Source of the DNA: Chitinophagaceae bacterium
GTDB taxonomy: Bacteria; Bacteroidota; Bacteroidia; Chitinophagales; Chitinophagaceae
Assembly (NCBI GenBank): GCA_023251255.1
Contig: JAHEZD010000008.1
Coordinates: forward strand, 1 to 64,000
Length of the DNA stretch: 64,000 nucleotides
Direction of reading: 5' to 3'
The notes under the pieces are model-generated. The model did not search any database and was not told the origin of the DNA. It saw nothing but the letters and a program-made list of their open reading frames with translations. Each line of letters begins with the position of its first letter. The first letter of the stretch is position 1. Positions 1 through 64,000 of the stretch are shown here, piece by piece. A program made the translations under genes and the position numbers.

Positions 1-344
1 CCCAGTTTCGGGTTCCATGTTGCCGCCAAGCAAACGCCTGTGGGCATATAGGTACCAGAGTCGAGTATATTATTGTCCAGTTGCCAATCACGGCCGTGTT
101 CTGGGCGCACACCATGTGGCCCATCTGAAGTAGTGAGTTCCGGAATGCCCAATCGTTTTATACCGCCTGACGTGAACGAAGATGAAGCATGAATCATGTT
201 CACTTTTTCTTCCAGTGTCATCTGCTTGATGAGCGCATTGATTTTTGCTGCCGTATCCATTTTGGATTGCGCCTGTATCTGGTGGATACAACCAAATGAT
301 GCCAGCAACAATGCGGCCTTGATGCAATAGTTTCCCTTCTTCAT
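1..344 (-). CDS. Glycoside hydrolase family 3 beta-glucosidase, N-terminal part (cut by window edge)
   Basis: The frame runs from an ATG at 344 off the left edge, giving about 114 residues. It starts with a signal peptide (MKKGNYCIKAALLLASF, cleavage probably after IQAQ), then the GH3 N-terminal opening with the LTLEEKV-like stretch QMTLEEKVNMIH and the family hallmark TSDGPHGVR around residues 69-77, which lies in the substrate-binding barrel. GH3 enzymes in such loci remove glucose from the non-reducing ends of oligosaccharides in the periplasm. The catalytic Asp and Glu lie beyond the edge and cannot be checked. It follows the GH5 gene by 22 bp on the same strand and is the last visible gene of the glucan operon. 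Confidence 0.85.
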   Translation of the reverse strand, partial: MKKGNYCIKAALLLASFGCIHQIQAQSKMDTAAKINALIKQMTLEEKVNMIHASSSFTSGGIKRLGIPELTTSDGPHGVRPEHGRDWQLDNNILDSGTYMPTGVCLAATWNPKL

Positions 345-366
345 AATTATCCTATTTTTCTGTTGG

Positions 367-2124
367 TCAATTGTTTTGAGCTGTGTTAACTGTATTGATG
401 AACTGCATATAGTTCAGGTTGAAACCACCCTTGGTGGCCAGCATCCTTATTTTGTTCCAGCCTTTCTGTAGCCTTATATTTTTTGCTTTTGTTGTTTTCC
501 AAAGTTGATGGTCACCCGTTGCAGGCAACAGGATTATTTGTTGTTTATTGCCCAATAAAAAAGTAATCTGCCCTTCTGTTTCCTTTGATGCAGAGCGGAT
601 GTTTACATCGTACACTGCATCCGTGTTGGAGTAGACCGTATACTGCATCCATTCCCCATCCTCAATCCAGCCCACATTATAACCATTGGTAATACTATCC
701 TTGCAGGTTTCGATGTCTACGCAATCGTTCCTGTACTGCCAGCCCTTGTTCCAGTCGGTCCTAATATTGTTCGACACCCAATAGGTGCCGGAATCCTTAT
801 CACTATAGGCATATTCCCGTTTGCCAAAATCATAATCCACTGCATAGAGAATGCTGTTTGGTTGGATGATGTTGTCCTTATAAGGGAGTGTTTCATCCGT
901 CCTTACCTGCCTTACCATGGCATCAATCACATCACGTTGCATGATGGTATTGGATGCCCTTGTGTCTTTTGCAAGTTGCATCAGCCCCTTAAAGGCCATG
1001 GCAGCAGTGGGCTTTTTGCCATTACCCTTCCAATAGTCGATGATTGCTTGATAGTTGCTGTTCGACGGGATCCTCATGGGATTGTTGATTCCCATTTTCT
1101 TGAGGGGCCACCATGTCCAGCCCACTTTGTTCTCTTCAAATAATTGTATGGCATTCGTGAACCATGCATTCGAATTCTCGCCTGTTTCGCCCATCCATAG
1201 GGGTACATTGTATTTTTCACGCATATCCAAAAAATCCTGTATGGAAGCCTTGTTGGTGTTATTCCAATATTTATGGAAACTGATAACCATGTTGTCATCC
1301 CATAAGGGGGCTATGCCGTTGTAATTGTTTGCCCAGCAATTGCCTTCTATATAGATAATGTGCTTTTTGTCCACCTTCCTGATGGCGGCAGTAATGTTCT
1401 TGTACAATTGTACCAGCGGTTCATTGCCTTTTTCTGCACAGCCATTCCTGTCTGTTTGGTTTTGGAAACCGTAGTTGGGCTCATTGATCAGGTCATAGCC
1501 ACCTACCCATTCGTTGTCTTTGTACCTTTCTGCCAATTGCTGCCATAGGGCAACTGTTTTTTGTTGGTTGGTTTGGTTGTTCCACAAGGATGATTTGGAA
1601 GTGTCCCTATCGGATATGGCCAAATCATTTCCCTGCCCACCGGGTGCAGCATGAAGGTCCAGTATCACATAGATGCTATTGGCCTTGCACCAGCCCAATA
1701 GTTTATCAGTTAGTTCAAATCCTTTTTTTAACCAAGTATCCTTGCCTTTTACGGGCTCCTCTTCGGCTAACAGGGTAAAGAGGTTAAAATGCAGGGGCAC
1801 ACGCACCATGTTGAAACCCCATGCGGCCAAGGAGTCTATGTCCGCCTTGGTACAATGGTTGTTCAACCATGCTTTGTAGAACTGGGCTGTTTTTTCCTCG
1901 CCCACCAGTTCGGTAATCTTCTGTTTGATACCATGCTGGTTAGTGGCAGCCCCAATTAACTGCAACATATAGGGTTCCTGTAGCATCCAGCCACCGAGGC
2001 CCATGCCACGGAGGATGACTTCATGGCCATTTTTGTCTACAATGGTTTTGCCGTGGGTTTTCAGGCCCTGTGCATAGGCGGTCACGGAGAAAAGGAAGAC
2101 TGTTAGGACATATAGGAACCTCAT
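367..2124 (-). CDS. Secreted GH5 family glucanase with C-terminal CBM6 module
   Basis: 585 residues. Signal peptide (cleavage after TAYAQ), then a GH5 barrel at about 25-370: LHAAPGG near 158-163, the acid/base Glu in LINEP (E215) and the nucleophile Glu in WMGETGEN (E313). Residues about 425-577 form a CBM6 beta-sandwich, recognised by GYNVGWIEDGEWMQYTV and the closing GFNLNYMQF. GH5 covers many specificities, but with GH16 and GH3 neighbours and a CBM6 (often beta-1,3-glucan, xylan or mixed-linkage binding) an exo- or endo-acting beta-glucanase is the best guess. It lies downstream of GH16, behind an intrinsic terminator hairpin, so it may be expressed less than the genes before it. Confidence 0.88.
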   Translation of the reverse strand: MRFLYVLTVFLFSVTAYAQGLKTHGKTIVDKNGHEVILRGMGLGGWMLQEPYMLQLIGAATNQHGIKQKITELVGEEKTAQFYKAWLNNHCTKADIDSLAAWGFNMVRVPLHFNLFTLLAEEEPVKGKDTWLKKGFELTDKLLGWCKANSIYVILDLHAAPGGQGNDLAISDRDTSKSSLWNNQTNQQKTVALWQQLAERYKDNEWVGGYDLINEPNYGFQNQTDRNGCAEKGNEPLVQLYKNITAAIRKVDKKHIIYIEGNCWANNYNGIAPLWDDNMVISFHKYWNNTNKASIQDFLDMREKYNVPLWMGETGENSNAWFTNAIQLFEENKVGWTWWPLKKMGINNPMRIPSNSNYQAIIDYWKGNGKKPTAAMAFKGLMQLAKDTRASNTIMQRDVIDAMVRQVRTDETLPYKDNIIQPNSILYAVDYDFGKREYAYSDKDSGTYWVSNNIRTDWNKGWQYRNDCVDIETCKDSITNGYNVGWIEDGEWMQYTVYSNTDAVYDVNIRSASKETEGQITFLLGNKQQIILLPATGDHQLWKTTKAKNIRLQKGWNKIRMLATKGGFNLNYMQFINTVNTAQNN

Positions 2125-2163
2125 AAAATCTATTTCAGGAAAAGGAATTAAATACCATTGTTT

Positions 2164-2195
2164 AAAAAAGGGCAGGCCTTAAGAAGCCCGCCCTT
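2164..2195 (-). terminator. Intrinsic terminator between GH16 and GH5
   Basis: Read on the minus strand, an AAGGGC/GCCCTT stem continues inward as GG/CC and CTT/AAG pairs with one bulge, and is followed by six T. It falls between the GH16 stop (2243) and the GH5 start (2124), so it should reduce read-through from susCD-GH16 into GH5-GH3. Confidence 0.65.
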
Positions 2196-2242
2196 ACTCA
2201 ACGATTGCTACTTAGTAAAACAAAAAACGCCCGAGAAAACTA

Positions 2243-3088
2243 TTATTCAATCATTTTATAAACCCTTACATAATCCACTTCTAGGGCTGCGGGGAAAATG
2301 GAATCGTCCACACCCTGTGCACCACCCCAATCGCCGCCAATGGCAAGGTTGAGCAGTATATGGAAACGCTTGTCGAATGGCCAGGCTTTGTAGCCCGTGC
2401 CTTCGTTCACGAAGGTGAAGACCAACTGGTCATCGTAATAGCCACGTACTGCGTAGGGTGTCCAATCAACCCGATAGTTATGGAAATCCGTCATAGCTGT
2501 GGGTATCATCTTGCCGCCACTTTTCTGGGTACCAATGCTATGGTTATAGGCTTCTGTATGGATGCTGAAAAGCACATTGTTGGGGTCGTAGCCAACTTCT
2601 TCCATAATGTCCACTTCGCCAGATTTTGGCCATGAGCCATAGGTCCAATCGGTGGGCAGCATCCATATAGCTGGCCATGTACCCTTACCAGATGGGAGCT
2701 TCGCCCTTACCTCAACCCTTCCGTACAGGAAATCGCCCTTGTCACGGGTGACCATCCTAGCGGAGGAATAGTTCATGCCACCAATGCTTTCTTTTCTTGC
2801 AGTGATGGTGAGCTTGCCGTTTTCCACTTTGGCATTGTTGGTTGTATTGGTGTAATACTCCAGTTCGTGGTTGCCCCAACCGCCGCCGCCAAGATCATAG
2901 CCCCATTTAGCCGGATTGGGCGAACCTGTGTAGTCAAACTCGTCGGACCATATCGGAGTTGTTTCAAAGGCCCAGTTCTTGTCCTGTGGCGGTTGAACAG
3001 TAACAGTACCTCCGGAACCTGTTGTTGATTTTGAACAGGATGATAGCAGCATCACCACAAAGGAAAAAATGTAGGTTACCATTTTCAT
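2243..3088 (-). CDS. GH16 laminarinase-like lipoprotein (endo-beta-1,3-glucanase)
   Basis: 281 residues from the ATG at 3088. A start 27 bp upstream is open but puts nine extra residues before the signal sequence MKMVTYIFSFVVMLLSSCSK, whose LLSSC lipobox predicts surface lipid anchoring. The GH16 jelly-roll fills residues about 40-281. The catalytic motif GEVDIMEE contains the EXDXXE signature (E158, D160, E163); WPAIWMLP and GNHELEYYT are typical of the laminarinase branch. Role: cuts beta-1,3 (or mixed-linkage) glucan at the cell surface into oligosaccharides for SusC import. It lies third in the SusC-SusD-GH16 order, behind a repeat-rich 375-bp gap. Confidence 0.9.
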   Translation of the reverse strand: MKMVTYIFSFVVMLLSSCSKSTTGSGGTVTVQPPQDKNWAFETTPIWSDEFDYTGSPNPAKWGYDLGGGGWGNHELEYYTNTTNNAKVENGKLTITARKESIGGMNYSSARMVTRDKGDFLYGRVEVRAKLPSGKGTWPAIWMLPTDWTYGSWPKSGEVDIMEEVGYDPNNVLFSIHTEAYNHSIGTQKSGGKMIPTAMTDFHNYRVDWTPYAVRGYYDDQLVFTFVNEGTGYKAWPFDKRFHILLNLAIGGDWGGAQGVDDSIFPAALEVDYVRVYKMIE

Positions 3089-3117
3089 GTTGATTGATTG
3101 AATCTTAAGTATCAAAT

Positions 3118-3270
3118 GATGTCAGGTTGAGCCGATATTATCGGCTTTACTGAAAAGAGCGATGGGGTTTTCCCGAGTTGGTTTCAATGTCCCGATAATT
3201 ATCGCTACCAACTTGATACACACCATTGACCAGTCCAATACCAGAAAATTACCTGGTGCAACCTGACATC
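3118..3270. repeat. MITE-like palindromic element between susD and GH16
   Basis: The element is bounded by a perfect 12-bp inverted repeat (GATGTCAGGTTG at 3118-3129, its complement at 3259-3270). Inside are a 7-bp hairpin (AGCCGAT/ATCGGCT, 3131-3147), the 12-bp palindrome CGATAATTATCG and an AGTTGGT/ACCAACT pair. Just outside, 3328-3350 carries the cttcgacaggctcagg word seen at many places in the window, and 3351-3381 is a perfect 9-bp hairpin (CATTCTTCG/CGAAGAATG). It fills most of the 3089-3462 gap. It could act as an mRNA-stabilising or attenuating hairpin cluster between susD and the enzymes. Confidence 0.6.
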
Positions 3271-3462
3271 TTTTATTAATCGGTTTCGGCATCTGCTATA
3301 ACAGATGAAGTTTCTTCCTGAGACTGCCTTCGACAGGCTCAGGCTAACACCATTCTTCGTAGGTTTCTACATCGAAGAATGATTGGTATCCTTTCCAATC
3401 TGCCATTTTCAATGTGTTTCCCTGCGAAGCAAATATTGATTACTCGGGCTGACACAGTCTAA

Positions 3463-4977
3463 TTAGTAGCCCGGGTTCTGAACAAGGTGACCTGTCTTCA
3501 CATCATTGTCAGGAATGGGCAACAGTTCATGTTTATTGGCCACGAAGCCTAAGCTTCCCAGTTCCTGCACGGCCAGTCCCCAACGTACCAGATCCGTGAA
3601 ACGTACACCTTCGAAGGCGAGCTCCAACTGCCTTTCAGTAACGAGAGCAGTAAATAGGGCAGCGCCTGTAGGGCTAATAACGGGCAAGGAAGACCGTTGA
3701 CGAACCTGGTTCAAGTAAATCAATGCTTTGGGTTCGTTGGCAGCACGGTAATTGGCTTCTGCAGCCATCAACAATACATCTGCATAACGTATCTGTCTCC
3801 AGTTGGTACCATAGTTCAGTTCACCTATAGGGCCTCCTGTTTGTGAAGTGAAGGAACCGTACTTCCTTTGGAAATAGCCTTCATAACCATAGGCAGTTGG
3901 GTTGGTCCAGTTGCCACCGGCAGCTTGCAGTTCACCAACGGACATGACAATTTGTTTCCTCCTTACCACATCCCCGGCAGCAATAAATGCATTCCATAAT
4001 TTCTGCTTGGGCAGGTTGAATCCCCAACCTGCAGCCAATGAATCAGTAGGAGCCTTTGTATAGAAGTCGCCCCTAGGGCCCATCAACTGTATATGGATAT
4101 TGCTTTCCGGTGCAGCGCCCCAAGGAAAATTTCCCCAATCGTAAGCACGCATATTGGTGTAGGAAACCTCAAACAATGATTCGGTTCCAAATTCACCAGC
4201 TTGGGAAAATGCCTTGCCAATAGATGGTTCCAATGAATACTGGTTGGATGTAATTACTGTTTCAAACTGTGCAGCGGCTTCTGCCCATTTCTGCTGGTAG
4301 AGATAGCTCTTGCCCAATAAGGCAATGGCAGCACCTTTTGAAAAACGGAACCTGTCTGCAGTTGCATAAGCAGACTTGTTGGGAAGTACGGCAATGGCAT
4401 CCTGCAGGTCCTTGGTTATCTGTGCATATACATCGGCTTTTGCAGCACGCCCAGTAGAAGTGTACTGGGCCGGAGCCACATCATCAAGTACCAAGGGAAC
4501 ATTGCCCCATAAAGACACCAGTTCAAAATAATTGTAGGCCCTGATGGCTTTTGCCTCTGCAATCAACCTTGCACGCAAGGCGGTGTTTGCATCTGATTTG
4601 TTGATTACCTTGTTTGCACGGTAGATGGTAAAGTAGAACATCCTCCATGCATCGCGTACCTTATCGTTTGTAGCATCATGGTTGAATTTGTCTAATGTCT
4701 GGTAACCTGGCTGGTCGCCAGCATCGTTACCCGCTGCATTGCTTTCATCGGAAAGCAATGTCTTGATCATATAAGGACTTGCCCAGTTGTTGTTGTAGTG
4801 TGCCTGCATCATATCGTACACCCCCACCACGGCCTGTGACACATCGGTATCGGTTTTGTAGAAATCCTGTTCAGGATAGGCTCCTGGCACTTCTTGCGTG
4901 AGGAACTTCTTGCAACCGCTTGCCAAGGTTAAAGTGGACAAGCAAACGATGGCCGTTCTTACTAATATTTTTTTCAT
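3463..4977 (-). CDS. SusD/RagB family surface glycan-binding lipoprotein
   Basis: 504 residues. Lipoprotein signal with LASGC lipobox, then KKFLTQEVPGAYPEQDFYKT and the TPR-rich alpha-helical SusD fold. The tail ELLPIPDNDVKTGHLVQNPGY is the standard family ending (LLPIP...QNPGY). SusD proteins form the lid of the SusC channel and capture glycan at the cell surface. The gene starts 36 bp after the SusC stop, the normal tight pairing. Sequence alone does not show which glycan it binds; the neighbouring GH16/GH5/GH3 enzymes suggest a beta-glucan such as laminarin. Confidence 0.95.
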   Translation of the reverse strand: MKKILVRTAIVCLSTLTLASGCKKFLTQEVPGAYPEQDFYKTDTDVSQAVVGVYDMMQAHYNNNWASPYMIKTLLSDESNAAGNDAGDQPGYQTLDKFNHDATNDKVRDAWRMFYFTIYRANKVINKSDANTALRARLIAEAKAIRAYNYFELVSLWGNVPLVLDDVAPAQYTSTGRAAKADVYAQITKDLQDAIAVLPNKSAYATADRFRFSKGAAIALLGKSYLYQQKWAEAAAQFETVITSNQYSLEPSIGKAFSQAGEFGTESLFEVSYTNMRAYDWGNFPWGAAPESNIHIQLMGPRGDFYTKAPTDSLAAGWGFNLPKQKLWNAFIAAGDVVRRKQIVMSVGELQAAGGNWTNPTAYGYEGYFQRKYGSFTSQTGGPIGELNYGTNWRQIRYADVLLMAAEANYRAANEPKALIYLNQVRQRSSLPVISPTGAALFTALVTERQLELAFEGVRFTDLVRWGLAVQELGSLGFVANKHELLPIPDNDVKTGHLVQNPGY

Positions 4978-5013
4978 GGTCGTTTGTTTAAATGTTTTCA
5001 GGAAATTGATTGT

Positions 5014-8000
5014 TTAGAAAGTGAAGGTCAGTCCACCCATTACCTTTCTTGGAATAGGGTAGCCGCCACGGTCTATACCAATGCTGTTGCCAGCATTGCT
5101 GCCTCCTTCTGGGTCAACACCGGGATATTTGGTGAAAGTGAAAAAGTCATCTAATGAAATGTACAAACGGGCGTTCTTGATTTTTGCCTTGCTGAGCACT
5201 TTCCTTGTAAGTGTATAGCCTAATTGCAGTTGGCGTATACGGGCAAACGATCCATTGAAAATCATTAGGTCACTGTTGTACGCATAAGGATTGGAGGTAT
5301 TGGCAGCAAACCAAGTGTTGGTGCTTCCAGCCCCTGTCCAACGGTCGGTAAAGAAGAAAGCAGGTTTGTTGGCAGTGGAACGGTCTGTACGGTTAAAACC
5401 CATTAGGATATCGTTACCGGACTGTCCCTGAATGAACATCAACAAATCAAATCCTTTGTAAGCAAGGTTGATACGGCCACCATATAGGAACTTAGGATGG
5501 GGGCTGCCTATATTGGTCATATCCGCAGGTGAAATTTGCTTGTCGCCATTTACGTCCACTACAATAGGGTCGCCTGCTTTAGGCGTATAGCCTGTTATAC
5601 CTGTTTTGGTCAAATAAGCCGTCACATCTGCTGCTGATTGAAATATACCAGCGGTTTTGTAACCATTGAAGAACCAAATTGGGTTGCCCACCTGCATAGC
5701 AGTTGCTGTCCAGCCTGTACCGATAGCTGCGCCACCAATGAAGGGAGAGTTGGGGTCAAGGTAGGTGACTTCGTTTTTGAGGGTGGAGAAGTTAACCGCT
5801 ACTTCATAACTGAAGCCATCAGCAGTTTTTGGTTTGTTCTTGTACGACAGTTCCACTTCAAGGCCCTTGTTTTCAACGTTACCCGCATTTACGGTTTTTA
5901 GGGTGTTGCCAGCAAAAATGGGGGCATTGCCACCTGTTAAAAGGTCCTTTGTTTTTTTGGTATAGTAGTCAATGGTCAAGTTCAAGCGCCTATCGATAAA
6001 GGCAAACTCGGCACCGATATCAAATTGCTGACTGGTTTCCCAAGTTAATTGGGGATAGGCCAAACTGGTAGGTGAAGCGCCTACCAAAAGGCCGCCACTG
6101 CCATCAGGATAAATCAACCCAGCACCAATGGAATTCATCCATTCGCCAAGTCCTACACTTGAGAGGCTACCATTCTGTCCCCAACTGGCACGCAGTTTAG
6201 CATAGTTAACCGTTTTGCTGATGGAAGAACTGGAAAAGAAATTCTCATTGGATAACACCCATCCTCCTGAGACAGAGGGGAAAGTACCCCACTGGTAATC
6301 AGGTGAGAAAAGCGAGGAACCATCCCTTCTAATGGTTGCGCCCAATAAGTATTTCCCTTTGTAATCATAAGTAAGCCTTCCGTAAAAGGAAGCCAATGTT
6401 TTATCGAAACCTATGCTTCCAATCCTGTCCTGTGCATCAGGTACATAATCTGCATAGGAAAATTTATCTTCTTCTTTGAAGAGGCCGGAGTAACTGCCCC
6501 CCATGTGGAACTCATGTGTTTTCTGTGCAGAAACACCTCCTAATAAGGTAAGGTTGTGGTTACCAAAATGTTTGGTATAGGTGACAAAATTTTCCCATTG
6601 CCAAGTGTACCAGGTATCGCTGTAATCATAGCCATTGGCAACTGTATTCTGGCTTTCATCGGAGAACCAATAAGTGGGTGTCCAGCCGTGTCCTGTTTGG
6701 AAGGCAGCATCGATACCGAAACGTGAAGTGAACTTGAGACCGGCGAATGGCTCAATATCCGCAAACACGCTTCCGATGATCTTGTTCTGTACGTTTTCAC
6801 CCTTGGCCATATCAATCCTTGCCAATGGATTGCCATATTCCCCTTTCAGGAATTTGGAGATACCATATATATTACCATTGGCATCGGTCCTCAAAGATTT
6901 GCCGTTGGCAATGGCTGTTTGTACATGTGCAGGCAGGACCGAACCATACACGGTTGGTGTAATAGGGTCCATTACCAAGGCACTGGCTAATATGGAACCA
7001 AATTCATTGTTATCGGAAATGGCTTTCCTCCTATGGTTGGCATATACCAAACGGCTACCAACGTTCAACCATGATTTTACTTTATGGTCGCTATTGAACC
7101 TTACAGTATTCCTTACAAATCTTGATTTCTCACCGCCTACCACACCTTCTTGCGAAAACACATTGCCGCTGAGGAAGTAGGTTGACCTATCGCTTCCGCC
7201 ACTGATGGAGAGGGTATGGTGCTGTTGGGGTGCCGTTTGTAAAGTGCTTTTGAGCCAGTTGGTTCCTTCACCAACAGCAGCAGCTTCAGCAGCAGTGGGT
7301 CCACCAGCTACCCCCGCTTCTGTAAGGTATTGTTGGTACTGTTGTGCATTCATCATTTTGATGAAGCCGTCCTTAATGGATTGTGTACCCAGTTGGGCCT
7401 GATAAGTTACTTCGGATGTATTTTTCTTGCCTGTTTTGGTGGTAATGATGATTACACCGTTAGCGCCTTCTGCACCATAAATGGCGGCAGAGGCTGCATC
7501 CTTGAGTATTTCCACAGAAGCCACTTCGGCAGGGTCCAGTGATTCGATACCGCCGGCCCTGATACCATCCACAATAAATAAAGGGCTTGAATTACGATTG
7601 GAACCCGTACCACGGATACGGATGTTCAGGCTGGCACCGGGTTGACCAGAAGTGGGGGAAATCTGTACACCGGAAGTCCTTCCTTGCAAGGCCTGATCAA
7701 GCCTTGTGGAGGAAACGGTTTCCAGTTGCTCCGCCTTAACAGATGAAATGGCACCTGTTACCAAGGTCTTTTTCTGTTGGCCATAACCAACTACCACCAC
7801 TTCATTTAAAGAATTGCTCAGTTCATTCAGCGTGAAGTTCAAGGTACCAGCCTCATTTACGGTTATTTCTTCTGAAGCCATTCCTGTAAAAGCAATAACC
7901 AGTATGGAGCCTTTTTTAGGGACAGTGATCCTGAAATCACCGTTCTGGTCGGTAACCGTACCCAAGGTTGTTCCTTTTACTGTAATTGATGCACCCTGAA

Positions 8001-8121
8001 GGGGCAAATTGGAAGGTTTGGAGGTAATTTTCCCCGAAACCGGGAAACCTTGTGCGAAGAGGTCTGTCATGCTTTGCACAACAAGCATGACAATAAGCAG
8101 CAGTGCAGTTTTGATTTTCAT
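5014..8121 (-). CDS. SusC/RagA family TonB-linked outer membrane transporter
   Basis: 1035 residues from the ATG at 8121; the frame is open from a TTG two codons earlier. Signal peptide (to DLFAQ), carboxypeptidase-regulatory beta-sandwich at about 27-105 (VSGKITS...GTTLGTVTDQNGDF), the SusC link motif VVVGYGQQKK, a plug with the SPLFIVDG and NGVIIITTKTGKK blocks at about 115-235, then a 22-strand barrel ending in the aromatic GGLTFTF. It imports oligosaccharide across the outer membrane using TonB energy, with the adjacent SusD as lid. It is the first gene of the operon and divergent from the sensor/regulator gene, with a 208-bp shared control region. Confidence 0.96.
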   Translation of the reverse strand: MKIKTALLLIVMLVVQSMTDLFAQGFPVSGKITSKPSNLPLQGASITVKGTTLGTVTDQNGDFRITVPKKGSILVIAFTGMASEEITVNEAGTLNFTLNELSNSLNEVVVVGYGQQKKTLVTGAISSVKAEQLETVSSTRLDQALQGRTSGVQISPTSGQPGASLNIRIRGTGSNRNSSPLFIVDGIRAGGIESLDPAEVASVEILKDAASAAIYGAEGANGVIIITTKTGKKNTSEVTYQAQLGTQSIKDGFIKMMNAQQYQQYLTEAGVAGGPTAAEAAAVGEGTNWLKSTLQTAPQQHHTLSISGGSDRSTYFLSGNVFSQEGVVGGEKSRFVRNTVRFNSDHKVKSWLNVGSRLVYANHRRKAISDNNEFGSILASALVMDPITPTVYGSVLPAHVQTAIANGKSLRTDANGNIYGISKFLKGEYGNPLARIDMAKGENVQNKIIGSVFADIEPFAGLKFTSRFGIDAAFQTGHGWTPTYWFSDESQNTVANGYDYSDTWYTWQWENFVTYTKHFGNHNLTLLGGVSAQKTHEFHMGGSYSGLFKEEDKFSYADYVPDAQDRIGSIGFDKTLASFYGRLTYDYKGKYLLGATIRRDGSSLFSPDYQWGTFPSVSGGWVLSNENFFSSSSISKTVNYAKLRASWGQNGSLSSVGLGEWMNSIGAGLIYPDGSGGLLVGASPTSLAYPQLTWETSQQFDIGAEFAFIDRRLNLTIDYYTKKTKDLLTGGNAPIFAGNTLKTVNAGNVENKGLEVELSYKNKPKTADGFSYEVAVNFSTLKNEVTYLDPNSPFIGGAAIGTGWTATAMQVGNPIWFFNGYKTAGIFQSAADVTAYLTKTGITGYTPKAGDPIVVDVNGDKQISPADMTNIGSPHPKFLYGGRINLAYKGFDLLMFIQGQSGNDILMGFNRTDRSTANKPAFFFTDRWTGAGSTNTWFAANTSNPYAYNSDLMIFNGSFARIRQLQLGYTLTRKVLSKAKIKNARLYISLDDFFTFTKYPGVDPEGGSNAGNSIGIDRGGYPIPRKVMGGLTFTF

Positions 8122-8142
8122 ATGCAAGTTTTAGTGAGTGAT

Positions 8143-8157
8143 AGAGAAATTTTCTCT
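8143..8157. promoter_or_regulatory. 15-bp palindrome upstream of susC
   Basis: AGAGAAATTTTCTCT is a perfect 7+1+7 palindrome 21 bp upstream of the susC ATG, in the divergent control region. It could be an operator or a leader hairpin; nothing in the sequence decides between these. Confidence 0.3.
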
Positions 8158-8219
8158 GTGTTAAATGGCAATCTAAAGACAAGGTAAAAGTAGAGGCTTG
8201 TTGCACCCAATAAAAGTTT

Positions 8220-8241
8220 ACTACTACATCACTACTACATC
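8220..8241. promoter_or_regulatory. Tandem 11-bp direct repeat in the susC/regulator control region
   Basis: ACTACTACATC occurs twice head to tail (8220-8230 and 8231-8241), with a partial third copy (TTTACTACATCA) at 8284-8295. The 11-bp spacing puts the copies on one face of the helix, as expected for a dimeric activator. It lies between the divergent susC and regulator genes, so it is a candidate binding site for that regulator (inference). Confidence 0.35.
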
Positions 8242-8329
8242 AGTTTTCAAAAAAGGGCTTTTCCTATTGGTTTTTTGCACATCTTTACTACATCATTGCC
8301 AAACGATTGCTTTCACATTGCCTGTAAAA

Positions 8330-11248
8330 ATGAAAAAGACTGCCTTTTTTTTGTTGCTCTATTTTTTTACATCAACGGTTATCTCACAGAATACCATCGG
8401 CCTCCCCGATATAGACAATTACTCCAAACAAGAATACAAGGCAGGGGCCCAGAACCGACAGATCCGTCAGGATAAGAAGGGGGTGATGTATTTTGGCAAC
8501 AGTGAGGGGGTACTGGTGTTCAATGGCATCAAATGGACGACTTACTCCCTGCCCAACAGCAGTATCGTGCGTTCGGTGGAGTTCGGACCTGATAATAAGC
8601 TCTATGCAGGTGGTCAGGACGAGTTTGGTTATTTCTCCCCTGCCAATAATGGCCAACTGGCGTACCATTCCCTTAAAAGCCTCATTCCCAAGGAGGAAAA
8701 CTCCTTTACGGATGTTTGGGAAATTTATTTCTACAAGGATTGGGTGTTCTTCCAGACGAGCAATAAGATATTCCAAATCAGTGGTAACCACTGTACGGTT
8801 TACAAGAGTACGCACTGGCGTTTCATTTCCCCTTTTGCTGATAAGCTGATTGCCCAGGATTTTGACAAGGGGTTACTGTCTTTTGAAAATGGCTATTGGA
8901 AGCCCTTCTTGCAGAAAAGCGAACTGCCGCAGGACTATTTTGCCACATCACTTACCATGATCGGTAAGGACAGCGCTCTGCTGACCACTTTAAAGAACGG
9001 CTGCTTTATCCTGAACGGCAATAATGCTACCAAGTTCCAGTCGCCTGCTCTTGACAATATCTCCACCAAGAACATTTCTTCCTCTGTCATGGTGAACGAT
9101 AACCACATCGCCTTGGCAACCAATCTGGACGGCTGCTTCATCATTGACAAGAAGGGTAACCTTGTCCAGAGCTTTTCAAGAAAGGAAGGACTGCAGAACA
9201 ATAATATCCTGGATATATTCCTTGACAAGGAAAAGAACCTGTGGCTGGGCCTGGACAATGGCATTGATTTCATTGCCTACAACAATGCCATCAAGCATAT
9301 CTATCCCGAGTACCTGAATGAGGGTTCCGGCTATGCTTCCACCATTTATAACAATGAACTGTATATAGGCACTTCCAATGGACTGTTCAAAGTACCCCTA
9401 TACCCTGAGGAAGACCTTAGCTATATAAAGGGGGAGTTCAAACCGGTGCCTAATACCAAAGGGCAGGTATGGAACCTTTCCGAAGTGAACGGCAAATTGT
9501 TGATGGGGCATCATGAAGGGGCTTTTTTGATTGATAACAATGGGGCCACTGCCATTGACAAATCCTCCGGTTTCTGGACCTTTCTTCCCTGCCAGAACGT
9601 GCTGCCCTCCGGTATCATGGCTGCTGGCACCTACCAGGGCATCAATTTCTACAACTACCAGAACGGGAGCTTTATATCGAGGAACACCCATGCACATTTT
9701 GAATCGGCCAGATTTGTGGTAATCGATAACAACAGTATCTGGATTGCGCATCCTTATAAGGGCATTTACCGGGTACAAAATGTAGAAACAACACCTACAG
9801 TGAAATTCTACACGGCCAAGGATGGAGTGCAATCCATTAATGGCAACTACATTTTCAAGGTGCAGAACAAAGTGGTACTTGCGAGTGAAAACGGGGTATT
9901 TGAATATGATAGCAATAAGGATGAATTCAGGCCCTCCACTCATTTGGACCAGCTTTTCAAGAACAAGAAAATCCGCTATTTGAAGGAAGACAATGCTGGC
10001 AATATCTGGTTCGTATTCGATAAGACCCTTGGGGTTATTGATATGTCTACCAAGGAACCCAAGGCCATTTACTTTCCTGAGCTTACCAATAAGTTCGTAA
10101 GTGGCTTTGAATTTGTGTTCCCATTGAACAACAATAATGTACTGATTGGTGGGGAGAAGGGCTTTTACCATATCAATTACGACCAGTACAAGAAAATCAA
10201 GTATCCCCTGCCCGTTCAGATAACCATGGTAAAGGCCATCAATGAAAGGGACAGCTTACTTTTTGGTGGCTATGCGGGGGAAGTAAACGATACTGCTAAT
10301 CTTATACAGCAACGGAAAACGGTTATCAGCCATGCATGGAACTCGTTCCATTTTGAGTTTTCCTCTCCCGTATATGCCCAGCAGTCCAATATTGAATACA
10401 GTTATTTCCTTGAGGGCTTTGACGAGAAATGGTCAGAATTCTCCTCCAAAACAGAGAAGGAATATACCAACCTGCCCTCGGGCAATTATACCTTCAAGGT
10501 AAAGGCCCGGAACAATCTAGGTGCAGAAGCTGAAGCGGGCAGTTACAATTTTACCGTGCTGCCACCCTGGTACCTTTCTTTCTGGGCCTATGCTTTTTAT
10601 GTTTGCCTGTTCATTATAGGCAATTACCTGTTTTTCAGTTACCAGAAGAGGAAGTTTGAACAGCAGCAGTTGAAACATGAGGAAGAACGGAAGCGTTTGC
10701 TGTACCTGCACCAGTTGGAACTGGAGAAGAACGAGAAGGAAATTGTGAAGCTGCGCAATGAAAAGCTGGAAGCGGAAATACACCATAAGAATACGGAACT
10801 GGCTTCCACTGCCATGCACCTAGTGCAAAAAGGCGAACTACTCGGCAAGGTAAAGGAACAGATGATCAAACTGAAGAAGACATCGGACAATGAGCAGGAT
10901 GCCGATGATGTAAAGAAAATCATACGAACCATCAGCGATGAGGACAAGAAGGACGAACAGTGGGAGCATTTTGCCATGCACTTCGATAAGGTGCATAGCG
11001 ACTTCCTTGTCCTACTGAAAACGAGGTACCCCAACCTTACCGCCAATGAACTGAAACTTTGTGCCTATTTGCGGATGAACCTTGCTACCAAGGAGATTGC
11101 CCAGCTGATGAACATTTCCGTTCGTGGAGTGGAAATTAGCCGTTACAGGTTAAGGAAGAAGTTGGCAGTACCAACAGAGATGAACTTGTTTGATTTCCTG
11201 CTGGCAGCAGTAAATGAAACTGTTCAAGGTGAGCGGAAGATCGAATGA
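8330..11248 (+). CDS. Membrane sensor/transcription regulator: beta-propeller, Y_Y_Y domain, coiled coil and HTH (no kinase)
   Basis: 972 residues from the ATG at 8330. The frame is open from TTG 8198, but only this ATG is followed by a signal peptide (MKKTAFFLLLYFFTSTVIS). Residues about 30-660 are propeller-like ligand-sensor repeats (Reg_prop-like blades such as DKEKNLWLGLDNGIDF). A Y_Y_Y domain at 673-728 contains YTNLPSGNYTFKVKARN. One transmembrane helix lies near 752-772, followed by a charged coiled coil (about 775-870) and a LuxR-type helix-turn-helix near 905-945 (LATKEIAQLMNISVRGVEI). Unlike the usual hybrid two-component regulators of these loci it has no histidine kinase or receiver; it resembles one-component membrane-bound activators. 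Being divergent from susC, it probably senses the glucan breakdown product and controls the operon. Confidence 0.85.
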   Translation: MKKTAFFLLLYFFTSTVISQNTIGLPDIDNYSKQEYKAGAQNRQIRQDKKGVMYFGNSEGVLVFNGIKWTTYSLPNSSIVRSVEFGPDNKLYAGGQDEFGYFSPANNGQLAYHSLKSLIPKEENSFTDVWEIYFYKDWVFFQTSNKIFQISGNHCTVYKSTHWRFISPFADKLIAQDFDKGLLSFENGYWKPFLQKSELPQDYFATSLTMIGKDSALLTTLKNGCFILNGNNATKFQSPALDNISTKNISSSVMVNDNHIALATNLDGCFIIDKKGNLVQSFSRKEGLQNNNILDIFLDKEKNLWLGLDNGIDFIAYNNAIKHIYPEYLNEGSGYASTIYNNELYIGTSNGLFKVPLYPEEDLSYIKGEFKPVPNTKGQVWNLSEVNGKLLMGHHEGAFLIDNNGATAIDKSSGFWTFLPCQNVLPSGIMAAGTYQGINFYNYQNGSFISRNTHAHFESARFVVIDNNSIWIAHPYKGIYRVQNVETTPTVKFYTAKDGVQSINGNYIFKVQNKVVLASENGVFEYDSNKDEFRPSTHLDQLFKNKKIRYLKEDNAGNIWFVFDKTLGVIDMSTKEPKAIYFPELTNKFVSGFEFVFPLNNNNVLIGGEKGFYHINYDQYKKIKYPLPVQITMVKAINERDSLLFGGYAGEVNDTANLIQQRKTVISHAWNSFHFEFSSPVYAQQSNIEYSYFLEGFDEKWSEFSSKTEKEYTNLPSGNYTFKVKARNNLGAEAEAGSYNFTVLPPWYLSFWAYAFYVCLFIIGNYLFFSYQKRKFEQQQLKHEEERKRLLYLHQLELEKNEKEIVKLRNEKLEAEIHHKNTELASTAMHLVQKGELLGKVKEQMIKLKKTSDNEQDADDVKKIIRTISDEDKKDEQWEHFAMHFDKVHSDFLVLLKTRYPNLTANELKLCAYLRMNLATKEIAQLMNISVRGVEISRYRLRKKLAVPTEMNLFDFLLAAVNETVQGERKIE

Positions 11249-11812
11249 TGGCGAAGGCACCAATTACTACAAACGGAGCATTCATGTATTCCTCCTAAAT
11301 GGATATAACTCCAGTAAAATACCAATGGAGAAGCCATATTGCCTACCGCATTGCTGGACCTATTTTTTAATGCCATTTATCAGTGGAAGATGAGCGTCCG
11401 GCCGGCTAAGCTGCATGCCCTGCAGGATGCCTGTAGCATGCAGGTAGTGGTTCAGTTCAGGTTAGCGCTACAGAAAAGGTACATCATTGCCACTTCTCAC
11501 CACAAAAATGTGGTTTACTGTGGTAATGATGTGGTTATAGTGTGGTTTTGGTGCCTATAAGAATACTGTGAAACTGCTGCGAGATCCTTGTTTCCTTTCC
11601 TTATTACTTGCCCCAAGTCCAGCAATATTTATACCAATCATATTCCCACAACCCTATTTTGATTGACAGGCAACCCAATAAAAAACCCTTCTGATGGAAA
11701 TCAAAAGGGGATGAGAAAATCTACTGTACTCTGTCGTTTGCTATAAACCTTAACTGAATACAAAAGTGGTATTGTTATGTTATGGCAATATGAGGGTCAT
11801 GTAACCAAAACA
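11249..11812. other. 564-bp gap with no convincing gene
   Basis: Between the regulator stop and a minus-strand lipoprotein gene. A 73-codon plus-strand frame at 11339-11560 shows no protein-like pattern. The only supported element is a minus-strand terminator at 11680-11709. A GT-rich stretch near 11505-11545 (repeated tgtggt words) has no clear meaning. Confidence 0.5.
11680..11709 (-). terminator. Intrinsic terminator downstream of the 12451-11813 lipoprotein gene
   Basis: On the minus strand, CCCTTTTGAT-TTCC-ATCAGAAGGG forms a 10-bp stem with one mismatch and a 4-nt loop, followed directly by six T. It lies about 100 bp past the lipoprotein stop codon. Confidence 0.6.
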
Positions 11813-12451
11813 TTAATTATTTAATGGCTTTACTGGCCTAGGTTTAAAGTTATCGACAGAATCCTGTGCATATTTGGTTCCGTGCTGGTAGTCATAATAA
11901 CTTCTTACCAAAAATAGGCTGAGTGACAATGTTCGATGAAGCACTAATTTTTTGCCGCCTTCAACTACATGAATTGTTTTGTTATCAATCCTTTGAAACT
12001 CTATTTTATCCTTTTCATTATTGTTTACTGTCCATCTGCTTACATAATCTGTAGCATTGCCTAAAGTTAAAGGTTTGCCCTGCCAGTTCCATTGCAACTT
12101 GTTGCTAGCGCCTATTTGTATAGTATCAATCTTCAAACCTGCAGAGTCTCCTTTTACTATTTTGTAAGTATGTACAAACATGTTACTCTTTCCAAGCCTA
12201 CTAAAATAAAAATAGCTGCTGTCCTTTCCATTAACCTGCAAGAAGTTCTCATTGTTGAACAGTTTCTCCAAAGCATCCAGTTGAACTATTGCCGCCTTTT
12301 TGGCCATTGCATCATCAGCAGGGCTAGCTTGTCCAGATGGTGTCGTAACGCCCGGATGATCCGATGAGCTAGCAGCTTGCTGTTCTGGTTGGCCATTGCA
12401 AGCAACCAGCAATACCATTATTGTTCCTATCAGGTAAAAACTCCTCTTCAT
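11813..12451 (-). CDS. Lipoprotein of unknown function
   Basis: 212 residues. Signal MKRSFYLIGTIMVLLVACNGQ with lipobox LVAC, then a Ser/Pro/Gln-rich linker (about 20-48) and a compact mixed domain at about 55-200 rich in beta-strands and aromatics (SSYFYFSRLG, LQWNWQGKPL). I recognise no family. It is followed on its own strand by a clear terminator and preceded, 84 bp away, by the stop of the beta-helix lipoprotein gene, so it may be co-transcribed with that gene and the TonB receptor upstream. A periplasmic or outer-membrane role is inferred only from the anchor. Confidence 0.75.
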   Translation of the reverse strand: MKRSFYLIGTIMVLLVACNGQPEQQAASSSDHPGVTTPSGQASPADDAMAKKAAIVQLDALEKLFNNENFLQVNGKDSSYFYFSRLGKSNMFVHTYKIVKGDSAGLKIDTIQIGASNKLQWNWQGKPLTLGNATDYVSRWTVNNNEKDKIEFQRIDNKTIHVVEGGKKLVLHRTLSLSLFLVRSYYDYQHGTKYAQDSVDNFKPRPVKPLNN

Positions 12452-12535
12452 ATTCTTTTCATTATGGGTATAAAATTAGCCGCTTCCTTTTATAGGAGCG
12501 GCTAAAATATTTATTTGGGATTACAGTTTAAATTC

Positions 12536-14050
12536 TTAATTGAATTTGGTCCAGTTCTTCCACCAAGAATCTCCCACTGCACATGCACCCCTGTAAGAAG
12601 TTGGTGTGAAATCCAAAACATTGTTTGTTTTAGTAGTCAACTTAGCATTGGTAAAAGAAGCACCAGTAGCAGCCAAAGCGGTTGTAGAAGTTGGGTTGAA
12701 ATCTGGAGCGGTATAGTTAAATGGAGCACCCAAACCAACATCAGTATTGTTTGCTGTAAGGGTATTGCCAAAAGCAGCAGTGTTTACCCAAGCTGTAATT
12801 GATGCAACAGTAGAACCTGTTGGTGGAACTGCTGCAGCATAACTAACCGCATTTGAAGTTGGTCCAGCAATAATGTTATTTGAAAAATTCAAGCCTGCAG
12901 TAGCAGCGTTAGCAGTACCGCCTGGAGGTGTGTAACCTACCATATTAAAGTCTGTTGCAGCTCCCTTTGAAGCATCAATCAACAAGCCATTCACCGAACC
13001 GCCATTCCAACCAAGAATCAATGAATTCATGATGCTTATTTCACTGTTCCTGCGTATTTGAGCAGCGCAAAGGAACAAACTGTTACCATTGGTTGTAGCA
13101 GTTGCTTTTGGACCCATTACTGTCATGTTACTGAACACAGCAGAAGTTTTTACAGGCACAATGGCTACAGGGTTAGCTGCACTTACTGGTATGGTTGGCA
13201 AATAGGTTTGTCTTGTGGAACCATTTGCATCATTGTCAGATTCAAATGCCTCGCTCTTGGAGATGTCTGCAATAGCAGAATCACGAACGGAGATGCCAAA
13301 TTGAACCTTACCACTAAAGCCGTTATCCGTATCGAAGTCATCATCCAAAGTCCTGAAGGAAATCAAGTGTTTGCAGTTTACTGAACCACCAAACCACTCA
13401 AAGCTATCATCGTTTGCATAGGAAACCTGTACATAGTCAATCACGGTATTGTTACCAACACCTCCAAAGGTCAAACCATTGATTTCCTTATCTGGCAAGA
13501 AGGCGTAACCAGCATATTCTATACGAACATAACGCATGATACCGCTATTGTCGGCTAGGTTTGAAGTAGCACCTAATCCATATAAACCCAAGCCATCGCT
13601 GTTGTTTACGCCACCTTCAATTTCACCAACTCCATCAACGCCATTGAATGAGGAATTGTTAGGTGCATTGCCCAACAATACCACACCGGCCCAGTCACCA
13701 CGTTGAGGTGTAGCAGCTTCTGATGTGAAAATAATTGGTTTTGCTTCTGTACCATCAGCAATAATCTTGGAGCTACGTGTAATAATCAAAGCACCATTCC
13801 TATTCAGTTCACCAACTATTTTGGTTCCTGGTTCAATCGTCAATATTGCACCATTGGTCACATATACCAAGCCGCGCAATTTGTAGGTGTAACCTGCTTT
13901 CAATGTTCTGTTGGCAATAATCCTACCTTCTAGAATTGTATTCTCTTCAGTGGTAGTCGTTGTGGTAGTGGTACCACCATCAACTTCAATCTTACGGCAA
14001 CTTGTTGTAACCAAACCGGCTGCTGCGATTAAGATAAATAGCTTTTTCAT
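12536..14050 (-). CDS. Beta-helix-like lipoprotein, partner of the adjacent TonB receptor
   Basis: 504 residues. Signal with LVTTSC lipobox, then a run of eight Thr (about 27-34), then a repetitive beta-strand domain with right-handed beta-helix character: LTIEPGTKIVG, GALIITRSSKIIADG, RGDWAGVVLLGNAP and a DDSFEWFGGSVNCKHLISF block, with many Asn/Gly turns and Asp-rich loops (DDDFDTDNGF) that may bind metal. The stop is followed by the terminator-bearing lipoprotein gene and the start lies 51 bp after the TonB receptor stop. Such lipoprotein/TonB pairs usually work as surface capture and outer-membrane import. The ligand is unknown; the divergent phosphate genes make a phosphorus compound a fair guess, no more. 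Confidence 0.7.
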   Translation of the reverse strand: MKKLFILIAAAGLVTTSCRKIEVDGGTTTTTTTTEENTILEGRIIANRTLKAGYTYKLRGLVYVTNGAILTIEPGTKIVGELNRNGALIITRSSKIIADGTEAKPIIFTSEAATPQRGDWAGVVLLGNAPNNSSFNGVDGVGEIEGGVNNSDGLGLYGLGATSNLADNSGIMRYVRIEYAGYAFLPDKEINGLTFGGVGNNTVIDYVQVSYANDDSFEWFGGSVNCKHLISFRTLDDDFDTDNGFSGKVQFGISVRDSAIADISKSEAFESDNDANGSTRQTYLPTIPVSAANPVAIVPVKTSAVFSNMTVMGPKATATTNGNSLFLCAAQIRRNSEISIMNSLILGWNGGSVNGLLIDASKGAATDFNMVGYTPPGGTANAATAGLNFSNNIIAGPTSNAVSYAAAVPPTGSTVASITAWVNTAAFGNTLTANNTDVGLGAPFNYTAPDFNPTSTTALAATGASFTNAKLTTKTNNVLDFTPTSYRGACAVGDSWWKNWTKFN

Positions 14051-14101
14051 GCTCTGTTTTTTAAATTTTACTTGTGTTCTTTTATTTAGTTATTTGAAAT
14101 C

Positions 14102-16918
14102 TTATTTTATTTTATAGCCGAATGAAAGGCTAACATTTGTTCCATATTTACGCTTAATAGCAAGTACATCACTGTTATCATATTTGCCATTTTCGTTTAA
14201 ATCGTAGTAGAACTTGGCTGCTTGGTTAATGATGTCAGCAATATTCAATTTGATTTCGCCTTTGTTTTTCATCACCTTTTTGGCAATCTGCAAATCCAAT
14301 AGAGGGCGGGGTGCTTCCCATGTTGGGGGCTGCGACTGGCCACCTACGTAAAAAATCCTCCTTCCAATTTGATTAAATAACAAGGTAGTATTCAAGCCAA
14401 TTTTTTCAATATCGTATTGGAGGCCCAGATTAATCAAGTAAGGGCTCTGTCCTTGCATGGGCCTATTGATAACTGCATCAGATACCCGGTTGTAGATGTA
14501 GGCCACATTGCCCTGGAAAGTAAAATTGCGCAATGCCGTATTGAAATCCAATTTCTTGCGGAATTCAAATTCTGCTCCATAACTATTGGCATGGTCTGGA
14601 GAAACATACCTAAAAGTTGCAGAGCTACCAGCACCTGTATTTTCGAAGAACAGTTCTGTTGGCGATTTAAAGTATTTGTAAAACACACCAAACGTAAACA
14701 GTTCGCCAGCTCTTGGATAAATTTCATAACGCAAATCTGCATTGGTCACTTTGGTGCGTTGTAATGATGGATTACCTGTGATAGTGGCACCTAAATCAAA
14801 ATCATAAAATGAGAATGAACTCAGCTCCCTAAACTCTGGGCGGATAACAGTTTGTGAACCCGACAAGCGGATATTGGTAGTATTGTTCAACTTGTAAGTA
14901 AAGTTGGCACCAGGTAGAAAATCTGTTTTCTTGATATTTACAAAGCGAGGGTCCTTAGGATTGGTGCTACCAATCAATTGATCAAAATCTTCCACACGTA
15001 GGCCCCAAACAGCACGTAATTTGTTAGTGAATATTTGGTTATCAAACTGAAGAAACCCAGCATTCAAAATAGCATTTCCTAAATAGCGGTAACGGGCATC
15101 ACCAATTTCATTGAAAGCAAATTTGTTATCAATGCCATTACCAAAGTTTTCTGGACTGAATACTACACTTTGGTCCAGATGGCGTAAAGCAGGATTGTCA
15201 ATCGGTAAATAAATAGCAAAAGGCCTTGAATCGTACAACCTATCCTTTACCTGAAAGAAATAGCCGCCTTTAACCGATTGTGGTAAGTTGCCAAGCGTGA
15301 AATTCTTGCTTACATCCGCACCGGTAGTATAATTGTAATCACTCAAAAATCCATAAAACCTGCTACCAGTACGTTGTGACGACTTAGAAGAACTTATCAG
15401 CAAAGAATACGCTGACGATAGGTCGTAAGGATTATCCTGATTGTACTGTACGCGTCTTTGGTCAGGGATATATTGATCCAAAATTTGGAAGCTCCCAAAC
15501 CAATGCAGTTTAGCTTTATACTTTGGTAAATTGTGGTCTCCGGTAATCTGTGTATTGAAGAAAGTGTTTGCTTTAAAAGCCAATTCAGTAGCCCTTATAT
15601 TATCTCCAATAATTGAGTTCGTCTCATAATCCTTACCTGTTCTCAATGTTGTGTAGTCGCTGGTATTTACATTGAAAATGTTTTTGACAGAAATCTTGTT
15701 ATTGTTTCCCAATTGCAAAGTGAAGTTTGCCAATCCGCCCCAAAGCACATCTTGCGAATATTTTGTATTGGTATAATAAAAACTAGTATCCGCCTTGCTT
15801 CCATTTATGTTATAAATGCCATTCCCAAATTCGTTCCGCTTGGGCGATAGGCTATAATTCAAGGCAAATACAGCCGATAGTTTATTCTTCTTGCCAAGGT
15901 CTTTAGTAAACCCAGTTGACAATTTAAACGTTCTGCTAAGTAGATTTACTGTGTTGTTATTCCCTTTGTTGGCTGCCCAAACATTTTCAAATTGCTTTCC
16001 ATATTCTGTTTTGGCGGCTTGGTCTAAATTATTGAAATCATTTTTCTTGGGCAGGCCGTCAGGCAATGCTCTTGTACCATCATCAAAACCCAACCAATCA
16101 AGTTTGCCACCTTTATAAGTATAGAAGTCCTTACCAATTGTTTGTGTGTTGAAACCCGTTCCTATACCAATATCAAAGAAGTTGCTAGACGGAACATCAT
16201 TGGTATTTACTTGAACCAATCCTCCTGCCCATTCGCCAGACATTTCTGGGATAAATGCCTTGTTGATAACAATGTTGTCTATAATTGCTGAAGGAAATAT
16301 ATCAAAGGAGAACGTTTTTCTGTCCGGTTCAGTTGTACCCAATAGTACACCATTCAACATTGCTTGGTTATACCTATCCGCCAATCCACGAACTACCAAA
16401 TACTTGCCATCAATTACAGACAATCCCGGTACACGTTTCAATACCTCACCCGTATTCTTATCTGGTGAACGCCTGATAGCTTCACCGGAAATAACCTGGG
16501 CAACGGTATTGGTATTTTTTTGGAATGCAATCATTGCATTCACTGTTTCCCCTTTGGCACCGGCTCTTGAAGATGATTTTACGGTTACCTCACTAGTCGT
16601 TTTTTTGTTTTCTTCCAGCAAAATGTCAATTGTTTCTTCAGCACCAGCTTTCGAAACCATTACATCAGCAACATTTTTTTCTGTATAACCAATGTAGGAA
16701 AAAGTTAGGTCATATTTTTTGCCAACCTCAACACCAATGGTAAACCTACCGTCAACATTTGTTGTAACAACTGTTTTTGCAGCACCGCCAATCTTTATGG
16801 AAACACCTGCCAATCCCTCGTTTTTGTTATTGGTTACTTTACCGGAAATCTTTCCACGTTGTGCATTGCAAAAGGTTATAGAGAGCATTGAAATAAGCAG
16901 CAGTACAAAATTCTTCAC
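14102..16918 (-). CDS. TonB-dependent receptor with carboxypeptidase-regulatory N-domain
   Basis: 938 residues from a GTG at 16918. No ATG lies upstream in frame before the sequence stops looking coding, and the GTG gives a good signal peptide (to FCNAQ). A carboxypeptidase-regulatory domain at about 23-110 is followed by a plug (VLKRVPGLSVIDGKYLVVRGLADRY near 160-185, with AIIDNIVINKAFIPEMSGEWAGG) and a long barrel ending NVSLSFGYKIK. It lacks the SusC GYGxQ link, so it is not a SusC; the RGLADRYNQAMLNG pattern belongs to the general TonB receptors that pair with a lipoprotein. It is head of the three-gene minus-strand group and divergent (178 bp) from the DUF47/PiT phosphate genes. Confidence 0.88.
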   Translation of the reverse strand: MKNFVLLLISMLSITFCNAQRGKISGKVTNNKNEGLAGVSIKIGGAAKTVVTTNVDGRFTIGVEVGKKYDLTFSYIGYTEKNVADVMVSKAGAEETIDILLEENKKTTSEVTVKSSSRAGAKGETVNAMIAFQKNTNTVAQVISGEAIRRSPDKNTGEVLKRVPGLSVIDGKYLVVRGLADRYNQAMLNGVLLGTTEPDRKTFSFDIFPSAIIDNIVINKAFIPEMSGEWAGGLVQVNTNDVPSSNFFDIGIGTGFNTQTIGKDFYTYKGGKLDWLGFDDGTRALPDGLPKKNDFNNLDQAAKTEYGKQFENVWAANKGNNNTVNLLSRTFKLSTGFTKDLGKKNKLSAVFALNYSLSPKRNEFGNGIYNINGSKADTSFYYTNTKYSQDVLWGGLANFTLQLGNNNKISVKNIFNVNTSDYTTLRTGKDYETNSIIGDNIRATELAFKANTFFNTQITGDHNLPKYKAKLHWFGSFQILDQYIPDQRRVQYNQDNPYDLSSAYSLLISSSKSSQRTGSRFYGFLSDYNYTTGADVSKNFTLGNLPQSVKGGYFFQVKDRLYDSRPFAIYLPIDNPALRHLDQSVVFSPENFGNGIDNKFAFNEIGDARYRYLGNAILNAGFLQFDNQIFTNKLRAVWGLRVEDFDQLIGSTNPKDPRFVNIKKTDFLPGANFTYKLNNTTNIRLSGSQTVIRPEFRELSSFSFYDFDLGATITGNPSLQRTKVTNADLRYEIYPRAGELFTFGVFYKYFKSPTELFFENTGAGSSATFRYVSPDHANSYGAEFEFRKKLDFNTALRNFTFQGNVAYIYNRVSDAVINRPMQGQSPYLINLGLQYDIEKIGLNTTLLFNQIGRRIFYVGGQSQPPTWEAPRPLLDLQIAKKVMKNKGEIKLNIADIINQAAKFYYDLNENGKYDNSDVLAIKRKYGTNVSLSFGYKIK

Positions 16919-17072
16919 GATTATACTTTTATTTGATGGGGCAAAAGTGGCTTTGCTATGTTAACGAATTGTTACCCGTATATTACCAACCTGTTAACCT
17001 TTGTGCTCGTTGGAACCAATGTTATCTTATTATTAATTCTACCTGTAGGATAAGCTATCCGTTTCATACCTT

Positions 17073-17080
17073 TACTTTTG
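17073..17080 (+). promoter_or_regulatory. Bacteroidota -7 box for the DUF47/PiT operon
   Basis: TACTTTTG fits the TAnnTTTG -7 consensus of Bacteroidota sigma-ABfr promoters and lies 16 bp before the ATG at 17097. No convincing TTG -33 element was seen at the usual spacing. Confidence 0.4.
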
Positions 17081-17096
17081 CCAAAACTTACAGTAC

Positions 17097-17744
17097 ATGG
17101 GTATCAATAACATCGGCAAATTCTTTATGCCGAAAAACAAAGTGTTTTACGAGTTATTTGAAGACGTAGCAGAAAGGGCCCACGAAATGGGCATCAAATT
17201 AAAGGAGCTGGTAAATGAGCCGGATGCCGATAGAAGGGCAAATATCCTTTCAGTTATTGAGGACCTTGAACATAAAAATGACGATACAACCCATCAGATC
17301 TTTACAGAACTTGGCAGGAACTTCATTACACCGTTTGATAGGGAAGACATTCACTACCTGGCTTCTGCTTTGGATGATATTGCAGATTATATTTTCGCCT
17401 CCTCCAAAAAAATCAACTTCTACCGTGTAAATCCCAATGACAGCGGTATCCAAAAAATGGCTGACCTTATTTTATCGGGTACCATAGAAATCAAGAAAGC
17501 GGTGTTTGGATTGCGTGACATGAAGAAGTTGCGTGAAATGACTGAAGCCTTGGTAAAAGTAAACAGCATAGAAAACCAAGCAGATGATGTTTTTGATATG
17601 AGCATTGAAATGTTGTTCAACCAGGAAAACGATTTCAAAGAAGTAATCAAGAAAAGGGAAATTTATCAGGTAATGGAAATTGCCACAGATAAATGTGAAG
17701 ATGCAGCCAATGTAATTGAGAGCATCATTATTAAATATGCCTAA
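17097..17744 (+). CDS. DUF47 family phosphate-transport accessory protein (PhoU-like)
   Basis: 215 residues, all helical. It matches the Pit-accessory DUF47/TIGR00153 pattern: NKVFYELFEDVAERAHEMG at the start, HKNDDTTHQIFTELGRNFITPFDREDIHYLASALDDIADYI in the middle (acidic metal-binding face of the PhoU-like bundle) and KCEDAANVIESIIIKYA at the end. It regulates or gates the PiT transporter whose gene follows 79 bp downstream on the same strand. The start is the ATG at 17097 behind a -7 box; the Met at residue 11 is a possible alternative. Confidence 0.9.
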   Translation: MGINNIGKFFMPKNKVFYELFEDVAERAHEMGIKLKELVNEPDADRRANILSVIEDLEHKNDDTTHQIFTELGRNFITPFDREDIHYLASALDDIADYIFASSKKINFYRVNPNDSGIQKMADLILSGTIEIKKAVFGLRDMKKLREMTEALVKVNSIENQADDVFDMSIEMLFNQENDFKEVIKKREIYQVMEIATDKCEDAANVIESIIIKYA

Positions 17745-17811
17745 CGCAAGTCGGCAATCGGAGAATCGCAAGTAACAGTCGTTCTAGCGGTTCACGGTTC
17801 ACGATTCACGA
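17744..17811. repeat. Degenerate short-word tract between DUF47 and PiT genes
   Basis: The gap is made of drifting copies of 7-8 bp words: aagtcggcaatcgg, then ggttcacggttcacgattcacg. The word CGCAAGTCGG also opens the tract at 45247. It belongs to the class of degenerate intergenic tracts described in the findings. Confidence 0.5.
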
Positions 17812-17823
17812 CAAACAACTTTT

Positions 17824-18870
17824 ATGAACTTTCCCTTACTGCTTATACTTATAATAGTACTGGCTTTCATATTTGACTACATCAACGGTTTCCACGATGC
17901 AGCCAACTCAATAGCCACCATTGTTTCAACTAAGGTGCTGACCCCTTTCCAAGCTGTTTTATGGGCCGCTATTTTCAACTTTATTGCCTTCTTTATTTCC
18001 AAATACTTAATTGGTGAATTCAAAATAGGCAACACCATTTCCAAAAGCGTGGATGAACATTTCATTACGTTGCAGGTAATTTTTGCAGGCCTTCTTGCTG
18101 CCATTACTTGGAACCTGATCACCTGGTGGTTTGGCATCCCCTCAAGTTCATCGCATACATTGCTGGGGGGCTTTATGGGTGCCGCTTTGGCACATGCTGG
18201 GGGATTCCGCATGAACGGTATTGATGTAATCAATTATGCAAAAGTAATCCCCACATTCCTGTTCATTTTTGCAGCTCCGCTTATTGGTATGGTCATTGCA
18301 TTTTTCATTACCATACTCATTGTCCATCTTTTTAAACGGAGCAATCCGTACAAAGCAGAAAGCTGGTTCAAGCGTCTGCAGTTGATTTCATCGGCAGCAT
18401 TCAGTCTCGGTCATGGCGGCAACGATGCACAAAAAGTAATGGGCATTATTGGTGCAGCCATTATTTACTGGGAAGCTGGCCGGGGCAATCATTTAACCTT
18501 CAACCAGTTTGTGGTGCAGTATAGCTGGGTACCTTTTGTGAGCTTCCTGTGCATCGGTGTTGGCACCATGAGTGGCGGATGGAAAATTGTGAAGACAATG
18601 GGTACCAGGATCACAAAGGTTACGCCTTTGGAAGGTGTGGCCGCAGAAACTGCAGGTGCAGTCACTTTATACCTATCAGAACATTTGGGCATCCCTGTTT
18701 CCACCACACATACCATTACAGGTTCCATTATAGGCGTTGGTGCCACCAAACGTTTAAGCGCTGTTCGTTGGGGCGTAACCATTAACCTGCTCTGGGCGTG
18801 GATCTTGACCATTCCTGTTTCTGCATTGATGGCAGCAGCCTTTTACTATATTGTTAAGCTGATTTTTTAG
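17824..18870 (+). CDS. pit: PiT family inorganic phosphate transporter
   Basis: 348 residues with about ten membrane helices. Both halves of the inverted PiT repeat carry the signature: FDYINGFHDAANSIATIVSTKV at about 17-37 and SLGHGGNDAQKVMGIIGAA near 198-216. SSSHTLLGGFMGAALAH and STTHTITGSIIGVGA are the matching re-entrant segments. It takes up phosphate (as a metal-phosphate complex) with protons or sodium across the inner membrane. Translated after the DUF47 accessory gene; the gap between them is a degenerate repeat tract. Confidence 0.95.
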   Translation: MNFPLLLILIIVLAFIFDYINGFHDAANSIATIVSTKVLTPFQAVLWAAIFNFIAFFISKYLIGEFKIGNTISKSVDEHFITLQVIFAGLLAAITWNLITWWFGIPSSSSHTLLGGFMGAALAHAGGFRMNGIDVINYAKVIPTFLFIFAAPLIGMVIAFFITILIVHLFKRSNPYKAESWFKRLQLISSAAFSLGHGGNDAQKVMGIIGAAIIYWEAGRGNHLTFNQFVVQYSWVPFVSFLCIGVGTMSGGWKIVKTMGTRITKVTPLEGVAAETAGAVTLYLSEHLGIPVSTTHTITGSIIGVGATKRLSAVRWGVTINLLWAWILTIPVSALMAAAFYYIVKLIF

Positions 18871-18967
18871 GGTGGATGATCCCCCTATTTAATTGGAGCA
18901 AGGAGGAACATCCTATAATAACAGTGCCTTCATTAAAAAATAATCTTTCAAAAAAATCCACCACCCT

Positions 18968-18975
18968 TACATTTG
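18968..18975 (+). promoter_or_regulatory. Bacteroidota -7 box for the carbamoyl-phosphate synthase-like gene
   Basis: TACATTTG fits TAnnTTTG and lies 16 bp before the ATG at 18992. The upstream A/T-rich stretch has TTTCA at about the -33 position, a weak match. Confidence 0.5.
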
Positions 18976-18991
18976 CACAATTCTTCTAGAA

Positions 18992-20185
18992 ATGAGCAAA
19001 ACCTTACAGAGCAACGAGTCCATTCCTTCTTCAAAGAAAAAAATAATTGTTCTTGGCAGTGGCCCCAACCGCATTGGGCAGGGCATTGAATTTGACTACT
19101 GCTGCGTGCATGGATTACTGGCCATTAAAGAATGTGGCTATGAATCCATTATGGTGAACTGCAACCCTGAAACGGTTTCCACCGATTTTGATATGGCCGA
19201 CAAACTCTACTTTGAGCCAGTTTATTGGGAACATCTTTGGGAAATCATTGAACTGGAACAACCTGAAGGCGTAATTGTACAATTGGGTGGACAAACAGCA
19301 CTGAAACTTTCCAAGAAACTGCATGAGAAGGGCATCAAAATTATAGGCACTTCCTACGATGATATGGACATTGCCGAAGACCGTGGAAGGTTCAGTGACC
19401 TGTTGAAGGAACTGGGCATCCCCTACCCTGAATATGGCACGGCCTATACCGCAGAAGAAGCTATTGAAGTGGCCAATATTGTTGGTTATCCAGTGCTTGT
19501 TCGCCCAAGCTATGTATTGGGTGGCCAGCGCATGCGTATCGTAATCAACGATGAGGAAGTGGAGAAAGCCTGCATCAGCATCTTGAAGCATATCCCGGAC
19601 AATAAAATATTGATTGACCATTTTTTGGACAGGTGCCAGGAGGCAGAAGTGGACGCCATTTTTGACGGAGAGAATTTCCATGTGATGGGCGTAATGGAAC
19701 ATATTGAGCCAGCAGGTATCCATAGTGGAGATAGCAATGCAGTGCTGCCAGCCTTCAACTTAACGCCATTGATTGTGGAAACAATGGAGTACTATTCTGA
19801 AAAAATCGCAAGGGCATTAAATATCAAAGGGCTTATCAATATACAATTTGCCATTAAGGATGGCAAAGTGTTTGTGATTGAAGCCAATCCTAGGGCCAGT
19901 CGTACAACCCCTTTCATTGCAAAGGCTTACCAGATTCCTTATTTGAACATTGCTACCAAGGTAATGTTGGGAGCTGCCAAGCTCACTGAGTTTACCATGG
20001 AGAAGAAACTGGAGGGCTATGCCATCAAGGAGCCTGTGTTCAGTTTCAATAAGTTCCCCGGTGTAAACAAGGAGTTGGGGCCAGAAATGAAAAGCACAGG
20101 TGAAGCCATCCGTTTCATTAAGGATTTACGTGACCCTTATTTCAGGAACCTGTACAAGGAGAGAAGCATGCACTTGAGCAGGTAA
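18992..20185 (+). CDS. Stand-alone C-terminal synthetase half of carbamoyl-phosphate synthase large subunit
   Basis: 397 residues, against about 1070 for a full CarB. It aligns by eye only to the second ATP-grasp half (CarB about 550-935): GSGPNRIGQGIEFDYCCVHG (22-41), NCNPETVSTDFD, VQLGGQTALKLS, the ATP-grasp lid GYPVLVRPSYVLGGQRM, and EANPRASRTTPF for metal and ATP binding. It stops after NKFPGVNKELGPEMKSTGEA, so the C-terminal MGS/allosteric domain is absent, and no N-terminal half is found within this window. The start is a normal ATG behind its own promoter box and the stop is the first base pair of a terminator, so it is not a fragment left by a break. It may work with a separately encoded N-half or as a different ATP-grasp enzyme phosphorylating carbamate. 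Confidence 0.8.
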   Translation: MSKTLQSNESIPSSKKKIIVLGSGPNRIGQGIEFDYCCVHGLLAIKECGYESIMVNCNPETVSTDFDMADKLYFEPVYWEHLWEIIELEQPEGVIVQLGGQTALKLSKKLHEKGIKIIGTSYDDMDIAEDRGRFSDLLKELGIPYPEYGTAYTAEEAIEVANIVGYPVLVRPSYVLGGQRMRIVINDEEVEKACISILKHIPDNKILIDHFLDRCQEAEVDAIFDGENFHVMGVMEHIEPAGIHSGDSNAVLPAFNLTPLIVETMEYYSEKIARALNIKGLINIQFAIKDGKVFVIEANPRASRTTPFIAKAYQIPYLNIATKVMLGAAKLTEFTMEKKLEGYAIKEPVFSFNKFPGVNKELGPEMKSTGEAIRFIKDLRDPYFRNLYKERSMHLSR

Positions 20186-20225
20186 AAAAGTATGCCACAT
20201 CCTTAAAGGTGTGGCATACTTTTTT
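20184..20225. terminator. Perfect 16-bp stem hairpin: bidirectional terminator and left REP copy of the RAYT element
   Basis: AAAAAAGTATGCCACA (20184-20199) and its exact complement (20210-20225) enclose a 10-nt loop. It starts inside the stop codon of the preceding gene and ends in six T on both strands. Its 22-bp core (20194-20215) is the reverse complement, with two differences, of the hairpin after the transposase gene. Confidence 0.8.
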
Positions 20226-20270
20226 ACCCGAAGACTGGTTTTGTTTTACGATTTATTTTTATATTGTATC

Positions 20271-20861
20271 ATGAAACTGGAAGTTTGTAATCTATACCAT
20301 ATCTACAATAGGGGCATTAACAAGCAGGTTGTTTTTCATTCCTCCGAAAACTACCTCTATTTCATCAAGAAGATGAGGCTATCACTGATGCCAGTATGCA
20401 ATATCCTTTGCTATACATTGATGCCCAATCATTTTCATATTCTCATAGAAGCTACTCAGGAAAGCATTATAACAAAAAAGTCGGGCATCATAGAAATTCA
20501 AGCCGTGTCTTATGCTATTCAGCAAATGCAAAGTGGTTATACAAAAGGCATAAACAAACAATTAAACAGAACAGGCTCCTTATTTACACAGAATGTAAAA
20601 TGCAAATGCCTAAACGATGAAAGTGGTGTGAACTATGGAATTACCTGTTTCCATTACATTCACCAAAATCCTTGGGTAGCAGGGCTGGTAAAGAAAATTG
20701 AGGATTGGGAGTTTTCTTCCTTTAGGGACTTAGCTGGTTGTAGAAATGGAACATTAGTCAATAAGAAAAGGGCTTTTGAATTAATGGAATTAAATGCTGA
20801 AAAACTGTATAAGGAAAGCTATGAAAGGATAAATCCCGACAAATTCAAGTACCTCAAATAA
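20271..20861 (+). CDS. REP-associated tyrosine transposase (RAYT, IS200-like Y1 family)
   Basis: 196 residues from the ATG at 20271; a GTG start at 20211 would lie inside the hairpin. The HUH pair is in MPNHFHILIE (H54, H56), the likely nucleophile Tyr in SGYTKGIN (Y90), and RTGSLFTQNVK plus YIHQNPWVAGLV are diagnostic of RAYTs rather than of IS200/IS605 insertion sequences. These enzymes cut and join single-stranded DNA at REP hairpins, usually as single-copy domesticated genes. The gene lies between two inverted copies of one hairpin (20194-20215 and 20872-20893), the arrangement expected for its own substrates. Confidence 0.88.
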   Translation: MKLEVCNLYHIYNRGINKQVVFHSSENYLYFIKKMRLSLMPVCNILCYTLMPNHFHILIEATQESIITKKSGIIEIQAVSYAIQQMQSGYTKGINKQLNRTGSLFTQNVKCKCLNDESGVNYGITCFHYIHQNPWVAGLVKKIEDWEFSSFRDLAGCRNGTLVNKKRAFELMELNAEKLYKESYERINPDKFKYLK

Positions 20862-20869
20862 AAAAACAT

Positions 20870-20895
20870 GTGCCACACCTTTGAGGTTGTGGCAC
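20870..20895. repeat. Right REP-like hairpin of the RAYT element
   Basis: GTGCCACA (20870-20877) and TGTGGCAC (20888-20895) form a perfect 8-bp stem around a 10-nt loop. The core 20872-20893 matches the reverse complement of the left hairpin core at 20 of 22 positions. It begins eight bases after the transposase stop codon and ends 13 bp before the comEC-like start. Confidence 0.75.
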
Positions 20896-20908
20896 ACTTC
20901 ACCACCTC

Positions 20909-22999
20909 ATGCCTCGCTTCGGTAAGCCCATACTAAAAACCATTCCCGTTTTACGGTTACTGCTGCCCGTAATTGTTGGTATACTCTTACAGTACCACCT
21001 CAACATTCCTCCTTTGCCTTTCTATATTGCAGGCACAGTTGGGCTGATTGGTTTTATTGCCTTTCAGTTATTGGGCACAGCCAAAAAGTTCTCCTTACGT
21101 TGGCTCGGTGGCCTAGCTATCACCATCCTGTTCATCGCTCTTGGTGGCGCAGTAAGTTTCATCAAAAACATGGAGCATAACCCACAATGGATCGGCAAGT
21201 ATTACCAGGCCAAATTACCAGTGATGCTAACGCTACAGGAACCCATTGTGGAGAAACCAAAATCCTTCAAAGCGCTGGCCAAGGCAGAAGCTGTTTTAAT
21301 CAACGGAGAATGGAAAACAGTTACCGGGTATGCGCTGCTCTATTTCAAAAAGGATTCCACTAGGCCCAATCTTGATTACGGCTCACAATTAGTGCTTGTA
21401 AAGAACCTGGTGCCCATTACCAATGCAGGCAATCCCGGTGGCTTTAACTACACCAAATACTGTTCATTTCAGGGCATATCTTACCAAGCATTCCTAACCG
21501 ATGATGCTTTCATAACCCTGCCAACAAAAAGCACTAGTTGGCTCGATGGGGCACTGATTAATACAAGGACAAAGGTATTGTCCATTCTCCGGGACAATAT
21601 CAAGGACCCCGATCAATTAAGTGTTGCAGAAGCCTTGCTCATTGGTTATAGGGACGATTTGGACAGGGACCTGGTACAGAGTTACAGCAATACAGGCGTT
21701 GTCCATATCATTGCCATCAGTGGCCTGCATTTGGGGATGATCTATGGCTTATTGTTGCTGTTGTTCAAACCGTTCAGAAAATACAAGTTGACCAACATCC
21801 TAAAACCTGCCACTATCTTGTTTGTGTTATGGGGATTCAGTTTCATAGCAGGGGCAGCACCCTCTATTCTCAGAAGTGCTGTGATGTTCACCTTCATTGT
21901 TTTGGGTGAGAGTATTGGCAAGCGTACCAATATGTATAATAGTTTGGCCGCATCTGCTTTCCTGTTGTTATTGTTCAATCCATTTAGCTTGTGGGATGTT
22001 GGTTTCCAATTATCCTATTCAGCAGTGTTGAGCATTGTGGTTTTCCAAAAGCATATCAACCACTGGTTCTACTTCAAAAACAAATTACTGAAAGGACTCT
22101 GGAGCTTGAATGCAGTTACATTATCGGCACAGATTTTAACCTTGCCCATTGTACTCTACCACTTTCACCAGTTCCCAACCTTGTTCATGTTCACCAACCT
22201 CTTTGCGGTACCATTTAGCGGACTGGTGCTATACGCAGAACTGTTATTACTGGTAACTTACTTTATCCCTTATGTTGGTCCATTTGTGGGCAAAGTAGCA
22301 GGACTGGGCGTTGAAGTGATGAACAGGTTCATCCAGCAGGTGGATACATTGCCATTTGCCGTTTGGCCTTCCTTACAAATCAATGTTCTGCAAGTACTGT
22401 TTCTATATGCAAGCATTATTGGCTTTGCCATATGGTTAATCAACAAGCAGGTCAAGGGTTTCATGACTGGGCTGATCGGTTTGCTTGCATTCATTGCCAT
22501 CCGCAGCATTGATTTTGTCCAGAAGAACGGACAGCAGAAACTGATTGTCTACAATATTCCCAATCACACCGCCATTGATGTAATGGAAGGGAGGCAGTAC
22601 CAATTTATTGGTGATAGCATTTTAATGGAAGACGGCTTCCTGAACAATTTCCATATTAAACCATCCAGGACCCTGAACAGGGTCAATCAAGCAGATAGTT
22701 TACAGTATATCTCCTTCCAAAACCACCTTATCAGCAGTAATGGAAAGAACATCCTTGTTATTGATGAAGCCTTGCAATTACCCCCATTAAAAGAAAAAAT
22801 AAAACTCGATGCCATTATCCTTACAAAAAATCCCAAGATATACCTAGGCCGTTTGTCCACAAGTTTTGAATGCAACCAATATATCTTCGATTCCAGTAAC
22901 CCATTCTGGAAAATTGCCTACTGGAAAAAAGATGCTGACAGCCTACATTTGCGGCACCATTCAACAGCTACCGACGGGGCTTTTATAATGGACTTATAG
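20909..22999 (+). CDS. comEC: ComEC/Rec2 family membrane DNA-uptake channel
   Basis: 696 residues. N-terminal membrane helices and a DUF4131-type OB-like domain (about 30-210), then the competence domain with the hallmark GVVHIIAISGLHLGMIYG (near 262-279), GAAPSILRSAVMF and further helices to about 530. The C-terminal part (about 540-696) is beta-strand rich but lacks the HxHxDH metallo-beta-lactamase motif found in longer ComEC proteins, as is common in this phylum. Role: translocation of single-stranded DNA across the inner membrane during natural transformation. It directly follows the RAYT element; a shared promoter with the gene before that is unlikely because of the terminator. Confidence 0.9.
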   Translation: MPRFGKPILKTIPVLRLLLPVIVGILLQYHLNIPPLPFYIAGTVGLIGFIAFQLLGTAKKFSLRWLGGLAITILFIALGGAVSFIKNMEHNPQWIGKYYQAKLPVMLTLQEPIVEKPKSFKALAKAEAVLINGEWKTVTGYALLYFKKDSTRPNLDYGSQLVLVKNLVPITNAGNPGGFNYTKYCSFQGISYQAFLTDDAFITLPTKSTSWLDGALINTRTKVLSILRDNIKDPDQLSVAEALLIGYRDDLDRDLVQSYSNTGVVHIIAISGLHLGMIYGLLLLLFKPFRKYKLTNILKPATILFVLWGFSFIAGAAPSILRSAVMFTFIVLGESIGKRTNMYNSLAASAFLLLLFNPFSLWDVGFQLSYSAVLSIVVFQKHINHWFYFKNKLLKGLWSLNAVTLSAQILTLPIVLYHFHQFPTLFMFTNLFAVPFSGLVLYAELLLLVTYFIPYVGPFVGKVAGLGVEVMNRFIQQVDTLPFAVWPSLQINVLQVLFLYASIIGFAIWLINKQVKGFMTGLIGLLAFIAIRSIDFVQKNGQQKLIVYNIPNHTAIDVMEGRQYQFIGDSILMEDGFLNNFHIKPSRTLNRVNQADSLQYISFQNHLISSNGKNILVIDEALQLPPLKEKIKLDAIILTKNPKIYLGRLSTSFECNQYIFDSSNPFWKIAYWKKDADSLHLRHHSTATDGAFIMDL

Positions 23000-23000
23000 A

Positions 23001-23045
23001 AGTAGCAGATGGTTCATCGGGTATGGGTCATGGTGATTACAGTTA
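23001..23045. repeat. Left inverted repeat and degenerate tract flanking the S23-type gene
   Basis: Contains ATGGGTCATGGTGA (23023-23036), exactly complementary to 23433-23446 beyond the gene. Similarity extends outward with drift over about 29 bp (roughly 23 matches by eye). The word pattern (atggttcatcgggtatgggtcatggtgatt) is that of the degenerate tracts elsewhere in the window. Confidence 0.65.
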
Positions 23046-23069
23046 ATGTTTCACTTTCAAAAAAGGTAC

Positions 23070-23426
23070 ATGGCTTTTCGGTTTGAAGAATTGAAAATAT
23101 GGCAGCAAGCATTTGAGCTTTCAAATGAGGTTGATTTATTAGCAAAGACCTTTCCCAAAAGCGAAGTATATAGCCTTTGTTCCCAAATAAAGAGAGCCGC
23201 TGATTCTGTTGTGTTAAACATTGCTGAAGGAAGCACAGGACAATCCAAAGCAGAATTTAACAGGTTTCTTGGAATTGCTTTACGCTCTGCAATAGAAGTG
23301 GTGGCCTGCTTGTTTATGGCAAAAGCAAGGAACTATATTGATGAAGAACTTTTTAAAAACTATTATTCCAAATATGAGGTTTTGTGCAAGATGATAACAA
23401 AGTTTAGGGATTCCCTACAGCCTTGA
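23070..23426 (+). CDS. Four-helix-bundle protein of the S23 / 23S rRNA intervening-sequence family
   Basis: 118 residues from the ATG at 23070; an upstream ATG at 23046 would add eight residues and run into the repeat. It opens with FEELKIWQQAFEL and carries the family core FPKSEVYSLCSQIKRAADSVVLNIAEGSTGQSKAEFNRFLGIALRSAIEV. First seen in insertions within 23S rRNA, and structurally close to the Avd protein of diversity-generating retroelements, the family forms pentameric, basic, nucleic-acid-binding barrels of unknown function. Here it stands alone between comEC and purH. It is flanked by inverted copies of a degenerate repeat, so it looks like an inserted cassette rather than part of either neighbour's operon. 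Confidence 0.88.
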   Translation: MAFRFEELKIWQQAFELSNEVDLLAKTFPKSEVYSLCSQIKRAADSVVLNIAEGSTGQSKAEFNRFLGIALRSAIEVVACLFMAKARNYIDEELFKNYYSKYEVLCKMITKFRDSLQP

Positions 23427-23470
23427 ATGTTCTCACCATGACCCATCACCTATAACCTATCAACCTTTCT
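23427..23470. repeat. Right inverted repeat and degenerate tract flanking the S23-type gene
   Basis: TCACCATGACCCAT (23433-23446) is the exact complement of 23023-23036. It continues as drifting copies (catcacctataacctatcaacctt) up to the purH start. Together the two arms bracket the S23-type gene and nothing else. Confidence 0.65.
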
Positions 23471-23471
23471 C

Positions 23472-24989
23472 ATGAACAAAAAAATTCAATCAGCACTCAT
23501 CTCTGTCTTCTATAAGGAAGGACTGGAACCCATTGCCAAAAAGTTAAACGAGCTAGGGATCACCATTTACTCTACGGGAGGTACACAAACTTTCTTGGAG
23601 AACCTGAACATACCCTGTGTTGCTGTAGAAAGCCTCACTACTTATCCTTCCATATTAGGTGGACGTGTTAAGACCCTTCATCCAGTGGTATTTGGTGGCA
23701 TTTTGGGCAAACGTGATGATGAACAGCACTTGCAGGAAATGAAGCAATATGCCATTCCTGAAATTGATCTGGTCATTGTTGACCTGTACCCTTTTGAGGA
23801 AACATTGAAGTCAACAACCGATGAAAAACTGATTATTGAAAAAGTGGACATTGGTGGACCAAGCATGATCCGCGCCGCTGCCAAGAATTTCAAGGATGTG
23901 GTAGTGGTTGCAGCAAAAGATGATTATGCTTCTTTGGAAACCCTCCTCAATACGCAAAGCGGTGAAACCAGCATTGAACAGCGCAAGGCTTTCGCCGCCA
24001 AAGCTTTCCAGGTAGTGATGAATTATGACATTGCCATCAACAACTATTTCAATCCTGACAATACCACCACACAAACTTCATCCATCAAGCAGGTGCTACG
24101 TTATGGGGAGAACCCGCACCAATCGGCCAGCTTCTATGGCGTCTTATCGGCCCTGTTCAATCAATTGAACGGCAAGGAACTGTCTTACAATAACCTAGTA
24201 GATGTAGATGCTGCCATTCAGATTATCAGCGAGTTTCCTACTGGCGACGGAACCGTTTTTGGTATCATCAAGCACACAAATGTTTGTGGCATTGCCTCAA
24301 AACCATCTGTAAAGGAAAGCTGGGATGCAGCCCTTACTGGCGACCCTGAAAGTGCATTTGGTGGTGTATTGGTTACCAATGGGACAATTGATAAATCCAC
24401 GGCAGAAGCCATCAATGAAATTTTCTTTGAGGTCCTGATTGCACCCAATTTTGATGAAGATGCACTGCAGGTCCTGAGAAGCAAAAAGAACCGCATTCTT
24501 CTCCAATTAACCAGCCAGCAGCCAGCAGCCAGCAGCCAACAAAAAACGTTGCTCAATGGTGTTCTTTCCCAGCAAACGGATATAGGCAATTATGCAGAAT
24601 GGAAAGAAGTGGGTGGCAGGGAAACAACATCAACAGAGAAAGATGATTTGATTTTCGCCAATATTGTTTGCAAGCATTTAAAAAGCAATGCCATTGCCTT
24701 GATCAGGAACAAGCAGTTGATTGGTAAGGGCTGTGGGCAAACTTCCCGTGTTGATTCGCTGCGCCAGTCCATAGAAAAGTCCAAACAGTTCAAGTTTGAT
24801 TTGAAGGGCGCCGTTCTGGCCAGTGATGCCTTCTTCCCCTTCAATGATTGCGTGAGCATGGCACATGCAGAAGGTATTGAGGCATTCATACAGCCGGGTG
24901 GCAGCATCAGGGACAAGGACAGTATTGACTACTGTGTGGAACACAAGCTGGCAATGGTGATTACCGGATTGAGGCATTTTAAACATTAG
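23472..24989 (+). CDS. purH: Bifunctional AICAR formyltransferase / IMP cyclohydrolase
   Basis: 505 residues. The N-terminal MGS-like cyclohydrolase domain (1-150) has STGGT, ILGGRVKTLHP and the KVDIGGPSMIRAAAKN block. The formyltransferase domain has LRYGENPHQSASFYG, the catalytic pair region IIKHTNVCGIA and SDAFFPFNDCVSMAHAEGIEAFIQPGGSIRD. It performs the last two steps of IMP synthesis. Oddity: residues about 346-357 (LTSQQPAASSQQ) are encoded by four copies of a 7-bp unit (24511-24538), inserted in a variable loop between two conserved blocks. Because 7 is not a multiple of 3, loss or gain of one unit would shift the frame. The start is 46 bp after the S23-type gene, across a degenerate repeat. 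Confidence 0.96.
   Translation: MNKKIQSALISVFYKEGLEPIAKKLNELGITIYSTGGTQTFLENLNIPCVAVESLTTYPSILGGRVKTLHPVVFGGILGKRDDEQHLQEMKQYAIPEIDLVIVDLYPFEETLKSTTDEKLIIEKVDIGGPSMIRAAAKNFKDVVVVAAKDDYASLETLLNTQSGETSIEQRKAFAAKAFQVVMNYDIAINNYFNPDNTTTQTSSIKQVLRYGENPHQSASFYGVLSALFNQLNGKELSYNNLVDVDAAIQIISEFPTGDGTVFGIIKHTNVCGIASKPSVKESWDAALTGDPESAFGGVLVTNGTIDKSTAEAINEIFFEVLIAPNFDEDALQVLRSKKNRILLQLTSQQPAASSQQKTLLNGVLSQQTDIGNYAEWKEVGGRETTSTEKDDLIFANIVCKHLKSNAIALIRNKQLIGKGCGQTSRVDSLRQSIEKSKQFKFDLKGAVLASDAFFPFNDCVSMAHAEGIEAFIQPGGSIRDKDSIDYCVEHKLAMVITGLRHFKH
24511..24538. repeat. Four 7-bp tandem units inside purH
   Basis: CCAGCCA followed by GCAGCCA three times, in the same reading register as the surrounding gene. 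The unit length would make copy-number change a frameshift. Same style as the intergenic word tracts. Confidence 0.75.
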
Positions 24990-25051
24990 CCCCAAAAGCG
25001 CCGAATGCTTCGCTGCATACCCTGCACCGGTTGTTCGCTGCACAAAGAAAC

Positions 25052-25966
25052 ATGAACACCCATCAAAAAGCATACGCCGCCCTCACAGCCACTTCCATTA
25101 TTTGGGGCAGTACTTGGGTGGCCAGTAAAATAGCCGTGCAATATGTACCCGGTCTGCAGGTATCGTTCATGAGGCAGTTTATTGCTGGTGTGATTTACAT
25201 CATTTTCTTTACGCTGAAGGGCGAGCCCCTCCCCACGTGGAAGCAACTTAAATCCCTGCTCTTCATTTCCTTCTTCCTATTGATCATTGCCAATGGATTG
25301 GCCACATGGAGCATCCGTTACATATCCAGCGGCCTGGGCGCACTGATTGGGGCCCTGTACCCCTTATCTGTGGTCATCATAGAAATGGTAGCCTTCAAAA
25401 CAAAAAACAATGCATTGACCTTCACTGGGCTAATACTCGGCTTCGCTGGCATTGGTGTGGTGTTTTACAACAGCGCTTTCCACCATCCGGCCAATGGCTA
25501 TATTTTTGGGGTGGTGCTTGGTCTGGTGGCCACATTGGCCTGGAGCATTGGTACCATCCTCGTTTCAAGGAACAAAATAAACATCAATCCCTATTATGGC
25601 ATGGGCTGGCAAATGTTACTGTCCTCCCCTTTCATTTTTATACTGTCAAGGATTACAGGGCAGCATATCCCTTTTGCGGATATTCCCGTGCAAACATGGC
25701 TGTCCATCGCCTACTTGGTATCCATCGGTTCCTGTATAGCATTTGTATGTTTCATCTATTCCATGAAGCACCTGCCCGCCGCCATTTCATCCTTGTATGC
25801 TTACTTCAACCCAATTGTGGCCATGTTAATTGGGGCCGTACTGCTGCATGAGAAATTAACGGTCAATATCCTCATTGGCACGGTCATCACCATTGCAGGT
25901 GTGTTCCTGGTAAACCATAGCATGAAGGAGCGCCCCACCACAGAAGCCATAGAAAGTGAAATGTAG
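25052..25966 (+). CDS. EamA/DMT superfamily transporter
   Basis: 304 residues from the ATG at 25052 (a TTG at 25031 would add seven residues). Ten predicted membrane helices in two EamA repeats: first half TSIIWGSTWVASKIAV...SFMRQFIAGVIY, second half YIFGVVLGLVATLAWSIGTILVSR. GSCIAFVCFIYSMKHLPA and YFNPIVAMLIGAVLLHEKL are typical EamA blocks. It is an inner-membrane drug/metabolite or amino-acid exporter; the substrate cannot be told. It follows purH by 62 bp. Confidence 0.88.
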   Translation: MNTHQKAYAALTATSIIWGSTWVASKIAVQYVPGLQVSFMRQFIAGVIYIIFFTLKGEPLPTWKQLKSLLFISFFLLIIANGLATWSIRYISSGLGALIGALYPLSVVIIEMVAFKTKNNALTFTGLILGFAGIGVVFYNSAFHHPANGYIFGVVLGLVATLAWSIGTILVSRNKININPYYGMGWQMLLSSPFIFILSRITGQHIPFADIPVQTWLSIAYLVSIGSCIAFVCFIYSMKHLPAAISSLYAYFNPIVAMLIGAVLLHEKLTVNILIGTVITIAGVFLVNHSMKERPTTEAIESEM

Positions 25967-26071
25967 CACATGCCAACCCTTTTTCATTCGGCAGCCATAA
26001 TGGCTACTTCCCCTATTTTAAATACTTTTTGCTGCATGGACCATTAACTTGGTTGCCGCAAATTGAACAGC

Positions 26072-26905
26072 ATGAAAAATACAGTATGGGTCCTGGCCAT
26101 TGCAGCAATAAGTGTTTCCGTAAGCAGTTGCTCACACCAAATGTCGCCCGAGGGGCGCTTCCAGGACAGGCCGGTAATAGTGGATGGCAATACGGATGAC
26201 TGGGCCTTCCCCCTCCGTTTCAGCAATGAAGCCTATACACTTCAATACAATGTCACCAACGACAACGAAAATATTTATATCTGCGTTGTTACCAAGGACA
26301 ATGCCACCCAAATGAACATCCTGAAAGAGGGGATGAGTGTATATTTTGACCCCAAAGGCAAGGACAGCAAATCAATAAGTCTCGTGTTCCCCGTTAAGAA
26401 GACCAACTCGGAAAACATTCCGGTAAACGGCGCCAACAAGAAAGCACTGAAGCACCAGTATGTATTGGAATCCGATTTTTACAATACCATTGGCTTCAAT
26501 GGCATGGACAATGGGCAGTATGCCGTCAAGGATACAAAAACCAGTATCAGAACAGCCTTGAAATTGGACAAGGACAGTGGCCTCGTTTATGAAGCTTCGG
26601 TTCCCATTAAAAACATTACCGGCAAAACATTCACCGCCAAGCAGGCTAAGAATTTCAGTGTTGACATTGTAGTAAATAGTATTGTAAAACAGGCTAAGGT
26701 TGCCAGGCCCAGTTATACCGCCAAGGGCCCTGGCCCTCAAGGCATGAGCCTCGGCGGAGGCAATAAAGGCATGCGTGGCGGCGGTAGGGGTGGCATGCGA
26801 AGCATGAACACCAGCCAAGGAAATAACCAGTCAACCGAAAAGAACACTGTTTCAAAAGAAACAGATAATTGGTACCAGTTTAAACTGGCCTATAAAAACA
26901 GCTAA
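26072..26905 (+). CDS. Lipoprotein with CBM9/DOMON-like beta-sandwich and Gly-rich tail
   Basis: 277 residues from the ATG at 26072 (the frame opens from a TTG nine bases earlier). Lipobox SVSSC. Residues about 35-200 read like a carbohydrate-binding module 9 or DOMON-like sandwich: VIVDGNTDDWAFPLRF, YNVTNDNENIYICVVTKD, GMSVYFDPKGKDSKS, LVYEASVPIKNI. A Gly/Met/Arg-rich segment (about 225-247, GGGNKGMRGGGRGGMRSM) follows, then a short strand-like end. The family call is tentative and rests on the first block. No operon partner is obvious: the next gene is convergent, with hairpins in between. Confidence 0.6.
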   Translation: MKNTVWVLAIAAISVSVSSCSHQMSPEGRFQDRPVIVDGNTDDWAFPLRFSNEAYTLQYNVTNDNENIYICVVTKDNATQMNILKEGMSVYFDPKGKDSKSISLVFPVKKTNSENIPVNGANKKALKHQYVLESDFYNTIGFNGMDNGQYAVKDTKTSIRTALKLDKDSGLVYEASVPIKNITGKTFTAKQAKNFSVDIVVNSIVKQAKVARPSYTAKGPGPQGMSLGGGNKGMRGGGRGGMRSMNTSQGNNQSTEKNTVSKETDNWYQFKLAYKNS

Positions 26906-26930
26906 CCCATCTAACGAATACTCCATAAAA

Positions 26931-26956
26931 AAGGCCGTTGGAAGTTTCCAACGGCC
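26931..26956 (-). terminator. 11-bp perfect hairpin between convergent genes
   Basis: GGCCGTTGGAA (26933-26943) pairs perfectly with 26946-26956 around a 2-nt core. On the minus strand it is followed by six T, so it should end transcripts of the receptor gene at 29592-27139. On the plus strand, where no T-run follows, it may still act on the lipoprotein mRNA. Confidence 0.65.
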
Positions 26957-26983
26957 CTATAAACCTAAACCAAACTGCCTAAT

Positions 26984-27138
26984 TAACTGATGTCAGAGCT
27001 TGTCCCGATATTTTCATCGGGATTGAGCAATGTCACTCTGAGCTTGTCGAAGTATTGTCGGAACCTGTTTGGAAACCAGATCGCCTTCGAGGGCCTCAGG
27101 CTGACATTATTCCCACAATCTTTGCATAACATCAGTTA
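26984..27138. repeat. MITE-like element, copy 2
   Basis: Bounded by the 10-bp perfect inverted repeat TAACTGATGT / ACATCAGTTA and abutting the stop codon of the receptor gene. Its right 70 bp (tttggaaacc...aacatcagt) match the right part of 31188-31312 at roughly 85% by eye. It contains the ctgagcttgtcgaag and cttcgagggcctcaggctgacat words shared with the other copies. Confidence 0.65.
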
Positions 27139-29592
27139 TTAATTCCCTCCAATTCCTCCGCCACCGCTCTGTACACGTTTGCTCTCTTCCTCAACACCCG
27201 TAGCACGTTGACGGGCCTGTTTCACGCTCAACTTACCAAAACGGTAAGAGAAGTTTATCTTGAACTGGCGGCTTTCCCAATTGCCACTGGCCCGTAGGAA
27301 CTGACCAGCAAAATCACTTTCACCGCTCCATTTCATGGTCCTGAACACATCGCTTACAGCCAGTTTGATATTGCCCATTCCTTTAAGGATGGTCTTCTGC
27401 AAACCAAGGTCCACACTGCCCATTCCCTTGCTCTTGAAAGTACCCTGCCATATAGTGGGCGATGCATACCAGGCACTCAGTTCGGCGCTATAGCCCTTGC
27501 CCAATTTTGCGGAATGCTGGGTATAGAGGTTGTACGCATAAGCTTCCAGGTCCACCGTACGGTTGCCTCCACCAAAATCAGCCTTGTAATGCGAGTAGTT
27601 GGCACTCAGGTTAGCAAACACACTGTACCATTTCCATTGAAAAGGGTAGCTGATATTTACACTCACCACATCCTGTGTGGCCAGGTTCTTCTTGGTGATA
27701 AAGCTTTTTGATTTTTCTGCCGTATCAATCAATTGCGAAAAGATATCCTTTACGTGGCTATAGTTCAAAGCTGTCGTAAGCTTGTATTTATAGGTATTCG
27801 TTACGCCAAAGCTGTTGGTGTACTGCGGCGTAAGCTGCGTATTGCCCTTTTGGTAAGTGTACTCATCCAATTTGAACTCAAATGGGTTCAGGTCCTGGTA
27901 AGCAGGCCTATCAATCCTCCTGCTATAGGTGAAGCTCCATTGGTTCATCGGGTTCTTGTTAAGGGTAAATGCTGCACTAGGAAAGAAGTCCGTATAGTTC
28001 CTGTCAAAAGTGGAATCATAGGTAACCATCGAGCTTCCCGATTGCCTGAAACCATTGGATGTTCCCTTGGCATGGGTGTTCTCCACACGCAAACCAACCT
28101 GCACCATAAAGCCCTTGTATTGCTTGTTGTAGTTTACATAACCCGCATTGATGTTCTCCGTGTACCTGAAATTATTGCTGCGCAATGAGTCGTACACCTT
28201 ATTGGTGGTGTACACATTGTACCGCTGGAAATCGGGTGTGCTTTTCACAAAGGAAATCTTTGCACCATAGCCCAGGCGTCCCTTGTTCAGGTTCTGCTCG
28301 TAGTCTGCTTTGATGTTCGATACAAAGATCTCACTTGGGGCAATCATGTTGTACACCGTCCTGCTCAGCTCCGTGGTGCCGGCATAGTTCATGTAATAGT
28401 TCGGCTGCAACTGGTTGCTATTGCTTTTGAAATACCCATAGTTACCATCAATGTTCAGTTCCCTTCCACTTGTATCCACATAGCGGTAATTCAGGTTAAG
28501 GTTCACGTTATTGCGGTAGCCACTTTGGCTATTGTCTGCAATCAGTAACCGGTAACCAGTGTTGGTAGGTATGTAGGAAATAGGTGTAGCGCTGTAATTG
28601 CCCATGGAATTGTCATTGAAGGAACCTGTTACAATGGCCCCAAACGTGTTCTTCTTATCAATGAAATAGTCAAGTCCCGCCTTGAAACCATGAGTGGTAT
28701 TCTTATTGGTCATGGTACCATGTTGGTCAAACAGGGTATCCAGCAATTTCCTGTATATGTTTATCCTGTTTTCATTCAGGCCCGTATTGAAATTGTAGTT
28801 CCCGAAGAGGTTCACTTTATCGTTACGGTTGTTCAGGTTCAAACCAGCATTGTACTTGCCATAAGTGCCAATGGCATAACCAGCATTCACGCTACCATTG
28901 GTACCATAGGCCTTGTTCTTCTTCAACCTGATGTTGATGATACCGGCATTGCCTGCCGCATCGTACTTGGCACTGGGGTTGGTAATGATTTCAATGGCTT
29001 CAATCTGGCTGGACTGTAGTGTTTTCAGGAAATCGGTCAGGTCCTTACCGGCCAGGGGCGATGGCCTTCCATCAATATAGATCTGCACGCCATTCTTTCC
29101 GCTGAGACTAATGTTGTCATCCTTGTCCAATGTAACGCCGGGTGCCTTGCGCAGCAGTTCCAAGGCATCGCTACCAACGGCATTGATGCTGTTTTCCACG
29201 TTCAAAATGGTCTTGTCTGCCTTCACTTCGATCATCGGTTTCTTGGCCGTTACGGTAACCCCTTCTATTTGCTTGGAGGCCTTGGCCAGTTTGAACTCAG
29301 GCACGGCTACTTCTTTGTCCCTTACCTCAAAAACGGCCGACTTTGCATCTTTGAAACCAAGGCTGTTAATGGTCACAAAATACTTGCCTGCTGCCATGTT
29401 GTTGAACGCATACCTGCCTTCATTATCGCTTACGGCCAACTTGATCACGGTGGTGGTATTTTCCTTCAATAGGGAAACAGATGCCGCATTGATGGCCTTT
29501 CCCGATTCATCCCTTACAACGCCACTAATACGTTGTGCCTGTGCAAAGGCCGTGGAGACTACAAATAGGCATAGTGTAAAAAATTTACGCAT
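27139..29592 (-). CDS. Outer membrane beta-barrel (TonB receptor-like) protein with carboxypeptidase-regulatory domain
   Basis: 817 residues from the ATG at 29592. The frame is open from TTG 29634, but the signal peptide MRKFFTLCLFVVSTAFAQAQ starts here. Regulatory beta-sandwich at about 20-105 (ISGVVRDESGKAINAASVSLL), plug at about 120-225 (LLRKAPGVTLDKDDNISLSGKNGVQIYIDGRPSPL, then EAIEIITNPSAKYDAAGNAGIINIRLKK), and a barrel of the OMP_b-brl_3 type. The C-terminus is a Gly-rich, charged extension (about 800-817) past the last strand-like INFSYRFGKL. Substrate unknown; no SusD-like partner is next to it. It is probably monocistronic: a MITE-like element and a terminator follow. Confidence 0.88.
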   Translation of the reverse strand: MRKFFTLCLFVVSTAFAQAQRISGVVRDESGKAINAASVSLLKENTTTVIKLAVSDNEGRYAFNNMAAGKYFVTINSLGFKDAKSAVFEVRDKEVAVPEFKLAKASKQIEGVTVTAKKPMIEVKADKTILNVENSINAVGSDALELLRKAPGVTLDKDDNISLSGKNGVQIYIDGRPSPLAGKDLTDFLKTLQSSQIEAIEIITNPSAKYDAAGNAGIINIRLKKNKAYGTNGSVNAGYAIGTYGKYNAGLNLNNRNDKVNLFGNYNFNTGLNENRINIYRKLLDTLFDQHGTMTNKNTTHGFKAGLDYFIDKKNTFGAIVTGSFNDNSMGNYSATPISYIPTNTGYRLLIADNSQSGYRNNVNLNLNYRYVDTSGRELNIDGNYGYFKSNSNQLQPNYYMNYAGTTELSRTVYNMIAPSEIFVSNIKADYEQNLNKGRLGYGAKISFVKSTPDFQRYNVYTTNKVYDSLRSNNFRYTENINAGYVNYNKQYKGFMVQVGLRVENTHAKGTSNGFRQSGSSMVTYDSTFDRNYTDFFPSAAFTLNKNPMNQWSFTYSRRIDRPAYQDLNPFEFKLDEYTYQKGNTQLTPQYTNSFGVTNTYKYKLTTALNYSHVKDIFSQLIDTAEKSKSFITKKNLATQDVVSVNISYPFQWKWYSVFANLSANYSHYKADFGGGNRTVDLEAYAYNLYTQHSAKLGKGYSAELSAWYASPTIWQGTFKSKGMGSVDLGLQKTILKGMGNIKLAVSDVFRTMKWSGESDFAGQFLRASGNWESRQFKINFSYRFGKLSVKQARQRATGVEEESKRVQSGGGGIGGN

Positions 29593-29729
29593 AATTTTTT
29601 CTTTTGTGCATGATAGGTGGCGAAGTTGCCCCAAATCTTACAGTTTACATGACATTTTCCTGACAAATGGGGCTATATTGGGGATGAACGGCACTAAAAA
29701 ACGGTTGAAGCCACTTAATGTACAAACAC

Positions 29730-29737
29730 TAATTTTG
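29730..29737 (+). promoter_or_regulatory. Promoter box for lutB, close enough for a leaderless transcript
   Basis: TAATTTTG fits the TAnnTTTG -7 consensus and is preceded by TTG at 29705-29707, near the -33 spacing. The box ends four bases before the lutB ATG, so transcription would begin at or within a few bases of the start codon. Confidence 0.5.
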
Positions 29738-29741
29738 AACC

Positions 29742-31118
29742 ATGAGTAATGCGTCATCCTTCATTGCCAAGAGCACCATCAAGGCTGCCGATTTAGAGCA
29801 CCGCAGGAAAATAAACTTCAACATAGGTAAGTACAATGCAGTAGTGCCCATTGGCAAGCAGCAGTTTGCCAACCTGCCCACGGCAAGGGAGCGGGCAAAA
29901 AATGCCAAATGGAAAGCCATTGAAAACCTCGACCATTACCTGGAGGAATTCGAGAACAGGATTGTTGCCCGTGGGGCAAAAGTAATCTGGGCAGAAACCG
30001 CAGCCGAAGCACTGGATGAAATAGGCAGGATCTGCGAGGAGAAGCACTGCAAGACCCTGGTGAAAAGCAAGAGCATGGTTACGGAAGAGGTACACCTGAA
30101 CCATTACCTGGAACAGAAAGGCATTGAAAGCGTGGAAACGGACCTGGGGGAATACATCCAGCAACTGGATGGTGAACCACCCTACCATATTGTTACCCCG
30201 GCCATGCACAAAAGCAAGGAAGATGTGGCCAGGCTATTTGCCGACAAACTGGGCGTTCCCGGGGGACTGACACCGGAGGAACTGACACAGGTGGCCCGCC
30301 AGAAGCTCCGCCAGAAATATGTGGAAGCGGAGGTAGGGGTAACGGGTGCGAATTTTATCATTGCGGATATTGGCGGTATTGCTGTTACGGAAAACGAGGG
30401 CAATGCCAGGCTGAGCTGCTCCATACCCAAAACACATATCGTGATTGTGGGCATCGAAAAAATGCTGCCTTCCATTAATGACCTGGCCCTGTTCTGGCCC
30501 TTATTGGCCACTTATGGAACGGGACAGCGGGTCACTGTTTACAATACCATTGTTACGGGACCAAGGCAGCCAAAGGAAACGGATGGCCCCGAAGAAATGT
30601 ATGTGATACTGCTGGACAATGGCCGCACCAACCTGCTGGCAAACCCCACTACCCGGGAGGCCCTTTACTGCATACGCTGCGGCGCCTGCCTAAATGCATG
30701 CCCCGTTTACAAGAACATTGGCGGCCACAGTTATGAAACCACTTACAGCGGCCCCATAGGCAAGGTCATTACCCCCTATTTAAGTGGCATGGGCGAGTAC
30801 AAGCACCTCAGTTATGCCTCCTCCTTATGTGGCAACTGTACAGAAGTATGTCCAGTAAGGATCAACCTGCATGAACTGTTGCTGGACAATCGGCATGAAG
30901 CCGTTTTGCAGGGCAGCAGTACCTTGGCTGAACGCCTTGCCTGGAAGGTTTGGAAAACGGCCAGCCTGAACAGGAAGATGATGAACATGGGCAGCGGCAA
31001 AACAAAGAACTGGGTGGTGAACAAGGTATTCAAGGGCTGGACTGCCCACCGGGCGGACCTGAACTTTACACAAAAAACATTCAATGAAATGTGGCAGGGG
31101 TTCAGGAGCGAGCTATAG
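29742..31118 (+). CDS. lutB: LutB-like iron-sulfur protein of L-lactate oxidation
   Basis: 458 residues. DUF162/LUD-type N-domain (about 60-300, e.g. GANFIIADIGGIAVTENEGNARL), then two 4Fe-4S clusters: CIRCGACLNACP (C310, C313, C316, C320) and CGNCTEVCP (C363, C366, C370), and a DUF3390-like tail. With LutA and LutC it oxidises L-lactate to pyruvate in the cytoplasm. LutA and LutC are not in this window, so the operon is split here; partner genes must be elsewhere. It starts 149 bp from the divergent receptor gene. Confidence 0.9.
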   Translation: MSNASSFIAKSTIKAADLEHRRKINFNIGKYNAVVPIGKQQFANLPTARERAKNAKWKAIENLDHYLEEFENRIVARGAKVIWAETAAEALDEIGRICEEKHCKTLVKSKSMVTEEVHLNHYLEQKGIESVETDLGEYIQQLDGEPPYHIVTPAMHKSKEDVARLFADKLGVPGGLTPEELTQVARQKLRQKYVEAEVGVTGANFIIADIGGIAVTENEGNARLSCSIPKTHIVIVGIEKMLPSINDLALFWPLLATYGTGQRVTVYNTIVTGPRQPKETDGPEEMYVILLDNGRTNLLANPTTREALYCIRCGACLNACPVYKNIGGHSYETTYSGPIGKVITPYLSGMGEYKHLSYASSLCGNCTEVCPVRINLHELLLDNRHEAVLQGSSTLAERLAWKVWKTASLNRKMMNMGSGKTKNWVVNKVFKGWTAHRADLNFTQKTFNEMWQGFRSEL

Positions 31119-31187
31119 CCTGTTCCTATTCTACCAGCAAAGGCTTACAATACGCTGCGGGTGGATGCTGCACAATACTATAAGTGA

Positions 31188-31312
31188 CTGATGTTACACA
31201 AAATGTCAAGTACTGATGTCAGGTTGAGCCTGTCGAAACCAGTTTGGAAACTGAAATCGCCTTCGAGGGCCCTCAGGCTGACATTATTCCTACAATTTTT
31301 GCGTAACATCAG
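31188..31312. repeat. MITE-like element, copy 3
   Basis: Ends CTGATGTTACACAAAA (31188-31203) and TTTTGCGTAACATCAG (31297-31312) are a 16-bp inverted repeat with one mismatch. An inner TGATGTCAGGTTGAGCC (from 31212) is shared with the copy at 3117. The right half matches the copy at 26984-27138. Confidence 0.65.
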
Positions 31313-31544
31313 CAAGTGAAATAAAAAATGTCATTATTGCAGTGATAGTTTGAATGATTGGGGGATGCTGTTTCCGTACTCAAGGTGTACTATGTCCGTA
31401 CTCCGGATGTACTTGGGATTTACGGTAGTCCTGTTTTATTTTCTGCCGAATTGCCAGTGGAACTGGTGGCCTTCCTACTATTTTAGTACGACTTTAGATG
31501 CTGTCCAAGGTAGCATGGGGATACTAGTATGCGTTTAAATAGTA

Positions 31545-31638
31545 TGTTACACATTTACTTGTTACAATTTTTTTTGTAACATTCGTTTTGTAACACTTTA
31601 CATGTTACAATTTTTCTGTCGCCTCCTTTTTTGTAACA
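31545..31638. promoter_or_regulatory. Array of six TGTTACA/TGTAACA heptamers
   Basis: TGTTACA at 31545, 31560 and 31603, and its complement TGTAACA at 31575, 31589 and 31632, sit within 94 bp in A/T-rich DNA. A further copy lies at 31192. This is far denser than chance and looks like a binding-site array or a stack of possible hairpins. No gene starts nearby on the plus strand, and the first minus-strand gene ends at 32326. Confidence 0.45.
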
Positions 31639-31786
31639 CGCTTTTTAAAATGAAATTGCTTACGTATTTTTTTGGAAGCATGGTTTAGGTAATTCATGGT
31701 TGTGTGGAACACTGTCCATTAAGCCAGTTTATTGTAGCCAGTTACAAACCGGCCTTCATTGAAAATCCGTAGATAGCCCAGCACTT

Positions 31787-31849
31787 GGCTACTGCTCAGA
31801 ATCTACGGATAGCCGCTTCGATTTGATGTATAATCTAACGAGAACTGGG
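31787..31849. repeat. 63-bp direct repeat R1
   Basis: Identical to 38035-38097 at 62 of 63 positions, same orientation. Next to it ATCCGTAGAT (31765-31774) and ATCTACGGAT (31801-31810, inside the repeat) form a 10-bp inverted pair. The two copies bracket a 6.2-kb segment. Confidence 0.85.
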
Positions 31850-32325
31850 GGAAGCCGAGGAAGATGAAGAGGATACTAGCGGGGAGCCGGCATAGCATCC
31901 CTTCTTCTGAACATACTTTGAGGGGTACGGGGATGCTTCCCCGCAAGATTGCAACCAATCGAACGCGAGTGCCAGCCGCTGAGGCTGCTGGGTTTTAAGA
32001 AACCTTTTGGAAACCCTACACATATCCTTAACTTTTCAAGAAATACTTTCGTATTAGTTTTTTAAGGGTTTAGGGTTGACTGAAACGCCTCGTCTCCACG
32101 AGGCGTTTCCAGTTCTGCGATAATCCATGCCCTTCGGAAATAAAGAGGCCGCACACAAGGCACGGCCCTTTCCAAGTAGTTCCAATGAGACATGAAGATA
32201 GCATATCTTCATTTATTCCCTTATCAGCTGCAGGCCATCAAGCGTAAGCATTCAGGCTTGCACCATTCAAGCCTGCAAAATTGAAAAAGGCATCAGCCTG
32301 TTATGGCCAATGCCTCTTCCAATGA
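31850..32325. other. Gene-free stretch with strong hairpins
   Basis: No protein-like frame. Contains nested inverted repeats GGGGA (31881) with TCCCC (31938-31942) and AGCATCCC (31894-31901) with GGGATGCT (31930-31937). Also a perfect 12-bp stem, 4-nt loop hairpin (GAAACGCCTCGT, 32082-32109), and a GGCCG/CGGCC hairpin (32147-32167) that on the minus strand runs into CTCTTTATTT and may terminate the SSB transcript. Confidence 0.5.
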
Positions 32326-32709
32326 TTAAAACGGCAGATCGTCGAGCGGCTCAGTCAAGCTTTCAGGAGATTGCTGTTTGGCTTTGGGTTCGCTGCTTTG
32401 CCCCTTTCCATGCACCTTGATTGAGTTCACATGGCAGTTGAGGGTTGCTTTCGGCTCTCCCTGCATGTCCTTGTATGCGGTGACATACAGTCTGCCGTTG
32501 ATTTCAACGATATTTCCTTTCGTGAGACGTTCTGCAACTCTCGTCGAAATCCAATAGCCACACTGGATGTACAAGGCAACCTGCTTTCCTTCGGCTTCCC
32601 CTTTGGGCTTGAAATAATCGTTGATGGCAACGGTGAAGCTCACTACCTGCCTGCTGTCCTTGAGGGTCCGCACCTGTGCATCCCCTACCAGCCTTCCTGT
32701 CAGTTCCAT
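32326..32709 (-). CDS. ssb: Single-stranded DNA-binding protein
   Basis: 127 residues from the ATG at 32709 (the frame is open to 32766, but MELTGRLVGDAQVRTL is the usual opening). OB-fold at about 1-100: SRQVVSFTVAINDYF, GNIVEINGRLYVTAYKDMQGEPKATL. A polar linker follows, then the acidic tip EPLDDLPF, which recruits partner proteins. It is an isolated extra SSB beside mobile-type DNA; such copies are typical of plasmids and integrated elements. No conjugation or integrase gene accompanies it here. Confidence 0.9.
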   Translation of the reverse strand: MELTGRLVGDAQVRTLKDSRQVVSFTVAINDYFKPKGEAEGKQVALYIQCGYWISTRVAERLTKGNIVEINGRLYVTAYKDMQGEPKATLNCHVNSIKVHGKGQSSEPKAKQQSPESLTEPLDDLPF

Positions 32710-32816
32710 GTCTGTTGATTTTTGTTGAATAAATGATGGATGGATTCGGCATGATGCCTCATTCATATACCCGTAGCAAGCCCATATTGGAACTACAGAG
32801 ATGGGAGAACGTTTCT

Positions 32817-32879
32817 CGCCAAAAAATACTACCTCCGAGACAGACTGCTAGGCAACAGAGAGGTGGAGATTTTTTGGCG
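32817..32879. other. Long hairpin upstream of ssb
   Basis: CGCCAAAAAAT (32817-32827) is perfectly complementary to 32869-32879, and inner CCTC/GAGG segments extend the pairing. Either strand would give a stem with a U-rich arm. It lies between the HEPN-like gene and ssb, both on the minus strand, so it may be a terminator or part of an untranslated structured RNA. Confidence 0.45.
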
Positions 32880-32963
32880 GGAACCGGAGGCAAGCGCAAT
32901 GCAATGGAGCGAAGACGTTCGGACAGCGGAGCAGGACAATAGCTTTGCGGAGAAGTGTGTGAA

Positions 32964-33797
32964 TTAGTTATGCATTTGCTCAAACGGCATTGGCAAGGCT
33001 CCTAGAAGGTTATTTATGAATTTTATGCAGGTATACGAAACCCCGTTAAAAATATTTTGATCAAATTTGACAACATCCCCTTTTTTGAATTTTATACATC
33101 CTTGTCTTTCATGCAAGCCAATTTTATTTGTAATTAGTCCTTCTTCTTTATGTGTCCACTTTAACTCTATGATTTCTCCTCCTTTCTCGACAAGGGTCAC
33201 CAATTCAAGAAAAACAAGTTGGAGACTATCATCTATATCATCATTAACATCTTTATCTGAAACAACACTATTACGATGAACCAGACAGTTTCTGACTTGA
33301 TTTATGGAAATCACTTCCGCCTTACAAGATAAGGATATGCCCAAATCAGCCTCTATTTCATTAATTAGTGTTGGAAAATTAAGTTTCAAAGGACGATTCT
33401 GAATTTCAGAGATTTTCAATTCAATCTGTTCCTTTGTTAGAATCCGCTCTGTTCGAGTCTCATTAGACAAACAATAATATTTGGCATATTTATGGGCTTC
33501 AATTAATGATTCCATTAACCCCACTATGAATTCTTCAAAAGCTTTCTTGAACAACCAAGCCAATGTCCTATCCTTAATTTGTTCAGATTTTAATTCTGTG
33601 GTTAAATCATTAATTACTATCGGCAGACTGTCTGTTTGAAGCGGAGGGAAATCGGTAGCAGCATAATTAATAAGAGCATGATAGATATGTGTAACTGCTT
33701 CTGTTGTTAAGTGCAACTGCCTAAGGAAACGGTTCGACACTTCAGTAATCTTAAATTCTAGCTGAATTCTGCCGTTTTGGTCATCAATAGGTATCAT
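32964..33797 (-). CDS. HEPN-like protein of unknown function (possible RNase)
   Basis: 277 residues, mostly helical. The segment INQVRNCLVHRNSVV contains R169-N-x3-H174, the R-x4-6-H signature of HEPN ribonucleases, after a helical region (about 75-160). Residues about 205-277 are strand-rich (KFKKGDVVKFDQNIFNGVSYTCIKF). No closer family is recognised. HEPN proteins include RNase toxins and defence effectors, but also non-catalytic ones. The coding sequence is clearly more A/T-rich than its neighbours. It stands between ssb and the first structured element, inside the 6.2-kb segment bracketed by the 63-bp repeats. No antitoxin-like gene is adjacent. Confidence 0.6.
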   Translation of the reverse strand: MIPIDDQNGRIQLEFKITEVSNRFLRQLHLTTEAVTHIYHALINYAATDFPPLQTDSLPIVINDLTTELKSEQIKDRTLAWLFKKAFEEFIVGLMESLIEAHKYAKYYCLSNETRTERILTKEQIELKISEIQNRPLKLNFPTLINEIEADLGISLSCKAEVISINQVRNCLVHRNSVVSDKDVNDDIDDSLQLVFLELVTLVEKGGEIIELKWTHKEEGLITNKIGLHERQGCIKFKKGDVVKFDQNIFNGVSYTCIKFINNLLGALPMPFEQMHN

Positions 33798-33904
33798 AAA
33801 TATGTTTATTTAAGGGTATAGACTTTAGCAAAATTAAGCGGTAAAGGAGCCTTCAGCCAAAAGAAGCAAAGCTGGTGTGGCACACCTGCCCACACCGAAG
33901 CCAA

Positions 33905-34496
33905 GATGCTCGCCGAAAGGAACGGGAAGGAGGTCCGACTGGACGTTCCGTGCGAGTGCGAGCGGATGGGGCGTCCAAGGGAATGACTGAAAGGAATGGT
34001 GGACGCACAGTGTAGGCGCTGCCGTATAGGATAGCGAAGCTATAAGTGTGGGTTTGTGAAGGCAGCGCCAAACGCAGACGGGAGCCGCACGGCGAGCAAA
34101 AGATCAGAAGGAAGCGCGTGAATGTGCATACGTGTGAAGGATTGCATAGCCGGGAGCGAAGCATGGTGGAATGAGTATGGGTGGGTATGTGCAATAGGTG
34201 AAAAGTGATTGATGGAAATTGTGCTGTGCATTACTTTTCCCTATGCACTTGGGCGATGGCACGAGAGAGACCTGGCTGGAGCGTCAAGGCGTTAAGTGCA
34301 AGACAAACAGGTGTGCACAGACACCGGGAGCTTCCCGAGCGAAGGAGGGATGAGGAAAAAGCATGACAAACTGCGGAGCGACCCGCAGGGCGGTGCAGTC
34401 AAAAACATGCCTCAAGTTCATAGAATGAACATGTTTTTGTCTGCAACGGTTTGGCGTGGTTTTTATCGAAGACTGACGGAGAGAGACCTTTTTACC
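33905..34496. ncRNA. Structured element SE1, about 592 bp, first copy (candidate non-coding RNA or recombination arm)
   Basis: Over 90% identical by eye to 39074-39668, and more G/C-rich than the surrounding genes. Visible pairings: GGCGCTGCC (34015-34023) with GGCAGCGCC (34061-34069) enclosing ATAGC-GAA-GCTAT (34031-34043); GGACG with CGTCC near 33940-33975; and AAAAACAT (34401-34408) with ATGTTTTT (34431-34438) enclosing GTTCAT/ATGAAC. Differences between copies fall in loops or keep the pairs. Frames across it are Ser/Cys-rich or not conserved as protein. It begins directly after the ankyrin gene at 34503 (minus strand). Strand of any RNA is unknown. Confidence 0.5.
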
Positions 34497-34502
34497 TAAC
34501 TC

Positions 34503-35300
34503 CTACTTTTTACTTTTATTTATAAACTCAATTATCTCTTGCTTAAGCTTTTTTTGTTCTGGTGAATATGCCTCCTGAAATTCATTCATCAAATCCAGCA
34601 AAGTCATCTTTTGTTCATACTTGGTTCCCTTTTGCCTTATTACACAATATTCGGGCATGGGCATGTTCTTCTCTACCAACAAATATTTGACTATATCCAA
34701 TTTCCACGAACCAGCTATGGAAATAAGTGATTCTTCGTTGGTACCATAAATTGACAGGTCTGCACCATTATCTACCAAAAGCCTCACATAATCAAGGCTC
34801 CCGTAAGAACATGCTGTACTCAAAGGTGTTTTAAATAAAGTAGTGGCACGACCACGCTTATCAAAAAAGGCACCCACTTTTTTAGTGTTTACATCGGCAC
34901 CAAATTGAATCATTAATTCAAGTATTGATTTGCCAACTGGCGAATTTGAATTGCACATACAGGCATTTAGAAACGGCGTATTTTCCTTGATGCTGGAACG
35001 GAGGTTAGGATCAGCACCCAATGCAAGCATTTGTTTTACCGAAGCAACTTTCCCTAAAAAAATGGCAAACTCCAGCAGGCTTTCCCCATGTATCTTTTCC
35101 CGGAAGTTGGCTGCGGATTTGTTGGCAGAAACATAGTTTTTTATGGCAATAGTATCTTCTACCTGTATGGCCTTGGCCAAATCATAAAAAGGTGTTTGTT
35201 CAAACAACCTCACATCATATCCATTAGGCTTATGCGAAGATTGTCCACTACAGGTGCTAAAGAACCCTACGAAAACAATGAAGGTCAAAAATGGTTTCAC
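34503..35300 (-). CDS. Ankyrin-repeat lipoprotein, candidate immunity protein (A1)
   Basis: 265 residues. Signal MKPFLTFIVFVGFFSTCSG with a Cys lipobox; then at least four ankyrin repeats (about 60-220: LLEFAIFLGKVASVKQMLALGADPNLRS, LELMIQFGADVNTKK, TPLSTACSYGSLDYVRLLVDNGADLSIYG, LISIAGSWKLDIVKYLLVEKNM). The C-terminal block EYCVIRQKGTKYEQKMTLLDL is shared with the next gene. It is a clear paralogue of that gene (same opening after the Cys, PNGYDVRLFE), so the pair arose by duplication. Placed behind an RHS tip with a lipase fold, a periplasmic ankyrin protein that blocks the lipase is the likely role. It is separated from its twin by 118 bp. Confidence 0.78.
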   Translation of the reverse strand: MKPFLTFIVFVGFFSTCSGQSSHKPNGYDVRLFEQTPFYDLAKAIQVEDTIAIKNYVSANKSAANFREKIHGESLLEFAIFLGKVASVKQMLALGADPNLRSSIKENTPFLNACMCNSNSPVGKSILELMIQFGADVNTKKVGAFFDKRGRATTLFKTPLSTACSYGSLDYVRLLVDNGADLSIYGTNEESLISIAGSWKLDIVKYLLVEKNMPMPEYCVIRQKGTKYEQKMTLLDLMNEFQEAYSPEQKKLKQEIIEFINKSKK

Positions 35301-35306
35301 TGTCAG

Positions 35307-35432
35307 TTATTTAATTTTATTGTCCCTTATTAAATCTTTCATACTATACGTCCTTGTTTCAATAGGTTTCCAAACACTTGACATGTCAACTGCTGCGATT
35401 TTACGAATAACAATGCTATCACCTCTTGTCCT
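35307..35432 (-). pseudogene. Short open remnant overlapping the end of ankyrin gene A2
   Basis: In a second frame, overlapping the A2 stop codon, about 40 codons read like protein (VWKPIETRTYSMKDLIRDNKIK at the end) without a start codon upstream. It could be the tail of a displaced gene. A similar remnant follows the third ankyrin gene. Confidence 0.25.
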
Positions 35433-36231
35433 TTAAAAATTCAATTATTTCTTCCCTGAGCCGCTTCTGTTCTGGGCTGTACATCTCCACATTTTCATTG
35501 AGCAAATCCAAGAGCGTCATTTTCCTCTCACTGGGATTTCCCTCCTGCCTTATAACACAGTATTCAGGTACAGGTATCTTTTTTTCTATCAAAAAGTACT
35601 TTACCATATCAAGATTTTTACCAAGAATAGTATAGGTTATGAGAGAACCTTCATTCCCCTTATAAATTGTTATGTCAGCACCATTATCCACCAGTAATTT
35701 TACACCAAATAGGTTGCCATAAAAACACACACTAACCAACGGAGTTGAGTAAGTAACTATCTTCCTACCATATTTGTTTACAACCGTATCAATTTTCATA
35801 TTGTTAACCTCCGCACCATACCTAATCAATAACGACAGGATGGAATCCCCATTTTGGAGGGGCTCATAATGCAGGCAAGCATCATCAAAGGCACTTTTCC
35901 CTGTTTTTGAAGAACGGAGATTTGGATTAGCTCCCAATTCAAGCAATTGTTTTGTTGACAGTAGCTTATCAGTTATTACAGCAAAAGAAAGAAAACCCTT
36001 ATGATAAACTGGTTCCTGATAATTAATAGCATTTTTATCAGATAAAATATACCTTTTTATACTATTTGTGTCCTCGTTTTTAATTGCTTTTGCTAAATCA
36101 TAATAAGGTGTTTTTTCAAACAACCTCACATCATATCCATTAGGTGGTTGCTTATGGGATGTTTGCCCATTACAAGCACTGAAAAAAAATGTACTCAAAA
36201 CCATATACTTTACCAATCTGCTTTTTTTCAT
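35419..36231 (-). CDS. Ankyrin-repeat lipoprotein, candidate immunity protein (A2)
   Basis: 270 residues from the ATG at 36231. The frame is open to 36291, but that would overlap the RHS tip gene and bury the signal peptide MKKSRLVKYMVLSTFFFSACNG. Ankyrin repeats at about 55-225 (FLSFAVITDKLLSTKQLLELGANPNLRSS, LLIRYGAEVNNMK, TPLVSVCFYGNLFGVKLLVDNGADITIYKG), then the shared end EYCVIRQEGNPSERKMTLLDLLNEN. It starts 10 bp after the orphan RHS-lipase stop, so it is the most likely cognate immunity gene of that tip. Surface or periplasmic location is inferred from the lipobox. Confidence 0.8.
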   Translation of the reverse strand: MKKSRLVKYMVLSTFFFSACNGQTSHKQPPNGYDVRLFEKTPYYDLAKAIKNEDTNSIKRYILSDKNAINYQEPVYHKGFLSFAVITDKLLSTKQLLELGANPNLRSSKTGKSAFDDACLHYEPLQNGDSILSLLIRYGAEVNNMKIDTVVNKYGRKIVTYSTPLVSVCFYGNLFGVKLLVDNGADITIYKGNEGSLITYTILGKNLDMVKYFLIEKKIPVPEYCVIRQEGNPSERKMTLLDLLNENVEMYSPEQKRLREEIIEFLKDKR

Positions 36232-36241
36232 AAAATGTTTT

Positions 36242-38020
36242 TTAATACCCGAACTTAATTGCACGGATAACTTTATCAATTCCATGTCCATTTAGCGGCC
36301 CCCCTTTAAACACATTCGAAGTTGACCAGCTATTTAGTTTAATATCTGTTCCTAAATGATGCAAAATGCCTGTAAGTTTATTTCCCGTCCTTTGGGTTAC
36401 ATCCAACAATTCTCCATTAATTACATAGTTAGTAATTCCCCCACGTGATATATCCAGCCCATATGCTCTTACTGTGTTATCTGATAGCCAGGCAGGGTTA
36501 TAGGTTATTGCTACCCCACTATTTTTTACAGCAGCAGCTATGGCAAGCCCCCCACCCAAGGAGTGCCCAAGGAAAGTAACACCACTCAGACCAAATCTAT
36601 TAACCATTGTAGTACTATTTTTTATTGCTAAATCATATTGGGCAGACATTCCCAATAGTTGCCCTCCATTGTTTATCCAATCTTGAATGTCCTCAGTTCC
36701 TGCAAAAGTATAAGCATAATGTGTTTTGCCATCAACATCGGTACGTTCATAAAGCATTGACTTAAACCCACTTTCACGGTCATCAAATTGAAACTTTTCA
36801 CCAAAAGATGCTTGCTGTCCTGAAATTTTCCACCCACCCTCCATATGGAGACGCCCATTTTGATAGACATTCTGTGCCATATAAGCACCTTCTAAGCCAG
36901 TTGGTCTCCCATCAATACTTAACGCCCCATAATCTGCTCCGCCAAGACCCAACTCTTCCATCAAATCCCCTAAAACCCCGTCCCAATATGCAGAAACATT
37001 GGAACCTATATGCCCATTGGAATTGCTCCAATCGTACCTGTTCTCATACGAATGGTCACTCAAATCATTCCCCAAATCATCCATGTTGGTGTCATGGTTA
37101 TCGGTCTGCCCAACTGTGCTTTTCAGCTTCATCCCATCCGGATCAATGAACCTGATAGGATTATCGTTCGTGTAAGTATATGGGCTCCATCTCCTGTTAC
37201 TCTCCGCCATCGGGTCCACCACATGCCACCTGCCTATCTGGTTGTCGTACATCCTTGCACCGTAGTCCGTCCATTCAAGGCCACCACCGCTCAGTTCATG
37301 GCTCTGTTCCTCCTTGCCATTGTACTTCAGCCCTTGGGGCGTGCCATTGGCAGCCTTGGAACTTATACCTGCCATCACCAATCCAAAGGGGTAGTACTGC
37401 GTTTCCTCCACCAGCTTGCCATGTATGTGTTCCACATGGAGGTCATCAAAATAGACAGGGTACTGTGAATTGGTATTGCTGAGATAAATATACAGGTATC
37501 CGTTCTTGCTGATGTCTATACCGCTTCCGCCATTTGCCTCCAGCAGTACAGCAGGGTTGCAGCTTCCATCATGGTTCTGCATGAGGCTGGTGAAACCGGA
37601 GCCGCTGCTCACCATCTTGAACTGTTCCTCGTCCAGCAGTACCCAGTTCAGGTAGGCACCGTCCGTACCGTAATTGTCCTGCATGGACATGAAATCAAGC
37701 ACTCCGGGGTAGAGGTTGCTCCCGTCTATATTGCCCAGCACCCCTCCCTTTGCACCTGTCCTGATGATGCCACCACTGAAGATGCCGCTCAGCACGTCCT
37801 CTATCGGGCTGATGGAACTGGGGTCATTGTCGGGGTCGGTATTGTCGTACCAGCCCATTACCCTTGCATCCACATGGTCCCCGGCCATTACCTTCAGCAG
37901 CTTGCCAGCACCCAGCACTGTCTGCACCTGCCCGCTGATGGGGGTCTTGGCTGCCGCTACCTTCTGCACCATGCTGCCACTGGCACCCATGCAGGATGGT
38001 GCGGCTATACGGTTCACCAC
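36242..38020 (-). CDS. Orphan RHS C-terminal cassette with class-3-lipase-like toxin tip
   Basis: 592 codons from a GTG pair at 38020. An in-frame TAG lies within the 63-bp repeat that begins at 38035, so the 5' part of the RHS gene is missing and no good start or signal exists. Residues about 20-230 match the equivalent part of the full RHS gene downstream (KLLKVMAGDHVDA, NWVLLDEEQFKMV, DDLHVEHIHGKLVEETQYYPFGLVMAG). The RHS core is DYGARMYDNQIGRWHVVDPMAES...NPIRFIDPDGM. After DDLGND the sequence is unique: a lipase domain with GHSLGGG (nucleophile Ser, VTFLGHSLGGGLAI). Probably not expressed as a full toxin; it is a stored or displaced tip. Confidence 0.8.
   Translation of the reverse strand: MVNRIAAPSCMGASGSMVQKVAAAKTPISGQVQTVLGAGKLLKVMAGDHVDARVMGWYDNTDPDNDPSSISPIEDVLSGIFSGGIIRTGAKGGVLGNIDGSNLYPGVLDFMSMQDNYGTDGAYLNWVLLDEEQFKMVSSGSGFTSLMQNHDGSCNPAVLLEANGGSGIDISKNGYLYIYLSNTNSQYPVYFDDLHVEHIHGKLVEETQYYPFGLVMAGISSKAANGTPQGLKYNGKEEQSHELSGGGLEWTDYGARMYDNQIGRWHVVDPMAESNRRWSPYTYTNDNPIRFIDPDGMKLKSTVGQTDNHDTNMDDLGNDLSDHSYENRYDWSNSNGHIGSNVSAYWDGVLGDLMEELGLGGADYGALSIDGRPTGLEGAYMAQNVYQNGRLHMEGGWKISGQQASFGEKFQFDDRESGFKSMLYERTDVDGKTHYAYTFAGTEDIQDWINNGGQLLGMSAQYDLAIKNSTTMVNRFGLSGVTFLGHSLGGGLAIAAAVKNSGVAITYNPAWLSDNTVRAYGLDISRGGITNYVINGELLDVTQRTGNKLTGILHHLGTDIKLNSWSTSNVFKGGPLNGHGIDKVIRAIKFGY
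37065..37276. repeat. RHS-core duplication, copy A
   Basis: 212 bp, about 95% identical by eye to 41610-41821, with no length change. It encodes the end of the RHS core up to DDLGND, after which the two tips diverge. Lower identity continues upstream in the gene. Confidence 0.85.
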
Positions 38021-38034
38021 GTTCTCGAACAGCA

Positions 38035-38097
38035 GGCTACTGCTCAGAATCTACGGATAGCCACTTCGATTTGATGTATAATCTAACGAGAACTGGG
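38035..38097. repeat. 63-bp direct repeat R2
   Basis: One mismatch to 31787-31849. It carries the stop codon (TAG on the minus strand) that ends the upstream reading of the orphan RHS cassette; RHS homology stops at its edge. It is therefore a recombination junction. Confidence 0.85.
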
Positions 38098-38140
38098 TAA
38101 CCATTTAAAAGCCCCTTATGGGCAAAAGGAGGATTTTTCA

Positions 38141-38401
38141 ATGCATTTCGATGGAGCATTATTAAAAGAGCAGGGTGTACCCTTCGCTATTGTGGTTGTA
38201 AAACCACACGTACTTAACAGTTCATGCGAAATTCAATGTGCGAGAACTGATTTCAGCAGACACTTTCCAAGTGTGCCAATTATCCTGATGGCACAGGATC
38301 AAAGAGGGGTTCCGACATACCAAGGGAGAACAGACATCGTGCAATTCCTTGCCAGCATCAGCCCTTCCCGTATTCCATGGAAAAGGTATTCACTCAATTA
38401 A
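38141..38401 (+). CDS. Small conserved-looking protein of unknown function
   Basis: 86 residues. An unusually strong Shine-Dalgarno (AGGAGG at 38127-38132) sits eight bases before the ATG, rare in this phylum and good support for translation. The protein is compact, with FAIVVVKPHVLNS, FPSVPIILMAQD, GVPTYQGRTDIVQFLASI and SRIPWKRYSLN. No domain recognised. It starts 43 bp after the R2 repeat and precedes the DUF1508 gene by 24 bp on the same strand, so the two probably form an operon. Confidence 0.7.
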   Translation: MHFDGALLKEQGVPFAIVVVKPHVLNSSCEIQCARTDFSRHFPSVPIILMAQDQRGVPTYQGRTDIVQFLASISPSRIPWKRYSLN

Positions 38402-38425
38402 ATCACAAATTCAAAAACAAGTTTT

Positions 38426-38764
38426 ATGTCTTCTTATCCACGTTACGAAGTATTCAAAGACAGCAGAAATGAATACCGATTCAGACTCGTTGCTGCAAAT
38501 TACAAGACCATCCTTGCAAGTGAAGGGTATACAAGTAAACAAAACTGTTACAACGGCATAGAATCATGCCAAAGGAATTCCCCTAATGATAACAGGTACC
38601 AACGGTTGACTTCGAGCAACTACAAGTATTATTTCAATTTACTTGCTGAAAATGGCCACATCATCGGAACCAGTGAAATGTATGAAAGCACTACCGGAAG
38701 GGAAAGCGGCATTGATGCTGTTAAAAGGGATGGCCCCACAAAAACCATTTCAGACAACTCTTGA
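38426..38764 (+). CDS. DUF1508 / YegP family protein
   Basis: 112 residues with two copies of the DUF1508 unit: YEVFKDSRNEYRFRLVAANYKTILASEGYTSKQNCYNGIESC and YYFNLLAENGHIIGTSEMYESTTGRESGIDAVKRDGP. The family is a small duplicated beta-alpha fold of unknown function common in bacteria, often beside stress genes. Second in a small plus-strand operon that interrupts the minus-strand RHS region. Confidence 0.88.
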   Translation: MSSYPRYEVFKDSRNEYRFRLVAANYKTILASEGYTSKQNCYNGIESCQRNSPNDNRYQRLTSSNYKYYFNLLAENGHIIGTSEMYESTTGRESGIDAVKRDGPTKTISDNS

Positions 38765-38823
38765 TAATCAAGCCTACCGCTCCGGGCAAAAGTGGAGTTA
38801 TTACTAACCCCAAAAATTATTTT

Positions 38824-38988
38824 ATGAATAATAATTTAAGCTTCTATATGCCACTTGACCAAATAAAAATTGGTTTGCCAAACGGTGCATATTTCGAAGC
38901 AAGAGGCAACAATGCAAAAATAATGACAGCAGCTATTGCTATCTGCATAGTTATTGCGGTTGCATATATTGTTTCCAAAATAAAATAG
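38824..38988 (+). CDS. Small single-pass membrane protein
   Basis: 54 residues from the ATG at 38824 (a TTG at 38761 would extend it over the DUF1508 stop). The N-terminal part FYMPLDQIKIGLPNGAYFEARGNN is followed by one helix (IMTAAIAICIVIAVAYIV) and a basic end SKIK. No family recognised. Third in the small plus-strand operon. Confidence 0.5.
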   Translation: MNNNLSFYMPLDQIKIGLPNGAYFEARGNNAKIMTAAIAICIVIAVAYIVSKIK

Positions 38989-39073
38989 TACCCAATTCTT
39001 TAATGGTTAGTTAAGGCTGTTATCATTGATAGTAGCCTTTTCTATTTGTATTATAGGAAGATTGCTATAGCAT

Positions 39074-39668
39074 GATGCTCGCCGAAAGGAACGGGAAGGA
39101 GATACGACTGGACGTTCCGTGCGAGTGCGAGCGGCTGGGGCGTCCAAGGGAATGACCAGCGGGAATGATGGGCGCACAGTGCAGGCGCTGCCATATAGGA
39201 TAGCGGTAGCTATAAGGGTAGGCTTGTGAAGGCAGCGCCAAACGCAGACGGGAGCCGCACGGCGAGCAAAAGATCAGAAGGAAGCATGTGGATGTGCATA
39301 CGTGTGAAGGATTGCATAGCCGGGAGCGAAGCATGGTGGAAGGAGTATGGGTGGGTTTGTGCAATAGGTGAAAAGTGATTGATGGGAATTGTGCGGTGGC
39401 ATTACTTTTCCCTATGCACCAGTGCGGTGGCACGAGAGAGACCTGGCTGGAGCGTTAAGGCGTTAAGTGCAAGACAAACAGGCATGCACAGGCACCGGGA
39501 GCTTCCCGAGCGAAGGAGGGATGAGGAAAAAGCATGACAAACTGCGGAGCTACCCGAAGGGCGGTGCAGTGAAAAACATTCCTTCAAGCAAATCAAGAGA
39601 GGATGTTTTTGTCTGCAACGGTTTGGCGTGGTTTTTATCGAAGACTGACGGAGGGAGACCTTTTTACC
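39074..39668. ncRNA. Structured element SE2, about 595 bp, second copy (candidate non-coding RNA or recombination arm)
   Basis: Second copy of the element at 33905. The GGCGCTGCC/GGCAGCGCC stem (39184-39192 with 39231-39239) is kept. The inner ATAGC/GCTAT stem is kept, with loop GGTA instead of GAA. The terminator-like stem AAAAACAT/ATGTTTTT (39572-39579 with 39603-39610) is kept, but its inner part is changed to CCTT/GAGG, which still pairs. It lies downstream (minus-strand sense) of ankyrin gene B, exactly as the first copy lies downstream of A1. Confidence 0.5.
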
Positions 39669-39989
39669 GCTGTACTTGGAAGTATCATCTTCTTCAACCA
39701 CCATCCGTAAATATATCAATGCGTAAGGGATAGCAGTAAAAAGCCAACAGCAGAGAGGAACGAACTGCGATGACTTGGAGCGGATAGCTCTATCCTAAGG
39801 GATACGCCAAAATACCTGAGTACTTATGTTCTCGGCAACAATGATGTCTTAGGGTTCTTAAAAGTCATTTAAGCTTCTCAACCACTTGCCCCAATAACTC
39901 AATTGTCAACTTTATGGGGTCTTTTATCTCTGAGTATAATGTTTTGAAAACCAGATAATCTGATCCGTTACCGATTTCTTTTGACGGTG
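39669..39989. pseudogene. 321-bp gap with a short coding remnant on the minus strand
   Basis: Minus strand 39981-39865 is open without a start codon and reads convincingly (SDYLVFKTLYSEIKDPIKL...LLGQVVEKLK, then stop). It overlaps the ankyrin B stop in another frame. It may be the tail of a replaced immunity gene. The rest of the gap shows nothing I can name. Confidence 0.3.
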
Positions 39990-40838
39990 CTATTTATTTG
40001 GATTAATCTTTGAAGGAATCGTAAGGGAATCTTTTACTTTATATACCTCATTATTGGGAAAATCTATTGCTTTCAAATAGTCCAATATATCTTGCCTTGC
40101 CTTCAATTTGGCGGCACTTGCATTATCGGGGAATTTCTTAATGTCTAAAAAATCAAAAATATCAATGGCCTTACTATCCATTCTATAAAATATAGGGTTC
40201 GGCACTTTCATCTTTTTCTCCACTATCATGTAATGTGCAGTGAAAATATTTTCATTATGAAAACTAAGGAGCAGGTAACGCCAAACACTATATTCTTCTT
40301 TGTACTTAACATAGGCATCCGCACCATTTTCAAGTAGCAGCTTTGCACAAGCAGAGTCCCTAACTGCACCTTTTAGTGGCACATAAACATATCCATTGGC
40401 TGAATCCTTGTCAGTTCCCCTAGACAATGCATTCACATCTGCACCCTTTGCAATCAGTGATTGCAGCATTGCATGCGATTTTGGAGTAAGCTCGTAATAA
40501 TCCGTCAGTTCATGGATTGGAGTGTAGCCTCTCTTGTTCTTTATATTGAAATCCGCACCTGCTTCCAGCAGGGCATCTACCGATGCCACTTTCTGGTTAT
40601 CAATGGCAAGGTGCAGGAGGGTTTGTCCGAACTTCTTTTCCTGGAGGTTTATATCCGCCTTGCCCTCGGCCACCAACCTCTTTATTTCTGCAACATTCTC
40701 CTCCTTTACGGCAAGTGCCAGTTTACGGGAGGGCATGCTATCAAACAAATCGAACCTGTAACCCGGCGGTACATAGGTTTGTGCATGGCAGCCCATTAAA
40801 AGCAGTGAAAGGCTAAAAATCATTATAGTGTTTTTCAT
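39990..40838 (-). CDS. Ankyrin-repeat lipoprotein, candidate immunity protein (B)
   Basis: 282 residues from the ATG at 40838 (the frame opens at a TTG two codons earlier). Lipobox LLMGC. Ankyrin repeats at about 40-215: RKLALAVKEENVAEIKRLVAEGKADINLQ, QTLLHLAIDNQKVASVDALLEAGADFNIKNKRGYTPIHELTDYY, LQSLIAKGADVNALSR, AKLLLENGADAYVK. It shares the YRFDLFDSMPSRKLA-type opening idea but is otherwise distant from A1/A2, matching the different lipase tip it follows. The gap to the RHS stop is 2 bp, indicating translational coupling as for toxin-immunity pairs. Confidence 0.82.
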   Translation of the reverse strand: MKNTIMIFSLSLLLMGCHAQTYVPPGYRFDLFDSMPSRKLALAVKEENVAEIKRLVAEGKADINLQEKKFGQTLLHLAIDNQKVASVDALLEAGADFNIKNKRGYTPIHELTDYYELTPKSHAMLQSLIAKGADVNALSRGTDKDSANGYVYVPLKGAVRDSACAKLLLENGADAYVKYKEEYSVWRYLLLSFHNENIFTAHYMIVEKKMKVPNPIFYRMDSKAIDIFDFLDIKKFPDNASAAKLKARQDILDYLKAIDFPNNEVYKVKDSLTIPSKINPNK

Positions 40839-40840
40839 AA

Positions 40841-43510
40841 TCAATTAATTAATTTTTGCAATGAGTGTATTACGGTATTGATGGAATGGTTTTGCAGCAC
40901 TGGAAAAGGTAGCCAGTCCCTCCAGCTTCCTGTGGGTAAGTCCCTTATCCTGCCCTCCGCCCTTAGACCCAATTGAAAACTCTGTGCATAGTTAAGCGGT
41001 TCATTCCGCACAATATAAGCAAGAATCCTGTTTTCGGATTTGGTAAGGGTGCCATACTTGTATTCTGTTTGCCAGCTCAGGCCTGCGGCATTAAACGTGA
41101 CTGCTGTCCTGTCTGTCATATGGGAGGCCAATGATGCAAGCCCCCCACCAAGAGAATGCCCTGTAAGGGTCAATTGTCCATCGCCGATTTCTCCGCTTAT
41201 AACTTTAGCATTATCAACTGCCTTCTGGTATTGGGGGTCATTTAGGCCGAGGAACTGTTTTGCATCCGATGATACATCTTTAAGTGAGGCATCGGTTCCT
41301 GCATAGGCATAGCAGTATTCCACTACATTGCCATCCATTACCCTTTCAAAGAGCATGGATTTGAACCCTGTTTCATCACTATAGGTTACTCCCATTTCTC
41401 GATTGGATACCTGCCACCCATCAATTAATAAGTCAGGGTCTTCATTTTCCTCCCCATAAACATATTTGCACATGCCTGCAAACTGCAATGCCCTCTCAGC
41501 TGCTCCTCCACTACTCCATGCTGATTGCAACATGTCCATAAACAACTTCGCATCATTCTCCTCCATTGAGCCCCATTCATGCCCCATCCTTTTCCCCGGC
41601 CTGCTCATATCATTCCCCAAATCATCCATGTTCGTGTCATGGTTATCGGTCTGCCCAACCGTGCTTTTCAGTTTCATCCCATCCGGATCAATGAACCTGA
41701 TGGGGTTATCGTTCGTGTAAGTGTAGAGGCTCCATCTCCTGTTACTCTCCGCCATCGGGTCCACCACATGCCACCTGCCTATCTGGTTGTCGTACATCCT
41801 GGCACCGTAGTCCGTCCATTCCGGACCACTGCCATTACTAAATTCCCCTTTCTGCTCTTCCTTCCCATTGTACTTCAACTTTTGGGAAGCTGAGTTCGCG
41901 GCCTTGCTGCTAATTCCAGCCATCACCAATCCAAATGGGTAGTACTGCGTTTCCTCCACCAGCTTGCCATGTACATGCTCTATGTGCAGGTCATCGAAGT
42001 AAGCAGTAAAGCTAGTATTGCTGTTGCTCAAATATACATAGAGATAACCGTTCTTTTCTATATCTATGCCACTGCCCCCATTGGCCTGCAGCAGTTGCTT
42101 GCTATCGTAGGCACCAATGGTTGGCACCTGTTCAAACCCACTGCTGCCACTTACCAGTTTGAACTGCTCCTCATCCAGCAGTATCCAGTTCAAATAGGCA
42201 TGCACGCTATCTTGGCTGTTATTCTGACCACTGAGGAAGTCCACAACTCCTGGATTAAGATAGCTGCCCATGTCCCTAGCATCGTGCATGCCCTTGGCAC
42301 CTGTATGGGCAACAGCGCTACCAAAAACTGCAGTCACAATGTCATCCAATACAGGCAATATAAAGCCACCACCTAGCGCTAGCGAAGTCTCCCCGGGATC
42401 GTACCAACCATAAACACTTGCATCCACATGGTCACCTGCCATCACCTTCAATAGTTTGCCGGGGCCAACAATTGTTCCCCCTGCGTCCCCTTTCAATTTG
42501 GATACCATTTCATTACCACCGTCTCCGTCAAAACCGCTTGGCTTGTTTGTGGCCGTGGAGCTGACCCTGCTGAAAAGCGCATCCTCCAATGTAGCGTTGG
42601 AAGTTTCCATCGTGGCCTGGTACACATCCGTTTTCTGGCCATCGGTCAGGGTCGCCCTGATATTGCCCAAGTGGTCCCTGATGAAGTAATCATAGACCAG
42701 CACCGTGTCCTGCATCCTGACCCTCCCCTCCTCATGGGCAATGGATTCCAGTGTATCGTTCCTGTAGGTGAACCCTGCCATATAGGTGGTGGTGGTCTGG
42801 AGCCCCCCGGCCCTGATGTCATTTATGATCTTGGACACCCTTGTGCCGCCAGCATCGTGTACATAGTAGATTTCGCCGATGTCCCCGCTATTGTCCGCCA
42901 TGTACACATAATCCACAAGACCGAGGTGGTTGTAATGTATGTCCTGGATGTTCTTGTTGTAATCATAAGCAAGCCCCCCATTGGCATTGTAGCTGTAGTC
43001 ACTGCTGCTGCCGTTGGTACCGTCATTGAAATCGCCCAGCTTGTTGTCTGCAGTTATGGCATCCTCCACTTTGTCCAATTGGTTGCTGTTGCCCAGGTAG
43101 GTATAGCTCAGGTCATCGATGGTGGCACTGGCAACAACCGTCAGCCCTTTCTGCTGCATGGCCAGTATATTGCCATTGGCATCATAACTTAAACTGCCCA
43201 CTGAATAGTCCACACCTGCTGACTTGTCAAAGGCTCCGCTGGTGTACTGGTTGAAGTCTGCTCCCTTCAACCTGTTCACCGCATCGTAGGTATAATCGTA
43301 CTTCCTTTTCTCCCCGTCGCCCATGGCCTTCCAGGTCATGCCCGCTATATTGCCGTCGTACATGGCCTGGCTGTAGCCCTGGCCGGATATGATGTTGCTG
43401 GTATTGTCATAGGCTATTTCATAACCGAAGCTGTTGCTGCTGTTCGCATCCTTCACGAAGTCCCTGTTCATGCCCAGCAGCCAGCCACGGATATTGTACT
43501 CATAGTGCAT
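40841..43510 (-). CDS. RHS protein B, C-terminal part: RHS core plus class-3-lipase-like tip
   Basis: 889 codons from an internal ATG; really the continuation of the frame at 43468-45198 after a 1-base deletion near 43549. It opens with the RHS landmark YEYNIRGWLLGMNRDF, then YD-type repeats, DDLHIEHVHGKLVEETQYYPFGLVMAG, and the core DYGARMYDNQIGRWHVVDPMAES...IRFIDPDGM. After DDLGND comes a unique tip of about 250 residues with TGHSLGGGLASLAS, a lipase_3-type Ser nucleophile. RHS shells encapsulate and deliver a C-terminal toxin released at the core; here the toxin would be a phospholipase or lipase. The ankyrin lipoprotein starts 2 bp later. Confidence 0.85.
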   Translation of the reverse strand: MHYEYNIRGWLLGMNRDFVKDANSSNSFGYEIAYDNTSNIISGQGYSQAMYDGNIAGMTWKAMGDGEKRKYDYTYDAVNRLKGADFNQYTSGAFDKSAGVDYSVGSLSYDANGNILAMQQKGLTVVASATIDDLSYTYLGNSNQLDKVEDAITADNKLGDFNDGTNGSSSDYSYNANGGLAYDYNKNIQDIHYNHLGLVDYVYMADNSGDIGEIYYVHDAGGTRVSKIINDIRAGGLQTTTTYMAGFTYRNDTLESIAHEEGRVRMQDTVLVYDYFIRDHLGNIRATLTDGQKTDVYQATMETSNATLEDALFSRVSSTATNKPSGFDGDGGNEMVSKLKGDAGGTIVGPGKLLKVMAGDHVDASVYGWYDPGETSLALGGGFILPVLDDIVTAVFGSAVAHTGAKGMHDARDMGSYLNPGVVDFLSGQNNSQDSVHAYLNWILLDEEQFKLVSGSSGFEQVPTIGAYDSKQLLQANGGSGIDIEKNGYLYVYLSNSNTSFTAYFDDLHIEHVHGKLVEETQYYPFGLVMAGISSKAANSASQKLKYNGKEEQKGEFSNGSGPEWTDYGARMYDNQIGRWHVVDPMAESNRRWSLYTYTNDNPIRFIDPDGMKLKSTVGQTDNHDTNMDDLGNDMSRPGKRMGHEWGSMEENDAKLFMDMLQSAWSSGGAAERALQFAGMCKYVYGEENEDPDLLIDGWQVSNREMGVTYSDETGFKSMLFERVMDGNVVEYCYAYAGTDASLKDVSSDAKQFLGLNDPQYQKAVDNAKVISGEIGDGQLTLTGHSLGGGLASLASHMTDRTAVTFNAAGLSWQTEYKYGTLTKSENRILAYIVRNEPLNYAQSFQLGLRAEGRIRDLPTGSWRDWLPFPVLQNHSINTVIHSLQKLIN
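41610..41821. repeat. RHS-core duplication, copy B
   Basis: The counterpart of 37065-37276 within the full-length RHS gene. Sequence downstream in the gene (the toxin tip) is unrelated at DNA level between copies, as expected for tip replacement. Confidence 0.85.
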
Positions 43511-45198
43511 GGTGTCGATGGTGCTGCCCAGTGCCTTTGTGGCCAGTTGCCCAGTTCGTTGTAGGCATTGCTGAGAATGGTGCGCTCGGTGCTGGCATCC
43601 ATCTTCTTTGCCACGCTGGTTACCCTGCCTGCATGGTCATATACATACTTGCTGAGCACGGTATGCGCCTGTGCATTGGTGCCCGATTTCTGGTGGGCCA
43701 GGTGGCTGCGCAGTATCCTGCCACTGTAGCTGTACTGGTTGGTAACCACATCCGTACCGCCCGATATATTGGTTTCCTTTTCCTGCACCACACGCCCGTA
43801 ACCGTCGTATAACGGGAGGCTGTACAGGTAGGTACTGCTGGAAAGCACAAACCTCTTGCTGCCTGTTATTGCTCCCCGTATCCTGCTGCTGGTCACTATT
43901 TCCTGTGCATATTCAGGGGAACTGTCGTAGCTGCTGTAGAAATTGCCACTGGTGATGTTGGTAGTGACCAAACTACTGGTCACGGGGTTGCCCTCGGCTG
44001 ACAGCCAGCCATAATTATCGTAATAGGTTTCCGACATAACGGTGTAGGTGCCGCTGATGGTGGGGTAATCGCTGCTGGCGGCAGCATGTGCCAGGATACT
44101 GTCCTTATTGTCCCAACTGAGGATCAGTCCCGATTTGATGGGCCTGTCCTGTGCATCGTACTTTATGAAAATCCATTCACTGCTGGTACGCAGGTTGCCG
44201 TCCTGCGTCATAACGGTCCTGCCCAGTAGGTCATAAGCTATATAGGTTTTGCTGGTGCCGGGCAGGTACTTCATGGTATTGCGGCCCCTGCTGTCATACC
44301 AGTAGCTGTAGCAGAGGCCCGTGCCTATGCTGGCGTTGCTGGCCAGGTTCCAACTGACCGCTATCAGTGCTTCCACAGCCTTGGGCGGCAGCACATAGCG
44401 CAGGTGCCCCATTTCATCATAAGTATAGTAGGTGCTCAGCCAGCCGTAATGCCCCGCTGCGGGGCTGGCCAGCGACTGTACCCTGCTAAGTACTACCTGC
44501 CCCAGTTCGTTTTTGTAGGTCACCTTCTTGGTGCCTTTCTCGTCCGTCACTTCCTCCACCAGCAGGCTGCCTGCTGCATAGTAGCCACTGGTGGCAGGCA
44601 GGTCGTCCTCACTGTTAATGTCAATGGTCCAGAGGCGCACGCTGTCATAGCTGGTACTGGCCCTTTGTGCGATGGACTTGCCCCTGTTGGCACCCGTCCA
44701 ACTGTCGCCCTCGGGGGTCAGTTTCAGTACCCGCTGGAGGGGCGATGCATCCAGTTGTGTCTTGCTGAAGAAACTGTTTTCACCGGGAAAGAGGCCATGG
44801 TAGAAGGCGGAATCATACACCAGTGCCGTCTGCTTGAACAGGCCGTCATCCTTATTGCCCGTTTGCTGGGTGTAGGGCAGGTACTGGGTGGTGCTCCTGC
44901 CGAAGATATCATAGTCTATGGCTGCCACCAGGTCCTTCTTGGAAGGGGATGCCTGCTTCACCACTTTCTGTATGGGCCTGCCCAGGCCATCAAGGTAATT
45001 GGTTTCCACGCCCACGTTCTCGGGCACTGCCGAGATGGTCACGTCCGCCGTGTCCTGCGTGGGCTTCAATGGCACCAGCACCCGCTGGAAGGTCCGTGAC
45101 ACATGGGGATCGTAATTATGGTAGCCCGGCTGGGCAGTGGCAGCAAGGGCCAGCAGCGCTGCCAGGGGAAGGAACAGGTACCGTAAATGCTTGGTCAT
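43468..45198 (-). CDS. RHS protein B, N-terminal part (DUF6443-type), frameshifted
   Basis: 576 codons. Signal peptide (to LAATAQ), then the DUF6443 opening VGVETNYLDGLGRPIQKVVKQ, and YD/RHS repeats such as YDEMGHLRYVLPPKAVEAL and YDSRGRNTMKYLPGTSKTYIAYDLLGR. The natural frame ends around NAYNELG: the last 20 codons are out of frame. Inserting one C after GAACTGGG (about 43549) restores ELGQLATKALG...MHYEYNIRGW and joins the frame at 43510, giving one protein of about 1450 residues. The shift may be a real mutation, a phase-variation state or a sequencing error. Fourth gene of the operon, behind a 582-bp degenerate-repeat gap. Confidence 0.85.
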   Translation of the reverse strand: MTKHLRYLFLPLAALLALAATAQPGYHNYDPHVSRTFQRVLVPLKPTQDTADVTISAVPENVGVETNYLDGLGRPIQKVVKQASPSKKDLVAAIDYDIFGRSTTQYLPYTQQTGNKDDGLFKQTALVYDSAFYHGLFPGENSFFSKTQLDASPLQRVLKLTPEGDSWTGANRGKSIAQRASTSYDSVRLWTIDINSEDDLPATSGYYAAGSLLVEEVTDEKGTKKVTYKNELGQVVLSRVQSLASPAAGHYGWLSTYYTYDEMGHLRYVLPPKAVEALIAVSWNLASNASIGTGLCYSYWYDSRGRNTMKYLPGTSKTYIAYDLLGRTVMTQDGNLRTSSEWIFIKYDAQDRPIKSGLILSWDNKDSILAHAAASSDYPTISGTYTVMSETYYDNYGWLSAEGNPVTSSLVTTNITSGNFYSSYDSSPEYAQEIVTSSRIRGAITGSKRFVLSSSTYLYSLPLYDGYGRVVQEKETNISGGTDVVTNQYSYSGRILRSHLAHQKSGTNAQAHTVLSKYVYDHAGRVTSVAKKMDASTERTILSNAYNELGNWPQRHWAAPSTPCTMSTISVAGCWA

Positions 45199-45232
45199 AA
45201 GCGTGGTTGATTGCTAGTTATTTTTAATGTAT

Positions 45233-45740
45233 GCTATTATCGGTAATCGCAAGTCGGGAGTCCGAAAGACGGAAAGTAATTGGAGGCTTCTTATGAGCCG
45301 TAATCCAACTTTCTGTCTCCTTTCTTTCCGTCTTTTCCGTCTACTTTTCTTTCAGTCTTCCCGTCTCCTAATATTATGTTCCGTTCACTAAGGGCTTCGA
45401 CAGGCTCAGCCTGACACATGTTCGGACTTCCTGTCTTTCCCGACTTTTCCGTCTTATTTTCTTTCCGTCTCCTAATATGCTCGTCCACCTAAAGGGCTTC
45501 GACAGGCTCAGCCTGACAGCATCTTTCGAACTTTCCATCTTTCCAGACTTTTCCGTCTTATTTTCTTTCCGTCTTCAGTCTTTTCCTCCTTTTGGTCTCC
45601 CCGTCTTTTGGGCTTTCCCATCTCTTTTATACTCGTTCATCTAAAGGGCTTCGACAGTAGTTCGACAAGCTCCTTGACATTGCGTTCGGGAGGGCTTTCA
45701 ATTGCTTTTCGGTCTTTCCCGTCTTCCGGACTTTCTGTCT
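45233..45740. repeat. Degenerate pyrimidine-rich word tract with three TTCGACAGG words
   Basis: About 500 bp made of drifting copies of tttccgtctt, ttccgtc and tcctaatat-type words (purine-rich GACGGAAAG on the minus strand). It is interrupted by three copies of the cttcgacaggctcagcctgaca word (45392-45418, 45493-45518 and a damaged one near 45646-45672). It separates two genes of the RHS operon. Nothing protein-like was found in it. Confidence 0.65.
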
Positions 45741-45803
45741 ACTCCCTCCTCACTACTGCCTTCTCACTGCTGCCTATTGCCTACTCACTATTGCCTATTG
45801 CTG
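45741..45803. repeat. Degenerate ctactcactattgcc tract forming the 3' end of the peroxidase-like gene
   Basis: Drifting copies of CTACTCACTATTGCC. The last codons and the stop codon of the gene at 46293-45781 (AAIGNSE, stop) are read from this tract, which shares its words with 60987-61079. Confidence 0.6.
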
Positions 45804-46293
45804 CCCTTATCTGGGTGCCCATCGGCTCCGTTGCTGCGGAGAACACGCCTACCAACATGCCCGATCCATTGATGAGGAACTTCTGGTAATCGGCCAGTAC
45901 GGGCTGTGCCATCATGCCGTTTTCCGATTGGGTGGCCAACCAGTGGTAAATGCTTTGCATGCCCTGCCCTGTCACGGGCTGCTTGGCGGCCAGTTTGAAG
46001 GTATAGCCATGGTCCTGGCAGTACTGCCCAATGGCGGAATCGCTTAGCGGCTCATGCCCGAAGCTGTTACTGGGGAAGGCTATTACTACCAAGCTGTCTG
46101 CGTACAGTTGCTGCAACTGCTGCAACTGGGCCAGTTGGCCCGCCCTTGCGCTGCCCGTGGCAATGTTTACCAGCAGCACTTTCTTTCCCTGGTACTGGCC
46201 CATGGACTGTGTGGTGCCATTGCTGTCCTGGAACTGCAGGGTGTAGAAGCTGGTGACGAAAAACAGGCCGAGGCCTGATAGCAATAATTTCAT
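45781..46293 (-). CDS. Glutathione-peroxidase-like protein without the catalytic cysteine
   Basis: 170 residues. N-terminal signal or anchor (MKLLLSGLGLFFVTSFY), then a thioredoxin-like fold with glutathione-peroxidase blocks: YQGKKVLLVNIATGSARAGQLAQLQQL, VVIAFPSNSFGHEPLSDSAI (family FPCNQFGxQEP), QYCQDHGYTFKL and the end FLINGSGMLVGVFSAATEP. Where active enzymes have the peroxidatic Cys or Sec after VNVAS, this protein has ATGSARAG, so peroxidase activity is unlikely. It sits 17 bp after RHS-A and before RHS-B in one operon; a chaperone or structural role for the RHS proteins is possible. Confidence 0.72.
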   Translation of the reverse strand: MKLLLSGLGLFFVTSFYTLQFQDSNGTTQSMGQYQGKKVLLVNIATGSARAGQLAQLQQLQQLYADSLVVIAFPSNSFGHEPLSDSAIGQYCQDHGYTFKLAAKQPVTGQGMQSIYHWLATQSENGMMAQPVLADYQKFLINGSGMLVGVFSAATEPMGTQIRAAIGNSE

Positions 46294-46310
46294 TGGTTCT
46301 TTTTTATTAG

Positions 46311-49300
46311 TTAAAAAGGCACGGTGCAGGTAATGTAACAGGGTGAAGTGCTGTACACTTCCTGGTAGTAGCTGCTCTGGGAGCCATCGCTGAAGCCGTA
46401 CCTATAGGTGCATACATAACGCCACTGCAGGTAACCGTCCACCAGTACTTTCTTGTACTCCACGGATGCTATGCACCAGGTGCCCTGTTCGCAACTGCCG
46501 TCTATGATGGCGTATTCGGCACTGGTGGTGCAACTGCAATCCAAAGTGGCCTGCAGCACCAGCTTGTGGTAACCGGAGGAATCACTGTAGGGGTTGCTGT
46601 CCCTGTACACAGAATCGAAATAGGGTGCATTGTAACCATGGCACTGCCTGCCGATGCCTACCCAAACGGGGCGGGTATCAATGGCCATGGTGGTATCCGA
46701 ATACTGGAAACGCTTCACGATGTTCCGGTCCTTGTTGCGTATGAGCTTCATGCGGTTCAGGTTGTCGTACTCATTGTACAGTACGGTATTGTTGGCATCG
46801 GTGGTGCTGGTAATGCCGATCATGGGCTCATAGGTATAGGTGACCATATTGGCATCCTTGGGGTGCAGCCGCAGCTCGTCAATCAGCCCTGTGCCGCTGA
46901 TGGTAACGGTGCTGGTGCCCGTGAGCGCCACCTGGTACAGGTTCCAGCCGTTCTGCGTGGCAATGGCGCTGCCGGGGCTGCTGCTGTTTACCGTGAAGGA
47001 GGCACCCGATTTGGCCCATACGGTGAGGAGGTAATTGCTGGAAGCATTAAGGGAAGACCTTGATACATTGCCGCTGGCCAGGTCATAGCTCCACTTGCCC
47101 GTGAGGCTGTAGGCACCGTTGCGGGCACTGCTGCCAATGGTCCAGTTGCCCGACCCGTCGGATTCGAAACTGGTATGGGCAATATCGTTATATGTGGCAT
47201 TGGACACTTTGGCAATGGGGTACTGGAGGTTGTAGTCACTGATCACGCTGCTGCTCCTGCCAGTAACCAGGTTGGTCATCTGCTTGGGGTTGTTCCTGCC
47301 GTCATAATCGTCCACATGGCTTTGTGGTTTGAAGTAGCCCCTGTTCCGGTTCAGTACCGATGGGTCAAAGCTCCCGATGGTGGCCAGCATAATGGGCTTA
47401 TTGGTTTCCAGTGCAAAACTGGTGTCTGGCTTGATGGCACCCGAAGCCAGTTCCTGGAAGCGGGTCATGCTGCCCGATACGATCCTGGGGTTGGCATCCC
47501 CCACGATCCAGTTCTCCGTGGCAATCACGGGCGAAAGGATGCCGCTGTCGCGCAGCTTGCCAATGGCCCCGCCAATGGTATAGCTGTAGGGGTAGTAATA
47601 GCGTTCCTCCAGTTGCAGGCCGCGGGTCCTGTCGTAACTGGCGGTTTTCTTTGCCAGGTTGAAGCAGGTATCGTATTCAAAGCTTTCGGTACCCGTGGTT
47701 ACGGATGCGTTCAGGTGGAAGAGGCTATCGGTTCTTGACAGCAGGTAGGCCCTGCCGCCCATGGGGTAGAAGGGCTCACCAATGAATGCCTTGGTGGGCG
47801 AGGGGTCGCTCTTGCTGGTGATATAATAGGTGGATGCATGGCCCAGCTTGATGGATTTGAAATCACTGCCGGTATAGGCCAGGGTATCGAACCCGTAATG
47901 GTTGATGGTACGCTTCACGAGGTTGCCCGAACTGTCGTACAGGGAAACGCGCTTGGCCAGGCCAATGCCCCAGTTGCGGATGTCCTTGGGCACAAAGGGG
48001 AAGGCCACCGTGCTGCCATCTGCGTTCACGTCATTGAAATCGGTGAAGTCATACACGGTCTTGCCCAGGTTCTCATCAAAATCGCCGTTCTGCACCACTA
48101 CCCTGCTATAGCCCACATGGCTGCCCTGCACGTTCTGCATATCGCCCACGGGCTCACTGGTATAGGCCGTGTAATTGGTGGTGGTCACGCCACCATTGTC
48201 CACAAAATCGGTATAGGGGAAATCGTATCTGGGGAAGTCGCCCAGGAAGCCCGAACTCTTGCCATCCTCCGTTTCGTACCGGAAATATTGGCTACTTGCG
48301 GGGATACCACTGGAATCCGTGTACCGGTAAATGCCCTGCACCCGGAGCCCGCCCGAGGAGTCGGCAGATAGGGCCGTATTTACCAGCTTGTTTTCCCATA
48401 CCACGTTAATGGGCAGGCTGCCACTGAGGCTGGTACCCGGTGCCAGTGCCGTTTCCAGCTTGTACAGGCCATTGGGCATATTGAAGCTCCAGGTCCTGAT
48501 GCCCTGGTAGAAAAGGTCGTACAAGGAGATGGCAGTGGTAGCGTAGGTAACCGTGCCGGCCATGTTCTTGATGGTACAGTTGAAGGTACCTGCACCGGAT
48601 ACGGGTGCCGTGCCCGTGCGCTGCACCGTTTTGTCCACCACAAAGCTGAGCCGCTGCTTGCTGCTGAACACCTGGTTCAGGGGAAGGCTGTCTGCCGTGG
48701 CCGTGCCGGAGGGTGCCACCTGGAACTGGTGGGCCTGCTTGGTGATGGGGTAATGGTCGTTCAGTCCATAGGCGTAAGTGGTGTAACCGCCGCCGGGAAG
48801 GCTGAAACTGTACAGTGTGCCTGCCTGTGTATAGAAATTCTTTGGCCGCCTGTCGGCCCCCCAGGAAAAGCCATTGATATTGGGTATCTGGTTTTCGGGA
48901 TTGGGCGTAGGGTCGTTGGCATAGCCGTTGTAGGTACCGTTGTAGAAGCCCCAGTAATCAATCTTGTTGCTCAGGGTATCCCCATAGCTCCCCGGTCTGG
49001 GGAAATACGGTGCGTTGTAGGTAAACCGGTAGCCATCCTGCTTTTCCTTGGCGGTATAGGGTATTACGCTCCTGAGGAAGAGCTTGGTGTACAGGGTATC
49101 GAAAGAGGCCATATGTCCCGGTCTGGGCACCAGTTGCATGGTATCATAATCCAGCATATAGCCGTACCTGAACACGGTATCGCTCACCTTCACTTTGGAT
49201 ATGGCATAGAGCTCATCGGTACGCTTGTACACAAAACTGTACAGGAAGCTGAGGTGGCTGCCATTGGGGAAATCGATGGAAGTGAGTTCCTGTTCATTGT

Positions 49301-50111
49301 AATACAATGTACCCTGTCCAGGGGTGGGCGTTATCCTGTAACCACTGGTGGGTACGAAACTTGTTTGGGGCATGCGGAAACTACTATGACCTGACCGGTT
49401 GGTGTAATGGAACTTGATGGTATCCGTATTGAAGGCAGCTATGATACGGGAGAGGTGCCAGGCCGAGTTATAGCCTGTTGCAACCGTTGTTTCTTCGGGG
49501 AACTCGAAATCGTACTTGATGCCATCCTCGGTAATGATCCTGAATGACTGCAATGGCTGGTTGCTACCGGCATAGGTGGGTATGATCCTTATCTTGGAGG
49601 TGGGCACTACGGCTACCTGCCCGTTCTTGCCGAGGTAGAACCTGCCCGAGCCGCCGGGGCAACTGAAATTGAAGATATCTGCCTGCGAATCGAGGCTGTC
49701 ATAATAGTACTGCGTGGCGGTGCTCCTGAAATCGGTGGGTATGGAGGAGGCGTAAATGAACCCGTAAGTGGGGGTATCATCGGGGCGGCCACGCAGGGTC
49801 CTTGTAATGCTGCCGCCTGCATCCAGCACCCAGCCAAGGCCAACGGCCGTGGGTGTTTCGTTCACCCTAGTGCCCCCGGGGCTGTAACTGATGGACACAT
49901 CGAGCCCCAGCCCATTGGTGGATCCCTTGTAGGAGTATAGGGGCACGGAAATACTGGGCATGCCCGTAAAATAGTTCACGGGCACGTTCATGCCGTCACT
50001 GGCCTTCTGGCTGTTGGGGGAAAGGGCCCCGGATGAAAAGTTGGGCAGGTCCTGCCCGGAGGCAAATGCCCGCCAGCCCAATAGGCATAGTAAAAGCAAT
50101 GTTTTTCTCAT
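46311..50111 (-). CDS. RHS protein A (SpvB/RHS-like shell protein)
   Basis: 1266 residues from the ATG at 50111 (open to 50141). Signal peptide (to FASGQ). The N-terminal block VPVNYFTGMPSISVPLYSYKGSTNGLGLDVSISYSPGGTRVNETPTAVGLGWVLDAGGSI is the standard start of Bacteroidota RHS-family shells, with YD-like strands throughout (e.g. YEPMIGITSTTDANNTVLYNEYDNLNRMKLIRNKD near 1090-1125). It has no RHS core PxxxxDPxG and no toxin tip; it ends in a Cys- and Tyr-rich domain (about 1145-1266: CSCTTSAEYAIIDGSCEQGTWC). It may form the first half of a two-protein shell with RHS-B. Confidence 0.82.
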   Translation of the reverse strand: MRKTLLLLCLLGWRAFASGQDLPNFSSGALSPNSQKASDGMNVPVNYFTGMPSISVPLYSYKGSTNGLGLDVSISYSPGGTRVNETPTAVGLGWVLDAGGSITRTLRGRPDDTPTYGFIYASSIPTDFRSTATQYYYDSLDSQADIFNFSCPGGSGRFYLGKNGQVAVVPTSKIRIIPTYAGSNQPLQSFRIITEDGIKYDFEFPEETTVATGYNSAWHLSRIIAAFNTDTIKFHYTNRSGHSSFRMPQTSFVPTSGYRITPTPGQGTLYYNEQELTSIDFPNGSHLSFLYSFVYKRTDELYAISKVKVSDTVFRYGYMLDYDTMQLVPRPGHMASFDTLYTKLFLRSVIPYTAKEKQDGYRFTYNAPYFPRPGSYGDTLSNKIDYWGFYNGTYNGYANDPTPNPENQIPNINGFSWGADRRPKNFYTQAGTLYSFSLPGGGYTTYAYGLNDHYPITKQAHQFQVAPSGTATADSLPLNQVFSSKQRLSFVVDKTVQRTGTAPVSGAGTFNCTIKNMAGTVTYATTAISLYDLFYQGIRTWSFNMPNGLYKLETALAPGTSLSGSLPINVVWENKLVNTALSADSSGGLRVQGIYRYTDSSGIPASSQYFRYETEDGKSSGFLGDFPRYDFPYTDFVDNGGVTTTNYTAYTSEPVGDMQNVQGSHVGYSRVVVQNGDFDENLGKTVYDFTDFNDVNADGSTVAFPFVPKDIRNWGIGLAKRVSLYDSSGNLVKRTINHYGFDTLAYTGSDFKSIKLGHASTYYITSKSDPSPTKAFIGEPFYPMGGRAYLLSRTDSLFHLNASVTTGTESFEYDTCFNLAKKTASYDRTRGLQLEERYYYPYSYTIGGAIGKLRDSGILSPVIATENWIVGDANPRIVSGSMTRFQELASGAIKPDTSFALETNKPIMLATIGSFDPSVLNRNRGYFKPQSHVDDYDGRNNPKQMTNLVTGRSSSVISDYNLQYPIAKVSNATYNDIAHTSFESDGSGNWTIGSSARNGAYSLTGKWSYDLASGNVSRSSLNASSNYLLTVWAKSGASFTVNSSSPGSAIATQNGWNLYQVALTGTSTVTISGTGLIDELRLHPKDANMVTYTYEPMIGITSTTDANNTVLYNEYDNLNRMKLIRNKDRNIVKRFQYSDTTMAIDTRPVWVGIGRQCHGYNAPYFDSVYRDSNPYSDSSGYHKLVLQATLDCSCTTSAEYAIIDGSCEQGTWCIASVEYKKVLVDGYLQWRYVCTYRYGFSDGSQSSYYQEVYSTSPCYITCTVPF

Positions 50112-50198
50112 GGTATATATTATGCTTATCAATGTTATCATGTTCCTGTTTGCAAGTGGTGGTGCACTGCATTCCGAAGCAGAAACTTACGAAGAATG

Positions 50199-50222
50199 CT
50201 GTCAGCCTGAGCCTGTCGAAGG
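50199..50222. repeat. REP-like TTCGACAGG word upstream of RHS-A
   Basis: tgtcagcctgagcctgtcgaagg, the complement of the word in the 45233-45740 tract. GTCAGGCT/AGCCTGTC can pair as an imperfect hairpin. It lies in the 189-bp gap between the barrel gene and RHS-A. Confidence 0.5.
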
Positions 50223-50300
50223 CCATCACCAGTACGAACTCCATCGGTCAAGGCAGCTTGACAAACGATATAAACCACCTTTGACAACCAACCTGCTCCT

Positions 50301-51722
50301 TTACAATGTGTAGCCAATCCTGAACTTGATGGCCTCCGTTCTCGGTGTCTGGCTGTAGCTGAGGAAGTCCCACAGCACCTGCATGTTGTTCGTCTTCTTC
50401 CCTATTTTATATTTCTTAGTTAGCCCAATGAGCCCGCTTCTCAGCCAGGAATCGATATTGTACAGTTCCTGGTACTTCACAAAGGCATTCTGGTAGTTCA
50501 TCTCATAGCCGCCGCTGATCCAGAAGCTCCCCTTCAGTTTGATGTCCACATAGCTGCGCAGCCCCACACCCTGACTGCTGAGGTGGATGTCCTTGATGCC
50601 ACTGCCCCATCCAACCTTGGCACTCCATCCGAGACCCACGGTTGATTTTTCACTCAATCGGTAACCGGCCGTCATGGCAATATCACTGGTGGTGGGCAGT
50701 ATGCCCCTGGTTTTCTGTGTCTGTATGTTCAGGCCCCACTCTATCCGCTGGAGGAAGGTTTTCGTCTTCATTTTATTAGGTGAAAATCCTGTTGGCATGT
50801 CCATGCTGCTGCTTCCGCCTCCCAGTTTGTTCACCTTGTCCTTCAGGGCCTTCAACTGGTTCCTTGCCTGCTGCAGGTTCTGCTGTACCATCTGCTGGGC
50901 ATTGGGGCCTCCCGCCGCAATCCGCTGGTCCAGCATCTGCTGCACACTGGCCACCGTCTGCAACCCTGCAAGGCTTTCGGGGGAACCATAGTTATCGGGT
51001 AGTTTGAACAGTTGTGCCAGCAGGCTGTTCCTCTTCATGAAGTCCTTAAATAAGCTGCTTCCCCTGAGTGCAGCGATAGCTTTCTGCTCCATTTTCTTGG
51101 GGTCGTTCAGCAATGATTTGTATTCGTTCAGTTGTTGTTGAAAATAATATACCTCCTTGTTTATGGCAAGCATGCCCTTGCCCATGCCGAACTTCTGCAA
51201 TTGCTCGTTGAGTTGCTGTTTCCGTTCCCTCATCTGCCGCTTGATTTCATTGGCCACCTGCATCCTGTTCCCGAATTGCTGCAACTGGGCCTTGGCGGCA
51301 GTCAGTTCCTTGTTCAGTTGCGGGCTATTGGCTGCACCCTTTTCCAGAAAGGCCAGTGAGGTCTTGAGCGTATCAAAGTGGGGCAGGTATTCCTTGAGCT
51401 TGGTGTTGTTGCTGTCTGCAGCGTATAGTTTATTTCGTAACTGCTGGTATTTGGCAGCATTGCTGGCAAAGAGTTTCTTAGCGGCAACGCTGTCCTTCCT
51501 CTGCAGTTTCCTGCACAGTTTGGCTTCCTGCTTCTCCATGCGGTCCAGCATCTGTTCCGTCTTCCTGGAAATATCCCCTTGCAGCTTGGAGAACTTACTG
51601 CTGATTCCATTGAGGAACTTGGATGCGGTATTCGGGGAAAGGGAAGCAGGCTGCTCCGTTGCCGTTTGGCCGGAAGCCCCCAAATACAATAAAATGGTGC
51701 AGGCCAATAATAATGGGCGCAT
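50301..51722 (-). CDS. Secreted coiled-coil protein with C-terminal outer-membrane beta-barrel, first gene of the RHS operon
   Basis: 473 residues. Signal peptide (to GASGQ). Residues about 30-310 are almost entirely charged, Gln-rich heptad helices (SKFSKLQGDISRKTEQMLDRMEKQEAKL, QVANEIKRQMRERKQQLNEQLQKF), that is a long coiled coil. After a Gly/Ser hinge (KLGGGSSSMD), residues 325-473 show alternating amphipathic strands (WGLNIQT, TAGYRLSEKSTVGLGWSAKVGWGS, GSFWISGGYEMNY) ending in the outer-membrane type RIGYTL. No known family. As lead gene of the RHS operon it is a candidate anchor or export device for the RHS shells. Confidence 0.7.
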   Translation of the reverse strand: MRPLLLACTILLYLGASGQTATEQPASLSPNTASKFLNGISSKFSKLQGDISRKTEQMLDRMEKQEAKLCRKLQRKDSVAAKKLFASNAAKYQQLRNKLYAADSNNTKLKEYLPHFDTLKTSLAFLEKGAANSPQLNKELTAAKAQLQQFGNRMQVANEIKRQMRERKQQLNEQLQKFGMGKGMLAINKEVYYFQQQLNEYKSLLNDPKKMEQKAIAALRGSSLFKDFMKRNSLLAQLFKLPDNYGSPESLAGLQTVASVQQMLDQRIAAGGPNAQQMVQQNLQQARNQLKALKDKVNKLGGGSSSMDMPTGFSPNKMKTKTFLQRIEWGLNIQTQKTRGILPTTSDIAMTAGYRLSEKSTVGLGWSAKVGWGSGIKDIHLSSQGVGLRSYVDIKLKGSFWISGGYEMNYQNAFVKYQELYNIDSWLRSGLIGLTKKYKIGKKTNNMQVLWDFLSYSQTPRTEAIKFRIGYTL

Positions 51723-52231
51723 GGGTTCAGGTTTTGCTGTCTGGCCCTTGGGGGCCTAATCGGATGCCGGGATAGTGAACTTTATTGTTGGTATGCTAAC
51801 GTTTGCAGGGGGTTGATACTGTATGGATTGTTGTTTTTCTCCTACTAGTAATAAGATGCTAAGCTAAGCGGTTATGGAATACCGTGCATGCGAAGGATTA
51901 CTGAATTTTTATGCGTGCTAGCACGTAGTACAACTGCGTAAATTCAGCAATTACGCCACCATCAATAGCTCCAAGGTCCATAAGCCCACCTTACCCCTCC
52001 TCCATCAACCGCCTTAAACCTTACATCCTCCACCTTATGCCTTCCTTTCGCTTTCAACCTTATGCCCCCCACCTTCTGCCCTTAGGCCATCCGCCTTTCG
52101 CTTTCAGCCTTATGCCTTCAGCCTTATGCCCTCCGCCCCTTCCCCAAAAACAGGCATGGAAATAGCAGCGATACCTTCAATCTCGCCATGAAACAGCATT
52201 ACCTCATCGCTTTCAGTTATTTTTATGCTTT
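51723..52231. repeat. Divergent gap with degenerate ccttatgcc tract
   Basis: 51723-51960 shows no gene and no clear signal. From about 51965 to 52150 the DNA is drifting copies of CCTTATGCC, CCTCCGCC and CTTTCGCTTTCA words, all pyrimidine-rich on the plus strand. The rest is ordinary upstream DNA of the deacetylase-like gene. The same words recur in the tract that follows that gene. Confidence 0.6.
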
Positions 52232-53509
52232 ATGCTCATCTACACAGATAATATCACTCCCCGGCTCCGTTATATTGCCTCCACCTTATTGGGCAACCAT
52301 GTGCTGATCCTGGATGACAGGGAAAGTTTCATCCACCACGCAAGCGATAAAATAAACTATTCACCAGAACGCATAACAGACGGGGAGCTATGGATCAGGC
52401 CACATGGCCTATTGGGTGAAACCAGCATCCAGCCACAAACAATGGACTGCTTTGAATGGAACGGTCTCAAGGCCTTCTTCAAGACCGGAGGTGACATACC
52501 CTTCGATTTCCTGGCGGCATCCTTTTACCTGCTTTCCCGTTATGAAGAATATTTGCCCCATGATTTGGACATGTACGGCAGGTATGCACATGAAAACAGC
52601 ATTGCCTATAAGGAGGGTTTTCTCCAACTGCCCTTGATCAACCTATGGGTCAAGGAAATTGCCCAACGCTTCCCCCGGTCCCATTTCCCCTTTTCCACCA
52701 TTGGTTTCCTGCCCACTTATGATATTGACATTGCCTATTGTTACAAGCAGCAGTTAATTACCAGAAAACTGTTCGGCTTTTTCAGGGATTTTTTAAAGGG
52801 CAATATTGATAAAGTGACCGAAAGGGCAAATGTGTACAGTGGCATCAAAAAGGACCCCTTTGATGTATATGCTTGGATGGACGGGCTGCACCAGCACTAT
52901 CAATTGAAAGCTGCCTACTTCTTCTTGGTGGCAGCGCAAAGGAAGGGGTACGACAAGAACGTTCCGCCCTCATCCAATGCCATGCAGCAGTTGATGAAAC
53001 ACCATGCAGCCCTGTACACCATTGGCCTCCACCCTTCCTGGCAAAGCGGTGACGACAGGAAGCTGCTATTGCAGGAAAAGCAGGTTATTGAAAAAGCAAC
53101 AGGCAGGTCCATTAACCGCTCAAGGCAGCATTATATCAGGATGACACTGCCTGGAACCTATCGTTTATTACTGAAGCATCAAATAGGGAATGATTACTCC
53201 ATGGGTTATGGCAGCATCAATGGTTTCAGGGCCTCCTATACCCTGCCCTTCAATTGGTACGACCTGGAAAAAGAAACGGAAACAAACCTCAGCATCCACC
53301 CGTTCTGCTACATGGAAGCCAACTCCTACTTCGAGCAGAAATATACCCCAAGTCAGGCTGCCGAGGAACTGCAGCAGTATTATGATGTGGTGAAAAGTGT
53401 AAACGGGCAATTGATTACCATCTTCCACAACCATTTCCTTACGGAACAGCCACAATGGGTTTCCTGGAGAAGGATGTATGAAGCCTTTCTACAGAAGAAC
53501 TTTGGATGA
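52232..53509 (+). CDS. Polysaccharide-deacetylase-like protein (DUF7033-type N-domain)
   Basis: 425 residues, no signal peptide. N-terminal domain (about 1-160) with RYIASTLLGNHVLILDD and FPFDFLAASFYLLSRYEEYL-type helices; then a NodB-like barrel: FLPTYDIDIAYCY (metal-binding Asp pair region), IGLHPSWQS (His), SRQHYIRMTLPGTYRLLLKHQIGNDYSMGYGSINGFRASY and a late ITIFHNHFL. This is the divergent group of carbohydrate-esterase-4-like proteins found in Bacteroidota polysaccharide and surface-glycan loci; actual deacetylase activity is unproven. It is alone on its strand, with degenerate repeat tracts on both sides. Confidence 0.78.
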   Translation: MLIYTDNITPRLRYIASTLLGNHVLILDDRESFIHHASDKINYSPERITDGELWIRPHGLLGETSIQPQTMDCFEWNGLKAFFKTGGDIPFDFLAASFYLLSRYEEYLPHDLDMYGRYAHENSIAYKEGFLQLPLINLWVKEIAQRFPRSHFPFSTIGFLPTYDIDIAYCYKQQLITRKLFGFFRDFLKGNIDKVTERANVYSGIKKDPFDVYAWMDGLHQHYQLKAAYFFLVAAQRKGYDKNVPPSSNAMQQLMKHHAALYTIGLHPSWQSGDDRKLLLQEKQVIEKATGRSINRSRQHYIRMTLPGTYRLLLKHQIGNDYSMGYGSINGFRASYTLPFNWYDLEKETETNLSIHPFCYMEANSYFEQKYTPSQAAEELQQYYDVVKSVNGQLITIFHNHFLTEQPQWVSWRRMYEAFLQKNFG

Positions 53510-53511
53510 TA

Positions 53512-53760
53512 GTTGACGGTCGATGGTCCATAGCCGCCTACCCCGCCTTACAAATCTACCCCACCAATCATAAATCAGAAATCTCAAATCAGAAATCCTA
53601 GCACTCCCCCAACCGTCCACCGTCAATCGTCCACAACCTTCCCCACCTTAAGCCTTATACCCTCCGCCTTACACCTCTTTCCCAAATCAGAAATCCTACA
53701 TCAAAAACCTCCCGCTACTGCCTTAAGCCTTAAGCCCTCCGCCTTATGCCTACCCCTATA
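53512..53760. repeat. Degenerate word tract in a convergent gap, extending into the PID-CTERM gene
   Basis: Drifting copies of aaatcagaaatcc, gtccaccgtcaatcgtccac, ccttaagccttaagccctccgcc. The part up to 53760 is read as the last 17 or so codons of the minus-strand PID-CTERM gene. Words are shared with the tract at 51965-52150. Confidence 0.6.
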
Positions 53761-54240
53761 CCCCGCACCCAAACCAATCATCAAAAGGATTACCAGTCCC
53801 CCATCTATCGGCACGTCCACAGGATCATCTGGTATGCCCAAATTGTCCGAGCTCATGGTCCCCGAACTCGATTGGTTGTTCAGTGCAACGGAGTCTATTA
53901 GGGGCTCCCCATAAATGTTGAAGATCACATTGCCCTGCACATCCGTAAGCAGGGGGTTGCCATTCGAATCAAAAAAGCGGCGGCGCCTGACAGGGTTCAT
54001 ATTAGTGCTCGTACCAGCAGTCTGCTGCGAGGGTGGCACGCCCCATGAAGGGTCATTGTGCAGGGGCTGGCCAATGATAATTTCCATATTATTGGGGCCC
54101 CATATAGGACTGGCTTCCCTATTGAACATTTGGGCATTTGCCGAACACAAACAGAACATGCATGCAGTAAAGCCAATAAGTAAGCACTTGACACAGGGCA
54201 ACAAATGCAATATTCTTGTAGCAATTAATTTATATAGCAT
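53701..54240 (-). CDS. PID-CTERM sorting-domain protein
   Basis: 179 residues. Signal peptide (to CSANAQ), a Pro/Asn-rich middle with no recognised fold (FFDSNGNPLLTDVQGNVIFNIYGEPLIDS), then VPIDGG (P144-I145-D146) followed by a hydrophobic helix LVILLMIGLGAGY and basic RGRHK: the PID-CTERM signal of an exosortase-type system in Bacteroidota. It is 46 bp downstream of the giant T9SS gene on the same strand, so probably co-transcribed. Oddity: the residues after GYRG (HKAEGLRLKAVAGGF) are encoded by a degenerate repeat tract, which supplies the positive charges. Confidence 0.72.
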   Translation of the reverse strand: MLYKLIATRILHLLPCVKCLLIGFTACMFCLCSANAQMFNREASPIWGPNNMEIIIGQPLHNDPSWGVPPSQQTAGTSTNMNPVRRRRFFDSNGNPLLTDVQGNVIFNIYGEPLIDSVALNNQSSSGTMSSDNLGIPDDPVDVPIDGGLVILLMIGLGAGYRGRHKAEGLRLKAVAGGF

Positions 54241-54286
54241 AAAAGGCTTTTAAGGTTGAATGAATGATGGGTGTTACTGAATGGCC

Positions 54287-57200
54287 CTATTGCTTCAACA
54301 GTTTCTGTATAAAATGCATGCCATCCCCATCCACCCTTATTTGGTAACTGCCGCTGCTCAATGCATTGTTCAACGGTAAAAGCTCCGTGGCCGTGCCGCC
54401 CCCATGTACCAGCGTCCCGGTGTACACTGCCTGCCCCGCCCCGTTCGTGATGCTTACCCGGTAACTGCCCTTTTTTACATTGTTCAACTGCAGGGTCACC
54501 TGATTGGAAACAACCGGATTGGGATAGGTACTGATAAAACTTCCCCTATTGCCCATATCCACTTTTACCACTGCCGTATAGCTGGCGCGGCCAGACTGTT
54601 CCACCACCCTTACCCTATAATAATTGCTGCCGCTCACCGGTACACTATCATAACCGCTATACAGCCCTGCCCCCGTGGCCGCTTGATGGCCCAGCAACGA
54701 AAAATGCACAGCATCCGTACTCTTTTCCAGTTCGTAAGCCTTGATATTTATTTCATTGTATGCCTGCCATTCTACCTGCACACCCCTGTTCTTGGTATAG
54801 GCTTTCAACTGGGTGATGGTAACGGGCAATGTCCCGTTCTGCTTGAACACGATACTGAACCTATTGGCCGCCTTGGAAGCTGGGTCCGCTGTAGCAGTAA
54901 AGTTCACAACCGTAGTATCCGTTAAACTGATGGGCGTATTGGTATTGGTAAAATTGTCCCTCAGTGCAGCTACAATACCCGGCGCATTGAAGTTGGCCGG
55001 CACAAACTTCCATTGGTAGGCCTGTGTCTTTAACCTTGCGATAGCCAACGGAATGGTATCATTGTTATCTGCCAGCTTCCTGGATTCGATGCTCAGCAAT
55101 TTCCCTTCCCTGCTAATGGCCACATCCTCGTCCCAATTGTCAAGCTGCAGTGCATCATTGCCATCCACGCCATTGTTGTAATTGTTATTGAACACGGCAG
55201 TTATTCCATCTGCACACCGTACAGTACTTGTATTATCGGTATAGTACAAAAAGGCCTTCAACATCTCCGTTTGCGTACCAAGCCGGTAAACATCCAAATT
55301 GTTCGTGGTTGCCTTATGGCTTTCAAGAATGTTGAGTGTGGGTGCATTGCTGGTGGACTGCACAAAGAATGCCTGTCCGCTTTGCAGCACCGTACCCAAA
55401 TTGGTACCCGAAGCACCAGCTACAACGCCAGCATTCGTAATGGTCACAAAACTGCCCCTACCGCCGCCATTGGGTGTCCAAATGGTCACATAGTTCTCAA
55501 AACTGCTTGCATTGCTTGCATACACACTGGCCCAATCAATAGGGGAAGCAAAGGGGTTCGTTACCAAACTTAGCAGCCCCGTATTGGCCAGTGAAGCAAA
55601 GCTCTGGTCACCCTGTGCCAGGGTACCGGTGGCCCTTAAAATGGCATCGCTGCTGCCGGTGGTGGTATTGATGGTATTGATATTGTCCCTATTGCCCCGC
55701 ACAAAAAGCAGGTAGCCCTTCTTTGCATCCAGTACCGTTGCATTCGTATTCGGGACCACGGCCCAGTCCTGGATGGCCTGGTCAAATATGTACAACGATG
55801 CCGCATTTGTTTGGGTAACATCAAAGCCATTGCTGCTGCCGCCTGCACCCGTAATATGCGTACCATAACCTGCCAGCGGACTAGCCACATTGCTGTTCAC
55901 CGCACTATTGTTCACGCCCTCCTGCCAGTTGTCCCTGATGAAATTGGTGGTTGTTACCATCGGCGTCAGTAAGCGGTAGGCCCTGTTGCCATTGGCGCTC
56001 ATATACCTTTCCACCGTGGCAGTACCAGTTATATAACCCCCAGCAGATGGACCTTGGGCAATTCTTGCCGTATTGCTGGATGTGCCCCTCAAATGGAGGA
56101 AGCCGCCCGTACTCAATACACCGGCAGTCGGTGTCAGCACATCCGTCACCACCAGTTTGTTGCCCAATGAAAGCGTGCCGCTGCTTGTTCTGTTATAGGT
56201 GAAATTATTTAGTACGTTGGTGGTGCCATCTGTTGTCTGGTCAAAGTTCAACGTACCAAAGGAACCGGTACCACCAACACTCATGCTGGAAGAGGCGGAG
56301 CCAATCAAACTGCCCGAACCTGTAACTGTGCCATTTAAGGTAATAGCATTGCCATTAATGTTCATGTTTCCAGCAGTCATTGTCAATATACCATCAATGG
56401 TCCTATTGCCGGGCATGGTTACAGAAGGGCTTCCCGTACCGCTTAGGTTTACCGTTACATTGAAGGGTGGATTGCTGGAAGGCCATTCCAGGCCAGCAGT
56501 ATACGCCTGTGCATTGGTAGCATCCACATAGGCCAATGTACCGCTTGCACCAAAAGTGGGGCTGGTTGTGGCCAAACTGGCCGAGCCAGATACAGTGAAA
56601 ACACCACTAACCGTAAACGCACTCGCTGCAGTTTTGGCACCGCTATTGGAAATGGTCAGGTTGCTATAAATGGCCAATGGGGTAATGGGCTGGGCCGTAC
56701 CGTTATAATTAATGGTTGAACCTGCTGCTAAGGATATGGTTGGGCTATTGGTATTATTGATAGCCGTATTGGAGCCACCTGAAAAACCATTTACATTCTG
56801 CACATTAAAAGTGCCACCGCTTTTAACTGTAAAACTGCTGCCGCTTTGTAGGGTGATACTGGTGCCGGTGCCCGATAAACTTACGTTGCTGCCAGAAATA
56901 TCAATATTTCCATAGCTGGGCGAAGACCGTATGATGGTGGCAGAACTCCCGGAGAATTCAATGGTGGAAGTGGCATCCAATGCATAGGTACCGCTTATAT
57001 TGGGCTTGGTACTGGAACCGCCCGTAATCAACTTGCCCGTACCCAATATGGTGAGGTTGGTACCGGAACCCCCAAAAGTGCTGGTACCTGTATTGACCGT
57101 TACCCCGGTATTGATGGTAACCGTGCCTGTAATGGAAGATACCGCACCCGTGGTGGATTTTGTACCGCTTCCGGAAAAGCTGAGGTTTTCATAAGCAAAG

Positions 57201-60097
57201 TTGGTGATTGTTTGGTCCCCGCTCAGTCCATAAACAATGGTGCATCCACTGCCCAATGTGGGCGTAATGCTGGGTATAGCTGTATTTGAGCCTGTGAACC
57301 CTTGGGCATCTTTTGTAATGAATGTACCATTGATGGTGATGCTTCCGCCCCCGTTTGTTATTTGGCTTTCCCCACCATTATCAAAGGTTCCCCCCACCGC
57401 AACGATCAGTGCCCCGTTCAGGGTCAGGTTATTGGTTCCATTCAACGCAAAACTGCCACCACTGTTCACATTCACCGCACTGGTAACCGTTAAGGTGGCC
57501 GTTTGATTCGAAACCACAGTGGCGTTGATATTCAAAGTGGCAGGGCTGCCAAAAGTTGCCGGGAAAGGGGTGCTGGTATTTCCATTGAACGTATAAGTGG
57601 TGCCGGTTGCGGTGAAGGTTTTTGTACCGGATACAGCAATGCTGCCATTGACCCCGGATGTGCTAGCCGTGGAAATGGTAGACCCGGTTGCAAGGGTAAA
57701 GTTTCCTGCCCCTGTTAAGGAGTTGGTGCCACAGATAAGTACCCCATTATTTGTAAAAGTACCACCACCTATTGCAGTGCTGCTTGATAGGGTTGCTGTG
57801 CAGGTGGCCGTAATGGAAATGCCATTTGTGTTGGTAAGTGTCAATGTGCCACTGCTGCCGCCTATTTCTGCTGTGCCTGCACTTGCATTCCCAATTTGCC
57901 ATGCACCCGTGCTGGCTCCCAATGTCATGGATGCCGTGCCTGTAGTGGTAATGCCATTCCTGAAGGTTTTCAGAGAGGCGCCGGTCCAACTGATGGTTAC
58001 ACCATTGGCCAACTGGAACAGGCCATTGATAACAGTGGCACTGCCGCCGCCCACATTGCCACCAATGGTATTTGCTATCCTGAAAATGGGAACGGTAGCA
58101 GCATCCACATTGGGGAAGTAAGTAGTTCCACTGGCCGAAAAAGCACCAGCATTGGAATATTCCAAGATGGACGAATCCTTATAAATATAATTGGTGCTCT
58201 GTATGTTTTGAATGATGCCCGTACCGGATACAGTGATTGTTCCTCCCTTTTCATTGGATACAGTGGGCGTACCTGAGCCCAAAGTGGCAAACGATGAATT
58301 GGTATTATATTGTAAAATACCACCATACTGTATAACCAGGTCGTCTCCCGTACCATCATTGATGGTGAGTGAGCTATTGGCAACAAGTATACCGCCACTG
58401 GCCACCACAACTTGGTCCGCAGTTACAGATGCCGCAACAGTTATCGTATGCCCGTTCCGGATAGTGATGGTATTGGCATTATTGTCCGGTACAAGGGTGG
58501 AGGTTATCCAACTGCTGTTATCGGCGCTGCTCTGCCAGCTAGCCGCAGTGCCCCAGTTCCCCGTGGCAACATTGCTCCTGAAATAATCCGTTGCAGCAGT
58601 AGCAGCAGTAGGTGTTGCGTTGGTTTCCGAACCACTGCTCCATGTTGTTCCTTTCCGAGTAAAAAACTTGAAGTAATAGGTTGTACCATTGGTTAGGCCT
58701 GTTACTGTTTGGCTGCTGGAGCTTCCTTTGTAAACCACATAACCGTTGCCCAATGCAGTGCCACTGGCATAGGTTAAACTGGCAGTATAGGCAGTTCCAT
58801 CACCAGTGGGCGTTCCACTATTGGTAGCGGTGGCTGCAACAATCAGTATTTCATCAAAACAGGAAGGGTTGGTCCAGGTCAATGAACTATTTGTATTGCC
58901 GCTGGACGATGCAGGGCCTGTAACATTCACAGGTGTACAGCCTATAATGGTTTGGCTATTGCTGGCCGCAGCAGGGTCCGTACCCGTTTTGGTAGCACTG
59001 CTGAAAGTGATGTTGCTGAAAGCGGTAGTGCCTATACCAATCGTTCTGCTAGTGGTTGCATTATTATTTATATCGGCCGTAAATAGAACATACCTAGTAG
59101 TACCAGAACTGATATTTTGCGACAGGCCACTTACAACAATGGAACTGCCACTACCTGCTGCTGCCTGGGCACTGCCCAATTGGGTGGCCCCCGTTAAATT
59201 GTTGCTGCTGTTTATCCAGAATTTAAAGCCATTGGTAGCAATATCGGCAGTTTGGTAGGTTCCTGTTGTGGCAACCGTAATGCCCGTTAAAGTAGCAGCA
59301 GCAGTGGTAACGTCCAACTGGAAGCTTCCAATAATATTATTGCTTGAAGCCTGTGAAATATTGCCTGCGGCCGGATGGGCAGTGGAAATAGCTACGGAGG
59401 GAGTGGCTGAAACCGTACCTGTTACCTTGAAATCATCGATGGTCCATCTTTCATTTGTGGAATTGTTGAGCATGGTAATCTTTACCACGAGTTGGCTTGC
59501 AGCAGGCAGGGAGGTGATGGTCATGGTACTATAGCCATCCGTTGTTCTGCTTCCACCACTAGCTGGTGTGGATACATTGCCCGTTTGGTTGGAAGCTGTA
59601 TAAGCAAAAGTCGAAGTTCCTGTGGCAGCATAGGCCCAATAAGCATTACTGTTTCCCGCTACCTGGTTCAATTGATAAAAGGTCGTTCCGTTATCAGGGC
59701 TAACAAAAATGGTTACCACATCCGCAGCGTCTGCCCCATTTGCAGTTGAACCAATTGAAAAGGACGCCAGCCGCAGGGAAAGCGATATTGCACTGTAACC
59801 TGTTGTGTTGATGGCACTGGATGTAATGGTGGCACTGGTGTTGCTTACACCGTACGAGTAAGTGCCCGCAACGGCAAATGCGGATGTTGCCGGCCTATCG
59901 CCAGATGCCGAATTGCCACTATAAAAAGTACCACCACTACCGGTAAACAAGGATAGGCTGTTTTCAAAACCATCACTGGCAATGGTAACCTGCCCCCATC
60001 CATTGTTTATGCCCAACAAGGCACCAAATACAAGGAGGCAAAATACTTTACCAATCGCCTTCTTTTTAGAAGGGTAAGCATAGGGATACAGATGCAT
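54287..60097 (-). CDS. Giant secreted protein with fibronectin-III-like domain, beta-strand repeats and T9SS sorting tail
   Basis: 1936 residues from the ATG at 60097 (a GTG three codons earlier is possible). Long signal peptide (VFCLLVFGALLGINNGWGQ). An N-terminal jelly-roll-like region has a signature for wall or glycan adhesion (SDGFENSL..., SAISLSLRLASF). A fibronectin-III-like unit lies at about 390-500 (SLTWTNPSCFDEILIVAA...GLTNGTTYYFKFFTRKG). From about 510 to 1330 there are Ser/Thr/Gly-rich beta-strand repeats (ITISGTG, LTLNGTN, VSLSGTG). The last 80 residues are the type A sorting domain: STYPNPVVSNQVTLQL, GSYRVSITNGAGQAVYTG and the end GSYQIRVDGDGMHFIQKLLKQ. It is exported by T9SS and attached to or released from the surface; likely an adhesin or matrix protein. 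Confidence 0.9.
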   Translation of the reverse strand: MHLYPYAYPSKKKAIGKVFCLLVFGALLGINNGWGQVTIASDGFENSLSLFTGSGGTFYSGNSASGDRPATSAFAVAGTYSYGVSNTSATITSSAINTTGYSAISLSLRLASFSIGSTANGADAADVVTIFVSPDNGTTFYQLNQVAGNSNAYWAYAATGTSTFAYTASNQTGNVSTPASGGSRTTDGYSTMTITSLPAASQLVVKITMLNNSTNERWTIDDFKVTGTVSATPSVAISTAHPAAGNISQASSNNIIGSFQLDVTTAAATLTGITVATTGTYQTADIATNGFKFWINSSNNLTGATQLGSAQAAAGSGSSIVVSGLSQNISSGTTRYVLFTADINNNATTSRTIGIGTTAFSNITFSSATKTGTDPAAASNSQTIIGCTPVNVTGPASSSGNTNSSLTWTNPSCFDEILIVAATATNSGTPTGDGTAYTASLTYASGTALGNGYVVYKGSSSSQTVTGLTNGTTYYFKFFTRKGTTWSSGSETNATPTAATAATDYFRSNVATGNWGTAASWQSSADNSSWITSTLVPDNNANTITIRNGHTITVAASVTADQVVVASGGILVANSSLTINDGTGDDLVIQYGGILQYNTNSSFATLGSGTPTVSNEKGGTITVSGTGIIQNIQSTNYIYKDSSILEYSNAGAFSASGTTYFPNVDAATVPIFRIANTIGGNVGGGSATVINGLFQLANGVTISWTGASLKTFRNGITTTGTASMTLGASTGAWQIGNASAGTAEIGGSSGTLTLTNTNGISITATCTATLSSSTAIGGGTFTNNGVLICGTNSLTGAGNFTLATGSTISTASTSGVNGSIAVSGTKTFTATGTTYTFNGNTSTPFPATFGSPATLNINATVVSNQTATLTVTSAVNVNSGGSFALNGTNNLTLNGALIVAVGGTFDNGGESQITNGGGSITINGTFITKDAQGFTGSNTAIPSITPTLGSGCTIVYGLSGDQTITNFAYENLSFSGSGTKSTTGAVSSITGTVTINTGVTVNTGTSTFGGSGTNLTILGTGKLITGGSSTKPNISGTYALDATSTIEFSGSSATIIRSSPSYGNIDISGSNVSLSGTGTSITLQSGSSFTVKSGGTFNVQNVNGFSGGSNTAINNTNSPTISLAAGSTINYNGTAQPITPLAIYSNLTISNSGAKTAASAFTVSGVFTVSGSASLATTSPTFGASGTLAYVDATNAQAYTAGLEWPSSNPPFNVTVNLSGTGSPSVTMPGNRTIDGILTMTAGNMNINGNAITLNGTVTGSGSLIGSASSSMSVGGTGSFGTLNFDQTTDGTTNVLNNFTYNRTSSGTLSLGNKLVVTDVLTPTAGVLSTGGFLHLRGTSSNTARIAQGPSAGGYITGTATVERYMSANGNRAYRLLTPMVTTTNFIRDNWQEGVNNSAVNSNVASPLAGYGTHITGAGGSSNGFDVTQTNAASLYIFDQAIQDWAVVPNTNATVLDAKKGYLLFVRGNRDNINTINTTTGSSDAILRATGTLAQGDQSFASLANTGLLSLVTNPFASPIDWASVYASNASSFENYVTIWTPNGGGRGSFVTITNAGVVAGASGTNLGTVLQSGQAFFVQSTSNAPTLNILESHKATTNNLDVYRLGTQTEMLKAFLYYTDNTSTVRCADGITAVFNNNYNNGVDGNDALQLDNWDEDVAISREGKLLSIESRKLADNNDTIPLAIARLKTQAYQWKFVPANFNAPGIVAALRDNFTNTNTPISLTDTTVVNFTATADPASKAANRFSIVFKQNGTLPVTITQLKAYTKNRGVQVEWQAYNEINIKAYELEKSTDAVHFSLLGHQAATGAGLYSGYDSVPVSGSNYYRVRVVEQSGRASYTAVVKVDMGNRGSFISTYPNPVVSNQVTLQLNNVKKGSYRVSITNGAGQAVYTGTLVHGGGTATELLPLNNALSSGSYQIRVDGDGMHFIQKLLKQ

Positions 60098-60481
60098 AAG
60101 CAGCACGTTTGGTTAGTTCAAAATTTGAAAAGATTTTTTCAAATGGAAGGCAAAAGTGTGCTATCTGTATTGCCTGTAAATAACGGAACCATTATCAAAT
60201 GGTAAACTTTGGCGCCTATTTACAGGAGTAGGGCACGGGAGAGAATGCCTAAGGTAGTGAATTCTGGCAATATGCTGTATGGAACAATAAAAAAATTTCA
60301 GGGCCGGGTAGATACTGGCAGTGTTCCGGTTCCAATAATATAGCTATAAACTTGAGTGCGGCCTTTAAAGATGATATATAAATTACCAACAAAACTCCAT
60401 ACTTTATTCGTGTGCATCCGTGGCCAGAAATCCAAGCTTGCAAATGGCCCGAGGTGTTGCCATACCTATTACGGCTTAGTA
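60098..60481. other. 384-bp gap upstream of the giant T9SS gene
   Basis: A/T-rich promoter-type DNA for the T9SS gene (minus strand), with no supported promoter box. Short frames here lack protein character. Confidence 0.4.
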
Positions 60482-60952
60482 TTAACTGGCCTTACCAAAC
60501 CTCTTTTCCACCGCAACCAGTCGGTAGTCAAAAATCCGCCTCACTTCATTCTTCACAAACAGGGCATGGGCAATACTCCCCAAAAAACCAAAAGGGATTT
60601 TATAATGAACAATATCCGTCATTTCCACAGCACCATTTACCTCCTTGAAATGGTGCTGGTGCTGCCACATGCTATAAGGTCCATAGCGTTGCTCATCCAC
60701 AAAATAGACCCTGTCCTGCACATGTGTTATCTCCGTCATCCAGTACAGTGGAATACCCAGCACAGGGCTCACCTTGTATTCGATGATCTGGCCTGCATAT
60801 ACTTTGCCCCCATGGTAACTGCTCGTTACCCTAAAGTTCAAGCGACCGGGCGTTAGCTCCTTCAAATTATCCGGGGCACTGAAAAAATCCCAAACAGCAT
60901 CCAACGGAGCAGGTATATATTGAACTATTGTAAGGGAATAAACTTTACTCAT
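60482..60952 (-). CDS. SRPBCC (START/Bet v1-like) ligand-binding protein
   Basis: 156 residues. The helix-grip fold is recognisable from YIPAPLDAVWDFFSAPDNLKELTPGRLNFRV, the beta-strands VSPVLGIPLYWMTEITHVQDRVYFVDEQRYGPYSMWQHQHHFKEV, VEMTDIVHYKIPFGFLGSIAHALFV and the long C-terminal helix EVRRIFDYRLVAVEKRF. Cytosolic proteins of this group bind small hydrophobic ligands; the substrate is unknown. The start is the ATG at 60952; the gene is monocistronic as far as the window shows. Confidence 0.85.
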   Translation of the reverse strand: MSKVYSLTIVQYIPAPLDAVWDFFSAPDNLKELTPGRLNFRVTSSYHGGKVYAGQIIEYKVSPVLGIPLYWMTEITHVQDRVYFVDEQRYGPYSMWQHQHHFKEVNGAVEMTDIVHYKIPFGFLGSIAHALFVKNEVRRIFDYRLVAVEKRFGKAS

Positions 60953-60986
60953 AATTTTAAAAACTTATAACAAGTTCCAAATACCC

Positions 60987-61079
60987 TTCCCCTACCACTT
61001 TCACTATTCACCATTGACTACTCACCTTTCACTCCCCATCTACTGCCTACTCACTACTGCTTACTTACCACTCCCTCCC
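60987..61079. repeat. Degenerate ctactcacta tract after the TonB-domain gene
   Basis: Drifting copies of CACTATTCACCATTGACTACTCACC and CTACTGCCTACTCACTACTGC words, ending exactly at the stop codon of the minus-strand gene at 61487-61080. It shares its words with 45741-45803, which likewise sits on the 3' end of a minus-strand gene. Confidence 0.6.
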
Positions 61080-61487
61080 CTAATGGTTCTTCAACTTGAA
61101 CACAACTGGCAATTGTGCATGGTAATCAACCGCCCTTCCGTTCTTTTTGGCAGGGTTCCATTTGCCACAGTTCTTGAACAGCCTTATGGCCTCCTCCTCA
61201 AATCCATAACCAACAACGGTCACATGATGGATATTTGCCAGTGTGCCATCCTTCCTAACAATGAAATCAATGGTTACATCAGCCTCCACTTCCTCCCGCC
61301 AAGCATAATGCGGGTATTTCAGGTTCTTTTTCAAATACTTCTTCCATCCTTCCTCACCCCCAGGATAGCTGGGCAGGGTATCAACAATATTGTAGATAGT
61401 GTCCTGCACCCTTGCATTCGGAATATCCTGTGCCTTCACCTTGTTCACGCCAATGACCAGCAAGCAAAAAACAAAAACCTTCTTCAT
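61080..61487 (-). CDS. Periplasmic TonB C-terminal-domain protein
   Basis: 135 residues. Signal peptide (to KVKAQ), then a TonB_C-type domain at about 45-133: LPSYPGGEEGWKKYLKKNLKYPHYAWREEVEADVTIDFIVRKDGTLANIHHVTVVGYGFEEEAIRLFKNCGKWNPAKKNGRAV, with the typical strand order YP...G.V.V.F.V..DG.V....V......L...A.R.....W.P. There is no Pro-rich linker and no uncleaved N-terminal anchor, so it is not a full energy transducer; small proteins of this kind are common in the phylum and of uncertain function. A degenerate repeat tract abuts its stop codon. Confidence 0.85.
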   Translation of the reverse strand: MKKVFVFCLLVIGVNKVKAQDIPNARVQDTIYNIVDTLPSYPGGEEGWKKYLKKNLKYPHYAWREEVEADVTIDFIVRKDGTLANIHHVTVVGYGFEEEAIRLFKNCGKWNPAKKNGRAVDYHAQLPVVFKLKNH

Positions 61488-62040
61488 GGAACCTAATTTT
61501 CTTGGTAACGAAATTATAGCTTAACTTGTTATCAGTTATGTTTCGGCACTAGCAAAGAAGATAACAAATTCAAATAATCCCCATCACCTATGAAGCAGAA
61601 ATATATGATGCATGCTATAAGTCTGAGTTTTTCTGCCGCTAGGCATGGCCTGTCGAAGGCATTCAACAGAACGAATGTAATCCAATAGAACCCTCATGGA
61701 TGAGCATCGTACGATCAACGTAGGATAGCTATACAATCAAAGGAGGATCAATGAAGGATGGCAAGCAGCGAATCTTTAGATACGATATAGGGAACGCAAC
61801 CCCAGGCTTTCAAAATTTCCCTTGCTAACGAATGGCTCTTTAAGGTGCAACCAAGCATGGGCGGGTTAGGCAATAACCGTCACGATAAACGCCCACAATT
61901 GACCAAAATGGTGTTTTAGTATTCTTGGGTGCTGGAGTATTACATTTGAAGAACCTAATTTATCAAAATCCACCATCTTTAGATCGTGTACATCATGGGA
62001 ATGGTACCAGAATATGAATGGTCGAATATTGCAATTGCAG
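61488..62040. other. 553-bp gap before the helicase gene
   Basis: No protein-like frame on either strand. A degraded cctgtcgaaggc word of the REP-like family lies near 61649-61660. The remainder holds the presumed helicase promoter, with no box I can support. Confidence 0.4.
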
Positions 62041-64000
62041 ATGAACAAAGACAAAATAATACAGGGGTTCAACGAAACTTACGGAAGGTTAAACGAGCAG
62101 CAACGCAAAGCAGTGGATACCATTGAAGGGCCAGTGATGGTAATTGCTGGGCCGGGCACAGGCAAAACACAGATCCTCTCTGCCAGGATAGGCAAGATCC
62201 TGCTGGACACGGATACCCTCCCCGAAAACATTCTCTGCCTCACCTATACCGATGCGGGTACCGTGGCCATGCGCAAAAGGCTGCTCACCATGATAGGCAG
62301 CGAGGCCTACAAGGTCCACATCCATACCTTCCACTCCTTCTGTAATGAAGTAATCCAGGAAAACCTCGGCCTATTCGAAAAAACAGCACTCGACCCCATC
62401 AGCGACCTGGAAAGAACGGAACTCTTCAAACAATTAATTGACTCCTTCCCCAAGAACAACCCCTTGAAAAGGTACAGGGGCGATGTCTATTTTGAAATAA
62501 ACAACCTGCAGCAACTGTTCAGCAACATGAAGCGGGAAGGCTGGACACCACAGTTCATCAATGAACGGATTGATGCCTATATCAACGACCTCCCCGCACG
62601 GGATGAATACATTGCCAAACGCGCCGTAAAGGAGTTCAAGAAGGGGGATGTGCGCACGGACAAGATTGCAGAAGAAAAAGATAAAATGGAAAAGCTCCGT
62701 GCAGCAGTGAACGAGTTTGAACCATTCCAAAAGATGATGCGTAACAAGAACCGTTACGACTTTGACGATATGATCAACTGGGTACTGAAAGCCTTTGCAG
62801 AAAATGAACACCTGCTGCGCCGCTACCAGGAACAGTACCTCTACATTTTGGTGGATGAGTACCAGGATACCAGCGGCACCCAGAACCGTTTAGTGGAAAT
62901 GCTCATTAACTATTGGGACAAGCCCAACGTATTTGTGGTGGGCGATGACGACCAGAGCATCTACCGCTTCCAAGGGGCCAATGTGGAGAATATGCTCGGC
63001 TTTGCAGAAAGCTATGCCAAGGACCTGATGACTGTGGTGCTCACCAGTAACTACCGCTCCACCCAGCCCATATTGGATGTTTCCAAAACCATCATCAACA
63101 AAAATGAGGAGCGTTTGGTAAAACAGATTCCCGGGTTAAGCAAGGAACTGGTTGCCACCAATCAACTCATCAACCAATTGTTCCATTCCCCCATCATCAA
63201 GGAATACGAAACGCAGAAGCAGGAAATGATTGATATCACCTTGCAGGTGGAGAAATTGGTACAGGAAGGAACCCCAGCAGGGAGGATCGGTATCATCTAT
63301 AAAGAAAACAAGTACGGTGAAGAACTGACACATTTCTTCAAACTCAAGAACATACCCGTTTTCAGCAAGCGCAGCCTGAATATTTTCGATATCCCACTGG
63401 CACAGAAGGTTATCCTGCTGTTCCAGTACCTGGCAGCAGAACATGATATTCCCTACGGTGGCGATGAAATGCTTTTTGAGATCCTGCATTTCGATTGGTT
63501 CAATATACCCCCCATTGAAATTGCCAGGCTAAGCGTGGAAGTGGCCGCCACGCAGTTCAGCGAAAACAGGACCTCCATCAGGAAATTATTGTTTGACAAG
63601 AGCCATGCACCAGCAAAGGACCTGTTCTCCCCCAAAGTGAACGAACCATTGAGGAAAACAAGTGCCATTGTTGAACAATTGATTGCAGACGCAAGCAACC
63701 TAACATTGCAAAGCCTGTTGGAGCATATCATCACCAATACGGGGCTGCTCGCTTATATCACCAACCACCCCGAAAAGCATTGGCACTTGCAGGTAGTAAC
63801 TGGCCTCTTTGATTTCGTGAAGGAAGAAACCCGCCGCAGTCCTTCTATCCATTTGCAGGAACTGGTGAACATCATTGATTTGATGAAGAAAGAAGACCTG
63901 AAACTTCCCCTGGTCCAAATAAGCGGCAATGAGAAAAGCGTGAACCTGCTAACTGCACATGGCAGTAAGGGACTGGAGTTTGAATATGTGTTCCTTGCTG
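62041..64000 (+). CDS. UvrD/PcrA-like superfamily 1 DNA helicase, N-terminal part (runs off the window)
   Basis: 653 codons are visible. Start at ATG 62041 (LNEQQRKAV is the usual opening); an in-frame ATG at 62014 would add nine residues. Motif Q/I: GRLNEQQRKAVDTIEGPVMVIAGPGTGKT (Walker A, 37-43); Ia LTYTDAGTVAMRKR; II LVDEYQDTS; III VVGDDDQSIYRFQGA; IV SNYRST; V TAHGSKGLEFEYVFL at the very end. It unwinds DNA 3' to 5' in repair or replication restart. The insertion between motifs Ia and II (about 130-240) is typical of the Bacteroidota PcrA-like group. The C-terminal half is beyond the window. Confidence 0.9.
   Translation, partial: MNKDKIIQGFNETYGRLNEQQRKAVDTIEGPVMVIAGPGTGKTQILSARIGKILLDTDTLPENILCLTYTDAGTVAMRKRLLTMIGSEAYKVHIHTFHSFCNEVIQENLGLFEKTALDPISDLERTELFKQLIDSFPKNNPLKRYRGDVYFEINNLQQLFSNMKREGWTPQFINERIDAYINDLPARDEYIAKRAVKEFKKGDVRTDKIAEEKDKMEKLRAAVNEFEPFQKMMRNKNRYDFDDMINWVLKAFAENEHLLRRYQEQYLYILVDEYQDTSGTQNRLVEMLINYWDKPNVFVVGDDDQSIYRFQGANVENMLGFAESYAKDLMTVVLTSNYRSTQPILDVSKTIINKNEERLVKQIPGLSKELVATNQLINQLFHSPIIKEYETQKQEMIDITLQVEKLVQEGTPAGRIGIIYKENKYGEELTHFFKLKNIPVFSKRSLNIFDIPLAQKVILLFQYLAAEHDIPYGGDEMLFEILHFDWFNIPPIEIARLSVEVAATQFSENRTSIRKLLFDKSHAPAKDLFSPKVNEPLRKTSAIVEQLIADASNLTLQSLLEHIITNTGLLAYITNHPEKHWHLQVVTGLFDFVKEETRRSPSIHLQELVNIIDLMKKEDLKLPLVQISGNEKSVNLLTAHGSKGLEFEYVFLA

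Follow-up and report, generated by a model that had tools for sequence, protein, structure and literature searches.

Bacteria have few structured RNAs as long as several hundred nucleotides; the best known of those on mobile elements are GOLLD and ROOL, the latter likewise a large RNA by size. To our knowledge, neither has a known function. The attC sites of integrons are ∼57–141 bp long, and tRNA and tmRNA genes are hotspots of integration. Gamma-Mobile-Trio islands, which are rich in defence genes and antibacterial toxins, come from a phylum other than that of the hosts considered here, and we know of no structured RNA in these islands. Many GOLLD RNAs exceed 800 nt, and their 3′ region is better conserved than the more variable 5′ one, according to the accessible part of their description (PMC12286853).

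The window analysed here, the whole 64,000-nt stretch of Chitinophagaceae DNA, holds two copies of an element that belongs to an apparently so far undescribed family of large, folded, probable RNA genes. A literature search of titles and the opening lines of abstracts found no description of it. At the gathering score the Rfam 15 covariance models have no match in the window, at E ≤ 5 they give just two snoRNA matches there, both outside the element, and at E ≤ 0.1 they have none in four related loci. Aligned with each other, the two stretches are 91.8% identical across 598 positions, and their G+C content is 53–54% versus 46% for the whole window, which bears out a preliminary description of them as near-identical and G/C-rich. 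The stems it named are present as well: GGCGCTGCC/GGCAGCGCC, ATAGC/GCTAT, and AAAAACAT/ATGTTTTT, whose inner pairs differ between the copies. Its extent of about 593 bp roughly fits copy 2 (39071–39668, + strand), which lacks the first ∼62 nt and is 5′-truncated, but falls short for copy 1. Related copies place the 5′ end of copy 1 at 33840 (GGTAAAGGAGCC), so the complete element spans 33840–34496 (+ strand, 657 nt), its 3′ end being set by loss of homology relative to copy 2 and relatives. Neither BLAST nor a covariance model found a third copy in the draft genome. As had been described, each copy lies beyond the last ankyrin gene of a cassette: copy 1 ends 6 nt short of the stop of the ankyrin-repeat gene at 34503–35300 (− strand; ORF and family scan), and 321 nt lie between copy 2 and the stop of the one at 39990–40844 (− strand). 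A short reading frame that opens the shared stretch (ATGCTCGCCGAAAGG...) looks protein-like in both window copies; it was dropped because, judged by eye rather than by a formal test, it is not conserved in related copies. Coding-like readings also occur at the 3′ end of the element, for example at locus L083.

A covariance-model search, proposed in the preliminary description as a check, places the family in 50 of 394 Chitinophagaceae genomes searched and reveals covariation among its members; beyond these genomes it is rare. Complete elements measure 553–804 nt, and a genome carries 1–3 copies, without arrays. The 3′ region is the better conserved and the 5′ region the more variable; model R1 matches the conserved 3′ domain at 34351–34496 in copy 1 (120.8 bits) and at 39522–39668 in copy 2 (123.4 bits), both on the + strand. 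Plasmid and phage collections yielded no match, nor did blastn find a phage record. None of 64 stretches picked by pattern from viral contigs contains model R1, and no tRNA islands adjoin the element, a single tRNA gene being present in each of 3 of 16 sources. Several candidates were set aside: L026 and L029, from a single scan of genome contigs, have no model R1 match and were discarded as chance; L005, an early weak match, sits within a reading frame that we take to be NusG; and L004/L019, another, is a 37-nt 3′ fragment. The context set comprises 74 copies, three loci already present under another name having been left out. Over the 220 nt compared, L024 does not differ from L028/L065, so these are not independent.

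Compensatory sequence change strongly supports a predicted consensus fold in which a closing helix surrounds three domains. Across 12 full-length elements, 61 of the 141 pairs have changes in both partners. In the 3′ domain, 53 sequences fitted to the model (alignment A3; 57 matches, 53 distinct rows) contain 320 cells with double, compensatory changes, versus 81 when shuffled and 62–96 in slid controls. Fifteen sequences aligned by sequence show double changes in 22 of 33 pairs and score 0.540, as against 0.20 shuffled and 0.07–0.14 slid. An excess over both kinds of control is the mark of a structured RNA family and lends strong sequence-level support to the earlier suggestion of such an RNA; a lack of covariation, which was to have counted against it, is clearly not what these alignments contain. 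The AAAAACAT/ATGTTTTT stem belongs to the helix with the strongest covariation in the family (helix 3 of the 3′-domain alignments, helix 27 in the 12 elements), a stem-loop at 34392–34447 (+ strand) that is variable in sequence yet paired. For 10 complete elements, each set against 25 dinucleotide shuffles, the mean folding z of the + strand is −5.1 with RNA parameters and −5.4 with DNA parameters; the corresponding values for the − strand are −3.6 and −4.2.

The closing helix, P1, pairs GGTAAAG (33840–33846) with TTTTACC (34490–34496), both on the + strand, and covaries in 31 copies with reliable ends as well as in the 12-element alignment; figures for P1 refer to those 31, a first tally of 42 having included several with doubtful 5′ ends. 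Complementary ends in these copies, together with truncated copies and several genomic positions, might indicate a MITE, with GGTAA...TTACC as its terminal inverted repeats, which came to lie behind toxin and defence operons by chance. This is very improbable, because pairing runs on and covaries past the supposed ends into locus-specific flanks (positions −1 and −2 are paired in 26 and 25 of 31), genomes carry 1–3 copies, 5′ neighbours recur with biased orientation, and inspection of copy 1 by eye revealed no target duplication.

Conserved U-G pairs favour an RNA read from the + strand. U-G or G-U is the commonest pair at seven pair positions of the 12-row alignment, and the 53-row alignment holds two U-G positions, one kept in 43 rows and the other in 32. 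Outside these two columns, helix 1 has no excess of G-U (18) over A-C (17), and in the most variable helix G-U makes up just 2% of cells, which is low for an RNA. Overall counts of wobble pairs favour neither an RNA nor a single-stranded DNA. A simple promoter pattern occurs at scattered positions in 10 of 31 copies, with no conserved promoter among them. The element is presumably transcribed, and by analogy with other large RNAs of mobile elements its RNA may have a role of its own, perhaps in trans. Covariation that is almost perfectly Watson-Crick, with few G-U, would also suit a folded single-stranded DNA site, one strand of which would be recombined in the manner of attC or would start replication or transfer, with tyrosine recombinases inserting cargo at the 3′ end, always in the same orientation. 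Like the attC bottom strand, the strand that folds runs antisense to most of the cargo. GNA triloops, which are very stable in DNA, are in excess (34 versus 17 ± 3.5 in shuffles), and GNRA and UNCG tetraloops show no enrichment. An SSB-like gene (32329–32766, − strand, in the window) is a recurrent 5′-side neighbour in this context class, with relatives at 10 of 74 copies from 9 loci. Finally, genes for tyrosine recombinases in tandem, with a DnaG-like primase after them, are located at 51–102 nt from three copies (two at L099, one at L123) and at 757 nt from a fourth, L126. Such a site nonetheless seems rather unlikely, given an element about 4 to 14 times the length of attC, a many-branched fold, 1–3 copies per genome without arrays, conserved U-G positions, and a tyrosine-recombinase cluster near just 14 of 74 copies.

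The element stands at the edge of variable cargo, with recurring island genes to its 5′ side and the exchangeable genes beginning close to its 3′ end. Among 224 locus pairs drawn from 50 copies with full flanks, pairs that share members and are not independent, 88 share the 5′ flank and 20 the 3′ flank; since the 5′ flank is common to just 88, the element occurs in differing surroundings too. L088 and L091, for instance, are 86% identical through the element; in the 9 kb 5′ of it, much of the sequence is 81–90% identical, and nothing matches past +2. The L119/L120 pair was not used, as its match end at +27 is the end of the L120 contig. Further genes of the window with relatives at other copies are a GSHPx-domain gene (45781–46293, − strand; 8 of 74 copies) and a 1276-aa gene without family match (46311–50141, − strand; 10 of 74).

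In 55 of the 88 pairs with a shared 5′ flank, the element match ends −14 to +40 of the 3′ end, as it might if an RNA gene were an integration target like tRNA or tmRNA genes, with integrases inserting islands at its 3′ end, restoring the gene and leaving a displaced 3′ fragment on the far side. Five 3′-terminal fragments of ∼37–70 nt were found (L015, L103 at +1539, L083 at +9331, L019 and L023); three mid-element segment models find no extra fragment and a 5′-end model gives one marginal match, the mid-element control rows of L093 being an artefact. Recombinase genes also adjoin the L099 and L123 copies. Within flanks of up to ∼10 kb, however, just 2 of 74 copies (L103, L083) have a direct-orientation 3′-side fragment, fragment lengths vary, one 31-nt match is reversed (L022), and most cargo has no integrase cluster nearby, so that integration of this kind is unlikely to explain the border.

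The nearest 3′-side ORF is convergent with the element in 50 of 71 cases, or 54 of 71 when ORFs overlapping the element are ignored, and a convergent nearest gene ends a median of 130 nt away. This proximity could reflect a regulatory RNA, cis-acting or antisense, that acts on the convergent toxin or defence operon, for example as a double terminator. We give little credence to such a role: one and the same RNA meets unrelated cargo, its conserved architecture of 550–800 nt far exceeds the needs of a terminator, and 17 to 21 of the 71 nearest genes are not convergent.

Cargo at the element includes RHS toxin-immunity, toxin-antitoxin and anti-phage defence genes, mostly convergent. Among the matches listed are IetS/IetA, Avs4, HmaC, SoFic, AbiEi/AbiEii and HipA; padloc matches are to single proteins rather than whole systems, those to DpdF may be general RecQ-like helicases, and the padloc and Pfam tallies give the best 25 of 183, 52 and 102 families. 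On the 3′ side the family scans covered 82 of the 107 listed ORFs, with a minimum of 150 aa, and on the 5′ side 70 of the 100, with a minimum of 110 aa; RHS loci were left out by design and other rows for size. Because the ORFs were selected differently on the two sides, the 5′ versus 3′ comparison of defence genes is not length-matched, and it is made without a genomic background.

The preliminary description had linked the element to RHS cassettes. A DUF6443 RHS gene does lie at most ∼10 kb from 14 of 61 copies, versus ∼0.6% expected by position on a hand estimate, and is convergent in all 14. Other copies are mostly at non-RHS cargo, and the adverse outcome foreseen earlier, copies scattered without link to RHS, holds in part: the majority are beside other genes, including defence and toxin-antitoxin genes. 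Per genome there is no association, DUF6443 being present in 22 of 40 genomes with the element and 24 of 44 without. Since most copies border non-RHS cargo, the earlier link was too narrow, and the association is with exchangeable cargo, not with RHS alone.

In the window, the main cassette consists of an RHS gene in two parts, an N-terminal one with DUF6443 (43468–45198) and a C-terminal one with a weak Lipase_3 match (40841–43510), and of the ankyrin-repeat gene convergent with copy 2. The displaced and presumably older cassette holds an RHS-core fragment with its own C-terminal part (36242–38020; no Pfam match) and a second ankyrin-repeat gene (35419–36291); all these genes are on the − strand. 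Parts of the fragment are 94% and 75% identical to the main RHS gene, and a conserved core common to both cassettes is the pattern of RHS exchange.

The earlier proposal that the element is a downstream homology arm gains support from the greater sharing of 5′ than of 3′ flanks (88 versus 20 of 224) and from two further observations. Of 33 copies, 15 have their nearest relative within their own genome, versus 1.2 expected, and there is one clear recombination breakpoint inside the element (0/61/0 versus 27/0/2 informative sites), in a single sequence pair, L024 and L066, picked because its identities looked odd. Six quartets were chosen after the identities; three include the L024/L066 pair, one is weaker (p 2e-4) and two show nothing, the p-values being uncorrected for choice of cut or quartet.

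We therefore regard it as reasonably probable that the element is a large structured RNA gene at an island border that serves as a homology arm for cargo exchange. The proposed gene, of 553–804 nt on the + strand, would belong to Chitinophagales genomic islands, and its paired ends would form the closing helix around three domains. It would separate recurrent island genes on the 5′ side from exchangeable cargo on the 3′ side, mostly pointing at it. Cargo would enter by recombination through two homology arms: the RNA gene itself and another conserved stretch, namely the RHS core in RHS loci and perhaps a replication module in some other islands. Such an event in the window would have left the main RHS cassette with the 5′-truncated copy 2, and the older cassette, with its RHS-core fragment and two ankyrin genes, with the complete copy 1. 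Homologous recombination would be the main route; because tyrosine recombinases lie directly beside some copies, exchange might instead be site-specific. The two L099 recombinases are closest to XerC/XerD, with weaker matches to integron integrase; all these matches lie below the cut-off, and divergent integrases could escape such a scan. A more far-reaching reading places the element at the centre of a system by which Bacteroidota capture cassettes in an integron-like way: a branched 550–800-nt fold (RNA, single-stranded DNA or both) would mark the capture point, and the recombinases of some islands would insert toxin and defence cassettes at the 3′ end, always in one orientation and with the site re-formed after every insertion; this we hold to be doubtful.

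As a putative homology arm at an island border, the element may take part in swapping toxin and anti-virus cassettes. Unlike GOLLD and ROOL, it is found where recurrent island genes give way to exchangeable toxin or defence cargo, a context that leads to testable ideas on the role of large RNAs and on how bacteria swap whole weapon sets. The element may also serve as a practical marker: because many defence, toxin-antitoxin and RHS systems lie just past its 3′ end, the motif could guide searches for unknown ones in Chitinophagales.

The element resembles GOLLD and ROOL, as far as the available portion of their description extends, in being large and complex in fold, in lying on mobile elements and in having no known function, and it shares with GOLLD the better-conserved 3′ and more variable 5′ region (PMC12286853). 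It differs from both in lacking an Rfam match, in its place where cargo begins, next to toxin and defence genes, and in that, unlike these phage and prophage RNAs, it was not found in viral contigs, in phage records or beside tRNA islands. Other Rfam 15 families, including OLE, group I and II introns and HEARO, also have no covariance-model match to it.

With integron attC sites, as portrayed in the accessible sections of PMC2727003, it has in common a structured site at the cargo 3′ end, a variable sequence with a kept fold, recombinases beside some copies, and a folding strand antisense to cargo (RHS genes convergent in 14/14, nearest ORF in 50/71); in contrast, it is 553–804 nt long and branched and occurs 1–3 times per genome, and neither an array nor an integron platform was seen. 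As at tRNA and tmRNA hotspots, the 3′ end of the putative RNA gene borders foreign cargo and a few displaced 3′ fragments exist, but these are rare and the element itself seems part of the accessory genome. Gamma-Mobile-Trio islands are likewise mobile islands that mix offensive and defensive cargo, and one L099 recombinase matches GmtY weakly (3.9e-5). Published RHS cassette displacement finds its counterpart in the window, with the same displaced cassette and RHS-core fragment. The part of that literature available gives the rhs core alone as the recombining part, whereas the window has a structured element as border and probable arm on the other side, one that serves non-RHS cargo too.

Relatives of the element occur in the Chitinophagaceae. 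Searching 394 genomes of this family at the DNA level recovered few of them: divergent sequences in 8 genomes, some being chance matches. Contigs including those of Limnovirga soli and Paraflavisolibacter caeni were then located with a pattern based on the conserved 3' end; NCBI taxonomy places both in the Chitinophagaceae. The covariance-model search in further Bacteroidota genomes proposed in the preliminary description did reveal a family. R1, a model of the conserved 3' domain (149 positions, 33 pairs), matches 50 of the 394 Chitinophagaceae genomes (E<=0.001), with one to three copies per genome, and 19 of 298 genomes of the order, five of them outside the Chitinophagaceae. At phylum level the family is rare: R1 matches 5 of 395 genomes, and the two outside the order score lower (E 3e-9 and 3e-4). 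No Rfam family matches the element, plasmid and phage records contained no match, and none of the 64 stretches that the pattern found in viral contigs carries R1. Among literature titles and abstract openings, no description of the element was found.

The structure suggested earlier by preserved stems is supported across this family, where compensatory changes exceed those in shuffled controls and in controls with slid pairing partners. RNAalifold gives 41 pairs for the first eight 3' domains, 26 with compensatory changes. A purely sequence-based alignment of 15 3'-domain sequences shows double-sided changes at 22 of 33 pairs and has a covariation score of 0.540, compared with 0.204 when shuffled and 0.066-0.142 when slid. 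Fifty-three distinct rows, in a model-fitted alignment that leans to the model, hold 320 compensatory double-change cells (81 shuffled, 62-96 slid). In the fold obtained from twelve complete elements, helix P1 closes a structure made up of a 5' domain, a long middle arm and the 3' domain; 61 of the 141 pairs have double changes, 92.9% of cells are paired, and the score is 0.306 (0.130 in shuffles, 0.02-0.08 with slid partners). The two ends of the element meet in P1, through pairings such as GGTAAA/TTTACC, GGTAAT/ATTACC and GGTAAC/GTTACC. Its sixth position is A-T in 21, T-A in 8, C-G in 1 and T-G in 1 of 31 copies with reliable ends, and the two positions beyond the ends are paired in 26 and 25 of these copies. 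A base-paired helix therefore fits better than fixed terminal repeats. By eye, the 3'-domain motif TGACAAAC / GTTTGGCG recurs in reversed order in the 5' domain (columns 191-290 of alignment A6, for example at loci L024, L084 and L080), which suggests two copies of one binding motif.

The folding strand is the + strand, with a mean z over 10 elements of -5.1 with RNA parameters and -5.4 with DNA parameters; the corresponding values of the - strand are -3.6 and -4.2. Two positions conserved as U-G or G-U pairs (43 and 32 of 53 rows), and seven such positions in the 12-element alignment, favour RNA. Against RNA are the scarcity of G-U in the most variable helix (18 of 838 cells, with A-C in 6), its parity with A-C in helix 1 once two columns are removed (18 and 17), and GNA triloops, which are stable in DNA and occur here at double their frequency in shuffles (34 versus 17). 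On balance these sequence features lean towards RNA.

The two copies in the window, on the opposite strand to the cassettes, are indeed near-identical (91.8% over 598 aligned positions). By comparison with relatives, copy 1 is complete at 33840-34496 (657 nt), longer than the approximately 593 bp first proposed, whereas copy 2 (39071-39668) lacks the first ~62 nt. Each lies, as described, just past the ankyrin gene of a cassette, copy 1 ending 6 nt from one such gene and copy 2 lying 321 nt from another. BLAST and a covariance-model search of the 6.1-Mb draft genome found no third copy. DUF6443 is found in the main RHS gene, which is repeated (94% and 75% identity) by an RHS-core fragment that has a C-terminal part of its own; the arrangement looks like a main toxin-immunity cassette together with a displaced one. 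Of a 63-nt direct repeat (31787-31849 and 38035-38097, 62/63 identical), the right copy lies immediately past 38020, where the RHS-core fragment is cut off; the two repeats may thus flank an insertion that includes the displaced cassette. The main RHS gene (40841-45198) is read in two overlapping frames, 43468-45198 and 40841-43510, while four RHS genes at related loci each form one uninterrupted frame (1451-1562 aa); the split could reflect a frameshift, an error or decay. Short imperfect repeats of the TTTCCGTCTTATTTTCTTTCCGTCT type occupy 45309-45657, immediately upstream of the RHS gene, and a 45-nt direct repeat (27091-27135 and 31268-31312, 91%) lies outside the cassettes.

Evidence for exchange comes from comparing 224 locus pairs for which the flanks are full and element homology reaches the 3' end. 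The 5' flank is shared in 88 pairs, the 3' flank in 20 and both in 11. Where the 5' flank is shared, homology across the element stops between -14 and +40 relative to the 3' end in 55 pairs, before this in 23 and after it in 10. For example, L088 and L091 are 86% identical along the element and 81-90% identical in much of the 9 kb to its 5' side, with no match past +2, and L079 matches L089 at 93% up to +67. The 5' half of the L066 element groups with L085 (61 informative sites, zero for other groupings) and the 3' half with L024 (27 versus 0 and 2), which points to a clear breakpoint inside the element. Three of six quartets, all with L024 and L066, show a breakpoint, one is weaker and two are silent. 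In 15 of 33 copies the nearest relative is in the same genome (1.2 expected); elsewhere, distantly related copies occur together in one genome. The excess of 5' flank sharing and the internal breakpoint agree with the earlier proposal of a downstream homology arm, with recombination as the route that we infer. Integration at the 3' end, as occurs in tRNA genes, would be a second route, and the element is possibly a target of this type: fragments of only the last 37-70 nt occur in five places (L015, L103, L083, L019 and L023) and three mid-element models found no mid-element fragments, a pattern that weakly supports integration at this end. The element may also be an integron-like site, a possible reading for which attC features in excerpts of a published account (PMC2727003) served as the comparison.

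The surroundings of 74 copies with flanks, the first 54 of them compared beforehand, include three classes. In class A, to which the window belongs, the 5' side carries an SSB-like gene (10 copies, 9 loci; family match checked on the genes of the window and L017), and the 3' side usually holds an immunity gene, a DUF6443 RHS gene, a GSHPx-like gene and a large gene of unknown family. Four of 10 class A genomes searched have a large serine recombinase; such a gene also lies at L018 3146-4645. The C-terminal domain of comM is in a short frame (174-221 aa versus 514-546) in four of ten genomes examined (G117, G396, G052 and G302), and in G117 this frame lies <200 nt from the recombinase (G117:C1:59268-61206), which makes comM a possible integration site in Chitinophagaceae; G228, however, has the recombinase, yet its comM is full-length.

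Class B is marked by a ~250-aa gene without assigned family (MAKxxGIIKLxGTIGxITFYKS...; L014 1495-2244, L067 6135-6938, L080 8112-8915 and 24 more), which lies 5' of 27 of the 74 copies, always in the same orientation as the element, and is accompanied by DUF5675, DUF6943 or DUF6876 genes. Two members scanned against Pfam, and one against NCBIfam and PHROG, gave no match. The 3' side holds variable cargo; in four or five islands a small replication-like module, which includes a DnaC-like loader and an HTH protein, follows on the far side of this cargo (L067 15056-17274 and related loci). Class C is a mobile-element type in which a 3'-side operon, pointing at the structured element, encodes a tandem pair of tyrosine recombinases and a DnaG-like primase (L099 twice, 3703-8906 and 12846-14677; L123 524-5282; L126 6577-8327), with an RstR-like repressor in L099; family matches were checked on L099, and the primase on L123 too.

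The link to RHS cassettes holds for part of the family. In the 40 genomes searched, 14 of 61 copies have a DUF6443 gene no more than about 10 kb away, convergent in every case, compared with about 0.6% expected by position (49 places in about 176 Mb, by hand). DUF6443 is about equally frequent in genomes with (22/40) and without (24/44) the element, so the RHS link is local. At non-RHS loci, 3'-side genes have strong defence-model matches, including, among the matches listed, IetS, IetA, Avs4, HmaC, SoFic, AbiEi and AbiEii (82 ORFs, 183 families), whereas those on the 5' side are weaker (best 1e-25; 70 ORFs, 52 families), in a comparison of sets that differ in protein length and without genomic background. 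Pfam adds HipA, SocA, MqsA, Schlafen and AIPR, plus ordinary metabolic genes, among the matches listed. Counting ORFs of 100 aa or more, the closest one on the 3' side is convergent in 50 of 71 cases, or 54 of 71 excluding ORFs that overlap the element; the convergent ones end at a median distance of 130 nt.

Taken together, the element is most likely the gene of a large island-borne RNA, and this gene would also act as a conserved arm for cargo exchange by homologous recombination; that it is transcribed, what its RNA does and how the cargo recombines are all inferred. At RHS loci the opposite arm would be the RHS core, a known exchange region according to excerpts of an earlier study (PMC10539506). 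One round of exchange would fit the two cassettes of the window, with one cassette displaced and one element copy truncated. As far as excerpts of a recent account (PMC12286853) describe them, GOLLD and ROOL are the RNAs nearest in kind to the element family, which is unlike them in sequence, phage link and context.
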